Of a stretch of DNA of 50,812 nucleotides, positions 1 to 50,812 are shown one piece after another (the stretch's first letter is position 1; every line of letters begins with the position of its first letter). Both the position numbers and the translations under genes were made by a program. The notes beneath the pieces are model-generated. The model was not told where the DNA came from. It saw only the letters and a program-made list of their open reading frames with translations, and did no database searches. The stretch is from the NCBI GenBank assembly GCA_013360915.1, contig JABWAT010000018.1, positions 1 to 50,812 on the forward strand, given 5' to 3'. The stretch is from Bacteroidota bacterium. Lineage in GTDB: Bacteria > Bacteroidota > JABWAT01.

Positions 1-411
1 CGGGGAATCGGTCATCGAGTGACGAACGCAGTGAGTCGTATCGAGATGACCAGTTGGGATTCACATGGTGATTTTAAAATCAAATATCACCGGGCCCCTA
101 GATAATCTTCATCCTTGTGGCTTCCCCAACTTCATCGGGGTAAACTTTGGTCATTGCCCTTCGACCAGCTCATGGACCAAGCGCAGTCGAAATGCAGCCA
201 CCGGATTCGGCACCCGGGGGACAGGAACATTCAACGGTCAGGATGCCCCTCTGCGAAAATTGACATGTTTGCATTTTAAAACCGGCAAAAGACCCTCACC
301 CCGTCCCTCTCCGGCGGAGAGGGTGAAATTCCGTATTCCGGTCCCTGCATTTCGACTTGGTCCCAGAGCGGAGTCGAAGGGCTGAATTCCGATCTCTGCC
401 CACCCGTCACT
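1..411. repeat. Gene-free mosaic of intergenic repeats at the left edge
   Basis: No convincing gene is present; open frames here are interrupted repeat text. Visible pieces are: an imperfect palindrome at 11-50 with GTCATC/GATGAC ends; a block at 108-225 whose segments recur at 22763-22820 (the TCATCCTTGTGGCTTC and CAGCCACCGGATTCGGCAC text) and at 27904-27930 (the CTTCATCGGGGTAAACTTT text); a perfect hairpin at 305-323 (CCCTCTCC, loop GGC, GGAGAGGG); and a TTCGACT/AGTCGAA hairpin at 351-378 that resembles the one at 50634-50669. The same elements recombined in different orders mark this as an interspersed repeat island. Confidence 0.75.
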
Positions 412-454
412 GAAAAACCCTTACCCTTCGAGAACCTCAGGGTCCGGGTTTTTC
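412..454. repeat. GAAAAACCC/GGGTTTTTC hairpin repeat
   Basis: An inverted repeat with arms GAAAAACCC (412-420) and GGGTTTTTC (446-454). Because the arms themselves end in T or A runs, it could act as a terminator in both directions. It lies about 70 bases beyond the stop codon of the minus-strand MgtC-family gene, separated only by a heptamer array. The same arms recur at 27811, 27887, 50526 and 50688, with degenerate versions at 22723 and 25172. Confidence 0.65.
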
Positions 455-523
455 TGTATTCCGTATTCTGAATTCTGAATTCTGAATTCTCTCTCCTGAC
501 TCCTGGCTTCTGACTCCTGCATT
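454..523. repeat. Degenerate 7-bp tandem array (ten units)
   Basis: Ten consecutive heptads in unbroken 7-base register: CTGTATT, CCGTATT, CTGAATT three times, CTCTCTC, CTGACTC, CTGGCTT, CTGACTC, CTGCATT. The consensus is CTGNNTT/C. The array ends exactly where the stop codon of the minus-strand gene begins (524-526). It resembles the larger array at 25341-25452, which also ends next to a stop codon. Confidence 0.85.
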
Positions 524-1765
524 TCATCCCATCCAGGCAAGCACCGCCAGTACCACTCCGTTTGTTCCTGCAATGGCGGCCAATCCTTTCCACAGGATGG
601 GTCTTGCTGATGAATCACCGGTCATGGCAGCAAGGCCGGCTTTAAACAAGGTATTGACCAGCGCTGCCAGCAAAATGGCCACCGTGGCAATGGAAGCCAG
701 TTGGTCAGAGGTGATCACCGAATAGACAATCGCATCCACATCAGTCAGCCCGGAAAGGGCAGCAACCAGGTACAAACCGCCAGTTCCGGCCCAATCCTGT
801 CCCAACCGGGCCAGAAATGCAATGGTGAGAAACAGGGCTGTGAACAGGATTGCATTTTTCAGGTTCAGGGGATTCTGAACGTTACCCGACATGAAGGTTG
901 CGGATGATGGTAGCCTTTTCGGACCGAGCCAGTGTGAGGTGACCAAACCCACAGCTGCAGAGATGAGCATGGGCAGGGTGGCCACCAACCCGGTTGCCGG
1001 AGAGAAAATCCATAAAATAACCAGAACCCGTGCGTACATGACCGACCAGGCCAGAACCATACCGGAAGCAAACAGGGGTGCATTTTCAGGCATTTCCCTG
1101 CTTTTTCTGGCAAAATCCCAGGTCAGGGCGGTGCTGGAAACCACGCCTCCCAGCAATGCAGTCAGATGAATTCCCTGTTCCGGTCCGAGTAACCTGATCG
1201 CCACATAACCGGAAAAACTGATTCCGGAAATAAGAAGAATCATCAGTCCGGCTGCACGTGGATTCAATACATGCATCGGACCAATGGATTCATCTGGAAG
1301 AAACGGTAGGATGATGGCAGCCATGATGGCGAAACGGATGAGGGCGGTCAGATCGTGACGGGTGAATTTTCCAAGGGCCGCGGTCACCTGGAATTTGATT
1401 GAGAGCAAGGCAGTGACCAGAACGGCCACCGACACGGCGGGCAGAATCTGATCCATCTGAACCATAACCCCCAGCAGGAATGCCACCAGAAACGTAACCT
1501 CGGTGGTGGCCCCAATGTCATTTTTCGCAGACAGTCTGAAGTAGGAAACCGTTACCAGGACAATAACGGCAACAAAGGCAACCACCAGAATCCAGAATCC
1601 GAACGAAACCGATACCAGAGCCGACAGATAGCCAAATAAGGAAACCAGCGGGAAAGTCCGGAAACCGGCAAACAGAGAATCAGGCTCCTGATGACTCACT
1701 TCTCTTTCCAGTCCAATCAGCATGCCGATTCCAAAAACCACAGCAAGATCGGTTAAAAGGTCCAT
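524..1765 (-). CDS. MgtC/SapB-DUF4010 family membrane protein
   Basis: A 413-residue polytopic membrane protein with about a dozen hydrophobic segments and no signal peptide. The first ~130 residues match the MgtC/SapB family (the GIGMLIGLEREV start and a GATTEVTFLVAF segment); residues ~175-390 match the DUF4010 C-terminal domain (SGYVAIRLLGPEQG, GGVVSSTALTWDFA, SGLTDVDAI). The family has no agreed biochemical role; MgtC relatives are linked to magnesium limitation and acid stress. The start is well supported by an AGGAGG site 5 bases upstream (1771-1776 on the complement). It is divergent from the NifX-like gene with about 110 bases between them, and its 3' end abuts a heptamer array. Confidence 0.85.
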   Translation of the reverse strand: MDLLTDLAVVFGIGMLIGLEREVSHQEPDSLFAGFRTFPLVSLFGYLSALVSVSFGFWILVVAFVAVIVLVTVSYFRLSAKNDIGATTEVTFLVAFLLGVMVQMDQILPAVSVAVLVTALLSIKFQVTAALGKFTRHDLTALIRFAIMAAIILPFLPDESIGPMHVLNPRAAGLMILLISGISFSGYVAIRLLGPEQGIHLTALLGGVVSSTALTWDFARKSREMPENAPLFASGMVLAWSVMYARVLVILWIFSPATGLVATLPMLISAAVGLVTSHWLGPKRLPSSATFMSGNVQNPLNLKNAILFTALFLTIAFLARLGQDWAGTGGLYLVAALSGLTDVDAIVYSVITSDQLASIATVAILLAALVNTLFKAGLAAMTGDSSARPILWKGLAAIAGTNGVVLAVLAWMG

Positions 1766-1875
1766 GTGAACCTCCTGTTATTACCAGTTAATCTACCCAG
1801 TCCACACCGGACAATCAACCGCGGCTTTCCAATCCGGAATCGGATTTCAAAAAGGGAAGAATTATTTTTCACCTG

Positions 1876-2280
1876 ATGAGTCACTCTGATACACCCCCCG
1901 GAAATCTGGTTGTTTCCATCGCCACCAATGATGGGGTTCGCGTGGCCGATCATTTCAGATCCTCTCTTTACTTTGAACAGTTCAGCTTTTCCGGTCAACA
2001 GTTAATCAGCAGGGAACGGATTGACAAATCACTGTTAGATGGGTTTGACCTTTCTGTTCCACCCAATCAGACCGGGGAACCCATCGATCAGCATCTGCAG
2101 ATGTCGGCTGCCTTGTCGACCTCAAATGTGGTTATCACCCGGGGCATCGGACGAAGACTGTTTTCCCTGCTCACAGGGTCAGGCTGCAGGGTGATTGTGA
2201 CCCGTGAATGGCTGATTGATACCGCAGTAAGCCTCCTGCTGCAAAACCGTCTGACTCACCATCCAGACCGGATTCACTGA
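1876..2280 (+). CDS. NifX/NifB-type dinitrogenase iron-molybdenum cofactor domain protein
   Basis: A 134-residue cytosolic protein matching the small Nitro_FeMo-Co (NifX/NafY/NifB C-terminal) fold. Supporting pieces are VVSIATNDGVRVADHF near the N terminus, where family members carry a HFG-like metal or cofactor site, and the later ITRGIGRRLFSLLTGSGCRVIVT stretch that matches the family GIG motif. Stand-alone members occur widely in anaerobes without nitrogenase, and their function is not settled. No nif or other cofactor-assembly gene is nearby, so nitrogen fixation should not be inferred. The ATG is preceded by only a weak GGAAGA about 15 bases away. Confidence 0.7.
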   Translation: MSHSDTPPGNLVVSIATNDGVRVADHFRSSLYFEQFSFSGQQLISRERIDKSLLDGFDLSVPPNQTGEPIDQHLQMSAALSTSNVVITRGIGRRLFSLLTGSGCRVIVTREWLIDTAVSLLLQNRLTHHPDRIH

Positions 2281-2491
2281 TTCCGTTTAGTAAAAATCTA
2301 AACAAGACTTGCCATTTACAGACCGGATGGTGTACATTGACAGCCAGGCCACGACTGGCTGGGACCTGTCTGTATTCCGGGTGGGGATCCACGGCTCCGG
2401 ATGGCCCATTCTGGCAGAAGGTCTGTCAGATGAAAACCGGATCGTGGGGTTGACCCGGTCCGTAACTTATTACCTTAAAAGGAACAATCAC

Positions 2492-2896
2492 ATGGAAAAC
2501 ATCAGCCTGAACCATCTGGCCATCTTCTTATGTGCAGTGATGAATCTGGCCATCGGAGGCATCTGGTATTCGGTTTTATTTGGCAAACCCTGGATGGTGG
2601 CCGCCGGACTGACGGAGGAAAAGTTAAAAACGGCCAAACCAGCGGTGTCGATGACGGCAGGTTTTCTGCTCGCCTGGCTGATGGCCTACAATCTGGCCTT
2701 TTTCATCGGGGATCCATCGATCGACATGACCACCGGCGCACTCTATGGCTTTTTAACCGGCTTTGGCTGGGTCACGCTTTCCATTGCGATGACAGCCGCA
2801 TTCGAAATGCGACCCCTTTCATACACTCTGATCAATGGCGGGTTCATGACCGTCTGGTTCACCCTGACCGGTTTGATTCTGGGTGCCTGGCGCTGA
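2492..2896 (+). CDS. DUF1761 family small membrane protein
   Basis: A 134-residue protein with four hydrophobic segments matching the DUF1761 family (the LAIFLCAVMNLAIGGIWYS start, the FGKPWM segment and the LTGFGWVTLSIAMTAAFEM core). The function of the family is unknown. An in-frame upstream start at 2309 exists, but the ATG at 2492 is preferred: it follows an AAAAGGA site and begins exactly where family similarity begins. The 210 bases between the NifX-like gene and this start hold no other gene that I can support. Confidence 0.75.
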   Translation: MENISLNHLAIFLCAVMNLAIGGIWYSVLFGKPWMVAAGLTEEKLKTAKPAVSMTAGFLLAWLMAYNLAFFIGDPSIDMTTGALYGFLTGFGWVTLSIAMTAAFEMRPLSYTLINGGFMTVWFTLTGLILGAWR

Positions 2897-3023
2897 TCTC
2901 CTTTTTTTTGGATTCCATCCACCCATCCGGGGTGGGTGGCCCTTCTCTGAATGCGGCTGATAGGATTACTTTCCGACCTGTTCTATCTTTGTGCCGCAGA
3001 ATTCACTTACAATCTTTTTCAAT

Positions 3024-3836
3024 ATGATCAAATCCTGGTTTTCCGGCCGGACCCTCTTGTTACTGGTTTCCGCCTTCACTTTTTTCATCCGCCCCGATAC
3101 TGCATGGACTCAGCCCATGACAAAGGAAACCTTTGATCAGGTTGTCGATTATGTCAATACGGAACTGCTGATCTTTTACATACGGACCCTTGAGCGCCGT
3201 GAGAAAAATCCGATTGATCAGCTGAAAGGGCTTGAAGAAAATACCATTGAAAAACCGGTCCCCTACCGCAGGTTGCTCGATTTTGTAACCGAAAAGGGAT
3301 TTGATAATACAGCTATCAATATTGTGCTGACGATTAATAAGCGGAAAAACCTTTTCAGTACCAACCAGGGAAAAAAGGTGTTGATTGAGCGCATTCTGGA
3401 TGATCAGGATCTGCCACCGTTTATTCAGAACAACGGGGCCCTAAGACTGATCACCCTGCGGGATGCACTTTTCGAGCATTTCAAGGTTCCGGTTCCCAAA
3501 GCCAATACACAGGGAACCACCTGGGAACAGCGACTTGAACTGGTCGAGCGCGGTTTGCAACGGACCAGACAGACCAATCAGGTCTGGTGGGCTGTCCGGA
3601 ATGACTTTAATCTGATCACCCTGGTGTCAGCGGTCTTCCTGTCGATTCTGTTCACCACCTGGTATTTCAGGTACAAAACCCGCCGGACTTTCCGGGAACT
3701 CAGAAGCCGTCTTCGGGTCCTGGAAAATAACATGATTGTGCTGAGCGGTGAACCCGGTAAAATAAGAAGAGCCAGTGAAACGGCCACCGAACCCGATACC
3801 GAACCGGGTAAGGAAAAAGCCACATCCCGCTCCTGA
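3024..3836 (+). CDS. Unknown secreted protein with a C-terminal membrane anchor
   Basis: Not recognised. From the ATG at 3024 it has 270 residues: a signal-like N terminus (residues 1-30, hydrophobic LLLLVSAFTF, ending near AWTQ), a mostly alpha-helical charged domain (~35-190), one transmembrane segment (196-215) and a basic cytosolic-looking tail (216-250) with heptad character, then an acidic and Ser/Thr-rich end. This predicts a periplasmic helical domain anchored in the inner membrane with a short coiled-coil tail. A start at 2991 is possible, but 3024 places the signal peptide properly; neither has a clear ribosome binding site. The next gene, GH97, begins about 100 bases downstream. 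Confidence 0.6.
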   Translation: MIKSWFSGRTLLLLVSAFTFFIRPDTAWTQPMTKETFDQVVDYVNTELLIFYIRTLERREKNPIDQLKGLEENTIEKPVPYRRLLDFVTEKGFDNTAINIVLTINKRKNLFSTNQGKKVLIERILDDQDLPPFIQNNGALRLITLRDALFEHFKVPVPKANTQGTTWEQRLELVERGLQRTRQTNQVWWAVRNDFNLITLVSAVFLSILFTTWYFRYKTRRTFRELRSRLRVLENNMIVLSGEPGKIRRASETATEPDTEPGKEKATSRS

Positions 3837-3932
3837 ATTCCATTAATTTTTCTTAGCGCCTGTACCGGCTGTCCGGAAAATTTGCGGGAAATTGCCATAT
3901 TCGGTTTATCAACCAGATAAACCGGAGTATTC

Positions 3933-6023
3933 ATGTCTGCCCGCCACACCTGTTTAGTGACCATCCTGTTCATTCTGCTCGCATCAGGAACTGTTTTTTC
4001 ACAGCCATTCACCGTTCAATCACCCGATAACTCCATTCAGGTCAGCCTTGGTCAACTTCCTGACGGCACCATGATCTATTCGGCCAGTCACCGGAATCAG
4101 GTGGTAATGAACTGGTCAAAACTGGGATTCCGGCTCGACAAAGGCCCCAATCTGGAATCGGATTTAAAACCGGGAACTGCCGCCCTCACCGAAACCAATG
4201 AGAAATGGGAACAACCCTGGGGTGAAGTACGGCTGATTTCGAACCATTACAGAGAACTCAGACTACCAGTCAGCCGGCGTTCGGATGGCAAAACCGCCTA
4301 TGTCCTGGTTTTCAGGGTATTTAATGACGGGGTCGGATTCCGGTATGAATTTCCCGATGAAACCGGACTGGGATCTTTCAACATCATGGATGAGCTTACC
4401 GAGTTCGTATTCGCCGATGCAACCACCAGCTGGTGGATTCCCGGATTGTTCGAAGGCCGGTATCTGCGTGATGAATATTTATACCGGCAGACACCGCTGC
4501 AGCAAATTGGAGTGGCCCACACACCGGTTACCATCGAGACGTCCAGCGGACGGTATCTTTCCATTCATGAAGCCAATCTTACTGACTATGCGTGCCTTCT
4601 GCTGGAGTATACCGGATTCGATGCTCTGAAAGCCCATCTGATGCCTTGGGCTGACGGGATCAGAGTCAAAGCAAAAACACCCTTCAACACTCCCTGGCGT
4701 ACCATTCAGATCGGATTGTCGGCCGGTGATCTGGTGGAATCTTCTCTGATCCTGAACCTGAATGAACCTTCCGTTCTGAAAGATCATTCCTGGATCAAAC
4801 CTGGCAAATATGTCGGAATCTGGTGGGGAATGCACATTGGTCCCTGGACATTCGGGACCGGACCGAATCATGGCGCCACCACTGCCAGAACCAAACAATA
4901 CATTGATTTTGCTGCAGCAAACGGATTTTCCGGCGTACTGGTTGAAGGCTGGAACACTGGTTGGGATGATGTATGGTGGGACGACAAACCAAAATCATTC
5001 AACTTTACTCAGGCCCATCCCGATTATGATTTCAATGCTGTTACTGCCCATGCTGCCAAAAAGGGAGTTACCATCATTGCACACAATGAAACCGGTGCTG
5101 ATATGCTGAATTATGAGCGTCAGATCGATTCGGCCTTTGCCCTTTACCAGCGTGCAGGAATCCGCGCGGTAAAAACCGGTTATGTCGGTCCACGTGCCAA
5201 TGGTGAATGGCCAAACGGTCAATTTGCGGTCCGGCATTATCAACTGGTGACCGAAAAGGCGGCGGCCCATCAGCTCATGCTGGATGTTCATGAACCGATC
5301 AAGGATACCGGTCTGCGCAGAACCTGGCCAAACCTGATGACGCGGGAAGGAGCCCGGGGACAGGAATACAATGCCTGGTCGGCCGATGGAGGAAATCCGC
5401 CGGAACACCAGACGATTCTTCCTTTCACCCGTCTGCTTTCCGGACCCATGGATTACACACCGGGTATTTTTGATCTGGACTATAAAAATTCCCCCAACCG
5501 GAACCGGGTCAATTCCACATTGGCCAACCAGCTTGCGCTGTATGTCACCATTTACAGTCCGCTGACCATGGCCGCCGATCTGATCGAAAATTACCAGAAT
5601 CAGCCCGCTTTTCAGTTTATCAAAGACGTTCCTGTTAACTGGTCAGAAACCCATGTGCTCAACGGAAAAGTCGGGGACTATTACACGGTTGTCCGGAAAA
5701 GCTGGGAAGGTCAGGAGTGGTTTCTGGGTTCTGTGACCGATGAGGTTGCACGTGATTTCGATTTTCAGCTGGGTTTTCTGCCGGCAGGAAAACGATATGT
5801 GGCCGAACGGTATGCAGATGGCCCCGGTGCAGACTGGGAAACCAATCCGTACCCGATGACCATCGACAAGTTTCTGGTGGATGGGTCCACCATTCTGAAT
5901 GTCCGACTGGCAGCAGGCGGAGGGCAAGCCATCCGTTTCAGACCAGCCACTCCGGCTGATGAAAAGGAATTGAAACCATACAAGTACCCTGATCTGACAG
6001 GAATACGGGTGTTATCAAAATAA
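3933..6023 (+). CDS. Glycoside hydrolase family 97, inverting alpha-glucosidase (SusB type)
   Basis: A 696-residue protein with a signal peptide (cleavage near VFSQ, residue 24). It contains the GH97 N-terminal beta-sandwich (~25-285), a (beta/alpha)8 barrel (~290-570) and a C-terminal beta domain. Residues HE453-454, E472 and E478 keep the spacing (18 and 24 residues) of Glu508, Glu526 and Glu532 of Bacteroides thetaiotaomicron SusB, which hold calcium and act as base and acid. Gly416 in VKTGYVG replaces the aspartate nucleophile of retaining GH97 enzymes. This predicts a periplasmic, calcium-dependent inverting alpha-glucosidase acting on malto-oligosaccharides or similar alpha-glucosides. 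No lipobox or T9SS tail is seen. A hairpin just downstream may terminate it. Confidence 0.92.
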   Translation: MSARHTCLVTILFILLASGTVFSQPFTVQSPDNSIQVSLGQLPDGTMIYSASHRNQVVMNWSKLGFRLDKGPNLESDLKPGTAALTETNEKWEQPWGEVRLISNHYRELRLPVSRRSDGKTAYVLVFRVFNDGVGFRYEFPDETGLGSFNIMDELTEFVFADATTSWWIPGLFEGRYLRDEYLYRQTPLQQIGVAHTPVTIETSSGRYLSIHEANLTDYACLLLEYTGFDALKAHLMPWADGIRVKAKTPFNTPWRTIQIGLSAGDLVESSLILNLNEPSVLKDHSWIKPGKYVGIWWGMHIGPWTFGTGPNHGATTARTKQYIDFAAANGFSGVLVEGWNTGWDDVWWDDKPKSFNFTQAHPDYDFNAVTAHAAKKGVTIIAHNETGADMLNYERQIDSAFALYQRAGIRAVKTGYVGPRANGEWPNGQFAVRHYQLVTEKAAAHQLMLDVHEPIKDTGLRRTWPNLMTREGARGQEYNAWSADGGNPPEHQTILPFTRLLSGPMDYTPGIFDLDYKNSPNRNRVNSTLANQLALYVTIYSPLTMAADLIENYQNQPAFQFIKDVPVNWSETHVLNGKVGDYYTVVRKSWEGQEWFLGSVTDEVARDFDFQLGFLPAGKRYVAERYADGPGADWETNPYPMTIDKFLVDGSTILNVRLAAGGGQAIRFRPATPADEKELKPYKYPDLTGIRVLSK

Positions 6024-6046
6024 TAGTCTTATCAGAGCAATAAGTG

Positions 6047-6071
6047 AAAGCCGGTGGGTGAAACCGGTTTT
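6047..6071 (+). terminator. Possible rho-independent terminator after GH97
   Basis: AAAGCCGGT (6047-6055) pairs with ACCGGTTTT (6063-6071) as a 9-bp stem with one G-T wobble and a 7-base loop. The T run is short and partly inside the stem. It begins 24 bases after the GH97 stop and lies before the next start, so it may separate the two genes. Confidence 0.45.
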
Positions 6072-6153
6072 CCGGGCCGGATCGGCGGAGGGATTCCCGG
6101 CATTATTTATGCTGATTATCTGATGATTGGCCAACAGACCGAAAGGAAGAACC

Positions 6154-8049
6154 ATGAAATCCGTTCAATCTGCTTTTCTGATTTTATCTCTGTTGGGATT
6201 GAATTCCGCAGCGTTTGCTTCCCCCGAAATCCTTACTGCCCCCACGCAGGTAATTGCCACCGGCTATCCGCGGCACATCGATCTGGGCTGGGCGCCGGAT
6301 CAGAGCGTCAGTGTGAAGGAATACCGTGTGTACCGGAAAACGGAAGGCGGGAAAACCCTTCTCGGGACCACCGGAAAGGACATTCCCTTCTTTGTTCATT
6401 GGGTAGGTAAAGCCGATTCCACTGTAAACTACGTGGTCACCACTGTTTCAACGGGAAATGTGGAAAGTGCCGATTCACCCGAAGTATCTGCCACCACCGC
6501 CGAACAAAGTGATGACGAGTGGCTGACCATGATTCAGAAACACGGGTTCCGGTATTTCTGGGACTATGGGCATCCGACGAGCGGACTGGCCCGGGAACGT
6601 CTTGGCTCGGGCAATACCTGTACCACAGGCGGATCCGGATTCGGAGTCATGGCCTTTCCCATGGCAGTAGAAAGGGGATTCATCACCCGTTCAGAGGCTG
6701 TATCCCGACTGCTCACCATTACCAGTTTTCTTCAGTCATCTGTTCCCCGGTATCATGGTGTCTGGCCTCACTGGTTCAACGGATCGACAGGGGCCACCAT
6801 TCCATTCAGTCAGTACGATGATGGCGGTGACCTGGTGGAATCGGCCTTTCTGATCCAGGGTTTGCTGGCCTGCCGGCAGTATTTTGACAGTAACGATCTG
6901 TACGAACAGGCACTACGGGCCAAGATCACCACATTATGGGAAGCAATGGAGTGGGACTGGTACCGCCGGTTTACCGATGGCAATACGTTATACTGGCATT
7001 GGTCACCCAATTATGCCTGGCAAATGAATTTTGCGCTGAAGGGCTGGAATGAAACCCTGATTACCTATGTGCTGGGGGCTGCCTCACCCACCCACTCCAT
7101 TCCGGCCGATCTGTATACCAAGGGATTTGCCAGCGGTGACCGGTTTGTCAATGGCCGGTTTTTTTACGGCAAACAAATAGCAGTCGGATGGGACTGGGGC
7201 GGACCGTTGTTCTTTGCTCATTACTCTTTCTTAGGGCTCGATCCCAGGCTCATGCGCGACAAATACACCAAGCAGTATTCCTTCTCCGGCAAGTACACCT
7301 GGTACGACAACCTGCGCGCCACCACACTGGTTCATCAGCAATACGGCAAAAACAACCCCAAGAAATTTGCCGGCTACAATGAAACCACCTGGGGATGGAC
7401 TGCCAGTGACAATCCGTGGGGATACAATGCACACGAACCCCAGAACAATGATAACGGCACCATCACACCCACAGCCGGACTGTCGTCCTTTCCCTACACA
7501 CCGGTTGAGTCGATGGCACTGTTGAAAAATCTGTATTACACGTATGGTGACCGATTGTATGGTGTTTTCGGATTCCGGGATGCCTTTAATGTAAAGGAAA
7601 ACTGGTTTGCCCAGAGCATTATCGCCATCGATCAGGGACCAATCATTGTGATGATCGAAAACCACCGTACTCAGCTTCTGTGGAACCTGTTTATGAAAAA
7701 TCCGGAAATCATTCCGGCTCTGAAGGCCATGGGATTTGAAGAGGGCCTGTTCACCCCGGTGGAACAGGATCCCGTGCCGGAGCCCGGCAACATCCGGATC
7801 AACTCGGTATACCCGAATCCGTTCAATCCGGAAACAAAGATCGAGATCGACAATCCTTCACAGGGAACAGCGGAAATCACCGTTTGGTCGATAAACGGAC
7901 AGCTTATCCTGACCCTTTTCTCAGGAATCCTGCCAGAAGGAGTATCAACTTTGAAATGGACGCCCGGGAATCTTGCCACAGGAAAATATCTGATCAGATT
8001 CTCAACAGGAGGCCGATCCACCACAACTCTGGCCACATATGTAAAGTAA
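6154..8049 (+). CDS. Secreted PF10091 glycoside hydrolase (GH144-like) with T9SS sorting domain
   Basis: A 631-residue secreted protein. Order: signal peptide (1-23, AFAS), fibronectin-III-like domain (~27-118), a large (alpha/alpha)6 domain of the glycoamylase family PF10091 (~120-540; FWDYGHP 135-141, GGSGFGVMAF 159-168, YDDGGDLVESAFLIQGLL 221-238, KGWNE 296-300), and a type A T9SS sorting domain (~548-631, YPNPFNPET). PF10091 includes the GH144 endo-beta-1,2-glucanases, so a surface or released beta-1,2-glucan-cleaving enzyme is the best guess; the older name glucoamylase is less likely. The start at 6154 has a GAAAGGAAG site and opens the signal peptide; an upstream in-frame start at 6127 does neither. 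It follows GH97 on the same strand. Confidence 0.82.
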   Translation: MKSVQSAFLILSLLGLNSAAFASPEILTAPTQVIATGYPRHIDLGWAPDQSVSVKEYRVYRKTEGGKTLLGTTGKDIPFFVHWVGKADSTVNYVVTTVSTGNVESADSPEVSATTAEQSDDEWLTMIQKHGFRYFWDYGHPTSGLARERLGSGNTCTTGGSGFGVMAFPMAVERGFITRSEAVSRLLTITSFLQSSVPRYHGVWPHWFNGSTGATIPFSQYDDGGDLVESAFLIQGLLACRQYFDSNDLYEQALRAKITTLWEAMEWDWYRRFTDGNTLYWHWSPNYAWQMNFALKGWNETLITYVLGAASPTHSIPADLYTKGFASGDRFVNGRFFYGKQIAVGWDWGGPLFFAHYSFLGLDPRLMRDKYTKQYSFSGKYTWYDNLRATTLVHQQYGKNNPKKFAGYNETTWGWTASDNPWGYNAHEPQNNDNGTITPTAGLSSFPYTPVESMALLKNLYYTYGDRLYGVFGFRDAFNVKENWFAQSIIAIDQGPIIVMIENHRTQLLWNLFMKNPEIIPALKAMGFEEGLFTPVEQDPVPEPGNIRINSVYPNPFNPETKIEIDNPSQGTAEITVWSINGQLILTLFSGILPEGVSTLKWTPGNLATGKYLIRFSTGGRSTTTLATYVK

Positions 8050-8165
8050 CCGTTCCCTCCTGCCCGACACACCCGGCTCTCCCACTCGATTTTTTTCTGA
8101 TCTTTCCCTAATTTAAGACCTTTCAAACAATCTGATCCCATCATCCATTTCCACTTTTAGTCACT

Positions 8166-10247
8166 ATGAAAACTGTCACAGAATGGAATTCAACCTTTCT
8201 TTCTAAGGTCTGGATTGCCTTAGTCAGTATTATCCTTTTCGTTCTGATCTACCTTCTGCTTCTTACGACCACTTTTACGGTTACCTGGTTTGCATGTAAA
8301 TACAGTCTTCTTCTGTTATTCTTCAAACCACATTATATCACAATTATTCTGTTCATTTCTGCCTGTGTGCTTGGCGGGCTGATTTCCTTTTTCCTGCTGA
8401 AGAATTTGTTTAAAAAGGAAGTGATTGACAGATCCGGATTTATAGAAATTTCAAGAGAAGAGGAACCACAGCTATTTGCCCTGATCGACGAAGTGGTTAA
8501 CCAAACCGGGGCACAGCCACCCCTGCATGTCTATCTGACCCCTGATACAAATGCCAGTGTTTTTTATGACTCCAGCATTCTGAGTCTTTTCTACCCATCC
8601 GGAAAAAATCTGTCAATCGGTGTTGGATTGCTGAATAGTGTGACCGAGCTGGAATTGAAGGCCATTCTCGGGCATGAGTTCGGTCACTTTTCACAGAAAT
8701 CAATGACCATCGGATCCTATGTTTACTACATCAACCGTATCATTTATAACCTTGTACAACCCGACGAGGATTTAAACAAAACAGCAAATACCATTGCCGG
8801 ACTGACCAATGTTCTTTATGGAGCAGTCTGGCTGGCCATGCGGGCGACCAATGGAATACAATGGATCGTTAAAAAGCTTTATCTGCTGGTAAACAAGGCT
8901 TACCTGGGTGTCTCGAGAGAAATGGAGTTTCACGCAGACCGGATTGCAGTTTCCATTACCGGATATGGGCCTTTGGAAACATCCCTGCTTCGTCTTCAGC
9001 TGGCTGATCATTCTTTCAATCAGGTAATTCAATTTTATGTGAATCAGGAAGGATCACGCACCCTGAATCTTTATGAACACCAATCGGATCTTTCTGCATT
9101 TCTGGCAACAGAAAGCGGATTAACTGTCCACAATTTTATTGCTGACATCAACCTCCAAAACACGAGTCATTTCAATTATTCCCGTCTGAAAATTACCGAT
9201 CAATGGAGTTCACACCCTTCCATCGCAGATCGGATTGAGAGAGCAAAGTCCCAGGATGGACCGGTGTGCACTGATACACGGATCCGGGCGATCACTCTCC
9301 TTCAATATTCTGAAAAGTGGCAATCCACGTTTACCAGCCAATTCTTTGAAGGACTTGGACGGCAGGAAAACACGGTTCTGCATCATGCACAGGATTTTCT
9401 TTCTGCTTACAAGGAACAATATGAAGCGCGTCAATTTGATCCGGTATTCTGCGAGTATTACGATAGCAGAAATCCATTAACCCGTGAACAATTGCGCGCA
9501 TTACAGGAATCTGGAGAAACACACGGGCATGAAACAGTCTGGTTTTCTAAAAAACTTGCAGAGGAGTCACAAAAACTTCAGGCTCTTGAATCGGATTGCC
9601 AAACGATAAGACAACTGATTGCAGGCGATGTCCATCTGACACATTTTGAACTTGATGGCATCAGGATACGGTTAAAGGAAGCCCCTGCGGTACTGGAACA
9701 ACTGCAATCAGAAGCGGAAACCCTCTCCAGTTCCGTTTTAAAGCAGGAAGCCACTATTCTGTCCCATATACAGGAACTGGCTGAACAATCGGGAAAATCA
9801 GACGAACTCACTCTTTTCTGGGATCGCTACGAGCAGATTGATCATTTATTCGACCTGAACTTTCCAATTATTCAAACTGTTCAGGCAGAAATAGCCTTCA
9901 TGTTCGAAGAAACAAAACTGGATCTCATTCCAAAGAAAATTGAGGCATTCAGGAAAACAGAGAACCAATTTAAAAAGGCAATTGAATCGGTTTTAAACCA
10001 TGACCTGTTTTCTGATCAGCTTACTCCGGCACAACGGGAAGTTTTAAACAATTTTAAATCGGATTTTCAGATTTATTTCAAACACCCGGAATACCAGGAT
10101 CAGTCGGTCAAATTATTGACGGAGTCACTGACGATCATGATTGAATTTCATCATGAATCATTTTTCAGACAGAAAAAGGAACTGTTAAACCTGATTGCAG
10201 CCATAAAAAAAGAAAATTCCGGGGACCAGATTTCCATGACCACCTGA
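8166..10247 (+). CDS. M48 family membrane zinc metalloprotease with long C-terminal helical region
   Basis: A 693-residue protein. Two hydrophobic segments (~17-38 and ~57-78) precede an M48 peptidase domain with the zinc site HEFGH (170-174) and a third ligand E254 in REMEFHAD, where D258 follows as usual. More hydrophobic or amphipathic helices lie at ~210-245. Residues ~400-690 are charged and helix-rich with probable coiled coils, which is long for HtpX- or Ste24-like M48 proteins. A role in membrane-protein quality control is family knowledge; the extension may recruit substrates. By eye the gene is more A/T-rich than its neighbours, which could mean a different origin. It converges on the prolyl isomerase gene across 80 bases with no clear terminator. 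Confidence 0.85.
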   Translation: MKTVTEWNSTFLSKVWIALVSIILFVLIYLLLLTTTFTVTWFACKYSLLLLFFKPHYITIILFISACVLGGLISFFLLKNLFKKEVIDRSGFIEISREEEPQLFALIDEVVNQTGAQPPLHVYLTPDTNASVFYDSSILSLFYPSGKNLSIGVGLLNSVTELELKAILGHEFGHFSQKSMTIGSYVYYINRIIYNLVQPDEDLNKTANTIAGLTNVLYGAVWLAMRATNGIQWIVKKLYLLVNKAYLGVSREMEFHADRIAVSITGYGPLETSLLRLQLADHSFNQVIQFYVNQEGSRTLNLYEHQSDLSAFLATESGLTVHNFIADINLQNTSHFNYSRLKITDQWSSHPSIADRIERAKSQDGPVCTDTRIRAITLLQYSEKWQSTFTSQFFEGLGRQENTVLHHAQDFLSAYKEQYEARQFDPVFCEYYDSRNPLTREQLRALQESGETHGHETVWFSKKLAEESQKLQALESDCQTIRQLIAGDVHLTHFELDGIRIRLKEAPAVLEQLQSEAETLSSSVLKQEATILSHIQELAEQSGKSDELTLFWDRYEQIDHLFDLNFPIIQTVQAEIAFMFEETKLDLIPKKIEAFRKTENQFKKAIESVLNHDLFSDQLTPAQREVLNNFKSDFQIYFKHPEYQDQSVKLLTESLTIMIEFHHESFFRQKKELLNLIAAIKKENSGDQISMTT

Positions 10248-10329
10248 TTTCTGTTGCCCATCTGTCCTGAAATCAAGTCTGCGTCTTTCTTCAGGCTGGC
10301 TTCCTGCGATTCATTTTCGGGGAGCGCTT

Positions 10330-12177
10330 TTACGGTGCCGGGTCCTTTCCCTTCCAGTCGGGATACCACTCATCGTAATTGGCGGTGTAAGGCACGACCA
10401 GCACTTTGCCTCCGAAGCCCATCTGCTGAAAGGCCGCCATGTTTACCGCTGTCACCTTTACCGTTTTCAGCGCATCGAGATCCATGGTCAGTCCCTGTTT
10501 TCTGGCTTCTCTGACGGTGATGCCATTTAACCGCTGAACGAATTTTTCATCCCAGGCTTTGGCTGCCATATCGGCCTTAACGGTTTCATACGGTTCTGGT
10601 TCGACTGGTTTCACTCCGCCCAGTTTCTTTTTCCCGATTAACTGGATCAGTGAAATGTACCGGCCTGTCTTTACCGGACCCAGGATTTCCATCAATCGTC
10701 TGGCAGCCAGATCCTTCCCCACTCCACCGCGCTGCGAGGGCAGGAACCATCCGGTCTCTCCATCGGGATGCTTTAAACCCGGATTCTGATTGTACTGTCT
10801 GAACAGATCTGAAAAGGAGCGGCCAAGACGGTGTGCTTCCAGAATTTCCGGGATCTGTTCTGCTTTTTCCACCTGAATCTCGATGGCATTTACCAGAACG
10901 GTATCGGCGGTTTTCAGGCTTTCCTTTTCATACTGCGCCCGTATTTCCTGTTCAGAAACATCAATCGTATCGGCCACCCGACCCTTGACCCGTTCGGCCA
11001 GAAAATAATCTGAAAAATCCCGCAACCGCTTCACCACTTCGGGATGGGAGGCATATCCCCGACGGTACGCTTCATGATTTAAAACGGCATCGCGGGCGAT
11101 GATTTCGGTAATGGATCCGAATTCACCTTTAAAGCGCTCCGGATCGGAGGTAATCACATTCCAACCTCTGAACTGCAGGTCCCACAGAAAGTCACGAACC
11201 TTGACCGGTGCCGTTGCATATTTGATCAGGTTCATGGCCAGCGTATCGGGACCCAGTTCGCGTTCAATGGCGGCCACATCCCCATCGGAGAGACTGACCG
11301 GGGATCGTTTTTTCTCAGTCTGAGATTTCATCCGTGGCATCAGTTTTTCATATAATTTCCGGTTGAGAACACGGAATAAACGGCCATCGGTTGCAACTTC
11401 TTTCCCTTTGAAAAAAGTCTTCATGAACTCGAGATAATAGGTGTCGGCTTCACGGATGTGGACCATGTCATCCAGTTTCCGTTTCCAGATGGCTTTCTCC
11501 TTGTCGGCCACCACCGGTGTGGGTTCTATCCGTTCCACCCGAAAGACAAAAAAGCCTTCAGGACGTCTGACCGGACGGGTATATCCGCCAACCGGCGTGT
11601 CATAAACCGCATCTTCCACCGGTTTTTCAAGACTGCCGAATGTGATTTGCATCGGTCGGGGTTGTTCCGCCGATTCCGGACGGGTGGCAAGCAGCGAATC
11701 GAAGGAAGCCCCCAGTTTCAGCCGTGAGTACAGAAACAGCGCCGAGTCATAATCGGGATGAAACACAAACCGGATGTGCCGAAACTCATGGGCGCGCGCT
11801 TCGGCCTCGGCCAGCATGGCAGGTGTCACCGACACCTTGCTCTGGATATCGGCTTTGAAAAACTGGTCGCGCACCGAAATTTCCTCCATGGACCGAATCA
11901 TCCGCCGGATGGCGTACAACGTATCCAGCCGGAGTTGCCTGGCATAGGCGGCCAGAACCTTTTCGGCTACCATGGTTTTGAGAAGCTTTTCCTTCGATTC
12001 CGTCATGGGCCCTTCCAGTTCCCGGCCCGGTTGAGGTGTGGTTTCCCATTTCATGATGAAATCATCGGTGGTGATCACCTGATCTCCCATCATGGCCAAT
12101 GGTTTTGCGGGTTGGGAGTAAGAAAAAGCACTGAAGAACAGTAAAAAAAAGAGGGAAAAGGAAAGTCTCATCATCAT
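10330..12177 (-). CDS. Periplasmic parvulin-type peptidyl-prolyl isomerase (SurA/PpiD-like)
   Basis: A 615-residue protein with a signal peptide (cleavage near SYSQ, residue 22), a SurA-type N-terminal helical chaperone region (~25-125, with the MVAEKVLAAYA helix) and two parvulin-like segments: ~127-222 (FRHIRFVF, then GSLEKPVEDAVYDTPVGGYTRPV) and ~415-525 (ETGWF near 470). It probably assists folding of outer-membrane or T9SS-exported proteins; the adjacent secreted enzymes make that plausible but do not prove it. It starts 40 bases after the GH5-CBM6 stop and ends the long minus-strand gene series. Three consecutive ATG codons open the gene; the first is given. Confidence 0.82.
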   Translation of the reverse strand: MMMRLSFSLFFLLFFSAFSYSQPAKPLAMMGDQVITTDDFIMKWETTPQPGRELEGPMTESKEKLLKTMVAEKVLAAYARQLRLDTLYAIRRMIRSMEEISVRDQFFKADIQSKVSVTPAMLAEAEARAHEFRHIRFVFHPDYDSALFLYSRLKLGASFDSLLATRPESAEQPRPMQITFGSLEKPVEDAVYDTPVGGYTRPVRRPEGFFVFRVERIEPTPVVADKEKAIWKRKLDDMVHIREADTYYLEFMKTFFKGKEVATDGRLFRVLNRKLYEKLMPRMKSQTEKKRSPVSLSDGDVAAIERELGPDTLAMNLIKYATAPVKVRDFLWDLQFRGWNVITSDPERFKGEFGSITEIIARDAVLNHEAYRRGYASHPEVVKRLRDFSDYFLAERVKGRVADTIDVSEQEIRAQYEKESLKTADTVLVNAIEIQVEKAEQIPEILEAHRLGRSFSDLFRQYNQNPGLKHPDGETGWFLPSQRGGVGKDLAARRLMEILGPVKTGRYISLIQLIGKKKLGGVKPVEPEPYETVKADMAAKAWDEKFVQRLNGITVREARKQGLTMDLDALKTVKVTAVNMAAFQQMGFGGKVLVVPYTANYDEWYPDWKGKDPAP

Positions 12178-12217
12178 CCGGAAATTATCGTAAATGGTTG
12201 CTCATTAACATCCTGTG

Positions 12218-14197
12218 TTATCGTTGCAGAACAATCCTGGTGGTCCGGACTGCAGATCCGGCCGTCAGACGGATCAGATACAACCCGGAGGCCAGGCCAT
12301 CTGCATTCACCTGAACATCGGTTATTCCTGCGGGCAGCCTGTCATCGCGGAGATGACGAACCACCTGCCCGGTTACCGAAACCAGATCAATCTGGACTCT
12401 TTCGGAAACCGGCAGGGAAACACGGCACATGGTAACCGGATTGAACGGATTGGGCCAGGCTGGTGACAGTCCGATCCCGCCAGGCAATTCCTGATCTTCC
12501 CCGACCGACACCATGGTTTTCTTCCATTCCACCCAGTTCAGGTTAAAACCACCAATTAACGATTGCAGTTTCAACTCGTGGGTTCCGGCTGGGATGGTCA
12601 CATTTCCGGCCGATTTGGTGGTCCAGGTTTGCCATCCACCGGTTGAAGGCATGGTAACCGGAGAAACCAGTGAAAGTCCGTTGAGGAAAATGCGAAGATA
12701 GCCACCACCGGTTGCACTGGCATACCGGATTGTCATCGGACCGGTAAAAGCTTCCGGAACATTGATGGTGTACGTCATCCAGTCATTGGCTTCGATCCAG
12801 CCGACATTGAACCCATTGGTTCCACCAGAGACATCCGTACAGATTTCAATATCGACCCCATCGTTCCGGTACTGATAGCCATTATTGGTTGACTTTCCAC
12901 CACTGATATTCTGATAAACCTCGTCCATCCAGGCAACCCCATAGGGTCCCATGTCGTAATCGGTGGCATGAACTTTTCCGGGAAGGGTAATCTGCGCATA
13001 AGGTACCCGGGTTGGCGATTGCACCTGTCTGAACATGGCATCGGGCACATCGGGCCGGAACAAACAATTATCAATTTTAAGTGCGTCGGCCTGCTGCATC
13101 AACCAGGTTTTGGCAGTGGTGACCGATGGCTTGGCCGACTGTCCGTTCCAGTATTTTAACAGGTTTTCCCAACCTGTTGTGATTGGTGAGGAGTAAGGTG
13201 CGGAAATGGTTCCGATTTTCTTATGAGGCCACCAGCTCCAGCCAATGTTGTTTTTCTCGAATAAACCAATTACCGACGTAAACCAGGCATTGGAATTTTC
13301 ACCCGACTCGCCGCACCAGAGAGGTGCATTCTGGGTCTCCGAAATTTTAATCAGATAATCAATGGTCCCCTTGGTAACATCATTCCAGTATTTATGGAAA
13401 GAGTAGACTATTTTATCATCCCATTTCGGCGTGAGTCCCGAAAAATCGGTGGCATACCAATTTCCCTCGATAAACAAAATGTGAGTGGTATCAATCTGCC
13501 GGATGGCATTGGTGATGTCGATATACAGATTCCTGAGCGGAACGTTACCGGGTCCGAGATCGGCTGCCGGTTCATTCAGCAGATCATAGCCTCCCACCCA
13601 TGGCTCGTCTTTGTAGCGCTGAGCCAGCTTTTTCCAGATTTCGACAGTACGCTCTCGGTGTGCCGCATCCTGCCAGAGCCGGGCTTCGCCATCACTATCC
13701 GATATCGGACCCGGATTCTGCGCCCCCGGTGCGGAATGCAGATCCAGAATAAGGTACATGGAATTCGCCTTGCACCAGGCCAGACAGGAATCAATTTGAG
13801 CAAAACCGGATTCCAGCCAGACGCCCGGCTGGTTTTTGGGCGTGAGAAGCGGATAGTGCAGCGGAAGCCGGATGGAGTTGAATCCGATGGCCTTCAGCGC
13901 GTCAATATCCTGACGGGTCACATAATTCTGATACCAGGCTGCAAAAAACGCATCGGCGCCATCCTCACCGGCCACTTCAACCACTTTGGCCCGTATCTCG
14001 GTGGGTGAATTGGCAAAGCCCGAGGTCTGCAGCATGTACCCTTCCGGAAGCAACCAACCGCCAAGTCCCATTCCGCGCAACAGAACGTCGCCCTGATCAT
14101 TTACAATTTTGCGTCCATCAACACGGAGAAATCCATCAGCAAATAATGACGAAGTGGAAAAACACAAAACGAATAAAACAACTATTTTAACGCGCAT
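12218..14197 (-). CDS. GH5 glycoside hydrolase with CBM6 and T9SS sorting domain
   Basis: A 659-residue secreted enzyme: signal peptide (1-20), GH5 (beta/alpha)8 domain (~22-370) with acid/base E209 in YDLLNEP and nucleophile E297 in LWCGESGE, a CBM6-like carbohydrate-binding domain (~404-560, GFNVGWIEANDWMTYTI), and a T9SS sorting domain (~576-659, WPNPFNPVT). GLGGWLLPEGYM near the start resembles the second GH5 in this locus (19532-20737), so the two are paralogues. The combination suggests a surface endo- or exo-acting beta-glucanase; exact linkage cannot be read. The ATG at 14197 overlaps the last 11 bases of the upstream sulfotransferase-like gene, implying translational coupling; an earlier start at 14230 would spoil the signal peptide. 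Confidence 0.88.
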   Translation of the reverse strand: MRVKIVVLFVLCFSTSSLFADGFLRVDGRKIVNDQGDVLLRGMGLGGWLLPEGYMLQTSGFANSPTEIRAKVVEVAGEDGADAFFAAWYQNYVTRQDIDALKAIGFNSIRLPLHYPLLTPKNQPGVWLESGFAQIDSCLAWCKANSMYLILDLHSAPGAQNPGPISDSDGEARLWQDAAHRERTVEIWKKLAQRYKDEPWVGGYDLLNEPAADLGPGNVPLRNLYIDITNAIRQIDTTHILFIEGNWYATDFSGLTPKWDDKIVYSFHKYWNDVTKGTIDYLIKISETQNAPLWCGESGENSNAWFTSVIGLFEKNNIGWSWWPHKKIGTISAPYSSPITTGWENLLKYWNGQSAKPSVTTAKTWLMQQADALKIDNCLFRPDVPDAMFRQVQSPTRVPYAQITLPGKVHATDYDMGPYGVAWMDEVYQNISGGKSTNNGYQYRNDGVDIEICTDVSGGTNGFNVGWIEANDWMTYTINVPEAFTGPMTIRYASATGGGYLRIFLNGLSLVSPVTMPSTGGWQTWTTKSAGNVTIPAGTHELKLQSLIGGFNLNWVEWKKTMVSVGEDQELPGGIGLSPAWPNPFNPVTMCRVSLPVSERVQIDLVSVTGQVVRHLRDDRLPAGITDVQVNADGLASGLYLIRLTAGSAVRTTRIVLQR

Positions 14198-17042
14198 AAA
14201 CAACCTTGACTGCTTCCTGATTATCATCACCTGTAATCCTGATCACATACAAACCGGAACTCCAATCAGTCGCCAGAATTCTGAGAGACTGTTCACCCCG
14301 GTTCAGATAAACTTTATCCGGTATGCGAACCTGACGGCCCAGCATATCAAACACAGAAATCTGGTAAACACCTTCACGATTTACCTGCAACTGAAGTGTC
14401 GTTTCCGGATTAAACGGATTTGGGTAGACCGATTGTATCCGGAACTTCCTTACGATTCCATCAGTGGGACCTTCAACCGACAGACCTACCGAAAATGATG
14501 CATCTGAGCTGTCAGTAATGTCTGGCTGATTGGTATCTGAAACCAGAATTTTGTAAAGGCTCCCTGACTGAAACGACAGTGGAACGGTCCAATACCAGGA
14601 TCCGGTATTTAAAAGAGAGTCAACTAAAACAGTCACTGCACCGGTCGTTGCATGTTTCAAAAAAAGATTCACGGAATCTGCATCGTTCGATTCCCACTGA
14701 ATAAAGTATTTTTTGCCGGGAGTCACCGTCTCATTGCCATTTGGTGAAATGATATCTATAAATGGTCCTGTGGCAGAAAACCGGCGAGTTTCAGACCAGT
14801 TTCCTTTCTGTTGCTCCCGACTGAATCTGACACGCCAGTACCGTTGTTCACCATTGTCGAGCGGCGGAAGCATATAATGAGTCTGTGTTATGGTTGAATC
14901 ATTCACCAGCAAACTGACAAATGCAGAGTCGGATGCCACCTGCAGATGACTGACATGAACAGAATGAGTCGATGCCCACCTGAGTCTGACCGGCTCACCA
15001 GATAAAACCCGTTTCCCTTCGGAAGGAAACTCCAGAAGAACCTGATCGGAAAGTGGCCGTCCCTCATTCTGCTTATAGAAAATAAACTCTCCGAATGAAC
15101 CGGTACTGATGGAAAGTGTTTGACTGATCGGTTCTGCAACAGTGGTTACCGGAATAAAAAGACCCGCCCCCCGGCTGTTTCGGTAGGCCACCTTCCACTC
15201 ACTCACATCAGCAATCCCCAACACCGCTGCATCAAAGGAAATGGAAGCTGAAAAACCAGACAGCCCATTCTGTTCTATCCAGATGCGCCGCGAAAGGACT
15301 TCTGGCTGGTTCTGGTCAAAGATGACCGGATTGATGGCGGGTCTGCTTTCGGAAACCACTTTAACATAGTTGTAGTCCAACTGTGCGGAATTGAGCCGGA
15401 TTGCCACTCCGGTTTGAATGGTCTCATCCCTGAACTCATAGTCGATTCCAGTCACCAGATCATTGATACTCACAGATGGTGGCGTAGGCGGATTGATAAA
15501 CTCACTTTTATATACACGGTACGACCGGAATCCGATTACCGCGTTTATTTCTGCCTGAATCACTCCTTCCGCATTCACTTCGGTTGCAACGGGTGCCTTG
15601 GTGGCCAGATTTGCACTCCCCCAGCAGATGACTGTGTTTCCATTTTCCAGTCGTTGTGCATTACCCTGATTCGCTCCATAGATGTCGGGTTTATTCCGGT
15701 ATTCCCACACCTTTGTGGCCGTTTTATTCAGTTCATCCAGTTTGTATTCCACCGCTCTGGAAAACTGAGGTTTCGGCCGTAATCCGCCATTATCAAACAA
15801 CAGAATATTTCCATTTTTCAAAAAATGTCCGTCATGCGGATAGGCGAAGTAGTGAGGGGCGTACTGATCATAATCATTCAGAAAGGTGAATTGATTCTTT
15901 TTTCCACCCAGTCGCCAGATAATTTCACCCGTCTGCCTGTTTATTTTAATCAGTTCACTGGTTGTTCGGGCGGTTACCAATAGATGCCCGTCGGGTGTCA
16001 CATCCAGCGAATTAAAGTGGGTATAATCGACTATCTGCCCAGATAAATCGAGGTAGGAATCGGAGGGAGGAATATAATCCAGACTTCTCCACATAAACAC
16101 CACATTTCTCTCCGGATCCAATTCCTGAATAATCGAATTCACAACCAGAGCAGACGGATTTCCATTCGATGCATAGCTGCTCAGATCAACCAATTGTGGT
16201 TCATAGATGATAAACACATGGTTACCATTGGGAAGTAAAAGGAAATCGTGATTATCTGCCTCATATCCATCAGCAGCCTCAAAGGTTTCTTTAATGGTAA
16301 ACGAGGTATCAATTACCTGATAGGAAACAGCCCCCCCACCGGTAAAATAATGATCCCGGTAAATGTCGCCATAGGTGTACAATCCATTGTCAAGCGGTTT
16401 AAAATTGGTGACCCTCAGCCGGGGAGTGGGTACGATTTTATGAAAGTTTCCATCATTTTTAAGCACATACAAATAATCACCATATCCGCCGGCTACGGGG
16501 AAATTATTCGCAAACAGAAACTCTCCGGGTGCTGGATTCCGAACAGAATCAAGAGTGATGGCCGGTATAGGACCCGGTGTTACCAATCTTTCTGATTTTT
16601 CAGAAGAGGAAACATCCCAAAAGTCCTGACTGTCACCATGGTCCCTCATCCAATTCGCCATTTTTTCCATTGTTTCCCGATCCATTTCATTTCTGACCGA
16701 AAAAGTCCAACTGACCTCTTCCGAAATGTCCGGCCCAAACAGGCGGATCCGGTATGTTTCACCGGACACCAGTGGGGAAACGGGTTTGGCAGTCAGTGTT
16801 TTCCGATCCCTGCTGAAGGTTGATCTGATAGTTGTCAAAATTCCTTCTGAGTCGGTCAATTCCATACTGACAGGAACAGTCTGATTTTGAAAACCAACAG
16901 GATGTGCAAACCGAACCACGACTGATGTGGTTGACCGGTGGTCGGTGGAACCTGGTTTAGGATATGTATAAACGACAGAGTTGGTTTGCGCCCATAACAT
17001 CGTATAAAAAAACAGAAGGGAAAAAAACAAAATCGTTTTCAT
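14187..17042 (-). CDS. Arylsulfotransferase-like (ASST) beta-propeller protein with T9SS tail, copy 1
   Basis: A 951-residue secreted protein: signal peptide (1-18), SbsA-like Ig domain (~20-115), ASST-type beta-propeller (~165-545) with NHDFLLLPNG (264-273), DYTHFNS (339-345), GEIIWRLGG (372-380), HDGHFLKNGNILLFDNG (403-419) and SRAVEY (428-433), further Ig/FN3-like segments (~600-860), and a T9SS sorting domain (~870-951, YPNPFNPET). Classical ASST enzymes move sulfate between phenols through histidine chemistry without PAPS. The histidines here fit, but substrate and activity are inferred, and a binding-only propeller remains possible. The start at 17042 follows AAAAGGA. It sits 10 bases after copy 2 and overlaps the GH5-CBM6 start. 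Confidence 0.75.
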   Translation of the reverse strand: MKTILFFSLLFFYTMLWAQTNSVVYTYPKPGSTDHRSTTSVVVRFAHPVGFQNQTVPVSMELTDSEGILTTIRSTFSRDRKTLTAKPVSPLVSGETYRIRLFGPDISEEVSWTFSVRNEMDRETMEKMANWMRDHGDSQDFWDVSSSEKSERLVTPGPIPAITLDSVRNPAPGEFLFANNFPVAGGYGDYLYVLKNDGNFHKIVPTPRLRVTNFKPLDNGLYTYGDIYRDHYFTGGGAVSYQVIDTSFTIKETFEAADGYEADNHDFLLLPNGNHVFIIYEPQLVDLSSYASNGNPSALVVNSIIQELDPERNVVFMWRSLDYIPPSDSYLDLSGQIVDYTHFNSLDVTPDGHLLVTARTTSELIKINRQTGEIIWRLGGKKNQFTFLNDYDQYAPHYFAYPHDGHFLKNGNILLFDNGGLRPKPQFSRAVEYKLDELNKTATKVWEYRNKPDIYGANQGNAQRLENGNTVICWGSANLATKAPVATEVNAEGVIQAEINAVIGFRSYRVYKSEFINPPTPPSVSINDLVTGIDYEFRDETIQTGVAIRLNSAQLDYNYVKVVSESRPAINPVIFDQNQPEVLSRRIWIEQNGLSGFSASISFDAAVLGIADVSEWKVAYRNSRGAGLFIPVTTVAEPISQTLSISTGSFGEFIFYKQNEGRPLSDQVLLEFPSEGKRVLSGEPVRLRWASTHSVHVSHLQVASDSAFVSLLVNDSTITQTHYMLPPLDNGEQRYWRVRFSREQQKGNWSETRRFSATGPFIDIISPNGNETVTPGKKYFIQWESNDADSVNLFLKHATTGAVTVLVDSLLNTGSWYWTVPLSFQSGSLYKILVSDTNQPDITDSSDASFSVGLSVEGPTDGIVRKFRIQSVYPNPFNPETTLQLQVNREGVYQISVFDMLGRQVRIPDKVYLNRGEQSLRILATDWSSGLYVIRITGDDNQEAVKVVYAR

Positions 17043-17052
17043 GGAAATCCTT

Positions 17053-19521
17053 TTACTTGACAAGTATAACCGGAACAGACAAATGGGTTGAATGATAAGA
17101 TAATCTGACGATATACAGTCCGCTTGACCAACCATTTGCTGTGATCGGAATGGTTTGATTTCCAGAGGCAGAAAAGCTGACATCGGAATCATGCATCATT
17201 TTACCGATTGAATCATACATTTTTACTGATACTATTCCGGGCGCCGGAAGAAATACCTGGACAGATGTGGTTGGATTGAATGGATTCGGATAAGAACCAA
17301 GCACCCGGAATGATTCTGGTGTTGTAACATCGTTTACTGAAACATAGGTAATATCCTTCAGAACGACATTATCAAGAAACACATCGGCGGAAGAAATTCC
17401 GCAGGCAAAAACCAGCCGGGCATTTGGTTCAGAGAAAGCCGGCATTTTAAATGTGTAGGAGTAGTTTTTCCTGACCGTTCCAATTTGAATGAATCCGATT
17501 CCGGAATAGTTGGTCCATGGACTGGCTGCTTTTCCAACAATGGGTTCCATGGTTCGTTTCAGATTGGACCAGGCATCAAAAGACAGGCGGTAAGTATGAC
17601 CAGCTTCCAGAGAAAAATCGGCCTGTTTAAATTCGACACTCCAGGTATTTGGCCCACCCAGTCCGATCTGAATCAGGGCTTCTCCATTCAGGGACATGGC
17701 AGAGGCAACCGCGCCATCCCAGGTATCCAGTTTCCATGGGTAGGTATCCGCTGAGAAATCCCCATTAAACAGCATATTCTCACCAGGAACCAGATTACGA
17801 ACCGCGAGCCGAAGCGGTTCTGACCGAAGGGAAACCGATCCATCGGTCCAGACTCCTTCCACAGAAAAGTAATAAAACGCATTTCCGGGCAACTTTTTGA
17901 TCAGGTAGGAGGAACCATCGGTTGAATCCAACAGAGACAAGGAAGTCGGGGTGTTTCCAGAATAAATCCGGTAAAAGGAAACCGGTTTTTCGCCGAATAG
18001 GTTAAAAATCAGGTTGGATCCCGATGAATTGATTTCACCAAGAACATAGGGCTTAACCGCCTGCCCTTTCCACTTCATTCTGAACGAACGATAGTTATGC
18101 GCTGGTGTTGCAAAATTCATCTGGTAAACGACCTGACCGGCGGGCGTCACTTCGGTAATTTTCGGGAGTTCATCAACAGCCCAGGAAATAAACGTATTTC
18201 CATTTGGAAGCCGCTGTGCCGATCCCATAAACCATGAGTATAACAAGGGATTGTGCCGGTAATACCAGACTTTGTAAGCCGTCATGGCAGTTGTATCCAA
18301 CTGATATTCCACTGCCCGTGAGGCTGTGACAGAGTGCAAATTTCCGTTATCGAAAAGGAGGTAACGATTTGGACCGGTTGGCTGGGCATAATGCTGGTAG
18401 GTAAAACGGTCCACATCATTGGTGAATGAAAATTGATTGTTCCTGCCACCCAGTCTCCAGATAAGGTCGCCCTGGGGATACCTGATTTTGGTGATTTCAT
18501 TCAGGTGTCTGCTTGAAATGATCAGATGACCATCCTGATCGATGGAAATGGAATTCATATGAACATAATCGATGTAACTGCCGGTGAGGCTAATTCCATA
18601 GCAATCGGTCAGATTAAAATGATCTTCACTCCTCCAGAGGAAGGTGGTAACACCGGCTTCATCCAGTTCCACAATGTAATTTTCCAAAACGGTCGCCTTT
18701 GTATTCCCCCCGGGAACAATGGTACTCATATCCACTTCATGATGATATTTGGCTATCATCAGAACACGATTGTCTGGCCTGACCAGAAACTCGTGCTCAT
18801 CTGTGGATGCTCCGTTTCCAGGTTCATATTTTTTAAGATCCTGGTAAGTTGAATCCATCGTATAAAAAGCCCACGGTTCGAAATAGCTGAGCAGACCGGG
18901 TCTCTGAACTTTGAAATCACGGGAATACTCTTTCATACGACGGTAGTAAACCGGCGTCCCATCATTTTTCATGATGATCAGATAGGGAGTTTCCCCAACG
19001 GTACTCCAATTATTGGTAAAGACATACCCCGAATCGGTGGGTCCGGTCTGGCTGATAACCATTTCAGGGAAATCGGCGGGAATGCTCACTCCATTAATTT
19101 GTCTGATCCGGTTTTCCTTGGACTCGGTAATCCGGGATTCCGGGGATTCACTGCTGATGGTAACCGGGTAAAAAGTTGATAATGAAGGTGCCCCTTCCCT
19201 GCCAGTAAAAGTCCAGGTCAACTCATTTATCCCGGGACCGGAAATCAGGATGGAAACTTCTTCACCGTCCTGGTAAGAAACCTTCGGAATCAGGTTTACC
19301 GATTTCCGGTCGGTGGAAAACCGGAGGCTGTGAGAAATTTGCCGGTTGTCCCGGCCAGTCAGCCGGATCGTCAGTTTTTCGGGGGAAACAGGATCTGAAA
19401 ACCGGATAACAACCGGCCAGTTTGCAGAAACAGGTTTTGACTCTTTTACTGGAAAGTTAAACAGGACCGTTACCGGATCTGATTGAATCCACAAGAGGGA
19501 GAGTGTCAGCAGGAGGAACAT
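17053..19521 (-). CDS. Arylsulfotransferase-like (ASST) beta-propeller protein with CBM-like domain and T9SS tail, copy 2
   Basis: An 822-residue paralogue of the next gene. After a short signal peptide it has an SbsA-like Ig domain (~25-105), an ASST-type propeller (~165-480) with DYVHMNS, DLIWRLGG, RYLLFDNGN, SRAVEY and GSAQRLPNGNT, an FN3-like linker, a CBM4/9-like jelly roll (~585-730, starting LFNGDFSADTYPWKL), and a T9SS sorting domain (~740-822, YPNPFNPTT). Where copy 1 has HDGHFLKNG this copy has QHYAQPTGPN, so one potential active-site histidine is not conserved in place. An in-frame stop at 19525-19527 makes 19521 the only ATG; it lies 10 bases after the GH5 stop and has a poor ribosome binding site, so coupling is likely. 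Confidence 0.72.
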   Translation of the reverse strand: MFLLLTLSLLWIQSDPVTVLFNFPVKESKPVSANWPVVIRFSDPVSPEKLTIRLTGRDNRQISHSLRFSTDRKSVNLIPKVSYQDGEEVSILISGPGINELTWTFTGREGAPSLSTFYPVTISSESPESRITESKENRIRQINGVSIPADFPEMVISQTGPTDSGYVFTNNWSTVGETPYLIIMKNDGTPVYYRRMKEYSRDFKVQRPGLLSYFEPWAFYTMDSTYQDLKKYEPGNGASTDEHEFLVRPDNRVLMIAKYHHEVDMSTIVPGGNTKATVLENYIVELDEAGVTTFLWRSEDHFNLTDCYGISLTGSYIDYVHMNSISIDQDGHLIISSRHLNEITKIRYPQGDLIWRLGGRNNQFSFTNDVDRFTYQHYAQPTGPNRYLLFDNGNLHSVTASRAVEYQLDTTAMTAYKVWYYRHNPLLYSWFMGSAQRLPNGNTFISWAVDELPKITEVTPAGQVVYQMNFATPAHNYRSFRMKWKGQAVKPYVLGEINSSGSNLIFNLFGEKPVSFYRIYSGNTPTSLSLLDSTDGSSYLIKKLPGNAFYYFSVEGVWTDGSVSLRSEPLRLAVRNLVPGENMLFNGDFSADTYPWKLDTWDGAVASAMSLNGEALIQIGLGGPNTWSVEFKQADFSLEAGHTYRLSFDAWSNLKRTMEPIVGKAASPWTNYSGIGFIQIGTVRKNYSYTFKMPAFSEPNARLVFACGISSADVFLDNVVLKDITYVSVNDVTTPESFRVLGSYPNPFNPTTSVQVFLPAPGIVSVKMYDSIGKMMHDSDVSFSASGNQTIPITANGWSSGLYIVRLSYHSTHLSVPVILVK

Positions 19522-19531
19522 CGGTTACTCA

Positions 19532-20737
19532 TCATGGCATCAACCCCAGTGCTTTCATATATCCTTCATTGACGGTACAAACTTCGGCCCGCATGTTTAA
19601 AATGTACTGCTGAAGGGTTTTGATCACGACCTGGCGGTCGGGCCGGTTTTCGCGGATGGCTTTGAAGGTGGACCGGTCCCCATCGGCATATTTCACGATC
19701 AGATCCCAGTTTTCAGGCTTTTTAAACTGAACCGGTCCGGCGGTGTCATCCATTTTCTTGTATGGCCAGAAACACCAGGGCACGTTGTTGGCTTCGAGGG
19801 TTTTCCGGAACGCCATCACCCATTCATCCGAGTTTTCACCCGACTCACCCATCCAGAGGGGGACGTTGTACTTTTTACTGAAATCGAGATAATCCTGTAT
19901 GACGGATACATCGGTGGGCGTCCAGTACTTGTGGAAGGTATACGCCAGTTTGTCATCGAAGGGCGGACCGAAGACCGAGAAATTGCTGTTCCACTGGGCG
20001 CCACCCAGAAAGATGATGTGGTTTTTATCGTACCGGCGGATGGTGTCTGTCATGCGTCTATAAAGAGGTTCCAGCGTGTGGTTCAGGCTGTCGGCATTGA
20101 AGTAATGCGCAAGTGGTTCATTGAGCAGATCGTACCCGATAATGATGGAGCGATTGGCGTACCGTTTGGCAAATTCCTCCCAGATACGGATGGCACGTTC
20201 CTGCATATCGGGTGAAGTGAACAGGTACGGATATCCCCAACTGTCATCGATGTTATCGCCGGTCTGACCTCCGGGCGCGCCATGCATGTCGAAGATGACG
20301 TAAAGACCCGCTTTCTCGCACCAGGTGAGCAGCTTGTTCATTCTCAGAAAAAATGCTTCGTTGATCGTGGCAGGTCCCGACTCATTCATCACCAGCCGTG
20401 AATTAAACGGCACCCGAACCGAGTTAAAACCCAGTTTTTTTATCTGCTGGATATCCAACTCAATGATGTATGAGTCCATGAAGGCTTTCCAGAATTTTTC
20501 TGCCGCTTCCGGACCGATCAGTTCGGTAATCACCTCTTCAATTTTCCGGGGAGAGGTGGCCTTTTCGAATTTGAACATGTACCCTTCGGGAAGCAGCCAG
20601 TTACCCAGGTTAACCCCTTTCAGAAACAGAGGTTTTCCATCGGGACCGATAAATTCCTTGCCTTTAACCGTCACGAACTGGGCCATGACAGACAGATGAA
20701 ACACAATTAAAAGTCCGGTCAGTATCCACTTTGCCAT
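19532..20737 (-). CDS. GH5 glycoside hydrolase, periplasmic, without T9SS tail
   Basis: A 401-residue enzyme with a signal peptide (1-19, VMAQ) and one GH5 (beta/alpha)8 domain. Acid/base is E207 in GYDLLNEP and nucleophile is E298 in LWMGESGE; the GVNLGNWLLPEGYM motif near the start is shared with the GH5-CBM6 paralogue. It stops at the catalytic domain, with no CBM and no T9SS tail, so it is probably periplasmic and works on imported oligosaccharides while the tailed paralogue works at the surface. The start at 20737 has an AAAGGA site; the longer frame from 20809 would bury the signal peptide. It leads the GH5-ASST-ASST-GH5 gene group with near-zero spacing. Confidence 0.88.
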   Translation of the reverse strand: MAKWILTGLLIVFHLSVMAQFVTVKGKEFIGPDGKPLFLKGVNLGNWLLPEGYMFKFEKATSPRKIEEVITELIGPEAAEKFWKAFMDSYIIELDIQQIKKLGFNSVRVPFNSRLVMNESGPATINEAFFLRMNKLLTWCEKAGLYVIFDMHGAPGGQTGDNIDDSWGYPYLFTSPDMQERAIRIWEEFAKRYANRSIIIGYDLLNEPLAHYFNADSLNHTLEPLYRRMTDTIRRYDKNHIIFLGGAQWNSNFSVFGPPFDDKLAYTFHKYWTPTDVSVIQDYLDFSKKYNVPLWMGESGENSDEWVMAFRKTLEANNVPWCFWPYKKMDDTAGPVQFKKPENWDLIVKYADGDRSTFKAIRENRPDRQVVIKTLQQYILNMRAEVCTVNEGYMKALGLMP

Positions 20738-20829
20738 TGAGATTCCTTTAACAAAACTTTCAAAATTAATTACCTGATCCGCGAGTCCGGTACCAGCCCG
20801 GAATTTCATCTCGCCAATCCGCCATCTGG

Positions 20830-22422
20830 TCAGTTTGATTTACTTTCCGGAACAAGCCACTGCTGGTATTCCCCGGGTGACAACCGGGTAGTTCCAGCAA
20901 GGACCGGAACTTTCCAGGTCTGATTTGCATCCATCAGGATCAGCGTGAAAGGTTCCGTTGCCTCAACTCTGATTACCGGCATGGCAGTAACCGACACCCT
21001 TCGATCGGCAACAAGCGATAATGATCCCTCTCCGAACGGAATAGCATTTACCCCATGTTCATCAATTCGTGTCAATGTCCAGGTAACGGTCCTGTTCAGT
21101 GCATCTGGTTTGATTCCAATGACATTTTCGATGAGCAATTGAATGGGGCCACAGCCGGACCATCCCACAAAATCGGGCTTGGACCACCCTCCGCGGGTGA
21201 CCTGTTCGGCTGAATAATTTTCCCAGATGGTACCGGTCGATTCGAACACTTTCACCATGCCATCCAGATAGGCACCAACTGCATGCGCCGCGAATTCGCG
21301 GGTGGCACGGACCTGCGGGTAGCGATCCAGTCCTTTCAGCACCATGACGTTGGTGGGGGCCCAGACCGATCCCAGCCAATATTTCCCATCGGCTTCATAG
21401 GCCGGATGATTCTGTGCCAGAGAGGGAAACGGGATGGGTCGCCAGAAAGTCTGTGGGTTTCTGAGCTCATCGAGCATTTTTTCAACCTGATGATCGGATG
21501 CAACCCCAGCCAGCATCGGCCAGAAACCAGCGATGGTTTTTACTTTTACCTGCTGTCCAGCATCATCAAGGTCGTAATAAATCCGGTCCTTCTCATTCCA
21601 CATCAGTTGGTTGATCACCCCGCTGATGGAATCGGCTTTTGCCCGAAAGGCCAGCCGGTCCTGCTGAAGATTCAGAACGCTGGCCATGGCGGAAAGGGCA
21701 TCATACATCAGCACCATCTGGGCCGACATATCCACCCAACCGGAACCGGAACGGGGCGTGTTATCCATGCCAGACCCCAGACCGGTATTCCAGTATAATC
21801 CATGAGCCGTTCCCTGTTTTTTTCTGTTTTTCTCCAGCCATTCTGCGTACTTCACCAACACCGGAAAGACATCCTTTATCCTGCCGGACCGGCCGTTCAG
21901 CTTCTGATATTCCAATTCTGACCAGGCAAACAAGGGTGGATTGACCGCATGCAGGGATCCTTCGAACCAATACTCAAATCCGTCGGCTTCACGCAATTCA
22001 CGGTGTATAAATCCATCTTCCCATTGTCTGACATAAAAATTGTCGAAGGACCGGATGGATGGAAAGAGGTGATGGGCGTACCGGGCAAATTCGATCATGA
22101 AGACGGTATCCCATTGAAAAATCTGTGGCGCGAAGGCTTCATCAATGAAGTCGGAAACAAACGGTGAACCGGCGGGCGGGCGTTTAAAATGAGTGAATGC
22201 CAGTTCCCAGGCTTTCCAGTACAGTTTCAGATAATCCTGCCGTGCAGGCAGAACCGGTTGAGGCAACCGGTCACGGGAACCGGAAAAGTCAGGAATGTTG
22301 GATGGAGTGTAAACCGACTTGTTAAAATATTTGCCCCGGAAGGTGGTTTTCATTTCATCCGGATTCTGCGCCAGCAACCCAACCGGAAGAAGAGACAGGA
22401 AGATTATTGTACTTAATTTCAT
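20830..22422 (-). CDS. GH63-like (alpha/alpha)6 glycosidase (MGH1/trehalase-type)
   Basis: A 530-residue protein with a signal peptide (1-19, GLLAQ) and an (alpha/alpha)6 barrel of the GH63/GH37/MGH1 type. Supporting motifs are FQWDTVFMI (103-111), the candidate general acid D220 in SGMDNTPR, GFWPMLAG (299-306), the WAPTNVMVLKGL segment (~354-365), and GTIWENYSAE (397-406), which carries the candidate base E401/E406. Characterised relatives cut alpha-linked glucosides, trehalose-like or glycerate-type substrates; the substrate here is not predictable. No lipobox or T9SS tail, so it is probably periplasmic. The 5' flank is a gene-free 422-base region and the next gene, GH5, begins 92 bases downstream. 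Confidence 0.78.
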   Translation of the reverse strand: MKLSTIIFLSLLPVGLLAQNPDEMKTTFRGKYFNKSVYTPSNIPDFSGSRDRLPQPVLPARQDYLKLYWKAWELAFTHFKRPPAGSPFVSDFIDEAFAPQIFQWDTVFMIEFARYAHHLFPSIRSFDNFYVRQWEDGFIHRELREADGFEYWFEGSLHAVNPPLFAWSELEYQKLNGRSGRIKDVFPVLVKYAEWLEKNRKKQGTAHGLYWNTGLGSGMDNTPRSGSGWVDMSAQMVLMYDALSAMASVLNLQQDRLAFRAKADSISGVINQLMWNEKDRIYYDLDDAGQQVKVKTIAGFWPMLAGVASDHQVEKMLDELRNPQTFWRPIPFPSLAQNHPAYEADGKYWLGSVWAPTNVMVLKGLDRYPQVRATREFAAHAVGAYLDGMVKVFESTGTIWENYSAEQVTRGGWSKPDFVGWSGCGPIQLLIENVIGIKPDALNRTVTWTLTRIDEHGVNAIPFGEGSLSLVADRRVSVTAMPVIRVEATEPFTLILMDANQTWKVPVLAGTTRLSPGEYQQWLVPESKSN

Positions 22423-22639
22423 CTGTTTATCTGATTTTTATTCAAATTCTTCCGATCGTTCGAATTGACCGTTTGGATTCCTCCGGGTGACGGTTGTTCC
22501 AATTCCGGGAACTCGTTTCGTCGTGCAGCCAGTAAGCCAGGTGGCATTTTTAAAAAAAGGAAAAATCGTATAAAACCATTCATCCTCTTTTGTATTTGAT
22601 GTCAGGGCTGCGCCCCTGAAAACCAAAGCGCTGTTTTTT
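22423..22639. other. Gene-free 5' region of the GH63-like gene
   Basis: An open frame at 22438-22626 on the minus strand would encode a 62-residue peptide with no recognisable feature and no good start site, so I do not call it. A short hairpin, CAGGG/CCCTG, lies near 22603-22618. This stretch should hold the promoter of the GH63-like gene, but I cannot point to a convincing box. Confidence 0.5.
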
Positions 22640-22723
22640 CAATCACCAATCACAAATCACTTGAATTTCTGATCACTGATTTCTTGTATTTTCTCGTCAC
22701 GCGTTACGGGTTCCTGTCACTTG
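22640..22723. repeat. Degenerate 7-bp tandem array between the GH3 and GH63-like genes
   Basis: Twelve heptads can be read in one 7-base register: CAATCAC twice, AAATCAC, TTGAATT, TCTGATC, ACTGATT, TCTTGTA, TTTTCTC, GTCACGC, GTTACGG, GTTCCTG, TCACTTG. The unit drifts along the array, but the period holds. Confidence 0.65.
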
Positions 22724-22830
22724 AAAAAACCTTGTCCCTTCGATATCCGTCAGAGCCGGACATTCAGAACCTCATCCTTGTGGCTTCGAACGCCTCAGCC
22801 ACCGGATTCGGCACTCAGGGTCCGGGTTTT
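22723..22830. repeat. Degenerate GAAAAACC...GGGTTTT hairpin repeat 3' of bglX
   Basis: Arms GAAAAAACC (22723-22731) and GGGTTTT (22824-22830) enclose text shared with the left-edge island (TCATCCTTGTGGCTTC and CAGCCACCGGATTCGGCAC) and with 27933-27950 (CTCAGGGTCCGGG). It ends 15 bases beyond the stop codon of the minus-strand GH3 gene, where a terminator is expected. Confidence 0.6.
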
Positions 22831-22844
22831 CCCGTCCCCACTTC

Positions 22845-25121
22845 TTATTTCAAAACAAATCCGGCTTCCTTCACATCGCGTGAGTTTCCCCCGGCAAAGA
22901 CCTTAAAGTCTCCCGGTTCTGCTACCAGTTTCAGATCGTAATTGTAAAACTTCAGGGTTTCTTCGGTGATGGTAAAGCGTACTTCCCGGCTTTCACCCGG
23001 TTTCAGGTAAATTTTCTCGAAGCCCTTCAGTTCTTTCACCGGACGGGTAACCGAACCGACCAGATCACGGATATAAAACTGTACCACTTCATGACCGGCC
23101 ACAGAGCCAGTATTGGTCACGGTCACCGTTGCTGTGAGCGATCCGCCCGAGGTTAATTCCGTACCGGACAGGCGGAGATCGCTGTAGGAAAAGGTGGTAT
23201 AGCTCAGCCCGAATCCGAAAGGATACAGCGGATCATTGGAAACGTCGAGGTAATTCGACCGGAATTTCTCGAACCATCTGCCGGGTAAAAGCGGGCGGCC
23301 GGTGTTTTTATGGTTGTAGAAAATCGGTACCTGCCCGACATTCTGCGGAAAGGTCATCGTCAGTTTTCCGCCCGGATTCACATCGCCCAGCACCACATCG
23401 GTCACAGCATCGGCTGCTTCACTTCCGCCAAACCAGACATTCAGAATGGCCGGAACGTTCTCCTGTTCCCATTTCAGTGCCAGCGGGCGGCCGGTAAAGA
23501 GAACCATGGCAACAGGTTTTCCGGTTTTGATCAGCGCTTCGAGCAATCGCCGCTGATTGGAAGGCAGTTCAATATCGGACCGGCTGGAACTTTCCCCGCT
23601 CATTTCGGCCGCTTCTCCCATCACTGCCACCACCACATCGGCCTTTTCGGAGGCCTTTAGTGCATCGGCGATCAGCTCTGCTTCCGGACGGTTATCGCGA
23701 CCGGTCGGCTTGCCAAAAATGCTGACCCGTGCTTCCAGCGCTTCTTCGGCATACACATTGGCACCCTTGGCATACAGGATATTTTCGGCACCAAAACGCT
23801 CGCGAAAAGCCGTCAGCACCGATTTATTACGGGAATACTCGGCTGCGACCGACCAGGTTCCGAACATGTTTTCGCCGGCATCAGCCAGCGGACCCACGAG
23901 CGCCACCCGCGAGGATTTTTTCAGGGGCAGAATGGACTTATCATTTTTCAGCAGCACAAAACTGGAAGCTGCAATGGCGCGGGCTTCCTTGCGGTTAGAA
24001 TCGGTATACACTTCGGTTTTGGCCCGTTTCGGATCGCAATAACGATAGGGATCTTCGAATAATCCGAGTTTGTATTTCGCCTCCAGAATCCGGCGGCAGG
24101 CCTGATCAATCTGAGCCTCGGTAATTTTACCTTCCTTCAGTGATTGCTGCAGGGTCGTCAGCAGGCCTTCACCCACCATGTCCATGTCTATTCCGGCATT
24201 TAAGGCAAGAACGGACACCTGCTGAAGGTTTCCCATGCCATGATCAATCATTTCATTGATTCCGGTGTAATCGGTCACCACAAATCCGCCAAATCCCCAT
24301 TGTGTTCTAAGAACATCGGTCATCAGCCATTTATTTCCGGTGGCAGGAATGCCATCCACTTCGTTAAAGGAAGCCATTACCGAACCAACTCCGGCATCGA
24401 CTGCCGCTTTGTAAGGAGGAAAATACTCGTTATACATGCGGTAACGGCTCATATCGACCGTGTTGTAATCGCGGCCGCCATCGGGCGCACCATATAAAGC
24501 ATAGTGTTTCACGCAGGCCAGGATGGTATTATTTGCCTTAAGATCATTTCCCTGATAGCCGCGCACCATGGCTTTGGCAATTTCACCTCCGAGGTACGGA
24601 TCTTCCCCGCTGCCCTCAGCAACACGGCCCCATCGCGGATCACGCGACAGATCAACCATGGGTGAAAACGTCCACGCGATGCCATCGGCGCTGGCTTCCT
24701 GAGCTGCAATTCTTGCAGACCGCTCAATGGCTTTTAAATCCCACGTACTCGACAGGCCCAACGGAATGGGAAACACCGTCTGATATCCGTGAATCACATC
24801 CATCCCGAAAATCATGGGAATTTTCAGACGGCTTTCCTCAACAGCCACTTTCTGCACGGCCCGTATTTTTTCGGCGGATTTAATATTAAACAAACCACCA
24901 ACCTTACCTTCTTTGATTTTCCGTCCGATATCCGAGTTCGAAGCCTGACCGGTAACAATGTCACCCGAACCGGGCAGATTCAGCTGGCCGATTTTCTCTT
25001 CAAGTGTCATTTTCTTCATCAGGTCGCTGATAAACTGATCCATTTTCGGATCGGCTTGCTGGGCAACACCAATGGTGAGGCCGCCCAGGATCAGAAGGAT
25101 GGTTGCTGCAAGTGTTTTCAT
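22845..25121 (-). CDS. bglX: GH3 beta-glucosidase, BglX type
   Basis: A 758-residue enzyme with a signal peptide (1-20, GVAQ), GH3 N-terminal barrel (~27-350), GH3 C-terminal domain (~390-620) and fibronectin type III-like domain (~660-735). The nucleophile is D284 in FVVTDYTG; KHY (205-207) and DPRWGR (161-166) are the usual glucose-binding motifs; the general acid is likely the glutamate in the MSGESSSRSD region. It should release glucose from beta-linked gluco-oligosaccharides in the periplasm. The start at 25121 follows GAGGAG at good spacing; the longer frame from 25139 is less likely. Repeat islands flank it on both sides, so it looks like a single-gene cassette. Confidence 0.93.
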   Translation of the reverse strand: MKTLAATILLILGGLTIGVAQQADPKMDQFISDLMKKMTLEEKIGQLNLPGSGDIVTGQASNSDIGRKIKEGKVGGLFNIKSAEKIRAVQKVAVEESRLKIPMIFGMDVIHGYQTVFPIPLGLSSTWDLKAIERSARIAAQEASADGIAWTFSPMVDLSRDPRWGRVAEGSGEDPYLGGEIAKAMVRGYQGNDLKANNTILACVKHYALYGAPDGGRDYNTVDMSRYRMYNEYFPPYKAAVDAGVGSVMASFNEVDGIPATGNKWLMTDVLRTQWGFGGFVVTDYTGINEMIDHGMGNLQQVSVLALNAGIDMDMVGEGLLTTLQQSLKEGKITEAQIDQACRRILEAKYKLGLFEDPYRYCDPKRAKTEVYTDSNRKEARAIAASSFVLLKNDKSILPLKKSSRVALVGPLADAGENMFGTWSVAAEYSRNKSVLTAFRERFGAENILYAKGANVYAEEALEARVSIFGKPTGRDNRPEAELIADALKASEKADVVVAVMGEAAEMSGESSSRSDIELPSNQRRLLEALIKTGKPVAMVLFTGRPLALKWEQENVPAILNVWFGGSEAADAVTDVVLGDVNPGGKLTMTFPQNVGQVPIFYNHKNTGRPLLPGRWFEKFRSNYLDVSNDPLYPFGFGLSYTTFSYSDLRLSGTELTSGGSLTATVTVTNTGSVAGHEVVQFYIRDLVGSVTRPVKELKGFEKIYLKPGESREVRFTITEETLKFYNYDLKLVAEPGDFKVFAGGNSRDVKEAGFVLK

Positions 25122-25340
25122 GGTCTCCTCTTTAGTCAATTTGGTGAATAGTGAATGGTGATTGGTGATTAGAAAAACCCGGTCACTGCATTTCGAAAGG
25201 CTAAATGACCAATCGAAGGGTCAGAGTTTTTCCAGTGACGAGTAACGCGTAACAAGTGACTGGAAAAAACAATGATTGGTGATTAGAAAAACCCATCAAT
25301 TGACCCTCTCCCCTTCCCTTTCGGCAGAGAGGAAGTATTT
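25122..25340. repeat. Repeat island between GH30 and bglX
   Basis: No gene. From left to right: a heptamer array at 25141-25171 (TTGGTGA, ATAGTGA, ATGGTGA, TTGGTGA); a degenerate hairpin repeat at 25172-25233 with arms GAAAAACCC and GAGTTTTTCC; a second heptamer array at 25234-25261 (AGTGACG, AGTAACG, CGTAACA, AGTGACT) followed by GTGATTG/GTGATTA units; an orphan GAAAAACCC arm at 25286-25294; and a CCTCTC/GAGAGG inverted repeat near 25315-25332 related to the hairpin at 305-323. It must also hold the bglX promoter, which I cannot place. Confidence 0.75.
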
Positions 25341-25452
25341 CCGTCTTCCGTCTTCTGTATTCTGTATTCTGTATTCTGTATTCTGTATTCTGTATTCTGT
25401 ATTCTGTATTCTGAATTCTGTCTTCTGAATTCTGAATTCTGACTCCTGTCTC
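25341..25452. repeat. 7-bp tandem array (sixteen units)
   Basis: Sixteen heptads in perfect register: CCGTCTT twice, CTGTATT eight times, CTGAATT, CTGTCTT, CTGAATT twice, CTGACTC, CTGTCTC. The consensus CTGNNTT/C matches the array at 454-523. It ends 6 bases before the stop codon of the minus-strand GH30 gene. The eight identical CTGTATT units point to recent expansion or slippage. Confidence 0.9.
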
Positions 25453-25458
25453 CTCTCC

Positions 25459-26916
25459 TTAATACACATACGTCTGCATGGCATGCGCAGGAATCCGGGT
25501 CTGGGACATTTGCGTGCCGGCATGCAGTTTAAAATCAATCGGGTTGTTGCTTCGGTTCATCACCACGGTAATCATGCTGCCATCGGTATTCCGGAAGGTG
25601 GTTGCCAGCAGATGACTGCGGCTGGTTACGGTGCTGATCCGTTTTGCACCCGGCCGGATGAATTTGCTGAAATGGCCAATGTAATAATACGTCGGCGTGT
25701 AAATCACCTCACCCGTTTTGGTATCACCATGAATCGGAGCGAAACAGAAATTCTGCACGTGGTTCGGCCCTCCGGTTTCATCGAGCACAATATTCCAATC
25801 GGTCCAGGCAACGGTTCCGTTGTTAAAATCTTCGATCATGGACCGTCCATACCGCTCGGCATTGGGCCAGTACTGATAATGATCGGCCCGGAAACTTTCT
25901 GCACATCCCTCGGTGAAAATCAATTCCTTCCCGGGAAATGATTCCTTCACGGCAGCCACGTTGTCGAACATCGGTTCGCCACCAGCCCAGGTTTCATACC
26001 AGTGAAATCCGACGCCCCAGACATATTTCGCCGCATCCGGATCGCCCAGAATCACGTTGGCCCGCTGGGTGATCAGGTCGCGGTTATGGTCCCACACGAT
26101 GATTTTCTTATCACCAAGGCCAGCCTTCACCAGCGTCGGACCCAAATGATTTTTCAGAAAATCCCGTTCTTCTTCGGCCGTGTAAATACAGGATTCCCAG
26201 CGTTGAGTCGCCATCGGTTCATTCTGAATGGTCAGACCCCAGACAGGAATGCCTTCCTTTTCATATTCATTGATAAATCTGACGTAATAGGTGGCCCAGG
26301 AGTCGTAAAATTCCGGGAGCAATTTCCCGCCGCGAAGCATGTTTCCATTGTCTTTCATCCAAGCGGGAGGGGACCACGGGCTCGCATACAGTTTTGCCGT
26401 CCCACCCGTGATTTCCAATGCACGTTTGATCACGGGAATCCGGAATTGCCGGTCATGGTCGATGGAGAAGGTAGTCAGTTCTTTGTCCCCATCCGCCACA
26501 TAGGTGTAACTTCCCGAGCTGAAGTCACTCGAATGAATGGTGGTCCGGATCAGTGAATAGCCAATTCCGTTTTCGCGGCTGTAATAGGCATTCAGAATCT
26601 CGGTCTGTTTATCGGCAGGCATGCGCGAAATCACCTCGGCCGACGCATCGGTAATAGCCCCACCAATGCCAACAAATTCCTGAAACGATTTCTGCGGATT
26701 GACAAATACATGCTGTTCGCCTTCCACAGCCTGAATTCCTTCACCGAACGTGAGTGTATCGGTCAGACTCAGCCGGAAATTGGTACTGTCGGCTGTGGTG
26801 TAGACGGTGGCCTGTTTAAAATCAGCCACCAGGGAAGATTCCTGCTTTCCTGCACAGGAGATTAAAACAGGCAGAATCAAAAGAGATAACAGTCGGAACG
26901 GTGTATGAGTTGTCAT
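25459..26916 (-). CDS. GH30 glycoside hydrolase lipoprotein
   Basis: A 485-residue lipoprotein (lipobox LISC, Cys21) with a GH30 (beta/alpha)8 barrel (~75-415) and the associated beta-sandwich formed with N- and C-terminal strands (to 485). Acid/base is E233 in IQNEP; nucleophile is E336 in IFTEGCAE; SPWSPPAWMK (180-189) is a family hallmark. GH30 subfamilies 1 and 3 contain beta-glucosidases/glucosylceramidases and endo-beta-1,6-glucanases; in this context cleavage of beta-1,6 branches of a laminarin-like glucan is plausible but unproven. The ATG at 26916 overlaps the stop codon of the upstream esterase as ATGA, so the two are translationally coupled. A 7-bp repeat array abuts its 3' end. 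Confidence 0.9.
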   Translation of the reverse strand: MTTHTPFRLLSLLILPVLISCAGKQESSLVADFKQATVYTTADSTNFRLSLTDTLTFGEGIQAVEGEQHVFVNPQKSFQEFVGIGGAITDASAEVISRMPADKQTEILNAYYSRENGIGYSLIRTTIHSSDFSSGSYTYVADGDKELTTFSIDHDRQFRIPVIKRALEITGGTAKLYASPWSPPAWMKDNGNMLRGGKLLPEFYDSWATYYVRFINEYEKEGIPVWGLTIQNEPMATQRWESCIYTAEEERDFLKNHLGPTLVKAGLGDKKIIVWDHNRDLITQRANVILGDPDAAKYVWGVGFHWYETWAGGEPMFDNVAAVKESFPGKELIFTEGCAESFRADHYQYWPNAERYGRSMIEDFNNGTVAWTDWNIVLDETGGPNHVQNFCFAPIHGDTKTGEVIYTPTYYYIGHFSKFIRPGAKRISTVTSRSHLLATTFRNTDGSMITVVMNRSNNPIDFKLHAGTQMSQTRIPAHAMQTYVY

Positions 26917-27641
26917 GGTCTTTTCTGCTCCATCATCCATTCATAAATTGTCGGGTTGTTGTAAGTTTCTGTCCAGGAATCGTGACCCGCTTCGGGGTAA
27001 ATGGTAAACTGAACATTTCCGCCGAAGGATTTGATGGCATCCACCATGTCCTGCGATCGTTTGATATCCACCACCGGATCTTTTGCACCATGGAATACCC
27101 AGACCGGCATGGTACCGATTACCCGCATGGCACGGGGTTCGCCACCACCACAGACCGGCAGGGCGGCTGCAAATTCCTGCGGGTATTTTGCGATCAGATC
27201 AAAGGTCCCGAATCCGCCCATGGAAAGACCGGTGACAATGATCCGCTTTTCATCGACCCGCAGAGATTTCTTTAATTCCTGCAGCAGCGACATGAGGTCT
27301 TCGGCATTCCACCACTGTCCGTCGGGACATTGCGGAGAGACCAGAATAAAGGGAAAGGATTTCCCTTCTGCAGCCAGTCTGGCCGGACCGTGGATTTTGA
27401 CCTTTTCAATGTCATCGCCGCGTTCACCGCTTCCATGAAGGAACAGTACCAGTGGATAGTCTTTATCTGATTTCTGATAGTCATCCGGCAGATACAGCAG
27501 GTATTGCATATTCAGCATCCGTGTTACAGGAGTACTGATCTTCATCGCCTGTTGCCCGGTAAAAATCGGACCTGTGGTACCGCACCCGGTTATCAGCAGG
27601 AAAATCAATGCCAGTCCGGCAAGAATTCGTATCGGTTTCAT
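26913..27641 (-). CDS. Alpha/beta-hydrolase esterase lipoprotein (LpqC/predicted peptidase type)
   Basis: A 242-residue lipoprotein (lipobox LITGC, Cys20) with the alpha/beta-hydrolase fold: VLFLHGSGERG oxyanion segment (65-75), nucleophile S140 in GLSMGG, acid D188 in AKDPVV and base H220 in EAGHDSW. Relatives are feruloyl or acetyl esterases and dienelactone-hydrolase-like enzymes that strip ester groups from polysaccharides. The ATG at 27641 follows GGAG at 9 bases; a TTG three codons upstream is less likely. It is coupled to GH30 by an ATGA overlap, suggesting that both act on the same decorated glycan at the membrane. Its 5' flank is a repeat island. Confidence 0.82.
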   Translation of the reverse strand: MKPIRILAGLALIFLLITGCGTTGPIFTGQQAMKISTPVTRMLNMQYLLYLPDDYQKSDKDYPLVLFLHGSGERGDDIEKVKIHGPARLAAEGKSFPFILVSPQCPDGQWWNAEDLMSLLQELKKSLRVDEKRIIVTGLSMGGFGTFDLIAKYPQEFAAALPVCGGGEPRAMRVIGTMPVWVFHGAKDPVVDIKRSQDMVDAIKSFGGNVQFTIYPEAGHDSWTETYNNPTIYEWMMEQKRP

Positions 27642-27810
27642 TGTTTGCAACTCCTGTATTTACAGATATTTATATCTGCTATTCAGTTAAAAGTTAAGGG
27701 TTAAAAGTTAAAGGAGTTGGCAAGTGGTTCCCTGACCTGGCTTGGATGGGAGTTTGCAGGTTACCCATCACAAATCAGTCGCATTTTCTTATAACTTCTA
27801 ACTCTTAACG
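27642..27810. repeat. Intergenic region with 7-bp arrays upstream of the esterase
   Basis: No gene. A clean heptamer array lies at 27684-27711 (CAGTTAA, AAGTTAA, GGGTTAA, AAGTTAA), close to the array at 50581-50608. A looser one follows around 27764-27810 (ATCACAA, ATCAGTC and ACTTCTA, ACTCTTA). The esterase-GH30 promoter should be here but is not recognisable by eye. Confidence 0.65.
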
Positions 27811-27852
27811 GGAAAAACCCGGTGGTTTAGAGAACCTCAACCTCCGGGTTTT
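27811..27852. repeat. GAAAAACCC/GGGTTTT hairpin repeat
   Basis: AAAACCCGG (27814-27822) pairs with CCGGGTTTT (27844-27852) as a 9-bp stem with a 21-base loop, and the arms extend to GGAAAAACCC on the left. It is one of two such hairpins stacked between the MFS gene end and the esterase promoter region and may terminate transcription from either side. A looser 7-bp array (CACTGGTATTTTCTCGTCAC text) separates it from the next hairpin. Confidence 0.6.
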
Positions 27853-27886
27853 ACTGATCACTGGTATTTTCTCGTCACTCGTCACA

Positions 27887-27953
27887 GGAAAAACCCTTGT
27901 CCCTTCCCCGACTTCATCGGGGTAAACTTTCACCTCAGGGTCCGGGTTTTTCT
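27887..27953. repeat. 67-bp hairpin repeat, copy A (inverted copy at 50688-50754)
   Basis: Arms GGAAAAACCC (27887-27896) and GGGTTTTTC (27944-27952) enclose an inner hairpin CCCCGA-CTTCA-TCGGGG. The whole element equals the reverse complement of 50688-50754 except for its last base. It begins the flank downstream of the MFS transporter gene, whose stop is at 27988 on the minus strand, and a partial CCTCCGG-T-run piece lies in between. It probably works as a bidirectional terminator. Confidence 0.75.
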
Positions 27954-27987
27954 AAGCCCTCAACCTCCGGTTTTTTTCAATCCCTGC

Positions 27988-29460
27988 TCACGATTTCCCA
28001 TTCACCACGACATCAATTTTGTAACCTTTGAATCCGTAGAAAATGATGTACAGGTAGCAAAGGAGCGGAATGAAAAACGCATAGTGCAGCGTGATGGCAT
28101 CGGCAAACAAGCCCTGAACAAACGGAACAACCGCACCGCCGACAATGGCCATGCACAAAATGCCCGATCCCTGTGCGGTGTGTTTTCCCAATCCGTCAAT
28201 GGCGAGGGTGAAAATGGTCGGGAACATGATGGAGTTAAACAGACCGATGGCCAGAATGGACCACATGGCCACTGCACCGGTGGAAAGAATGGTGACCAAC
28301 AGAAGGGCAGAGACGATCGTGGCCATCACGCCAAGGGTGAAAGCCGGTTTGCCCTTGCCCAGCCAGAAACCGATCAGATTCACGCCGACAAAGACCAGCC
28401 AGGTGGCCGAATCGGTCCAGTTGCCGGTATTGAGGTAGGCCAGAATGATGGCACCCACCAGAACGGCCGCAATGTAAAGGGCGCGTGTGGTCTGGTTTTT
28501 TACATCAGAGAGCAGCATGGAACCCAGAAAACGACCAATCATGGCACCACCCCAGTACATCGAGACATATTTACCGGCTTCCTGTTCGGTAATGCCTGCG
28601 ATGTCGGGTTGGCTGAGGAAATTCACCAGATAGGAGCCGATGGAAACTTCACCACCCACATACACGAAAATGGCAACTGCACCGAGAACCAGATGTTTAT
28701 ATCCCCAGGCACTTGAAAAGGCATGATCATAATGTCCGCCTTCACCAGCCGATGACGGTTGTTCAGAGGGTTCAATTACGGGCAATTTGATAAACACGAA
28801 AGCAAGGGCAATGAGAAACAGAACCGAAGCAAGTAACAGGTAAGGACCCTGTACTGAAGCTGCTTCCATCAGACGCCAGGCTTCAAAATCGGCCGGAGGC
28901 ATGGCTGCAATTTCTTCGGTGGTCTTGGCAGCAGCCGACAGAATCAGAAGAGAGCCAAACCAGGGAGCCAGCGTGGTTCCCAGCGAATTAAACGACTGGG
29001 TCAGATTCAACCGGCTGGAAGCTGTTTCCGGGCGGCCGAGAATGGCCACATACGGATTGGCCGCCACCTGCAGAATGGTGATTCCCCCCGCCAGAATGAA
29101 CAAAGCAGTCAGAAACAACGGATAGGAAAGAAACATGGCGGCCGGAAAAAAGGCCAGACATCCGAGACCCGTGATGACGAGTCCAATGATGATTCCTGCT
29201 TTATACCCGGTTTTCTTCAGCAGCGCACCGGCCGGAAGAGAAACCACAAAATAGGCGATGAAAAAGCTCACCTGAATCAGGGAAGCCTGAGTGTAATTCA
29301 GGGTAAAAACCGCCTTCAGGTGAGGTACAAGAATATCATTCAGACAGGTGATGAATCCCCACATAAAAAACAGCGAGGTCAGGACTGTGAGGGCAAAATT
29401 ATAGTTCTGATTCGATGACTGATTGGAAGTCATAGTTGCGGAGGGAGCAGTGGAAGCCAT
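27988..29460 (-). CDS. MFS sugar transporter, FucP/GluP (FHS) family
   Basis: A 490-residue inner-membrane protein with about twelve transmembrane segments. The [11 protein letters not shown] motif in the first helix (~35-45), the [18 protein letters not shown]-type region after helix 4 and the [13 protein letters not shown]-like stretch ([11 protein letters not shown] here) are typical of the fucose/glucose-galactose:proton symporters. It should bring the monosaccharide released by this locus, probably glucose, into the cytosol. The start at 29460 has an AAGGA site. It lies 33 bases after the GH3 gene and closes the receptor-to-transporter gene run; two hairpin repeats follow. Confidence 0.88.
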
Positions 29461-29493
29461 GATGAATCCTTTTTAGCTATCAGTTGGCGGTCG

Positions 29494-31731
29494 TCAGTTG
29501 AGTAAAGTGATGGTCTCGGCCAGAGAACCGGTCATGACCCGGAAGGTTCCCGGATCGGTCCTTGGCTTGTAATCGGGTCCGGTATATTGAAAAGCATCGG
29601 GTGCCAGAATCAGGGTAACGGTCTGTGACTCACCCGGTTGCAGAAACACCTTTGCAAAGGCTTTCAGCTGGCGGTTGGGTCTCGAAACCAGGGCTGCTTC
29701 ATCCTGCAGATACAACAGGACCGATTCCTTACCTGCCACCGTTCCGGTGTTTTTCACAGTGACCGACACGGTCACGGTTTCTCCCTGCCTGAATTCCTTC
29801 TTATCCACCGTCAGCGCAGAGGTTTCGAACGTGGTGTAACTGAGACCATGTCCGAATGGATACAGCCATTGCGGAGACTGACCGTCATACACCTCGAGTG
29901 GTTTATAGTCATAGGTGGAATGTCCGTTCACCGATTTCGGATAAGTGAAAGGCAGTTTTCCATCCGGATTGTAGGTTCCGTAGACCACATCAGCAATGGC
30001 ACCTGCGCCTTCCATTCCGGGTAACATGCCCAGAATAACGGCACGGGACTGATCAGCGAGTTCAGTAATAACCCGCGGGCGTCCCTGAAGCATCAGAAGA
30101 ATGACGGGTTTACCGGTTTTAAACATGGCCTCTGCCAGCTCTTTCTGGGCCTTATCCAGATCGAGGGAGGACAAATTTCCCGGCGTTTCACAATACGCCT
30201 TCTCACCCAGACAAAGCAGAATGGCATCGGCCGAAGCGGCCTTTTTCACAGCCTCACCGATATTAACCGCCTGCTGAAAGGTTGTGCCTTCCGCATAAGT
30301 GATTTTTCCGCCTGACTGTTCCTGGAACGCCTCCAGAATGGTATGATTGGACTGATCGAGCAGCGCCTCATTATCACCCTGCCAGGTTCCCGTCCATCCG
30401 CCGTTCAGCACCTGAAGCAGGTTGGCCGTCGGTCCGGTGATAAGAAGACGGGTATCCTTTTTCAGCGGCAGCAGATTGTTTTCATTCTTTGCAAGAACGA
30501 TCGATTCCCTTGCAGCCTGCCGGTTGGCTTCGCGTGATTCAGCGGTGGCAAAACGGGCCTTCAGGTCGGGATTGGGATATGGATTGTCGAACAGACCAGA
30601 ATCGAACTTAACCTTAAGAATCCGGCTAACCGCTTCATCGATTCGTGATTCAGGAACCTCACCCGACCGGACAAGTCCGAGCAGAATGGTGTAGAAACTG
30701 AAATCATAAGGAACCATGCTCATATCAACACCGGCCATGACCGCCATTTTCACCGCTTCTTCGGGAGAGGCAGCCACTTTATCGCGGGTATACAGCCGTT
30801 TAATGTCTTCCCAATCGGAAACTGTAAATCCGGTAAAGCCAAGTTCGCCACGCAGAATGGTGTTGAGATAGTGTTTGTTTGCATGACCCGGCATACCATC
30901 CACTTCACCCGAATTGAGCATCACAGTCGGAGAGCCAGCCAGAACACCGGCCTGGAACGGAGGTAAAAACACATCACGCAGCAGTCGTTCACCAAAATGA
31001 GCCGGTGTGCGATCCTTGCCATTGAACGGCATGGAATAGCCGATATAGTGTTTCAGACAGGTGGGAGCCTTATCAGGCTGACTGTAATCATCGCCCTGAT
31101 GTCCGCGGATGTAGGCGGCACCCAACACTCCTGCCAGGTAAGGATCCTCGCCATAGGTTTCCCAGAAACGGGACCAGAGCGGTTGCCTGCCGACATCGAG
31201 CACCGGATAGAAATTCCAGGTCATTCCGCTGGCTTTCATTTCCACGGCGGTGATGGCTCCTTCTTTCTCAGCCAGTTCAGTATTGAAAGTCGCGGCCAGA
31301 TTAATGGCCTGCGGGAACAAGGTTCCGCCTTTGGTGTACGTGGTTCCGTGAATGGCATCAATTCCGTAAATCACGGGAATTTTTAACCGGCTTTTTTGGG
31401 CGGCATCCTGCACAGCCGTCATCATCTTATTCCAGGTTTCCAGATCCTGCGCCTTGTTGTATGGGGTGTTCAGGATGGACCCTACATGGTACTTCAGAAT
31501 GGCGGTATCCAATTTGGCCAGATCAATGGGAAATCCGTCATTGTCGGCTTCTGGTTTACCAATCACATCGAAGGTGACCTGGGTCATCTGACCGATCTTT
31601 TCTTCCAGTGTCATCCGGGATAGCAGATCGGCTACGCGGGTATCCTGGTTAGGGGCAGAACAACCTGCCATCACGCCGGTGGCGAGCAAAATTGTACTCA
31701 TCGCTTTCATTTTGATAAGGGTCCCACTCAT
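29494..31731 (-). CDS. GH3 beta-glucosidase lipoprotein
   Basis: A 745-residue lipoprotein (lipobox GVMAGC, Cys24) with GH3 N-terminal (~30-355), GH3 C-terminal (~395-600) and fibronectin type III-like (~660-730) domains. The nucleophile is D306 in FTVSDWEDI; KHY (227-229) is present. It differs clearly from the BglX-type GH3 at 22845, so the two probably split substrates by linkage or chain length; SDW-type members include enzymes active on laminari-, cello- and mixed-linkage oligosaccharides. ATG 31731 overlaps the stop of the GH2 gene as ATGA, suggesting coupling. A second ATG at 31710 would give a more compact lipoprotein signal, so the start is not certain. Confidence 0.9.
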   Translation of the reverse strand: MSGTLIKMKAMSTILLATGVMAGCSAPNQDTRVADLLSRMTLEEKIGQMTQVTFDVIGKPEADNDGFPIDLAKLDTAILKYHVGSILNTPYNKAQDLETWNKMMTAVQDAAQKSRLKIPVIYGIDAIHGTTYTKGGTLFPQAINLAATFNTELAEKEGAITAVEMKASGMTWNFYPVLDVGRQPLWSRFWETYGEDPYLAGVLGAAYIRGHQGDDYSQPDKAPTCLKHYIGYSMPFNGKDRTPAHFGERLLRDVFLPPFQAGVLAGSPTVMLNSGEVDGMPGHANKHYLNTILRGELGFTGFTVSDWEDIKRLYTRDKVAASPEEAVKMAVMAGVDMSMVPYDFSFYTILLGLVRSGEVPESRIDEAVSRILKVKFDSGLFDNPYPNPDLKARFATAESREANRQAARESIVLAKNENNLLPLKKDTRLLITGPTANLLQVLNGGWTGTWQGDNEALLDQSNHTILEAFQEQSGGKITYAEGTTFQQAVNIGEAVKKAASADAILLCLGEKAYCETPGNLSSLDLDKAQKELAEAMFKTGKPVILLMLQGRPRVITELADQSRAVILGMLPGMEGAGAIADVVYGTYNPDGKLPFTYPKSVNGHSTYDYKPLEVYDGQSPQWLYPFGHGLSYTTFETSALTVDKKEFRQGETVTVSVTVKNTGTVAGKESVLLYLQDEAALVSRPNRQLKAFAKVFLQPGESQTVTLILAPDAFQYTGPDYKPRTDPGTFRVMTGSLAETITLLN

Positions 31732-34070
31732 TTTAATAAAACCATTTTTCCAGTAGCAGTTTGTCCGCCGGCGACCAACCGGTACAAATACATGCCCGAG
31801 GCCAGGGGATATCGCTGCCTGCCGGCATCGAACAGGACCTGATGCTCACCGGCTGGCTGAAACTGGTTCACCAGGGTTCCCACCAGCCGACCTGTGTTGT
31901 CATAAATCTGCAGCGAGACCGGGGAACCCACCGGCAGTGAATATTCAATGATTGTGCCGGGATTGAACGGATTCGGATAATTCTGATTTAAACGGATCTG
32001 TCGGGGTTGTTCCGTTTCTTCCACAGCGGTATAAACTGGCTGGGTGGTGGCATACACAGAGTAACGCGTTTTCAGATTGGTCAGAACCGATTTGGCGGTG
32101 GTCCGGTCCATCTGATACAGACCCATGCTCTGAAATCCATCGGGAAGCGTATGGGTGTACCAGTCAAAAACGGTCCACCAGGTGGCAGCCATCAGCGCAT
32201 TGGTATCGATCACGGCACCGGTCCTGCTGCGGGCCGAATACGCTTCGAAAGCCGGAAACGTCCCGTTGAAAATGTTGGTCTGGACACCCTGTTCCTTGTG
32301 GTCTTCCCTCGACCAGCGGCCATACTCGGTATCCACAATCGGTTTTCCCGGGTGAAATTTCATGGCATTGGATAGGAATTTCTTCGTATCCTCGGTGATG
32401 GTTCCGATGGATCCGTAGAAAACGCCGTAATACATGGTCCAGCCGGCCACATCCACCGCATGCTGACTGTCATCATGCGGACCCGGGCGGTCCGAGGCGG
32501 CTGATTGGGTGGTTAACCGGCCATCAGGATAGAGGGTATCCAGCTCATTGTCCATGGCTTCCATGAAAATTTTACGGTTCTCCACATCGGCACATTCATT
32601 GGTCAGGCTCCAGAGCAGAATGGAAGGACGGTTATAATCTCTGAATACCATTTCCCGGAACATCTGTCTGTGGATCTGCCGGCGTTCATTCTGAATGATC
32701 CACGCCTCGGCATGATCGAACCACCAGACAGGTATTTCTTCCATCACGGCCAGACCGATCCGGTCGGTGTAGAGATAGGTAAACGGATGGTTCGGGTAAT
32801 GAGCCGTCCGCAGCATGGTGGCATTGGTCGATTTGGCAATATCCAGGTCGGTCTGAATCTGAATCACCGGCATGGAGCGACCATACACCGGATGATCTTC
32901 ATGCCGTGCCACCGATGCAAAAAAGGTGACGAGCGAATTCAGCAACACTTTATTTCCGTTGGTTTCGAAGGTGCGGATACCAAATTGGGTATAAACCGAA
33001 TCTCCCAGATCGGTTTTCACTTTCAGGATGTACAGATTCGGATATTTAGGGGACCAGATTCTGGGCGTCGGCACCTGAATGGTCGTCGTGAGAACCGAAA
33101 AGCCATCCTCTGTGAAACCGGGTTGTTCCGAAAATCCACCGGTCGCTACCGGACTGCCCGACACCAGATCGGCCGGGCGGCTGCTCAGCTTATTGGCCGG
33201 GGTTACCTTGGCTTCATAGACTTCCCAACTGATTTCGATGGGTTTTAACGGAAGGACCATGGCAGGATTGTCGAGAAAAACCTTCAGATCACAATTGCCC
33301 TGCAGGTCGAGGGGTTTGATATCGGCTCTGGCAATAAAAATTCCCGGGCGGAATTCGATCATTACATCATGAATGATGCCGGTGTAATTAAACCAGTCCG
33401 GTTTTGTGTAGGGGACGATGTCCTTCCGTTTTCCCCATTCCGGATTATCCACCCGGACGGCGATGGTGTTTGTACCCGACACAATGTGGGGAGACACCAG
33501 AAAGGCAAAGGGCGTGAATCCGCCTTCGTGATAGCCAACATGGGTGCCATTCACCCAGACATCGGCCACATAATTCACCGACAGAAACTTTAAAATGACT
33601 TTCTGATTCACCAACGAATCGGGAACAGTGAAAGTCCGGCGGTACCAGACGCCATCTTCATAATACTCGGGCCGTTGCTGGTAGCCATTCATGGTGTTTT
33701 CGACGGCTGGCAGAGTCTTGGTTTCCCATGCAGAATCATCGAATTCAGGCAGGTGAGCGCCGCCTCCTTCTGTTTCCAGTGCGTCAATCGCTGTCGGAGT
33801 CCGGTCGAGCAGGGTAAGTGCATCGTTGGCGGCAAACCGCCATTTTTTCCAGACACCATTCAGGGAAATGGTGGGCCGGAGCTGTTCTTCGAAATTGGGA
33901 AAGATCCGTCCGTTCTGGACCGGAATGGTCACCGACTCCTGAGCGGAGAGGGAAAAAGTGGCTTTAAGTGTGGCTTCCTGTGCACTGGCTGAAGCAACCA
34001 TCGCCAGCCCAGACAGGCTCAACAAACCGGTCAAACGTCCAAACCGGTTAACGAACGAGTCCTTTTTCAT
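31728..34070 (-). CDS. GH2 family glycoside hydrolase with T9SS sorting domain
   Basis: A 780-residue secreted enzyme: signal peptide (1-30, ASAQ), GH2 sugar-binding jelly roll (~60-240), Ig-like domain (~245-370), TIM barrel (~372-670) with acid/base E492 in SLTNEC and nucleophile E582 in VDTEYG, and a T9SS sorting domain (~695-780, YPNPFNPGT). GH2 covers beta-galactosidases, -glucuronidases and -mannosidases as well as other exo-enzymes; within this gene set the specificity is open. A T9SS-exported GH2 is notable because most PUL-encoded GH2 enzymes are periplasmic. The ATG at 34070 opens the signal peptide; the stop overlaps the next gene as ATGA. Confidence 0.88.
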   Translation of the reverse strand: MKKDSFVNRFGRLTGLLSLSGLAMVASASAQEATLKATFSLSAQESVTIPVQNGRIFPNFEEQLRPTISLNGVWKKWRFAANDALTLLDRTPTAIDALETEGGGAHLPEFDDSAWETKTLPAVENTMNGYQQRPEYYEDGVWYRRTFTVPDSLVNQKVILKFLSVNYVADVWVNGTHVGYHEGGFTPFAFLVSPHIVSGTNTIAVRVDNPEWGKRKDIVPYTKPDWFNYTGIIHDVMIEFRPGIFIARADIKPLDLQGNCDLKVFLDNPAMVLPLKPIEISWEVYEAKVTPANKLSSRPADLVSGSPVATGGFSEQPGFTEDGFSVLTTTIQVPTPRIWSPKYPNLYILKVKTDLGDSVYTQFGIRTFETNGNKVLLNSLVTFFASVARHEDHPVYGRSMPVIQIQTDLDIAKSTNATMLRTAHYPNHPFTYLYTDRIGLAVMEEIPVWWFDHAEAWIIQNERRQIHRQMFREMVFRDYNRPSILLWSLTNECADVENRKIFMEAMDNELDTLYPDGRLTTQSAASDRPGPHDDSQHAVDVAGWTMYYGVFYGSIGTITEDTKKFLSNAMKFHPGKPIVDTEYGRWSREDHKEQGVQTNIFNGTFPAFEAYSARSRTGAVIDTNALMAATWWTVFDWYTHTLPDGFQSMGLYQMDRTTAKSVLTNLKTRYSVYATTQPVYTAVEETEQPRQIRLNQNYPNPFNPGTIIEYSLPVGSPVSLQIYDNTGRLVGTLVNQFQPAGEHQVLFDAGRQRYPLASGMYLYRLVAGGQTATGKMVLLK

Positions 34071-34081
34071 AGTCAAACCTG

Positions 34082-35908
34082 TTATTTAATAAGTAGCATT
34101 GGTTTTACCGCGGTGAAAGTCCCCGATTGTAACCGGTAGAAATACACACCGCTGGCAAGGCCAGAGGAATTGAAGGGAAGGTTGTATACACCGGCTGCCT
34201 GCCATCCGTCTGCCAGCGTATCAATCAGACGGCCGGTTACATCGAATACCTGCAAGTTGACCTGGCTGTTCTCTGGTAACTGATACCTGATCACGGTATT
34301 TGGATTGAACGGATTCGGATAGTTTCCGTGCAGAATGGGAGTCATGGGATTACCGGTTTCATCTTCCACACTGGTCAGAGTTCCGGCATAATCGATCTGA
34401 AGTCCGGAAAGAATGGTCTCACCGCGGTTCGCGGAAAAATGGATATCCAGCACGCCATCGGCCACCGGAACGTTATTGAACGTGTGAGTCCAGGCTTTGG
34501 AATTTCCCACCCGGTCATACAGGTCAATGTCGGATTCTTTAAAATCGGCCGATTCCACTGTTACATCGAACACCCGCTGATTCCGGGCCTGATGTACTTT
34601 CTCGGCTGCCATCAGCGTCACGTGATACTTCCCTTCCGGAACCTTCACACGGTATAAAACAATAGCCGACTGATCGGTCTGATACACCGAATCGAGGTCG
34701 GTGTTCCCAATGGCGTTGGTGTATGCACGCTGACGGCCATCGGCATAACCGAATGGCTGGGTGAAGGAATAATTACGGTCAGCCTGAAACCCGTTCGATG
34801 CTTTCAGGGATCCCACATCAATTTTCAGAGGAAAGAGATTACCACCGGTTTTAACAGCTTGTTTATTGGTCAGACTCATTTTGTTCGGCGTCGTGAACCG
34901 GTCGGTGACGTTCTGAACAATCACGTTATAGGTTTTGGCCGGATCGGGCATGGTGGTCACCAGCGTGACAATGGATGGATCGATGGGGTGCAGGGTGGCC
35001 GATTTAACGGTTAACCCTGGGATTACATAATTCCCTTTGGTTTCGGCGGTGGTCTTCGTCACCCATTCACTGAATCGTACCGTGATAACCGTATCCTGCT
35101 GTGTCAGTTCAAGAACCGAAGGGGCAGCTGTATCGCGGTAGCCGGTCACCGTCGGATTGGTCAGACTCAGCACCAGATAACCATTCTGAAATGTCACATT
35201 TTCGGTGATGAAATCGGAATTGTTTCCGTTCCAGGTATGGGTTCCTTTTTCCCACCGGGATTCATCGAAGCTGTCGAATGGATCTTCCCAGAGAAACGAA
35301 AAATTATTTCCCTCGCCTGTGGTTCCGGTTCCGGGAGTGTAGGAGTAGACTTTAATCCAGTCATACCAGGAAAAGGCTGGCAGGGAGGCGGCCGAAAAGG
35401 TTCCCACCCAATCGGGATATGCCGGATTCCAGGTATTCATCATCAGCTTCTGGGCACGGGTAAGGGTCTGAATATGACTGGCGGTTTGTTTTCTGACCAT
35501 GACACCATCAATGTACCAGGACACGTACGTGGGAGTCCACTCAATGGCATAGGTATGAAAATCGGCCGCGGGATCGAAGGAGGTAAACACCGAACTGACG
35601 TGATTGACCTGATTGGGGGTGATGGTGTTAAACTGTACGGAATTGCGGTACCGTCCGACAATTTCAATATCAATTTCGTTCCACTTTCCAGAGGTCCATG
35701 GATCCTGTGGCGTTCCATCGAAATACGTAAAAAAAGTGGAGAGCACTCCCTCAGCCGGGGTGGCTTTCATCCGGATTTCGAAACGCCCATACAGAAAGGC
35801 TTCTTTGGTACGGTATTCGGCACCTTTGAAGTCCTTTGAGAAGACAGGAACGGCCGGAAAGAATCCGGCCGTAAGGAAAAGAAGAAGGATGAATGATTTC
35901 CGAGTCAT
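34082..35908 (-). CDS. Circularly permuted GH16 beta-glucanase (lichenase type) with malectin-like domain and T9SS tail
   Basis: A 608-residue secreted enzyme. After the signal peptide (1-24) the GH16 domain begins directly at KDFKGAEYRTKE, with catalytic EIDIE (78-82; nucleophile E78, acid/base E82), and runs to WYDWIKVYSY (181-190). The strand pair that normally starts a lichenase (WEDPFDSFDESRWEKG, then NVTFQNGYLVLSLT) comes afterwards, at 207-250. This order matches the natural 1,3-1,4-beta-glucanase of Fibrobacter succinogenes and is the reverse of Bacillus lichenases. An SbsA-like Ig domain (~260-350), a malectin-like domain (~365-510) and a T9SS sorting domain (~525-608, YPNPFNPNT) follow. 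Likely a surface endo-enzyme for mixed-linkage or beta-1,3-glucan. Its start overlaps the PorV-like stop (TGATG). Confidence 0.92.
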   Translation of the reverse strand: MTRKSFILLLFLTAGFFPAVPVFSKDFKGAEYRTKEAFLYGRFEIRMKATPAEGVLSTFFTYFDGTPQDPWTSGKWNEIDIEIVGRYRNSVQFNTITPNQVNHVSSVFTSFDPAADFHTYAIEWTPTYVSWYIDGVMVRKQTASHIQTLTRAQKLMMNTWNPAYPDWVGTFSAASLPAFSWYDWIKVYSYTPGTGTTGEGNNFSFLWEDPFDSFDESRWEKGTHTWNGNNSDFITENVTFQNGYLVLSLTNPTVTGYRDTAAPSVLELTQQDTVITVRFSEWVTKTTAETKGNYVIPGLTVKSATLHPIDPSIVTLVTTMPDPAKTYNVIVQNVTDRFTTPNKMSLTNKQAVKTGGNLFPLKIDVGSLKASNGFQADRNYSFTQPFGYADGRQRAYTNAIGNTDLDSVYQTDQSAIVLYRVKVPEGKYHVTLMAAEKVHQARNQRVFDVTVESADFKESDIDLYDRVGNSKAWTHTFNNVPVADGVLDIHFSANRGETILSGLQIDYAGTLTSVEDETGNPMTPILHGNYPNPFNPNTVIRYQLPENSQVNLQVFDVTGRLIDTLADGWQAAGVYNLPFNSSGLASGVYFYRLQSGTFTAVKPMLLIK

Positions 35909-36933
35909 CAGAATGAGAGACCGAGTGTAACTTTTTGCGTGTTATTTAATCGTCCGAAGTCAGCAAAGGCATAATTCAGGTGAACATAAATGTTCCCGGT
36001 AATCATCTGTCTTACTCCTGCGCCAAAGGTAAACCCTTCTTCGGTATCAGTCAGGAACAATGATTTATATCCGCCCCTGAGAAACAGAAACTCATTGTAA
36101 CTGTATTCGCCTCCGAGATTGATACTTTCGTAGTCATTGTTGGGGTGTGCAGCATCGGCAGCCACCGTTAACCTGGTGTAATCTCCCTTGAAAGCATCCC
36201 AGCTCACGCCCATTCTGAAGGTCAGAGGAAGCGGAAATTCATCTGTATTGATATTGGTTGGTAACTTATCATTATTCCCCGAGTTATCCGGATCCGGGTC
36301 ATACAGGGCCAGCAGAGATCTTCCTGTTAATTTCATATCGGTCCCGAAGTTGGTTATCGACATACCAAGTACCATATTATCAAACGGAGTGATGTATTTT
36401 ACCCCGATATCGATGGCCACTGCCATGGCACTGGTATTCCATACGGACTGATAAACCAATTTCGGATTAAATCCAATATCAAATTTATCGGTCAGTGAGA
36501 CAGCATAAGCCAGGCTCATCACGGCATCCATTGCACTGAATAACTGACCATTTCCATCAGGTTCATCAATGGTGGTTACTTCCATGTCCCCGTATTCTGA
36601 AGCTGTATAACTGAATCCGATGGTACCTGCACCACCCATGTTATAAGTGGCCGCAAAATAATTATAGTTTACATCCGCAAGCCACGAGGTATGATCGAAC
36701 AGCAATTGGATCCCTTCCAACCTTGCCAGACCAGACGGGTTCCAGTACATGGCGGATGGATCATCGGCCTTTGCGACAAAAGCTGAACCCATTCCGGTTC
36801 CGCTTGCCCCCATGCTGATACCCAGAAACGGAGCGGCTGTACCTCCCCGTTTTGAAATAACATCTGAATATTGTGCCAGAACCGGAACTGAGGCCAGAAC
36901 AGCCAGAAACGTCAGTGTAAAAATCTTTTTCAT
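35908..36933 (-). CDS. PorV/PorQ family outer-membrane beta-barrel protein
   Basis: A 341-residue protein with a signal peptide (1-20, VLAQ) and a beta-barrel pattern ending in a C-terminal aromatic (LGLSF), as for outer-membrane proteins. The GISMGASGTGMGSAFVAKADDPSAMYWNPSGLA segment (41-73) is the hallmark of the PorV/PorQ (FadL-like) family. PorV shuttles T9SS cargo from the SprA translocon to the surface-attachment machinery. A paralogue inside a polysaccharide locus, immediately after a T9SS protein and before GH16 and GH2 cargo, may serve these exports specifically; that is inference. The start at 36933 has GAAAAGAG upstream; its stop overlaps the GH16 start. Confidence 0.87.
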   Translation of the reverse strand: MKKIFTLTFLAVLASVPVLAQYSDVISKRGGTAAPFLGISMGASGTGMGSAFVAKADDPSAMYWNPSGLARLEGIQLLFDHTSWLADVNYNYFAATYNMGGAGTIGFSYTASEYGDMEVTTIDEPDGNGQLFSAMDAVMSLAYAVSLTDKFDIGFNPKLVYQSVWNTSAMAVAIDIGVKYITPFDNMVLGMSITNFGTDMKLTGRSLLALYDPDPDNSGNNDKLPTNINTDEFPLPLTFRMGVSWDAFKGDYTRLTVAADAAHPNNDYESINLGGEYSYNEFLFLRGGYKSLFLTDTEEGFTFGAGVRQMITGNIYVHLNYAFADFGRLNNTQKVTLGLSF

Positions 36934-36951
36934 GTTCAACTCTTTTCCTGC

Positions 36952-39900
36952 TTATTTGATCAGGGCAAATTTTCCAATTTTCTCACCAACACCCGGAGCA
37001 TCCACATGATAGATATATACTCCGAAGGCCACATCGGTTCCGTCTTCCGACAGCAGGTTCCAGCGCAGTGAACCATCGGCAGAATCAGAATCCTTTTCGA
37101 GAGTCTTCACCAGTGTGCCTGCCATGTTGTAAATCCGGATTGTACATTTCATCGGCAACCGGGTAAAGGCGATTCTTCTTTCTCCGCGACCCTGGATTCC
37201 TTCCAGGTTTCTGGGTTCCCAGATATTTCCTCCAATGTAGGGATTCGGAACCACGCGTATATTATCCAGTTCACTTTTTGCTTTTGAGGCACTCATTCCC
37301 TGAGATTCAGTGGTAAAGGTGAAGGTATCTCCCTCGAAGAATTTCTTCCGGAATTTGACACGAAAAACATCGCCGGCGCCTGGCACCTTTTTAAGACCAT
37401 CTTCACCGGGAAATCCGTACGCAACAATACATGGCCACCGCTCATTGGCTCCGGTTTTAATGCCGTTTCTATACTCTACAATAAAAATCCGGTCTTCACC
37501 CAACTTTAATTCATTCCGGTTCAGATCTGCAAGTTCTGTGATCACCTCCATACGCTGACCTGTATTCACATTGAACACTCGGAATTTGATGGGAATCTGT
37601 TTGAACTTAAAGGCCACATTGCTCGTCATGGAAGTCCCGACAACGGTATCGGAAAATTCAATCCGGTAATCTGAACTGAAATACATGTATTTACCAGCAT
37701 ACTTGGGTCCCGCAAGTGAAGTGGTCGGCGTACGTTGTGCCAGCATGGTGGGAAGGTTTGGTAAATCCCCTGCTATCCATCGGCTTGCCGAATCGATCAG
37801 GGCAGTTGACGTGTCATTTAATGCTTCAAGTACCAGCCCGTCAAACGGTAAAGAGGACGCGGGTTGACCTGGATAAGCCACCTGGTTTTTTGCAATCTTT
37901 TTGCCAAGAGAATCGACCACTCCATTCATCAAACGGGTTACAATCGCCCCATCGGTCACATAATTGGGCGAAGTCCCTGTTGATTGAAACTTCACTGTGT
38001 AAATGGCATTTTCCTTAATTTCAGATGGATTAAAAACTGTGACTTTCAGTGAGCCGGTGCCCGTTGCATTAACCGATTGCATGGTTGCACCCGCAGGAAC
38101 ATATCCGGCTGCTGGTGCATTTGGTGTCACCACTGCACAATTCTGATCGATGAACTGAATGGTTCCCACAAGGTCTGTGGTTATAATTTTGGTACATTCT
38201 GCAGGCTGAAGTTTAATATCCACCGTATCGTTATAAAATCCTTCATCATAGGATACCACTGCATAGTAATAAGTACGGCCATTTATCACATCGTTGTCGA
38301 TGTAAGAATGTTGCAGGCCGGTGTCATCACCACGCCAGAAAGCTGCACCGTTAATCCCAACCGGATCCGGACCAATAATTCCATCCACTTTATCAAATTG
38401 AGCAATTGGTTTCCAGAATTTCGGCTGCCCCTTCGAATCAGTAATAACTTTGATATCCTGGAACTCGGGTTCTGTGCTACGGTAAATCAGGTATCCTTCA
38501 AAATCCTTTTTGGGACCTTGTTTGGGGTCATTATTCTGATAACCAAGTACCGGATCCGTTGAATCCTCGGCACGTGTGTCCCACAGCAATTTCACTTGTT
38601 TGTCACCAGCTATGGCGGTCAGCCTGGGTTTAAGAGGTGGTTTAGTGAAATTGTAGTCATTGTTGTAAATAAACTGAACGGTCTTTTTGTTAAAGACCAG
38701 ATCACTGTAATCTTCCGCAAAAACCAATCCCATCGAAAACCGTTCACGCCCGAAACCAACCAGATTGATTCCGCTTCTGAGTAAAAAGGGACCAGAGGAA
38801 AAAACAATCTGAATGTTAGAGTTCTGAACAGAGGTATCAAAGCGCGCACTGCTCATCCGGGCCCAGATAACATCGTCATTACGTGGCCACAAATCCCTGT
38901 TGGTTTTCCCATCCAGTTTTTCAATGGCCACAGCGGTCAGACCGATCTGATCTGATTCATCTTTATCGGTTTTCTCGAAATTGGGTTCACCCACGGTCGG
39001 AAGACCATCCCCTTCACCGAGGTCAGGAAAATGCTCTTTAATTTTTCCAAGCACCTCATCATAGGGTTCATCAAAAGGTCCGGCACCATCGGCTCCCACA
39101 TCGTTTAGTAGGGCTTCACCGATCTGGGTGGTCTGATCCCAATCCCAGACTCCGTTTCCGTTTTCATCAACAAAACTTTTCCAGTCCTTGTCGTTGTCGA
39201 TTCCGTCATCACGACGCTCATCAATCAGTGGTACTCCATTAACGTCGGTATCATTATCATTGTTTATTCCATCGCTTGAATTACCGGGTGATTCCAGATA
39301 CGCATACCCGTAAACGCCGAGCTTGACATCGACCCGACCGGGAATTTTTCCATCTTTATCGAATCCGTAGGTCAGATCCAGGTTTTCATCATAACTGGCC
39401 CAGTCATCGGCATTATCGGCATCTCCGCCGAGTCCGGTATCTGTGTAAAAGCCGAAATAGGTCGAAGCATAATCTTCATCGGCCAGGTTGACAATATCAT
39501 AATGCCAGAAAATGATGTCTTCTGCCAGCACGTGGGACCATTGAAATCCGCGTGTTTCCACCCGGAGTCCCAATCCTTTCCGGATATTGGGATTGTACCA
39601 TTGAACCGGGTCTGCCGGATTGGTGGGTATATCAGCCTTTATCGGGTAAAAACCATAGGACGGGAATGTCCATTCAGCATCCTTGGAGTCATCGGTAACG
39701 AAAAAGGTTTCCAATTCGGCATTGAAAATGTTCCGGCCAAAATAGCCATACCACTGACCGTTAAATGCAGTTGTCAATCCCAACGCCTCTGGCCATGCAG
39801 CAGGCCACGATCCGGTCCGGTTGCTCATTGCCGGATCGGAGGAAGACGGATTGGCATAATTGGGAACCGGTGTCCATCCCCATGGTTCATTAACCAGACT

Positions 39901-40272
39901 GGGTGGTACACCCAACGGCCGATCCATTTCTTCACGATAGTAAGTTTCAACGGGTGTGATTTTATTATTTGGTGCTGGTTTGCGGGGTGCTATTGCCTCG
40001 GCAGCAACCAACATACAAATTCCATCCACATAATTGATTCCGGTTCCCTTTGGCCATTCACCCGATGGGGAAAAGGGCCATTGAGCCACTTCGCTGTTAT
40101 TGTAAAACAACGTTCTGACCAGGTTCCCATCCAGAATACTCTCTCTCCGGTAAATCTGGGAACCCAACTGATCATTCCGTAACCGGTTAATTTCTGGCCA
40201 CACCGACTGACCGGTTACCAGTTCAGGAACCAGACACAGGGTTCCGATTAATACTGCATGCGTGATTTTCAT
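36952..40272 (-). CDS. Large T9SS-secreted protein with calcium-type acidic repeats, partner of the TonB receptor
   Basis: A 1106-residue secreted protein without a recognised catalytic domain. Seen: signal peptide (1-21, VTGQ); a long aromatic-rich beta region; an acidic Asp/Asn stretch (~330-390) with DGINND, DGIDNDKD and DENGNGVWD, the kind of loops that bind calcium; an FN3-like segment (~575-715); and a C-terminal sorting domain (~1010-1106) in the variant form VVPNPY, ending IGKFALIK. It lies 14 bases after the TonB receptor and 18 bases before the PorV-like gene. It occupies the place where a Bacteroidales PUL would have susD, so a surface glycan-binding role beside the receptor is a reasonable but untested guess. 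Confidence 0.7.
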   Translation of the reverse strand: MKITHAVLIGTLCLVPELVTGQSVWPEINRLRNDQLGSQIYRRESILDGNLVRTLFYNNSEVAQWPFSPSGEWPKGTGINYVDGICMLVAAEAIAPRKPAPNNKITPVETYYREEMDRPLGVPPSLVNEPWGWTPVPNYANPSSSDPAMSNRTGSWPAAWPEALGLTTAFNGQWYGYFGRNIFNAELETFFVTDDSKDAEWTFPSYGFYPIKADIPTNPADPVQWYNPNIRKGLGLRVETRGFQWSHVLAEDIIFWHYDIVNLADEDYASTYFGFYTDTGLGGDADNADDWASYDENLDLTYGFDKDGKIPGRVDVKLGVYGYAYLESPGNSSDGINNDNDTDVNGVPLIDERRDDGIDNDKDWKSFVDENGNGVWDWDQTTQIGEALLNDVGADGAGPFDEPYDEVLGKIKEHFPDLGEGDGLPTVGEPNFEKTDKDESDQIGLTAVAIEKLDGKTNRDLWPRNDDVIWARMSSARFDTSVQNSNIQIVFSSGPFLLRSGINLVGFGRERFSMGLVFAEDYSDLVFNKKTVQFIYNNDYNFTKPPLKPRLTAIAGDKQVKLLWDTRAEDSTDPVLGYQNNDPKQGPKKDFEGYLIYRSTEPEFQDIKVITDSKGQPKFWKPIAQFDKVDGIIGPDPVGINGAAFWRGDDTGLQHSYIDNDVINGRTYYYAVVSYDEGFYNDTVDIKLQPAECTKIITTDLVGTIQFIDQNCAVVTPNAPAAGYVPAGATMQSVNATGTGSLKVTVFNPSEIKENAIYTVKFQSTGTSPNYVTDGAIVTRLMNGVVDSLGKKIAKNQVAYPGQPASSLPFDGLVLEALNDTSTALIDSASRWIAGDLPNLPTMLAQRTPTTSLAGPKYAGKYMYFSSDYRIEFSDTVVGTSMTSNVAFKFKQIPIKFRVFNVNTGQRMEVITELADLNRNELKLGEDRIFIVEYRNGIKTGANERWPCIVAYGFPGEDGLKKVPGAGDVFRVKFRKKFFEGDTFTFTTESQGMSASKAKSELDNIRVVPNPYIGGNIWEPRNLEGIQGRGERRIAFTRLPMKCTIRIYNMAGTLVKTLEKDSDSADGSLRWNLLSEDGTDVAFGVYIYHVDAPGVGEKIGKFALIK

Positions 40273-40286
40273 GGATAACCTGTTGC

Positions 40287-42926
40287 TTAAAGTGAAAAAT
40301 TAACGCCGACTTTGATATTTCTTGGTCCCGAGAACCGTGAGGGATCAGAGATGTAATCATCGAATACTTTATCTCCTACCAGTTCTCTCCATTGCTGTTC
40401 ACCCAATAAATCGCGGGTAGCACGCCCCGTAGATGGGAAAATGCCATACTCATTTTTGATTCCGAAAACGTTATAAATGAGTACGTATGCACCAATGTTG
40501 GTCCCGGCAATTTCAAATTGACGTTCTGCTCTCAGATCAAAATTCCAGGTGGTTGGTTTGGTGCCTTCATTCAGAAACCGCGAACGTTCAAGAACGACAT
40601 CGGGTGTATATGGGAATCCCGAACCATAACCGATATTGGCACTTACCAGTAAATCGGTCGGATTTCCAGCTGTGAGAATCAGGTTAACGGTCTGCCGCTG
40701 ATCCCAATCCAATGGACGAACCTGCTTTTCTGGTTCCAGATTGGATTGGTAATAATAAATGGCAGAATATGGATCAGAAGCATTACCTCTTGCATTCTGA
40801 TAGGTGTAATCAAGGGAAATACTGAACAGATCAGACATCCGCCGGTCAAGAGAGACGGTCAGTCCCCGTACATTTCCATAATCTTTGTTAATGAACCTTG
40901 AATAGTAACTGCCATAGTAGGTATTGACGATTTCAACACCAATCAGGTTGCGGATGTCACGGTAATACATATTCGCATCCAGTTTGATATCGTATGGCAA
41001 AACCTGCTGAAGACCCAGTTCATACATGACCGTTTTTTGTGCCTTCAGATCACCATTTCCGTAACTGATATTGGTTTGATTCGTGTAAACCGGTAAATCA
41101 TTATTCTGATAGATATTTTCAAACGGAGGAATCTGGAAAAAATGTCCGTAAGAAAAGTGAATAACCCCCTCGGCTGTTATGGGAAAAGAAACACCCAGCC
41201 GCGGACTGATCTGATATTGAGATTTGGCGTCTTTGCTTGGCCCGCTACCCGGGAAAAAGGGGCTTTGATCCGGGTTCCGAAAATCAGGAACGACTTTGCT
41301 ATTAGGCTGGAAGTATTCAAACCGAAGCCCAAGATTCACAATCATGATATCGTATTCGATTTTATCCTGAATGTAGGCTGAAAACTCCCAGGGTATTTTC
41401 TGATAGCCACTGTTTCCATCTGTGTGAAGGGGTGAATATTCAAAAGTGATCGAATCTGGAAGCGGATCTGCATCCAATTCAAATTCACGGGAAAACAGGT
41501 AACTGTTTCGTGTAAAAAGGTTATGATGCCGGGCTTCAATTCCGGCTCCCAGCTTGTGAACATCATTTAATTGTGCCGTGATTTGCCATTTGGTGATCAT
41601 GGTATTGGTAAACCGTTTATACCGGCCATTATCGGTCCCGCCGGTACTGAATGTATAATTTGATGGCGGATCGCCATATCCGTTTCCGATAAACTTGGGA
41701 GAAAACGGATCTTCATATGCATATCCATGGTAGTTGTAATTCAACCAGGTCAATGAGGTCACGTGAAAAATCTTATCGGTTGGAATATGGGTGAATTGAA
41801 GACTGCTTACCAGACTGTTTTTGAAGTTCTTCATTCGTCCATCCGGACTGTATTTTTTTACATGTGAATATCCCTGACTGTACGTTTGTTCATACAGGGT
41901 ATTCAAAGACACTTTATAATTGGGTGACTGCCAGGTCAGTTTTCCGTTCCATGAATAGAGTTCAAAAGGTGCCATCGGAACCCAGGAAGAATCACCGGTG
42001 GGTCTGCCTGTTGGATTGGTGAACGGATCGGCATCTTTCGGCCGGTAAACTCGTCTGCCGTAAAAAGAGCCCTGATCAAAATAATAACGACCGGTCGTGA
42101 AGTAGCTCATGCCGGGAATAAGTGAGATGGGACCACTGACCGATCCCTGAAAATCTCTTGATTGAAGACCAATATTGTCTATGTTCGGATAAAGGGGATC
42201 GGTACTGTAATAACTTCCGACATTTGAGGAAAACCAGGTACTATGATTGGTAACGGCACCATCATTTGATACCACATTGATAATACCAGACATCGCCTGC
42301 CCGTATTCTGCATTAAAAGTACCCGAAATCACTTCAAGCTGACGGACTGAACTGTTCTGAACTGAAAGGCCTTCACCCGACGAAAAAGCATCAGTAATCG
42401 GGACCCCATCCAATAAATAGGCCACTTCATTTCTCCGTCCGCCACGGAAGTGCCCATCCACCACGCCTGCCTGCATATTGACCACCTGGCCAATGTTTTC
42501 AACCGGCATGGAACGCAATTCTGATGCACTGACGGTAACAGCAGAAGAAGTCAAATCTTTCTGAATCAATGGTGCTTCTGCTTCCACCACAATTTCTTCA
42601 CCGAGCATAATATCTTCAGAATTCATCAGAATATTCTGAACTGCAGTCAGGTTATTTTTTATAATAACTTTTGCAACCCTTGATTTCTGATATCCCACCG
42701 CGCTGGCGACTACCGTATATTCCCCAACCGGAATGTTGTAAATGGTGTATTTTCCATCCAGGTCGGCCGCACCACCCAGAAAGGTCCCTTCTATCATCAC
42801 ATTGGCCCCGATGATGGGTTCACCGGTTTTTTTATCCTTAACCACCCCGGTCAGTTTTCCAACCGATAAAGCGGAAACCGTTGCGGCAAAAAGAAACATC
42901 GTCAGTACAAGCAGAAGTCGTTTCAT
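40287..42926 (-). CDS. TonB-dependent outer-membrane receptor with carboxypeptidase-regulatory-like domain
   Basis: An 879-residue receptor: signal peptide (1-19), CarboxypepD_reg-like beta-sandwich (~23-110, GKLTGVVKDKKTGEPI and DLDGKYTIYNIPVGEYTV), plug domain (~118-240, RSMPVENIGQVV, GGRRNEVAYLLDGVPI, NAEYGQAMSGIINVV) and a 22-strand-type barrel ending in VNFSL. It is shorter than SusC and has no SusD neighbour, so it belongs to the wider receptor family. It probably imports oligosaccharides cut by the surface enzymes encoded downstream. No clear Shine-Dalgarno sequence precedes the ATG (CTGGTATAACCC), and a strong terminator lies only 24 bases upstream, so expression depends on read-through or on a promoter within that gap. 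Confidence 0.92.
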   Translation of the reverse strand: MKRLLLVLTMFLFAATVSALSVGKLTGVVKDKKTGEPIIGANVMIEGTFLGGAADLDGKYTIYNIPVGEYTVVASAVGYQKSRVAKVIIKNNLTAVQNILMNSEDIMLGEEIVVEAEAPLIQKDLTSSAVTVSASELRSMPVENIGQVVNMQAGVVDGHFRGGRRNEVAYLLDGVPITDAFSSGEGLSVQNSSVRQLEVISGTFNAEYGQAMSGIINVVSNDGAVTNHSTWFSSNVGSYYSTDPLYPNIDNIGLQSRDFQGSVSGPISLIPGMSYFTTGRYYFDQGSFYGRRVYRPKDADPFTNPTGRPTGDSSWVPMAPFELYSWNGKLTWQSPNYKVSLNTLYEQTYSQGYSHVKKYSPDGRMKNFKNSLVSSLQFTHIPTDKIFHVTSLTWLNYNYHGYAYEDPFSPKFIGNGYGDPPSNYTFSTGGTDNGRYKRFTNTMITKWQITAQLNDVHKLGAGIEARHHNLFTRNSYLFSREFELDADPLPDSITFEYSPLHTDGNSGYQKIPWEFSAYIQDKIEYDIMIVNLGLRFEYFQPNSKVVPDFRNPDQSPFFPGSGPSKDAKSQYQISPRLGVSFPITAEGVIHFSYGHFFQIPPFENIYQNNDLPVYTNQTNISYGNGDLKAQKTVMYELGLQQVLPYDIKLDANMYYRDIRNLIGVEIVNTYYGSYYSRFINKDYGNVRGLTVSLDRRMSDLFSISLDYTYQNARGNASDPYSAIYYYQSNLEPEKQVRPLDWDQRQTVNLILTAGNPTDLLVSANIGYGSGFPYTPDVVLERSRFLNEGTKPTTWNFDLRAERQFEIAGTNIGAYVLIYNVFGIKNEYGIFPSTGRATRDLLGEQQWRELVGDKVFDDYISDPSRFSGPRNIKVGVNFSL

Positions 42927-42950
42927 GGGTTATACCAGATTGTCTGTGAG

Positions 42951-42986
42951 AAAAAAAAAGCTGCCCGGTCCTGACGACCGGGCAGC
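42951..42986 (-). terminator. Strong rho-independent terminator after the 874-residue protein gene
   Basis: On the minus strand GCTGCCCGGTC and GACCGGGCAGC form a perfect 11-bp GC-rich stem with a 5-base loop (42960-42986), followed at once by nine T residues (42951-42959 read as A on the plus strand). It starts 10 bases after the stop codon at 42997. It separates a probably very highly expressed secreted protein from the TonB receptor gene, whose ATG is 24 bases further on. Confidence 0.92.
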
Positions 42987-42996
42987 ACGTTGAAGC

Positions 42997-45621
42997 TTAC
43001 TTAATCAGCGTCATTTTTCTGACGGCTGTGTAGCCATCAGCCATCATGCGTACGAAATAAATACCACTCGGAAGCGAGGCACCGTTGAAATGAACGGTGT
43101 ACTCACCTTGTGGCTTCTGTCCGTTGAATAAGGTGGACACTTCCTTACCCAGCACATCATAAACCTTCAGACTGACATTGCCCGCCTGTTTCATGCTGAA
43201 ACGGATGGCAGTGGTCGGGTTGAACGGATTCGGATAGTTCTGGCTCAGGTTAAAGGAACGGGCGGTTTCTCCCTTTCCATCCACGCTGGTGAAGAACACA
43301 CTGGAGTTGTTTCCGATCCAGGTATAATTCCAGGAAGAAACATTATTCCAGGCATTGTCTTCATTCGATTGGCTCCAGCGCATTCCACCCTGACGGGCCA
43401 GATTGGCATCACCATCATTGACCAGCCAGTCAAAAGCGATCATCATACCGTCTTCCGGTGTGAAGAGTGCATCGCCTTCATGCAGGGCTGCGATGGCTTC
43501 GAAAGAAATGGACCATTCGAAAATGTATCCGGTTTCTGTCTGAATCCATTCGTAGTTGTCATGAGCCTGACGGGCCACCGTTGCACCATTGATGTCATCC
43601 GACACACGGTGAGCATTCATGCGGAAGTGATAGTCAGGGGTGGCACCACGACGGTAACCGGTGTGATCCTTGCCTTTGTAATCATACAGACCAAAGACCA
43701 CATCCGGAGCATCCTGCTCATAGGAAGCCTTGGTGGTATCGACGAAATAGTAATCGTCATATACCTGCATGGCCATGTAGAGATGGGTACTGGAAACAGC
43801 CGCCCAGGCCTTGAACCATAAGTCGGTATCACCATCATGCGGCCAGGTACCCGGGTTAATGATGGTACCAGTGTTATCAGATGATTTCACTTCCCAGGCA
43901 GGAACCGAAGCCCATTCGCTCAGATTACCATCGGCCACGAAGCTTTCTGGAGCACCCAGCCATACAACCGGTACACCTTTTCCAGTGTTCTGAACAGCAG
44001 ATTCGGTGGCAGCAACAGCTCCTACGTTACCTGCTTTGTCGGTGGCATTGATGGCATAGTAAATATCATGAGTGGCATTGTTGATCGGGCTGTTTATAAA
44101 ATGCTCGGCAGCCTGAAGACCTTCAGCCTTGTTCGGGGTAAGAGTAAATACCAGCGGATCGGTCAGATCGGTGATCGGGTATCCACTATAGTAGATGGAA
44201 TATTTTTCCTTCTCTTCACCAGGAACGTCATCCCAGATCAGCAGGTTCTTGTATTCCCCGGGAAGGGCCAGCAGTCCGGTCGGAGCAGCAGGTGCCTCGG
44301 TATCGTTTTCTGCAAATCCGCTTGGAGTAATCAGGTCGAGCAGGAAGGATCCTTCGGCCACCACATCGGCACCAAACGGCTGGGTTCCATCATTGGTAAT
44401 GATGATTTCGAACTGGAACCCCTTTACGGCGTTGATGTCAAAGGTTTTGTTGCCATTGCTCTTGTTGTTAAATCCGGGATCTCCGGGACGCATGTCACCC
44501 CAGGGTTTCGAGGATTCTTCCAGCGGGAAGTACAAAAATTGCCAGTCACCAGCTTTGCTGATGTCAAAATTCGGAATGGCAACCCATTCTTCATTATCAC
44601 CATCATAAATTTCAAAACGGGTGATCACACGGCCTTCCAGTCCCGGAGGAACCAGATTTTTCAGATAGAAGCCAACTGCCGACTTTGTTGAAAGGTCAAC
44701 AGGGGTTTCCAGCATGTGACGGAAAGAAGCATAGCCTCCCCAGTTTTGTGAACCGATCACTTTATAATCCACTTTCAGAGCGCCGGTACCTTCAACGGTA
44801 TCTGCATTCTCATCACTGAAATCAAGTTTCAGAAGCGGTGCAGCCACGCCATCCCAATCCATGACAAATTTGTCATAGTATGCAGAAACCGATGCGGTCT
44901 GATCAAAGGTCATGAGCGGCTCAAATGCCTGACCCAGGATCTGAATTTTATCCATCAGAAACGTTCCGGTTGCAGCAGGCGGATTTTCATTCTTTCCATC
45001 AGTGATGTACACAATGGCAAACTCGTAGCCGACGATGTCCCATGGCTGGAATTCACCATCCCCATTACCAAATTGGGTTGAAAAACCATCAGGATTTACA
45101 GAATTGTGCTCAAGAGGCACAATGTACTGGCGCCAGGTTCCGGCAGGTTCCTGAGCAATGGTACCGAAGTTTTTAAGGAACAGGTCTTCACCCGTATCGG
45201 TATCCTTCTGCTCTTTGACTTTGAATTCAAAGTTGACATCACCGGGCTGGTCTTTAACAGCCGGTGTGACCACTTTTACCCAGAAGCTCAGGTATTTACC
45301 CGATGACAGGTCATATTTGGCCGAATCACCCAGGTTTTCCAGATCGTTCTTGTGCAAACGAACCACATAGCCTCCCCATCCATCGAAAGCTTCGACACGG
45401 TAGTCGATTTTCAGGGCTTCCTCGCCATCCAATGCATCATCGCTGGCAGAAAGATTAAAAAGAGAACCAGGTCCGTTGGTAAAGAATCCGTTATTCAGAC
45501 GATTCGGGAAATAAGTGGTATCGTTTCCGACGCCACCCTCGAACGATTCCCACACCCATTGGGCCTGGGCAGAAACAGCCGTGAGAAGGACGGCTGCGAG
45601 CAGGGTTAGCAACTTTTTCAT
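42997..45621 (-). CDS. T9SS-secreted multi-domain carbohydrate-binding protein
   Basis: An 874-residue secreted protein: signal peptide (1-21, AQAQ), two jelly-roll modules resembling carbohydrate-binding domains (~22-220, WESFEGGVGND and ALKIDYRVEAFDGWGGYV; ~230-440, ALKVDYKVIGSQNWGGYA), an FN3-like linker (~450-540), a CBM9/DOMON-like domain (~560-770, DGNLSEWASVPAW, then LYMAMQVYDDYYF) and a T9SS sorting domain (~790-874, NYPNPFNPTT). No catalytic domain is seen. It probably captures polysaccharide at the cell surface for the receptor and enzymes encoded downstream. The start at 45621 is set by a GGAG that overlaps the upstream in-frame ATG at 45633. A strong terminator follows, so it is a transcript on its own or the first part of an attenuated operon. 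Confidence 0.82.
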   Translation of the reverse strand: MKKLLTLLAAVLLTAVSAQAQWVWESFEGGVGNDTTYFPNRLNNGFFTNGPGSLFNLSASDDALDGEEALKIDYRVEAFDGWGGYVVRLHKNDLENLGDSAKYDLSSGKYLSFWVKVVTPAVKDQPGDVNFEFKVKEQKDTDTGEDLFLKNFGTIAQEPAGTWRQYIVPLEHNSVNPDGFSTQFGNGDGEFQPWDIVGYEFAIVYITDGKNENPPAATGTFLMDKIQILGQAFEPLMTFDQTASVSAYYDKFVMDWDGVAAPLLKLDFSDENADTVEGTGALKVDYKVIGSQNWGGYASFRHMLETPVDLSTKSAVGFYLKNLVPPGLEGRVITRFEIYDGDNEEWVAIPNFDISKAGDWQFLYFPLEESSKPWGDMRPGDPGFNNKSNGNKTFDINAVKGFQFEIIITNDGTQPFGADVVAEGSFLLDLITPSGFAENDTEAPAAPTGLLALPGEYKNLLIWDDVPGEEKEKYSIYYSGYPITDLTDPLVFTLTPNKAEGLQAAEHFINSPINNATHDIYYAINATDKAGNVGAVAATESAVQNTGKGVPVVWLGAPESFVADGNLSEWASVPAWEVKSSDNTGTIINPGTWPHDGDTDLWFKAWAAVSSTHLYMAMQVYDDYYFVDTTKASYEQDAPDVVFGLYDYKGKDHTGYRRGATPDYHFRMNAHRVSDDINGATVARQAHDNYEWIQTETGYIFEWSISFEAIAALHEGDALFTPEDGMMIAFDWLVNDGDANLARQGGMRWSQSNEDNAWNNVSSWNYTWIGNNSSVFFTSVDGKGETARSFNLSQNYPNPFNPTTAIRFSMKQAGNVSLKVYDVLGKEVSTLFNGQKPQGEYTVHFNGASLPSGIYFVRMMADGYTAVRKMTLIK

Positions 45622-45685
45622 GTTGATCTCCATGATTGGTTTAGAGTTGATTGCGATTTTGCGATATCCGGTCCTGTCTGAAAAC

Positions 45686-47314
45686 TCAGCTCAGGAACCC
45701 CCACAGTCCGATGACAATGACACACAGCACAATGGAAGCATATAGTTGGGTTCTGAACGGCTGAAACACCTGAGTGTCCTCCTGCCGGTCCGACCCATCC
45801 GCCGACCGAATCCGGCCCGCGATAAGAAGTCCGCTGGTATCTTTGGCTGGTTTCAATTCCGTCATCAGACTGACTGCAACCAGGACAAGCGAACAGATTA
45901 CAAACAAGACGATTGCAAAATGTAGAAAATTCATGGTGACGAATGGGAGAATCAGCCCGGGTAAGGCCGTTCCGTTCGTGTGCATGTATTCGAGAATCAA
46001 CCGTAACAGACCCAAAGCACCACCCACCACCAGACTGGAAAAAGCAGCCGTGGCCGTGGCCCGTTTGGTGAACAATCCAAAGAGGAAGACCGCCACGATG
46101 GGCGGACTGATGTAAGCCTGAACCGATTGCATATAGATATAGATATTGCTGGTGATCAGCTTTGTGAGCGGAACCCAGAGAATGGCAGTGATGGTGATAA
46201 ATAAGGTGGCCAGACGACCGGCAAGAATCAGTTTTCTTTCGGAGGCACCCGGATTTCTGGGCTGGTAAAAATCAACCGTGAAAAGAGTGGCTGCACTGTT
46301 CATCACAGCCGCCAGAGACGACATGAGGGCTCCCAGTATGCCGGCCACCACCAGCCCTTTCAGGCCAATGGGAAGCAGCGAACCCGAAATAAGAGCCGGG
46401 TAGGCGTCGTCCCCCGAAATGTCGGGGAACAACGCCACGGCAATCAACCCGGGGAGAACCATCACGAACACAGGAATCAATTTCAGAACGGCAGCAAAAA
46501 ACGTCCCCCAGCGGGCCTCGGTGACCGAACGGGCACCCAGCACCCGTTGTACAATGTACTGGTCGGTACACCAATACCAGAAACCGAGAATCGGGGCGCC
46601 AAACACAATACCGGTCCATGGAAAGTCAGGATCATCCATGGGCTTGAACATGGTAAAATGTCCGGCAGGCAGCTTATCAACCAAACCGTCCCATCCGCCG
46701 ACGGCCTGCAGGCCAAGGAGGGTAACCACCAGACTGCCGGCAATGAGAACAACCGATTGAAAAACCTGGGTCCATACCACAGCAGTTAATCCGCCAACCA
46801 CCGTGTAAATACCGGTGAACAAGACCAGGAGAATGGCTCCCGAATACATGTCCCAACCGAGTAAATGCTGCAACAGAATACCGCCGGCAAATAACATGAC
46901 CGAAATTTTGGTGATGATATAGGCCACAATCGACACAGTCGTCAGGTAGTGGCGGCTTCGGCGGTCGTACCGGATTTCTAAATATTCCGGCACCGTAAAC
47001 AAACCCAACCGGATAAATACCGGTGCAATGAACCACCCCATGGCAATCAGGATAATGACCGCCATCCATTCGAAACTGCCGCTGGCCAGACCCCGGGAAG
47101 CCCCGGTACCAGCCAGACCCAGAATGTGCTCGCTCGAAATATTGGTGGCAAACAGCGAGAGCCCGATGGCAACCCACCCGAGATTCCGGCCAGCAAGAAA
47201 ATAGTCTTCGCTGGTCTGATCCCGCCGGCGTGAAACCCATAACCCAATACCCAGCGTCAGCGTGAAGTACGCCAGAATAATGGTGAGGTCCAGTGTGCTG
47301 AATTGTTCAAACAT
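45686..47314 (-). CDS. Sodium/solute symporter (SSS/SGLT family), probable sugar carrier
   Basis: A 542-residue inner-membrane protein with about 13-14 transmembrane segments. The SEDYFLAGRNLGWVAIGLSLFATNISSEHILGLAG region (~33-68) and the GGLTAVVWTQVFQ motif (~170) are typical of SGLT-like members of the family; the FWYWCTDQYIVQRVLGA segment is common in sugar (sialate/galactose/glucose-type) transporters. It is the first minus-strand gene of the carbohydrate series, divergent from the two-component genes across about 220 bases that contain a palindromic site. The ATG at 47314 starts the family-like N terminus; the ribosome binding site is weak (GGAT). It could co-transcribe with the 874-residue protein gene 64 bases downstream. 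Confidence 0.88.
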   Translation of the reverse strand: MFEQFSTLDLTIILAYFTLTLGIGLWVSRRRDQTSEDYFLAGRNLGWVAIGLSLFATNISSEHILGLAGTGASRGLASGSFEWMAVIILIAMGWFIAPVFIRLGLFTVPEYLEIRYDRRSRHYLTTVSIVAYIITKISVMLFAGGILLQHLLGWDMYSGAILLVLFTGIYTVVGGLTAVVWTQVFQSVVLIAGSLVVTLLGLQAVGGWDGLVDKLPAGHFTMFKPMDDPDFPWTGIVFGAPILGFWYWCTDQYIVQRVLGARSVTEARWGTFFAAVLKLIPVFVMVLPGLIAVALFPDISGDDAYPALISGSLLPIGLKGLVVAGILGALMSSLAAVMNSAATLFTVDFYQPRNPGASERKLILAGRLATLFITITAILWVPLTKLITSNIYIYMQSVQAYISPPIVAVFLFGLFTKRATATAAFSSLVVGGALGLLRLILEYMHTNGTALPGLILPFVTMNFLHFAIVLFVICSLVLVAVSLMTELKPAKDTSGLLIAGRIRSADGSDRQEDTQVFQPFRTQLYASIVLCVIVIGLWGFLS

Positions 47315-47427
47315 GCCGATCCGGTTTGGTTGCGATGCCTGTGACTTAAAACACAAATGATGCCAAACCAGAAAGTGGAAACGGGAAACGGAAAACCGCT
47401 TTCACTTTTCCCCTCAAAATTATTATC

Positions 47428-47479
47428 CTGATAACATTATCAGAACAATAACCTGCCCCTTTTATTGATCTGATAACAG
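47428..47479. promoter_or_regulatory. Candidate operator: CTGATAA-CA-TTATCAG palindrome plus a repeated half-site
   Basis: A perfect 7-bp inverted repeat, CTGATAACATTATCAG (47428-47443), lies between the divergent symporter and sensor-kinase genes. The left ten bases recur nearly exactly as CTGATAACAG at 47470-47479, 42 bases later, about four helical turns. Such an arrangement suits cooperative binding of a dimeric regulator controlling one or both promoters. Which protein binds is unknown. Confidence 0.5.
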
Positions 47480-47537
47480 ACCCTCCAAAAAGTTTCACAC
47501 TTATCGGTTAATTTTTACTAATTGCGGGTGACTGATT

Positions 47538-49043
47538 ATGATTTTAATAACCAAACCATCCATCTTCAGTGGAAATCGTCAATCAGATATGAGTTCTACT
47601 CCCGCACAAAAACGACGAACCCGGTTCGAGTTCAGACACATCACCATTGTGTTTGTGATGCTGATTCTGGCCCAGCTGGTGATATCCTTTTTCCATAAAG
47701 CCACCCTGAAATCCTATCTGATCCGGTATGAAGAGGCGAATCACCGCACCTATGCGCGCCAGTTGGTGAATATCAGCCAGAACATGCTGGCCACCTGGCA
47801 TCTGCCCGGTCCCGGTGCATCTGCTTCGGCACCGGCCCCCTCCATCCGCGACTTTTTCTTCCCCGATTCCGGAAGGTACCCCGATATCCGCGTCACGGTT
47901 CTGCTTCCCGATTCAGGCGGCACCTGCCTGGTGGTGGAGGATAGTCTTCAGTTGGTCAGACTGATGACGAAGCAAACAGATGGTGAATCATCGTTCCGCC
48001 GGATAACCCTTCCCGGCTGGATCCGCGATTCGCTTCAGACCCGTCCGCCCTCCAGCCCGGTATACGATCCCGGCACTCCGGGCAGGCTGGCTGTTTATGC
48101 CCCGGTATCCATTCCCGGCCGTGAAGGCTGCCTGCTGATGATGACCATGTCGCCCGGTCTGTCACCGTTCACACGCGAGATCATTTCCAGCTACGATGAA
48201 TCCACTATTATTTATCTGTCCTTCATTCTTCTGGGTATTCTGGCCATGTACTACATCGCTTCCTACACCGCGGTTGAGCGTGATGAGGCTCAGGAACAAC
48301 TGGTGAAGGAACATGAACAGCTGATCAAGGAGCAGGTGGTGCATGAAAAGGAATCTCTTTTCACCCGCCGCATCTATCACACCCACCACAAGGCCGAAAA
48401 GGTCATGGGATTTATCAAGGATGATTTGCGGTCCATCCGCCCCGAAAACATCGATGAAATCAAAGCACGGGTCATCAAGTATTCCAACTTCATTTCCCGG
48501 GTGATTTATGACATGAAGTGGTACGATACCCCCGTTCAGACCATCCGGAATCCGATCTTCCAGACGGATATGAATGAACTGATCCGGTTCATTGTGCAGC
48601 ACATTTTTCAGCGGACATCCACAGTGAATTCCAATTACACATTCGAACTGGATCTCGATCCGCAATTCCCCCGGCTCACGGTAAATGAGTTTGTCCTGTG
48701 GGAGATTCTGGAACCGATTATTCAGAATGCCATCGAACACTCGGGCGAGTCAAAAATCCTCATCCGCATTCAGACCCGGTGGACGAAACCCGATGGTCCC
48801 GGCCGGCTGGTCATTTCGGATAACGGACGCGGCATCAGTCCCGATTTGCTTGCCATCGGTGAAGGCGGCGTGAAAAAACTGTTTCTGGAAAATGCCTCCA
48901 CCAAACAATCGGTAGGTAAAAACAGCGGTTACGGCTGTTTCATCGCCTGGCATCTGGCAACCTCGGGTTGCGGCTGGCACATCGATGCCACCAATAACCC
49001 CGATGGCGGCGCCCGGTTCACTCTCGACATCCCCCACGCATAA
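47538..49043 (+). CDS. Membrane sensor histidine kinase with divergent phospho-acceptor region
   Basis: A 501-residue protein: transmembrane segments at 34-52 and 223-242 enclose a ~170-residue periplasmic sensing domain that I do not recognise. A coiled linker (245-275) leads to a helical pair with YHTHHKAEK (280-288), where one of H281, H283 or H284 would be phosphorylated; this is not the canonical HisKA H-box. The ATPase domain is clear: N-box PIIQNAIEHSGE (393-404), SDNGRGI (427-433) and KNSGYGCFIA (461-470). It sits 17 bases before the response-regulator gene, and the pair probably controls genes nearby. A start at 47589 is also possible and would shorten the cytosolic N terminus. Confidence 0.83.
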   Translation: MILITKPSIFSGNRQSDMSSTPAQKRRTRFEFRHITIVFVMLILAQLVISFFHKATLKSYLIRYEEANHRTYARQLVNISQNMLATWHLPGPGASASAPAPSIRDFFFPDSGRYPDIRVTVLLPDSGGTCLVVEDSLQLVRLMTKQTDGESSFRRITLPGWIRDSLQTRPPSSPVYDPGTPGRLAVYAPVSIPGREGCLLMMTMSPGLSPFTREIISSYDESTIIYLSFILLGILAMYYIASYTAVERDEAQEQLVKEHEQLIKEQVVHEKESLFTRRIYHTHHKAEKVMGFIKDDLRSIRPENIDEIKARVIKYSNFISRVIYDMKWYDTPVQTIRNPIFQTDMNELIRFIVQHIFQRTSTVNSNYTFELDLDPQFPRLTVNEFVLWEILEPIIQNAIEHSGESKILIRIQTRWTKPDGPGRLVISDNGRGISPDLLAIGEGGVKKLFLENASTKQSVGKNSGYGCFIAWHLATSGCGWHIDATNNPDGGARFTLDIPHA

Positions 49044-49060
49044 TCCGGCAGGAGGACTTT

Positions 49061-50521
49061 ATGATTTTTAACCAGATAATCCGGCTCCTGGTCATCGAAG
49101 ATGAAGAATTCGATGTCAGGCGGATACGGAATACCATCCGGTCGTATTCTGATTACATTCAGATCCGCGATGTGATTTCGAACGGACGAGATGCGCTGGA
49201 TGTGCTCGAGAAAAATCCGGCCGATTACGATGTGATTATCACTGATTACCAGATTTCGGGCGGACTGATGGGTGAAACACTCATCGAACGGATCAAAAAA
49301 CTGAATCCGGCCCTGCAGATCATCGTGGTGACCAAGATGACCTCAAACCTGTCCAATTTTAATTTCGCCGCCAATCTGATGAAAGCCGGGGCTTTCTGGT
49401 ACTGCACCAAGTACCCCGGTGATATCGAGGAGTTTATATACCAGCCCACCGATTTCCTGCTGAGCATTTACAACGCGTTCCAGACCAAGCTCATGGTCGA
49501 AGAACAATTGCGCTCCACCCGGAAACTCACGAAAACCATTGACAATCTGCTGTCAAAAAAACTCATCATTGGCGATTCACCGGCGATTAATGAACTGCGC
49601 GATCAGATTGATAAATGCTCGAAATCTCAGGTGAACGTGGTGATCACCGGCGCTTCGGGAACCGGCAAGGAATTGGTCGCCACTCACATCCATTATCTGA
49701 GCAACCGGAAATTCGAAAACTTCATCGCGGTAAACTGTGGCAGCATTCCGCACGACCTGATTGAAAGTGAATTGTTCGGATTCGAAAAGGGCTCCTTCAC
49801 CGGGGCTTCGGCCAGCAAGCCGGGTCTGTTCGAAATGGCCAATCACGGCACGATTTTCCTCGATGAAATCACCGAAATGCCACTGGCTGCACAGGTAAAA
49901 TTATTGCGGGTTCTGCAGGAAGGTGAACTCGAAAAAATCGGTCGGAAAACCCGCATCAAAGTGGATGTGCGCATTGTCGCCGCCAGCAACCGGCATATCG
50001 AGGATGAAGTGAAGGCCGGCCGGTTCCGCGAAGATTTGTATTACCGTCTCAATGTCATTCAGATCAATGTACCGTCGCTGAGCGCACGCCCCACCGACAT
50101 TCCGCTGTTAATCCGGCACTTCATGTCGGTATATGAACGTGAGATGAACATGGGATCTCCGGTTCTCTCCGCCGAGGCCATGGAAGCGCTCAAACGGCAT
50201 CCCTGGCCGGGCAATGTGCGCGAACTGATCAACGTGGTTCAGCGATTGCTCTTCACCGGTGAGCGCGAGATTTCCGCCGATCTGGTGGCCAAAGCCCTTC
50301 GTGGCCGCAAACCCGGCACCGGCATGCCGCTTCTCACCGACAGTGCGCCGGGCATTTCCTTTCAGGATATCATTCCCTGGCGCGACATGGAAACCGAGGT
50401 GAAACGCACCTACTTCAAATTCGTACGTGAACAATCCGATTCTGATGCCGATGCCGCCAAAAAGCTCGGCCTTGCTCCGCCGAATTATCACCGCATGGCG
50501 CGGGAGATTGGAATCAAGTAG
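49061..50521 (+). CDS. Sigma-54-dependent response regulator (NtrC family)
   Basis: A 486-residue regulator: receiver domain (~6-130) with acidic pocket EDEE (13-16) and phospho-acceptor D62 in ITDY; AAA+ domain (~168-395) with Walker A GASGTGKE (197-204), sigma-54 contact loop GSFTGA (244-249; the usual form is GAFTGA), Walker B GTIFLDEI (263-270) and WPGNVREL; and a short C-terminal helix-turn-helix (~440-486, AAKKLGLAPPNYHRMAREIGI). It should activate sigma-54 promoters after phosphorylation by the adjacent kinase. The start has a GGAGG site 6-7 bases upstream. I found no convincing -24/-12 promoter near the carbohydrate genes by eye, so its targets are open. Confidence 0.92.
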   Translation: MIFNQIIRLLVIEDEEFDVRRIRNTIRSYSDYIQIRDVISNGRDALDVLEKNPADYDVIITDYQISGGLMGETLIERIKKLNPALQIIVVTKMTSNLSNFNFAANLMKAGAFWYCTKYPGDIEEFIYQPTDFLLSIYNAFQTKLMVEEQLRSTRKLTKTIDNLLSKKLIIGDSPAINELRDQIDKCSKSQVNVVITGASGTGKELVATHIHYLSNRKFENFIAVNCGSIPHDLIESELFGFEKGSFTGASASKPGLFEMANHGTIFLDEITEMPLAAQVKLLRVLQEGELEKIGRKTRIKVDVRIVAASNRHIEDEVKAGRFREDLYYRLNVIQINVPSLSARPTDIPLLIRHFMSVYEREMNMGSPVLSAEAMEALKRHPWPGNVRELINVVQRLLFTGEREISADLVAKALRGRKPGTGMPLLTDSAPGISFQDIIPWRDMETEVKRTYFKFVREQSDSDADAAKKLGLAPPNYHRMAREIGIK

Positions 50522-50525
50522 TGAG

Positions 50526-50580
50526 GGAAAAACCCGTTGATTGAGCCCCGACGACATCGGGAAAGCCATGGGGTTTTTCC
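50526..50580. terminator. GGAAAAACCC/GGGTTTTTCC hairpin after the response regulator
   Basis: Arms GGAAAAACCC (50526-50535) and GGGTTTTTCC (50571-50580) enclose an inner CCCGA/TCGGG hairpin (50547-50561). The element begins 5 bases after the stop codon, and its right arm provides the T run expected of a terminator for the plus-strand gene. It belongs to the repeat family seen at 412, 27811, 27887 and 50688. Confidence 0.7.
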
Positions 50581-50633
50581 AGTTAAGAGTTACGGGTTAA
50601 AAGTTAAAAGTAAATACAAGTGATTGGGAATTA
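50581..50633. repeat. Degenerate 7-bp tandem array
   Basis: Heptads AGTTAAG, AGTTACG, GGTTAAA, AGTTAAA, AGTAAAT, ACAAGTG, ATTGGGA follow directly on the hairpin above (50581-50629). The first four match the array at 27684-27711. Confidence 0.7.
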
Positions 50634-50669
50634 GCCCTTCGACTTGGTCACTGAACTGAGTCGAAGGGC
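50634..50669. repeat. Perfect 11-bp hairpin GCCCTTCGACT/AGTCGAAGGGC
   Basis: A perfect inverted repeat with a 14-base loop. Shorter relatives occur at 351-378 and around 158-192 in the left-edge island. The element lacks a following T run and therefore looks like an interspersed palindromic repeat, not a terminator. Confidence 0.7.
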
Positions 50670-50687
50670 CGCTCAGGGACCTTGATT

Positions 50688-50754
50688 GGAAAAACCCGGA
50701 CCCTGAGGTGAAAGTTTACCCCGATGAAGTCGGGGAAGGGACAAGGGTTTTTCC
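50688..50754. repeat. 67-bp hairpin repeat, copy B (inverted copy at 27887-27953)
   Basis: Arms GGAAAAACCC (50688-50697) and GGGTTTTTCC (50745-50754) with an inner CCCCGA-TGAAG-TCGGGG hairpin. It equals the reverse complement of 27887-27953 at 66 of 67 positions. Confidence 0.8.
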
Positions 50755-50755
50755 C

Positions 50756-50812
50756 GTGACGAGTGACGCGTAACAAGTGACGAGAAAATACAAGTGATTT
50801 GTGATTGGTGAT
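50756..50812. repeat. Degenerate 7-bp tandem array at the right edge
   Basis: Heptads GTGACGA, GTGACGC, GTAACAA, GTGACGA, GAAAATA, CAAGTGA, TTTGTGA, TTGGTGA keep a 7-base register to the window end and probably continue beyond it. The text is close to that at 25141-25168 and 25234-25261. Confidence 0.7.

Follow-up and report, generated by a model that had tools for sequence, protein, structure and literature searches.

Among natural circular permutants, the glucanase of the rumen bacterium Fibrobacter is a standard example, and the GH16 gene at 34082-35908 on the reverse strand of the window (the whole stretch of 50,812 nucleotides analysed here, from a Bacteroidota bacterium) raises the question of whether the same rearranged strand order is real in this genome, how far it extends beyond Fibrobacter and what the enzyme does. 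Taken as a whole, the protein is best explained, and we hold this with considerable confidence, as a secreted, T9SS-displayed endo-beta-1,3-1,4-glucanase (lichenase) whose GH16 domain is permuted at the F. succinogenes loop, with the malectin and locus roles described below and likely a single origin. Its modules follow the order signal peptide, permuted GH16, Ig-like, malectin (CBM57-type) and T9SS tail:

34082..35908, minus strand: permuted GH16 gene, 608 aa (ORF and Pfam; AlphaFold2 model, mean pLDDT 89.4)
35837..35908, minus strand: signal peptide, residues 1-24 (sequence; helix 2-15 in the model)
35333..35836, minus strand: GH16 core, residues 25-192, first instead of second (Pfam 27-163; alignment to 1mve)
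35300..35332, minus strand: new linker from the old C-terminus to the old N-terminus, residues ~193-203, GTGTTGEGN (alignment A1)
35159..35299, minus strand: strands that open ordinary lichenases, residues 204-250, here C-terminal in the domain (alignments; model strands)
34844..35146, minus strand: Ig-like domain, residues ~255-355 (model strands 265-350; Big_5 in 2 of 27 relatives)
34412..34795, minus strand: malectin (CBM57-type), residues 372-499 (PF11721, 56.4 bits, cut-off 23)
34106..34321, minus strand: T9SS C-terminal sorting tail, residues 530-601 (PF18962, 36.7 bits, cut-off 27; TIGR04183 above cut-off)

Strand order and fold of the GH16 domain

The GH16 core opens with KDFKGAEYRTKE (residues 25-36) directly after the signal peptide, where the sequence-only reading had placed the start of the catalytic domain, and residues 207-250, which that reading had taken for displaced strands, lie exactly at 35290-35159. 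The moved strands read NFSFLWEDPFDSFDESRWEKG ... VTFQNGYLVLSLT (residues 202-250, at 35305-35159). The family profile PF00722 matches residues 27-163 with 101 bits (cut-off 22) and is entered only at profile position 29. The catalytic residues E78, D80 and E82 fall within WNEIDIE, and the E/D/E triad is invariant in alignment A1, in which the termini of the domain lie in the loop before the K-x-F/Y-x-G-A-E strand; in nearly all relatives, too, the signal peptide stands directly ahead of a GH16 domain that starts at this loop. The malectin-like and T9SS modules named earlier were recovered by Pfam, the former in 27/27 aligned relatives. The proposed Ig module corresponds to a strand-rich region of the model, which drew no Pfam match in the window protein itself and is probably a Big_5 domain. 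The genome encodes SprA (SprA_N) and a PorU sortase; the protein has both the sorting domain expected of a T9SS cargo and, in its own genome, the machinery for export.

In its native order, the domain aligned in one stretch to the F. succinogenes glucanase (1mve/3axd; residues 22-252, E 3e-54 to 3e-55, 191 bits, ~40% identity over 230 residues) and to the engineered permutants 1cpm/1cpn (28-251), whereas only residues 26-188 aligned to wild-type Bacillus lichenase (113 bits), covering just two thirds of that enzyme. With the blocks swapped back, the picture was reversed: the de-permuted query matched Bacillus 2ayh without a break over 8-220 (133.5 bits), and the alignment to the Fibrobacter glucanase was split in two. 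As judged from the alignments, such a reversal cannot be attained by chance, and it bears out the proposal that the strands opening ordinary lichenases come here after the last strand.

From an input of 27 full-length relatives, AlphaFold2 returned a model in which the blocks of the catalytic domain have pLDDT values between 80 and 98 and strands of the GH16 domain run at 203-209, 219-221, 231-233, 238-241 and 244-250. In the superposition on lichenases that had been suggested as a check, nine Fibrobacter glucanase chains topped the Foldseek ranking against the PDB, followed by 1cpm and 1cpn. The TM score was 0.94 to 1zm1_B (target-normalised, rmsd 1.7, 40% identity), 0.89-0.90 to 1cpm/1cpn and 0.65-0.67 to wild-type Bacillus enzymes, the last values being low because a sequential alignment has to omit the moved strands. 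Given the score to 1zm1, residues 203-250 are predicted to complete the GH16 sandwich, and residues 1-24 form a predicted helix and signal peptide, so that a second N-terminal strand pair is absent; thus neither arrangement named beforehand as contrary to permutation, residues 200-250 outside the sandwich or another strand pair before residue 25, appears in the model. Sequence and model together give good support to the fold and the chain order, and the permuted domain is predicted to keep the full jelly roll and the E-x-D-x-E retaining machinery.

Substrate and gene neighbourhood

Licheninase (EC 3.2.1.73) hydrolyses beta-1,4 bonds beside beta-1,3 bonds in mixed-linkage glucan, and the sequence of the window protein points to this activity, on beta-glucan of the barley and lichen type, with E78 as the nucleophile and E82 as the acid/base assigned by homology. 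The licheninase subfamily GH16_21 is marked by short loops, a Phe at the -1 platform and a closer kinship to licheninases than to laminarinases or XTHs; the best hits and the tree agree with a place in it, and the FFTY motif is present in the domain. Its match to the NCBIfam BglS equivalog reaches 148.6 bits, below the cut-off of 300. The position of Fibrobacter Trp203 is taken by His224 (alignment A1), so the product pattern or affinity may differ. This His, together with the GH30, GH2, two GH3 and two GH5 genes nearby, would also suit an enzyme with another main substrate, such as a beta-1,3- or beta-1,6-containing algal or fungal glucan; we consider this unlikely, as the closest solved structures, by sequence and by Foldseek, are all 1,3-1,4-glucanases, well ahead of laminarinases, and the permuted clade groups in the tree with lichenases, apart from laminarinase-like paralogues. 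From the GH2 and GH30 neighbours and the two GH5 genes, it seems that the region at large acts on more than a single beta-glycan.

The putative lichenase gene is the fifth in a run of eight co-directional genes spaced -4 to 70 nt apart, standing between the PorV-like and GH2 genes in the following order:

42997..45633, minus strand: CBM9-like protein with T9SS tail (PF06452, PF18962)
40287..42926, minus strand: TonB-dependent receptor with carboxypeptidase-regulatory domain (PF13715, PF00593, PF07715)
36952..40272, minus strand: 1106-aa protein with weak T9SS-type tail (profile search)
35908..36939, minus strand: PorV/PorQ-family outer-membrane protein (NF033709, 205.8 bits, cut-off 90)
31728..34076, minus strand: GH2 enzyme with T9SS tail (profile matches)
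29494..31731, minus strand: GH3 beta-glucosidase-like lipoprotein (profile matches)
27988..29460, minus strand: GluP glucose/galactose MFS transporter (TIGR01272, 362 bits, cut-off 203)

The stop of the PorV/PorQ-family gene overlaps the GH16 start, and its product may serve the T9SS-tailed enzymes as a partner in secretion or attachment that is specific to this locus. The TonB receptor scored 61.5 against the SusC model, far below the cut-off of 368, and the neighbouring genes scanned in the window gave no SusD-type Pfam match; the SusC/SusD pair that marks a classical polysaccharide utilisation locus is not recognisable in this run. For the 1106-aa protein, Pfam yields no family besides the weak C-terminal sorting-like match, and in place of SusD it may act as the partner of the TonB receptor at the cell surface. 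The neighbour run of TonB receptor, PorV-like protein, GH16, GH2, GH3 and GluP is tight and largely conserved. In 75 permuted loci with enough flank, a PorV-like homologue lies upstream of the permuted gene in 56, from several phyla, a homologue of the 1106-aa protein lies upstream of the PorV-like and permuted GH16 genes in 50, and a GH3 homologue is found nearby in 50, all counts being lower bounds because the flanks were only 4 kb.

From this arrangement we infer a beta-glucan uptake locus without a recognisable SusD. The T9SS tail would fix the GH16 enzyme to the cell exterior, where it would cleave mixed-linkage glucan that is probably held by the malectin domain; going by the gene run, the oligosaccharides set free would be taken through the neighbouring TonB receptor, the GH3 lipoprotein would then cut them to glucose in the periplasm, and the glucose would enter through GluP.

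The genes upstream of the run encode an SSF transporter and, divergently, a histidine kinase and a sigma-54 response regulator (47538-50521, plus strand) that may regulate the locus; downstream follow an esterase, GH30, a second GH3, a GH63-like enzyme and the two GH5 genes. A glycan-degradation region holds two adjacent arylsulfotransferase (ASST) domain proteins (14187-19521, minus strand), each ending in a T9SS tail, one of which also has Kre9/KNH-like and Ig domains. The two frames share 140 bases (17053-17192), and one of the starts has therefore probably been set wrongly.

Distribution and origin of the permuted form

Among the 84,980 species genomes scanned, 445 relatives were found, and an explicit block-order test on the best 80 of these, all from GTDB genomes, found the permuted order in 80/80. 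By record name, these best 80 of 445 belong to Ignavibacteriota (37), Bacteroidota (17), Fidelibacterota (12), KSB1 (5) and Calditrichota (3), the few others having no phylum name or a doubtful label. The window architecture recurs in 27/27 aligned relatives and nearly all of the best 80 are built alike, so the same modules usually accompany the permuted form across phyla; L100 and L119 are variants without malectin. Among 98 distinct permuted domains, E-x-D-x-E is present in all (97 by pattern, one reading EIDYE), and the gap between the two BLAST blocks is 10-16 aa in 96.

Within the window's phylum, 35 of 394 genomes carry the permuted form (37 full-length matches), while lichenase-like genes of ordinary order numbered only four there at E < 1e-20. 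In the phylum of a Fidelibacterota (Marinimicrobia) genome, 35 of 100 genomes have a match at E <= 1e-15; all span the query in permuted order, and several are neighbouring pairs. The search of viral contigs gave no match. Most likely, the lichenase usually present in Ignavibacteria-type Bacteroidota, Fidelibacterota (Marinimicrobia), KSB1 and Calditrichota is now the permuted form. The proposal that it exists outside Fibrobacter in a form compatible with surface display was correct yet understated: the picture of a Fibrobacter rarity recurring elsewhere is too small, and the permuted form is widespread in several little-studied phyla.

Some variants were noted by eye, namely a LamG-like N-terminal region in L030, L033 and L035 and, in L099 of Fidelibacterota, an apparent fusion of the permuted GH16 to a GH5-like domain. 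The contig of L035 (G279) carries permuted and ordinary-order lichenase-like genes within ~8 kb and would permit a direct comparison of both forms inside one organism. Adjacent permuted pairs occur in G418, G439, G451, G455, G474, G478 and G492, all genomes of the phylum to which the Fidelibacterota genome belongs, one member of ~610 aa and the other of ~370 aa, the latter too short for malectin. The Caldisericaceae (L095) and Deltaproteobacteria (L118) labels were left out of the evidence for spread because they may be misnamed MAGs; the L095 genome, of about 4.0 Mb, has four GH16 matches.

For the origin, a tree was built on core columns only, excluding the moved block, with 44 permuted rows including Fibrobacter. 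All 44 fell on one side of a branch (support 98/96) and were united in 98% of bootstrap trees with L038 included; the row nearest to Fibrobacter is this L038, whose genome belongs to the same phylum as the window. The branches of Fibrobacter and of the linking L038 are long, and without L038, L039 and L043 support is 74/18. Both rows have a Trp at the Trp203 position (alignment A1), which together with the shared cut loop and linker position adds weight to one event. Two independent permutations at the same permissive loop, in Fibrobacter and in the window clade, strike us as improbable: the engineered permutants 1cpm and 1cpn, cut at that loop, fold and crystallise, so the loop tolerates cutting, and without L038 Fibrobacter is a long branch whose grouping with Bacillus is not rejected (p-AU 0.21), but the identical cut loop, the similar linker, the colinearity over 230 residues, the shared Trp and the single branch obtained with L038 all argue against this. 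One permutation event, Fibrobacter included, is likely, not proven, and the Fibrobacter enzyme is most likely one divergent branch of the permuted clade. Of the earlier suggestion that the permuted form spread or arose outside Fibrobacter, its presence there stands and an independent rise is disfavoured.

Phylum labels are strongly clustered within the permuted clade (9 changes, compared with a mean of 21 after shuffling), as expected for mostly vertical descent with some transfer. A broader proposal, to which we give about even chances, is that the permuted lichenase is an old default form of the Fibrobacter-Chlorobi-Bacteroidetes assemblage, derived from one event and retained in at least four phyla, where it would be the surface-exposed part of a conserved beta-glucan uptake locus that lacks SusD; the Fibrobacter enzyme would then be no more than a divergent branch.

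A possible duplication footprint, GY-S/R/T-G after the last strand of several relatives, resembling the N-terminal K-x-Y-K-G, was unsupported: the profile-against-shuffle test gave p < 0.05 in only 5/23 relatives, one of them at another offset, and p 0.43 for Fibrobacter, whose last residues are approximate. In the fetched loci, no protein carried either block twice, as a duplication intermediate would. That the order is an assembly or gene-fusion artefact hiding an ordinary lichenase is scarcely credible in view of the single open frame, the same order in 80/80 best relatives from independent assemblies and the high-confidence AlphaFold2 model of the permuted chain.

Significance and comparison with known systems

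The Fibrobacter permutant gains hundreds of candidate kin, the best 80 of which are all permuted, and these form a data set for asking how often permutation happens, when it took place and whether selection favours it or it is neutral. From the conserved locus one can also predict how beta-glucan is taken up in little-known phyla that have no recognisable SusC/SusD pair, and the clade is a source of many new candidate lichenases for enzymology.

The open-access papers found on natural glucanase permutation cite the Fibrobacter enzyme, and we found no census of permuted lichenases in the open-access literature, although we claim no priority; neither 'permut' nor 'Fibrobacter' occurs in the text of the GH16 subfamily paper (PMC6827312). 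Melioribacter roseus grows on lichenan (PMC3534657); this growth was set aside as support, its lichenase Mros0976 not being linkable here to the permuted form.

The F. succinogenes 1,3-1,4-beta-D-glucanase (1mve, 1zm1, 3axd), described as naturally circularly permuted (Tsai et al. 2003, as cited in PMC2395249), shares with the window protein the strand order, cut loop, linker position and catalytic motif; unlike that enzyme, the window protein has malectin and T9SS modules, a TonB/GH3 locus and His in place of Trp203. The Bacillus permutants 1cpm/1cpn have the same new termini but are laboratory constructs, with ~35% identity to the window domain. Ordinary lichenases of GH16 subfamily 21 (Bacillus 2ayh and others; PMC6827312) are alike in fold, motif and probable substrate and differ in having the ordinary strand order. 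The closest parallel in gene content considered here is the mixed-linkage glucan locus of B. ovatus (PMC8612152), with its surface GH16, TonB-dependent transporter and periplasmic GH3; in the window the GH16 is permuted, and the neighbours, among which Pfam recognises no SusD, instead comprise a PorV-like protein, the 1106-aa protein and proteins with T9SS tails.
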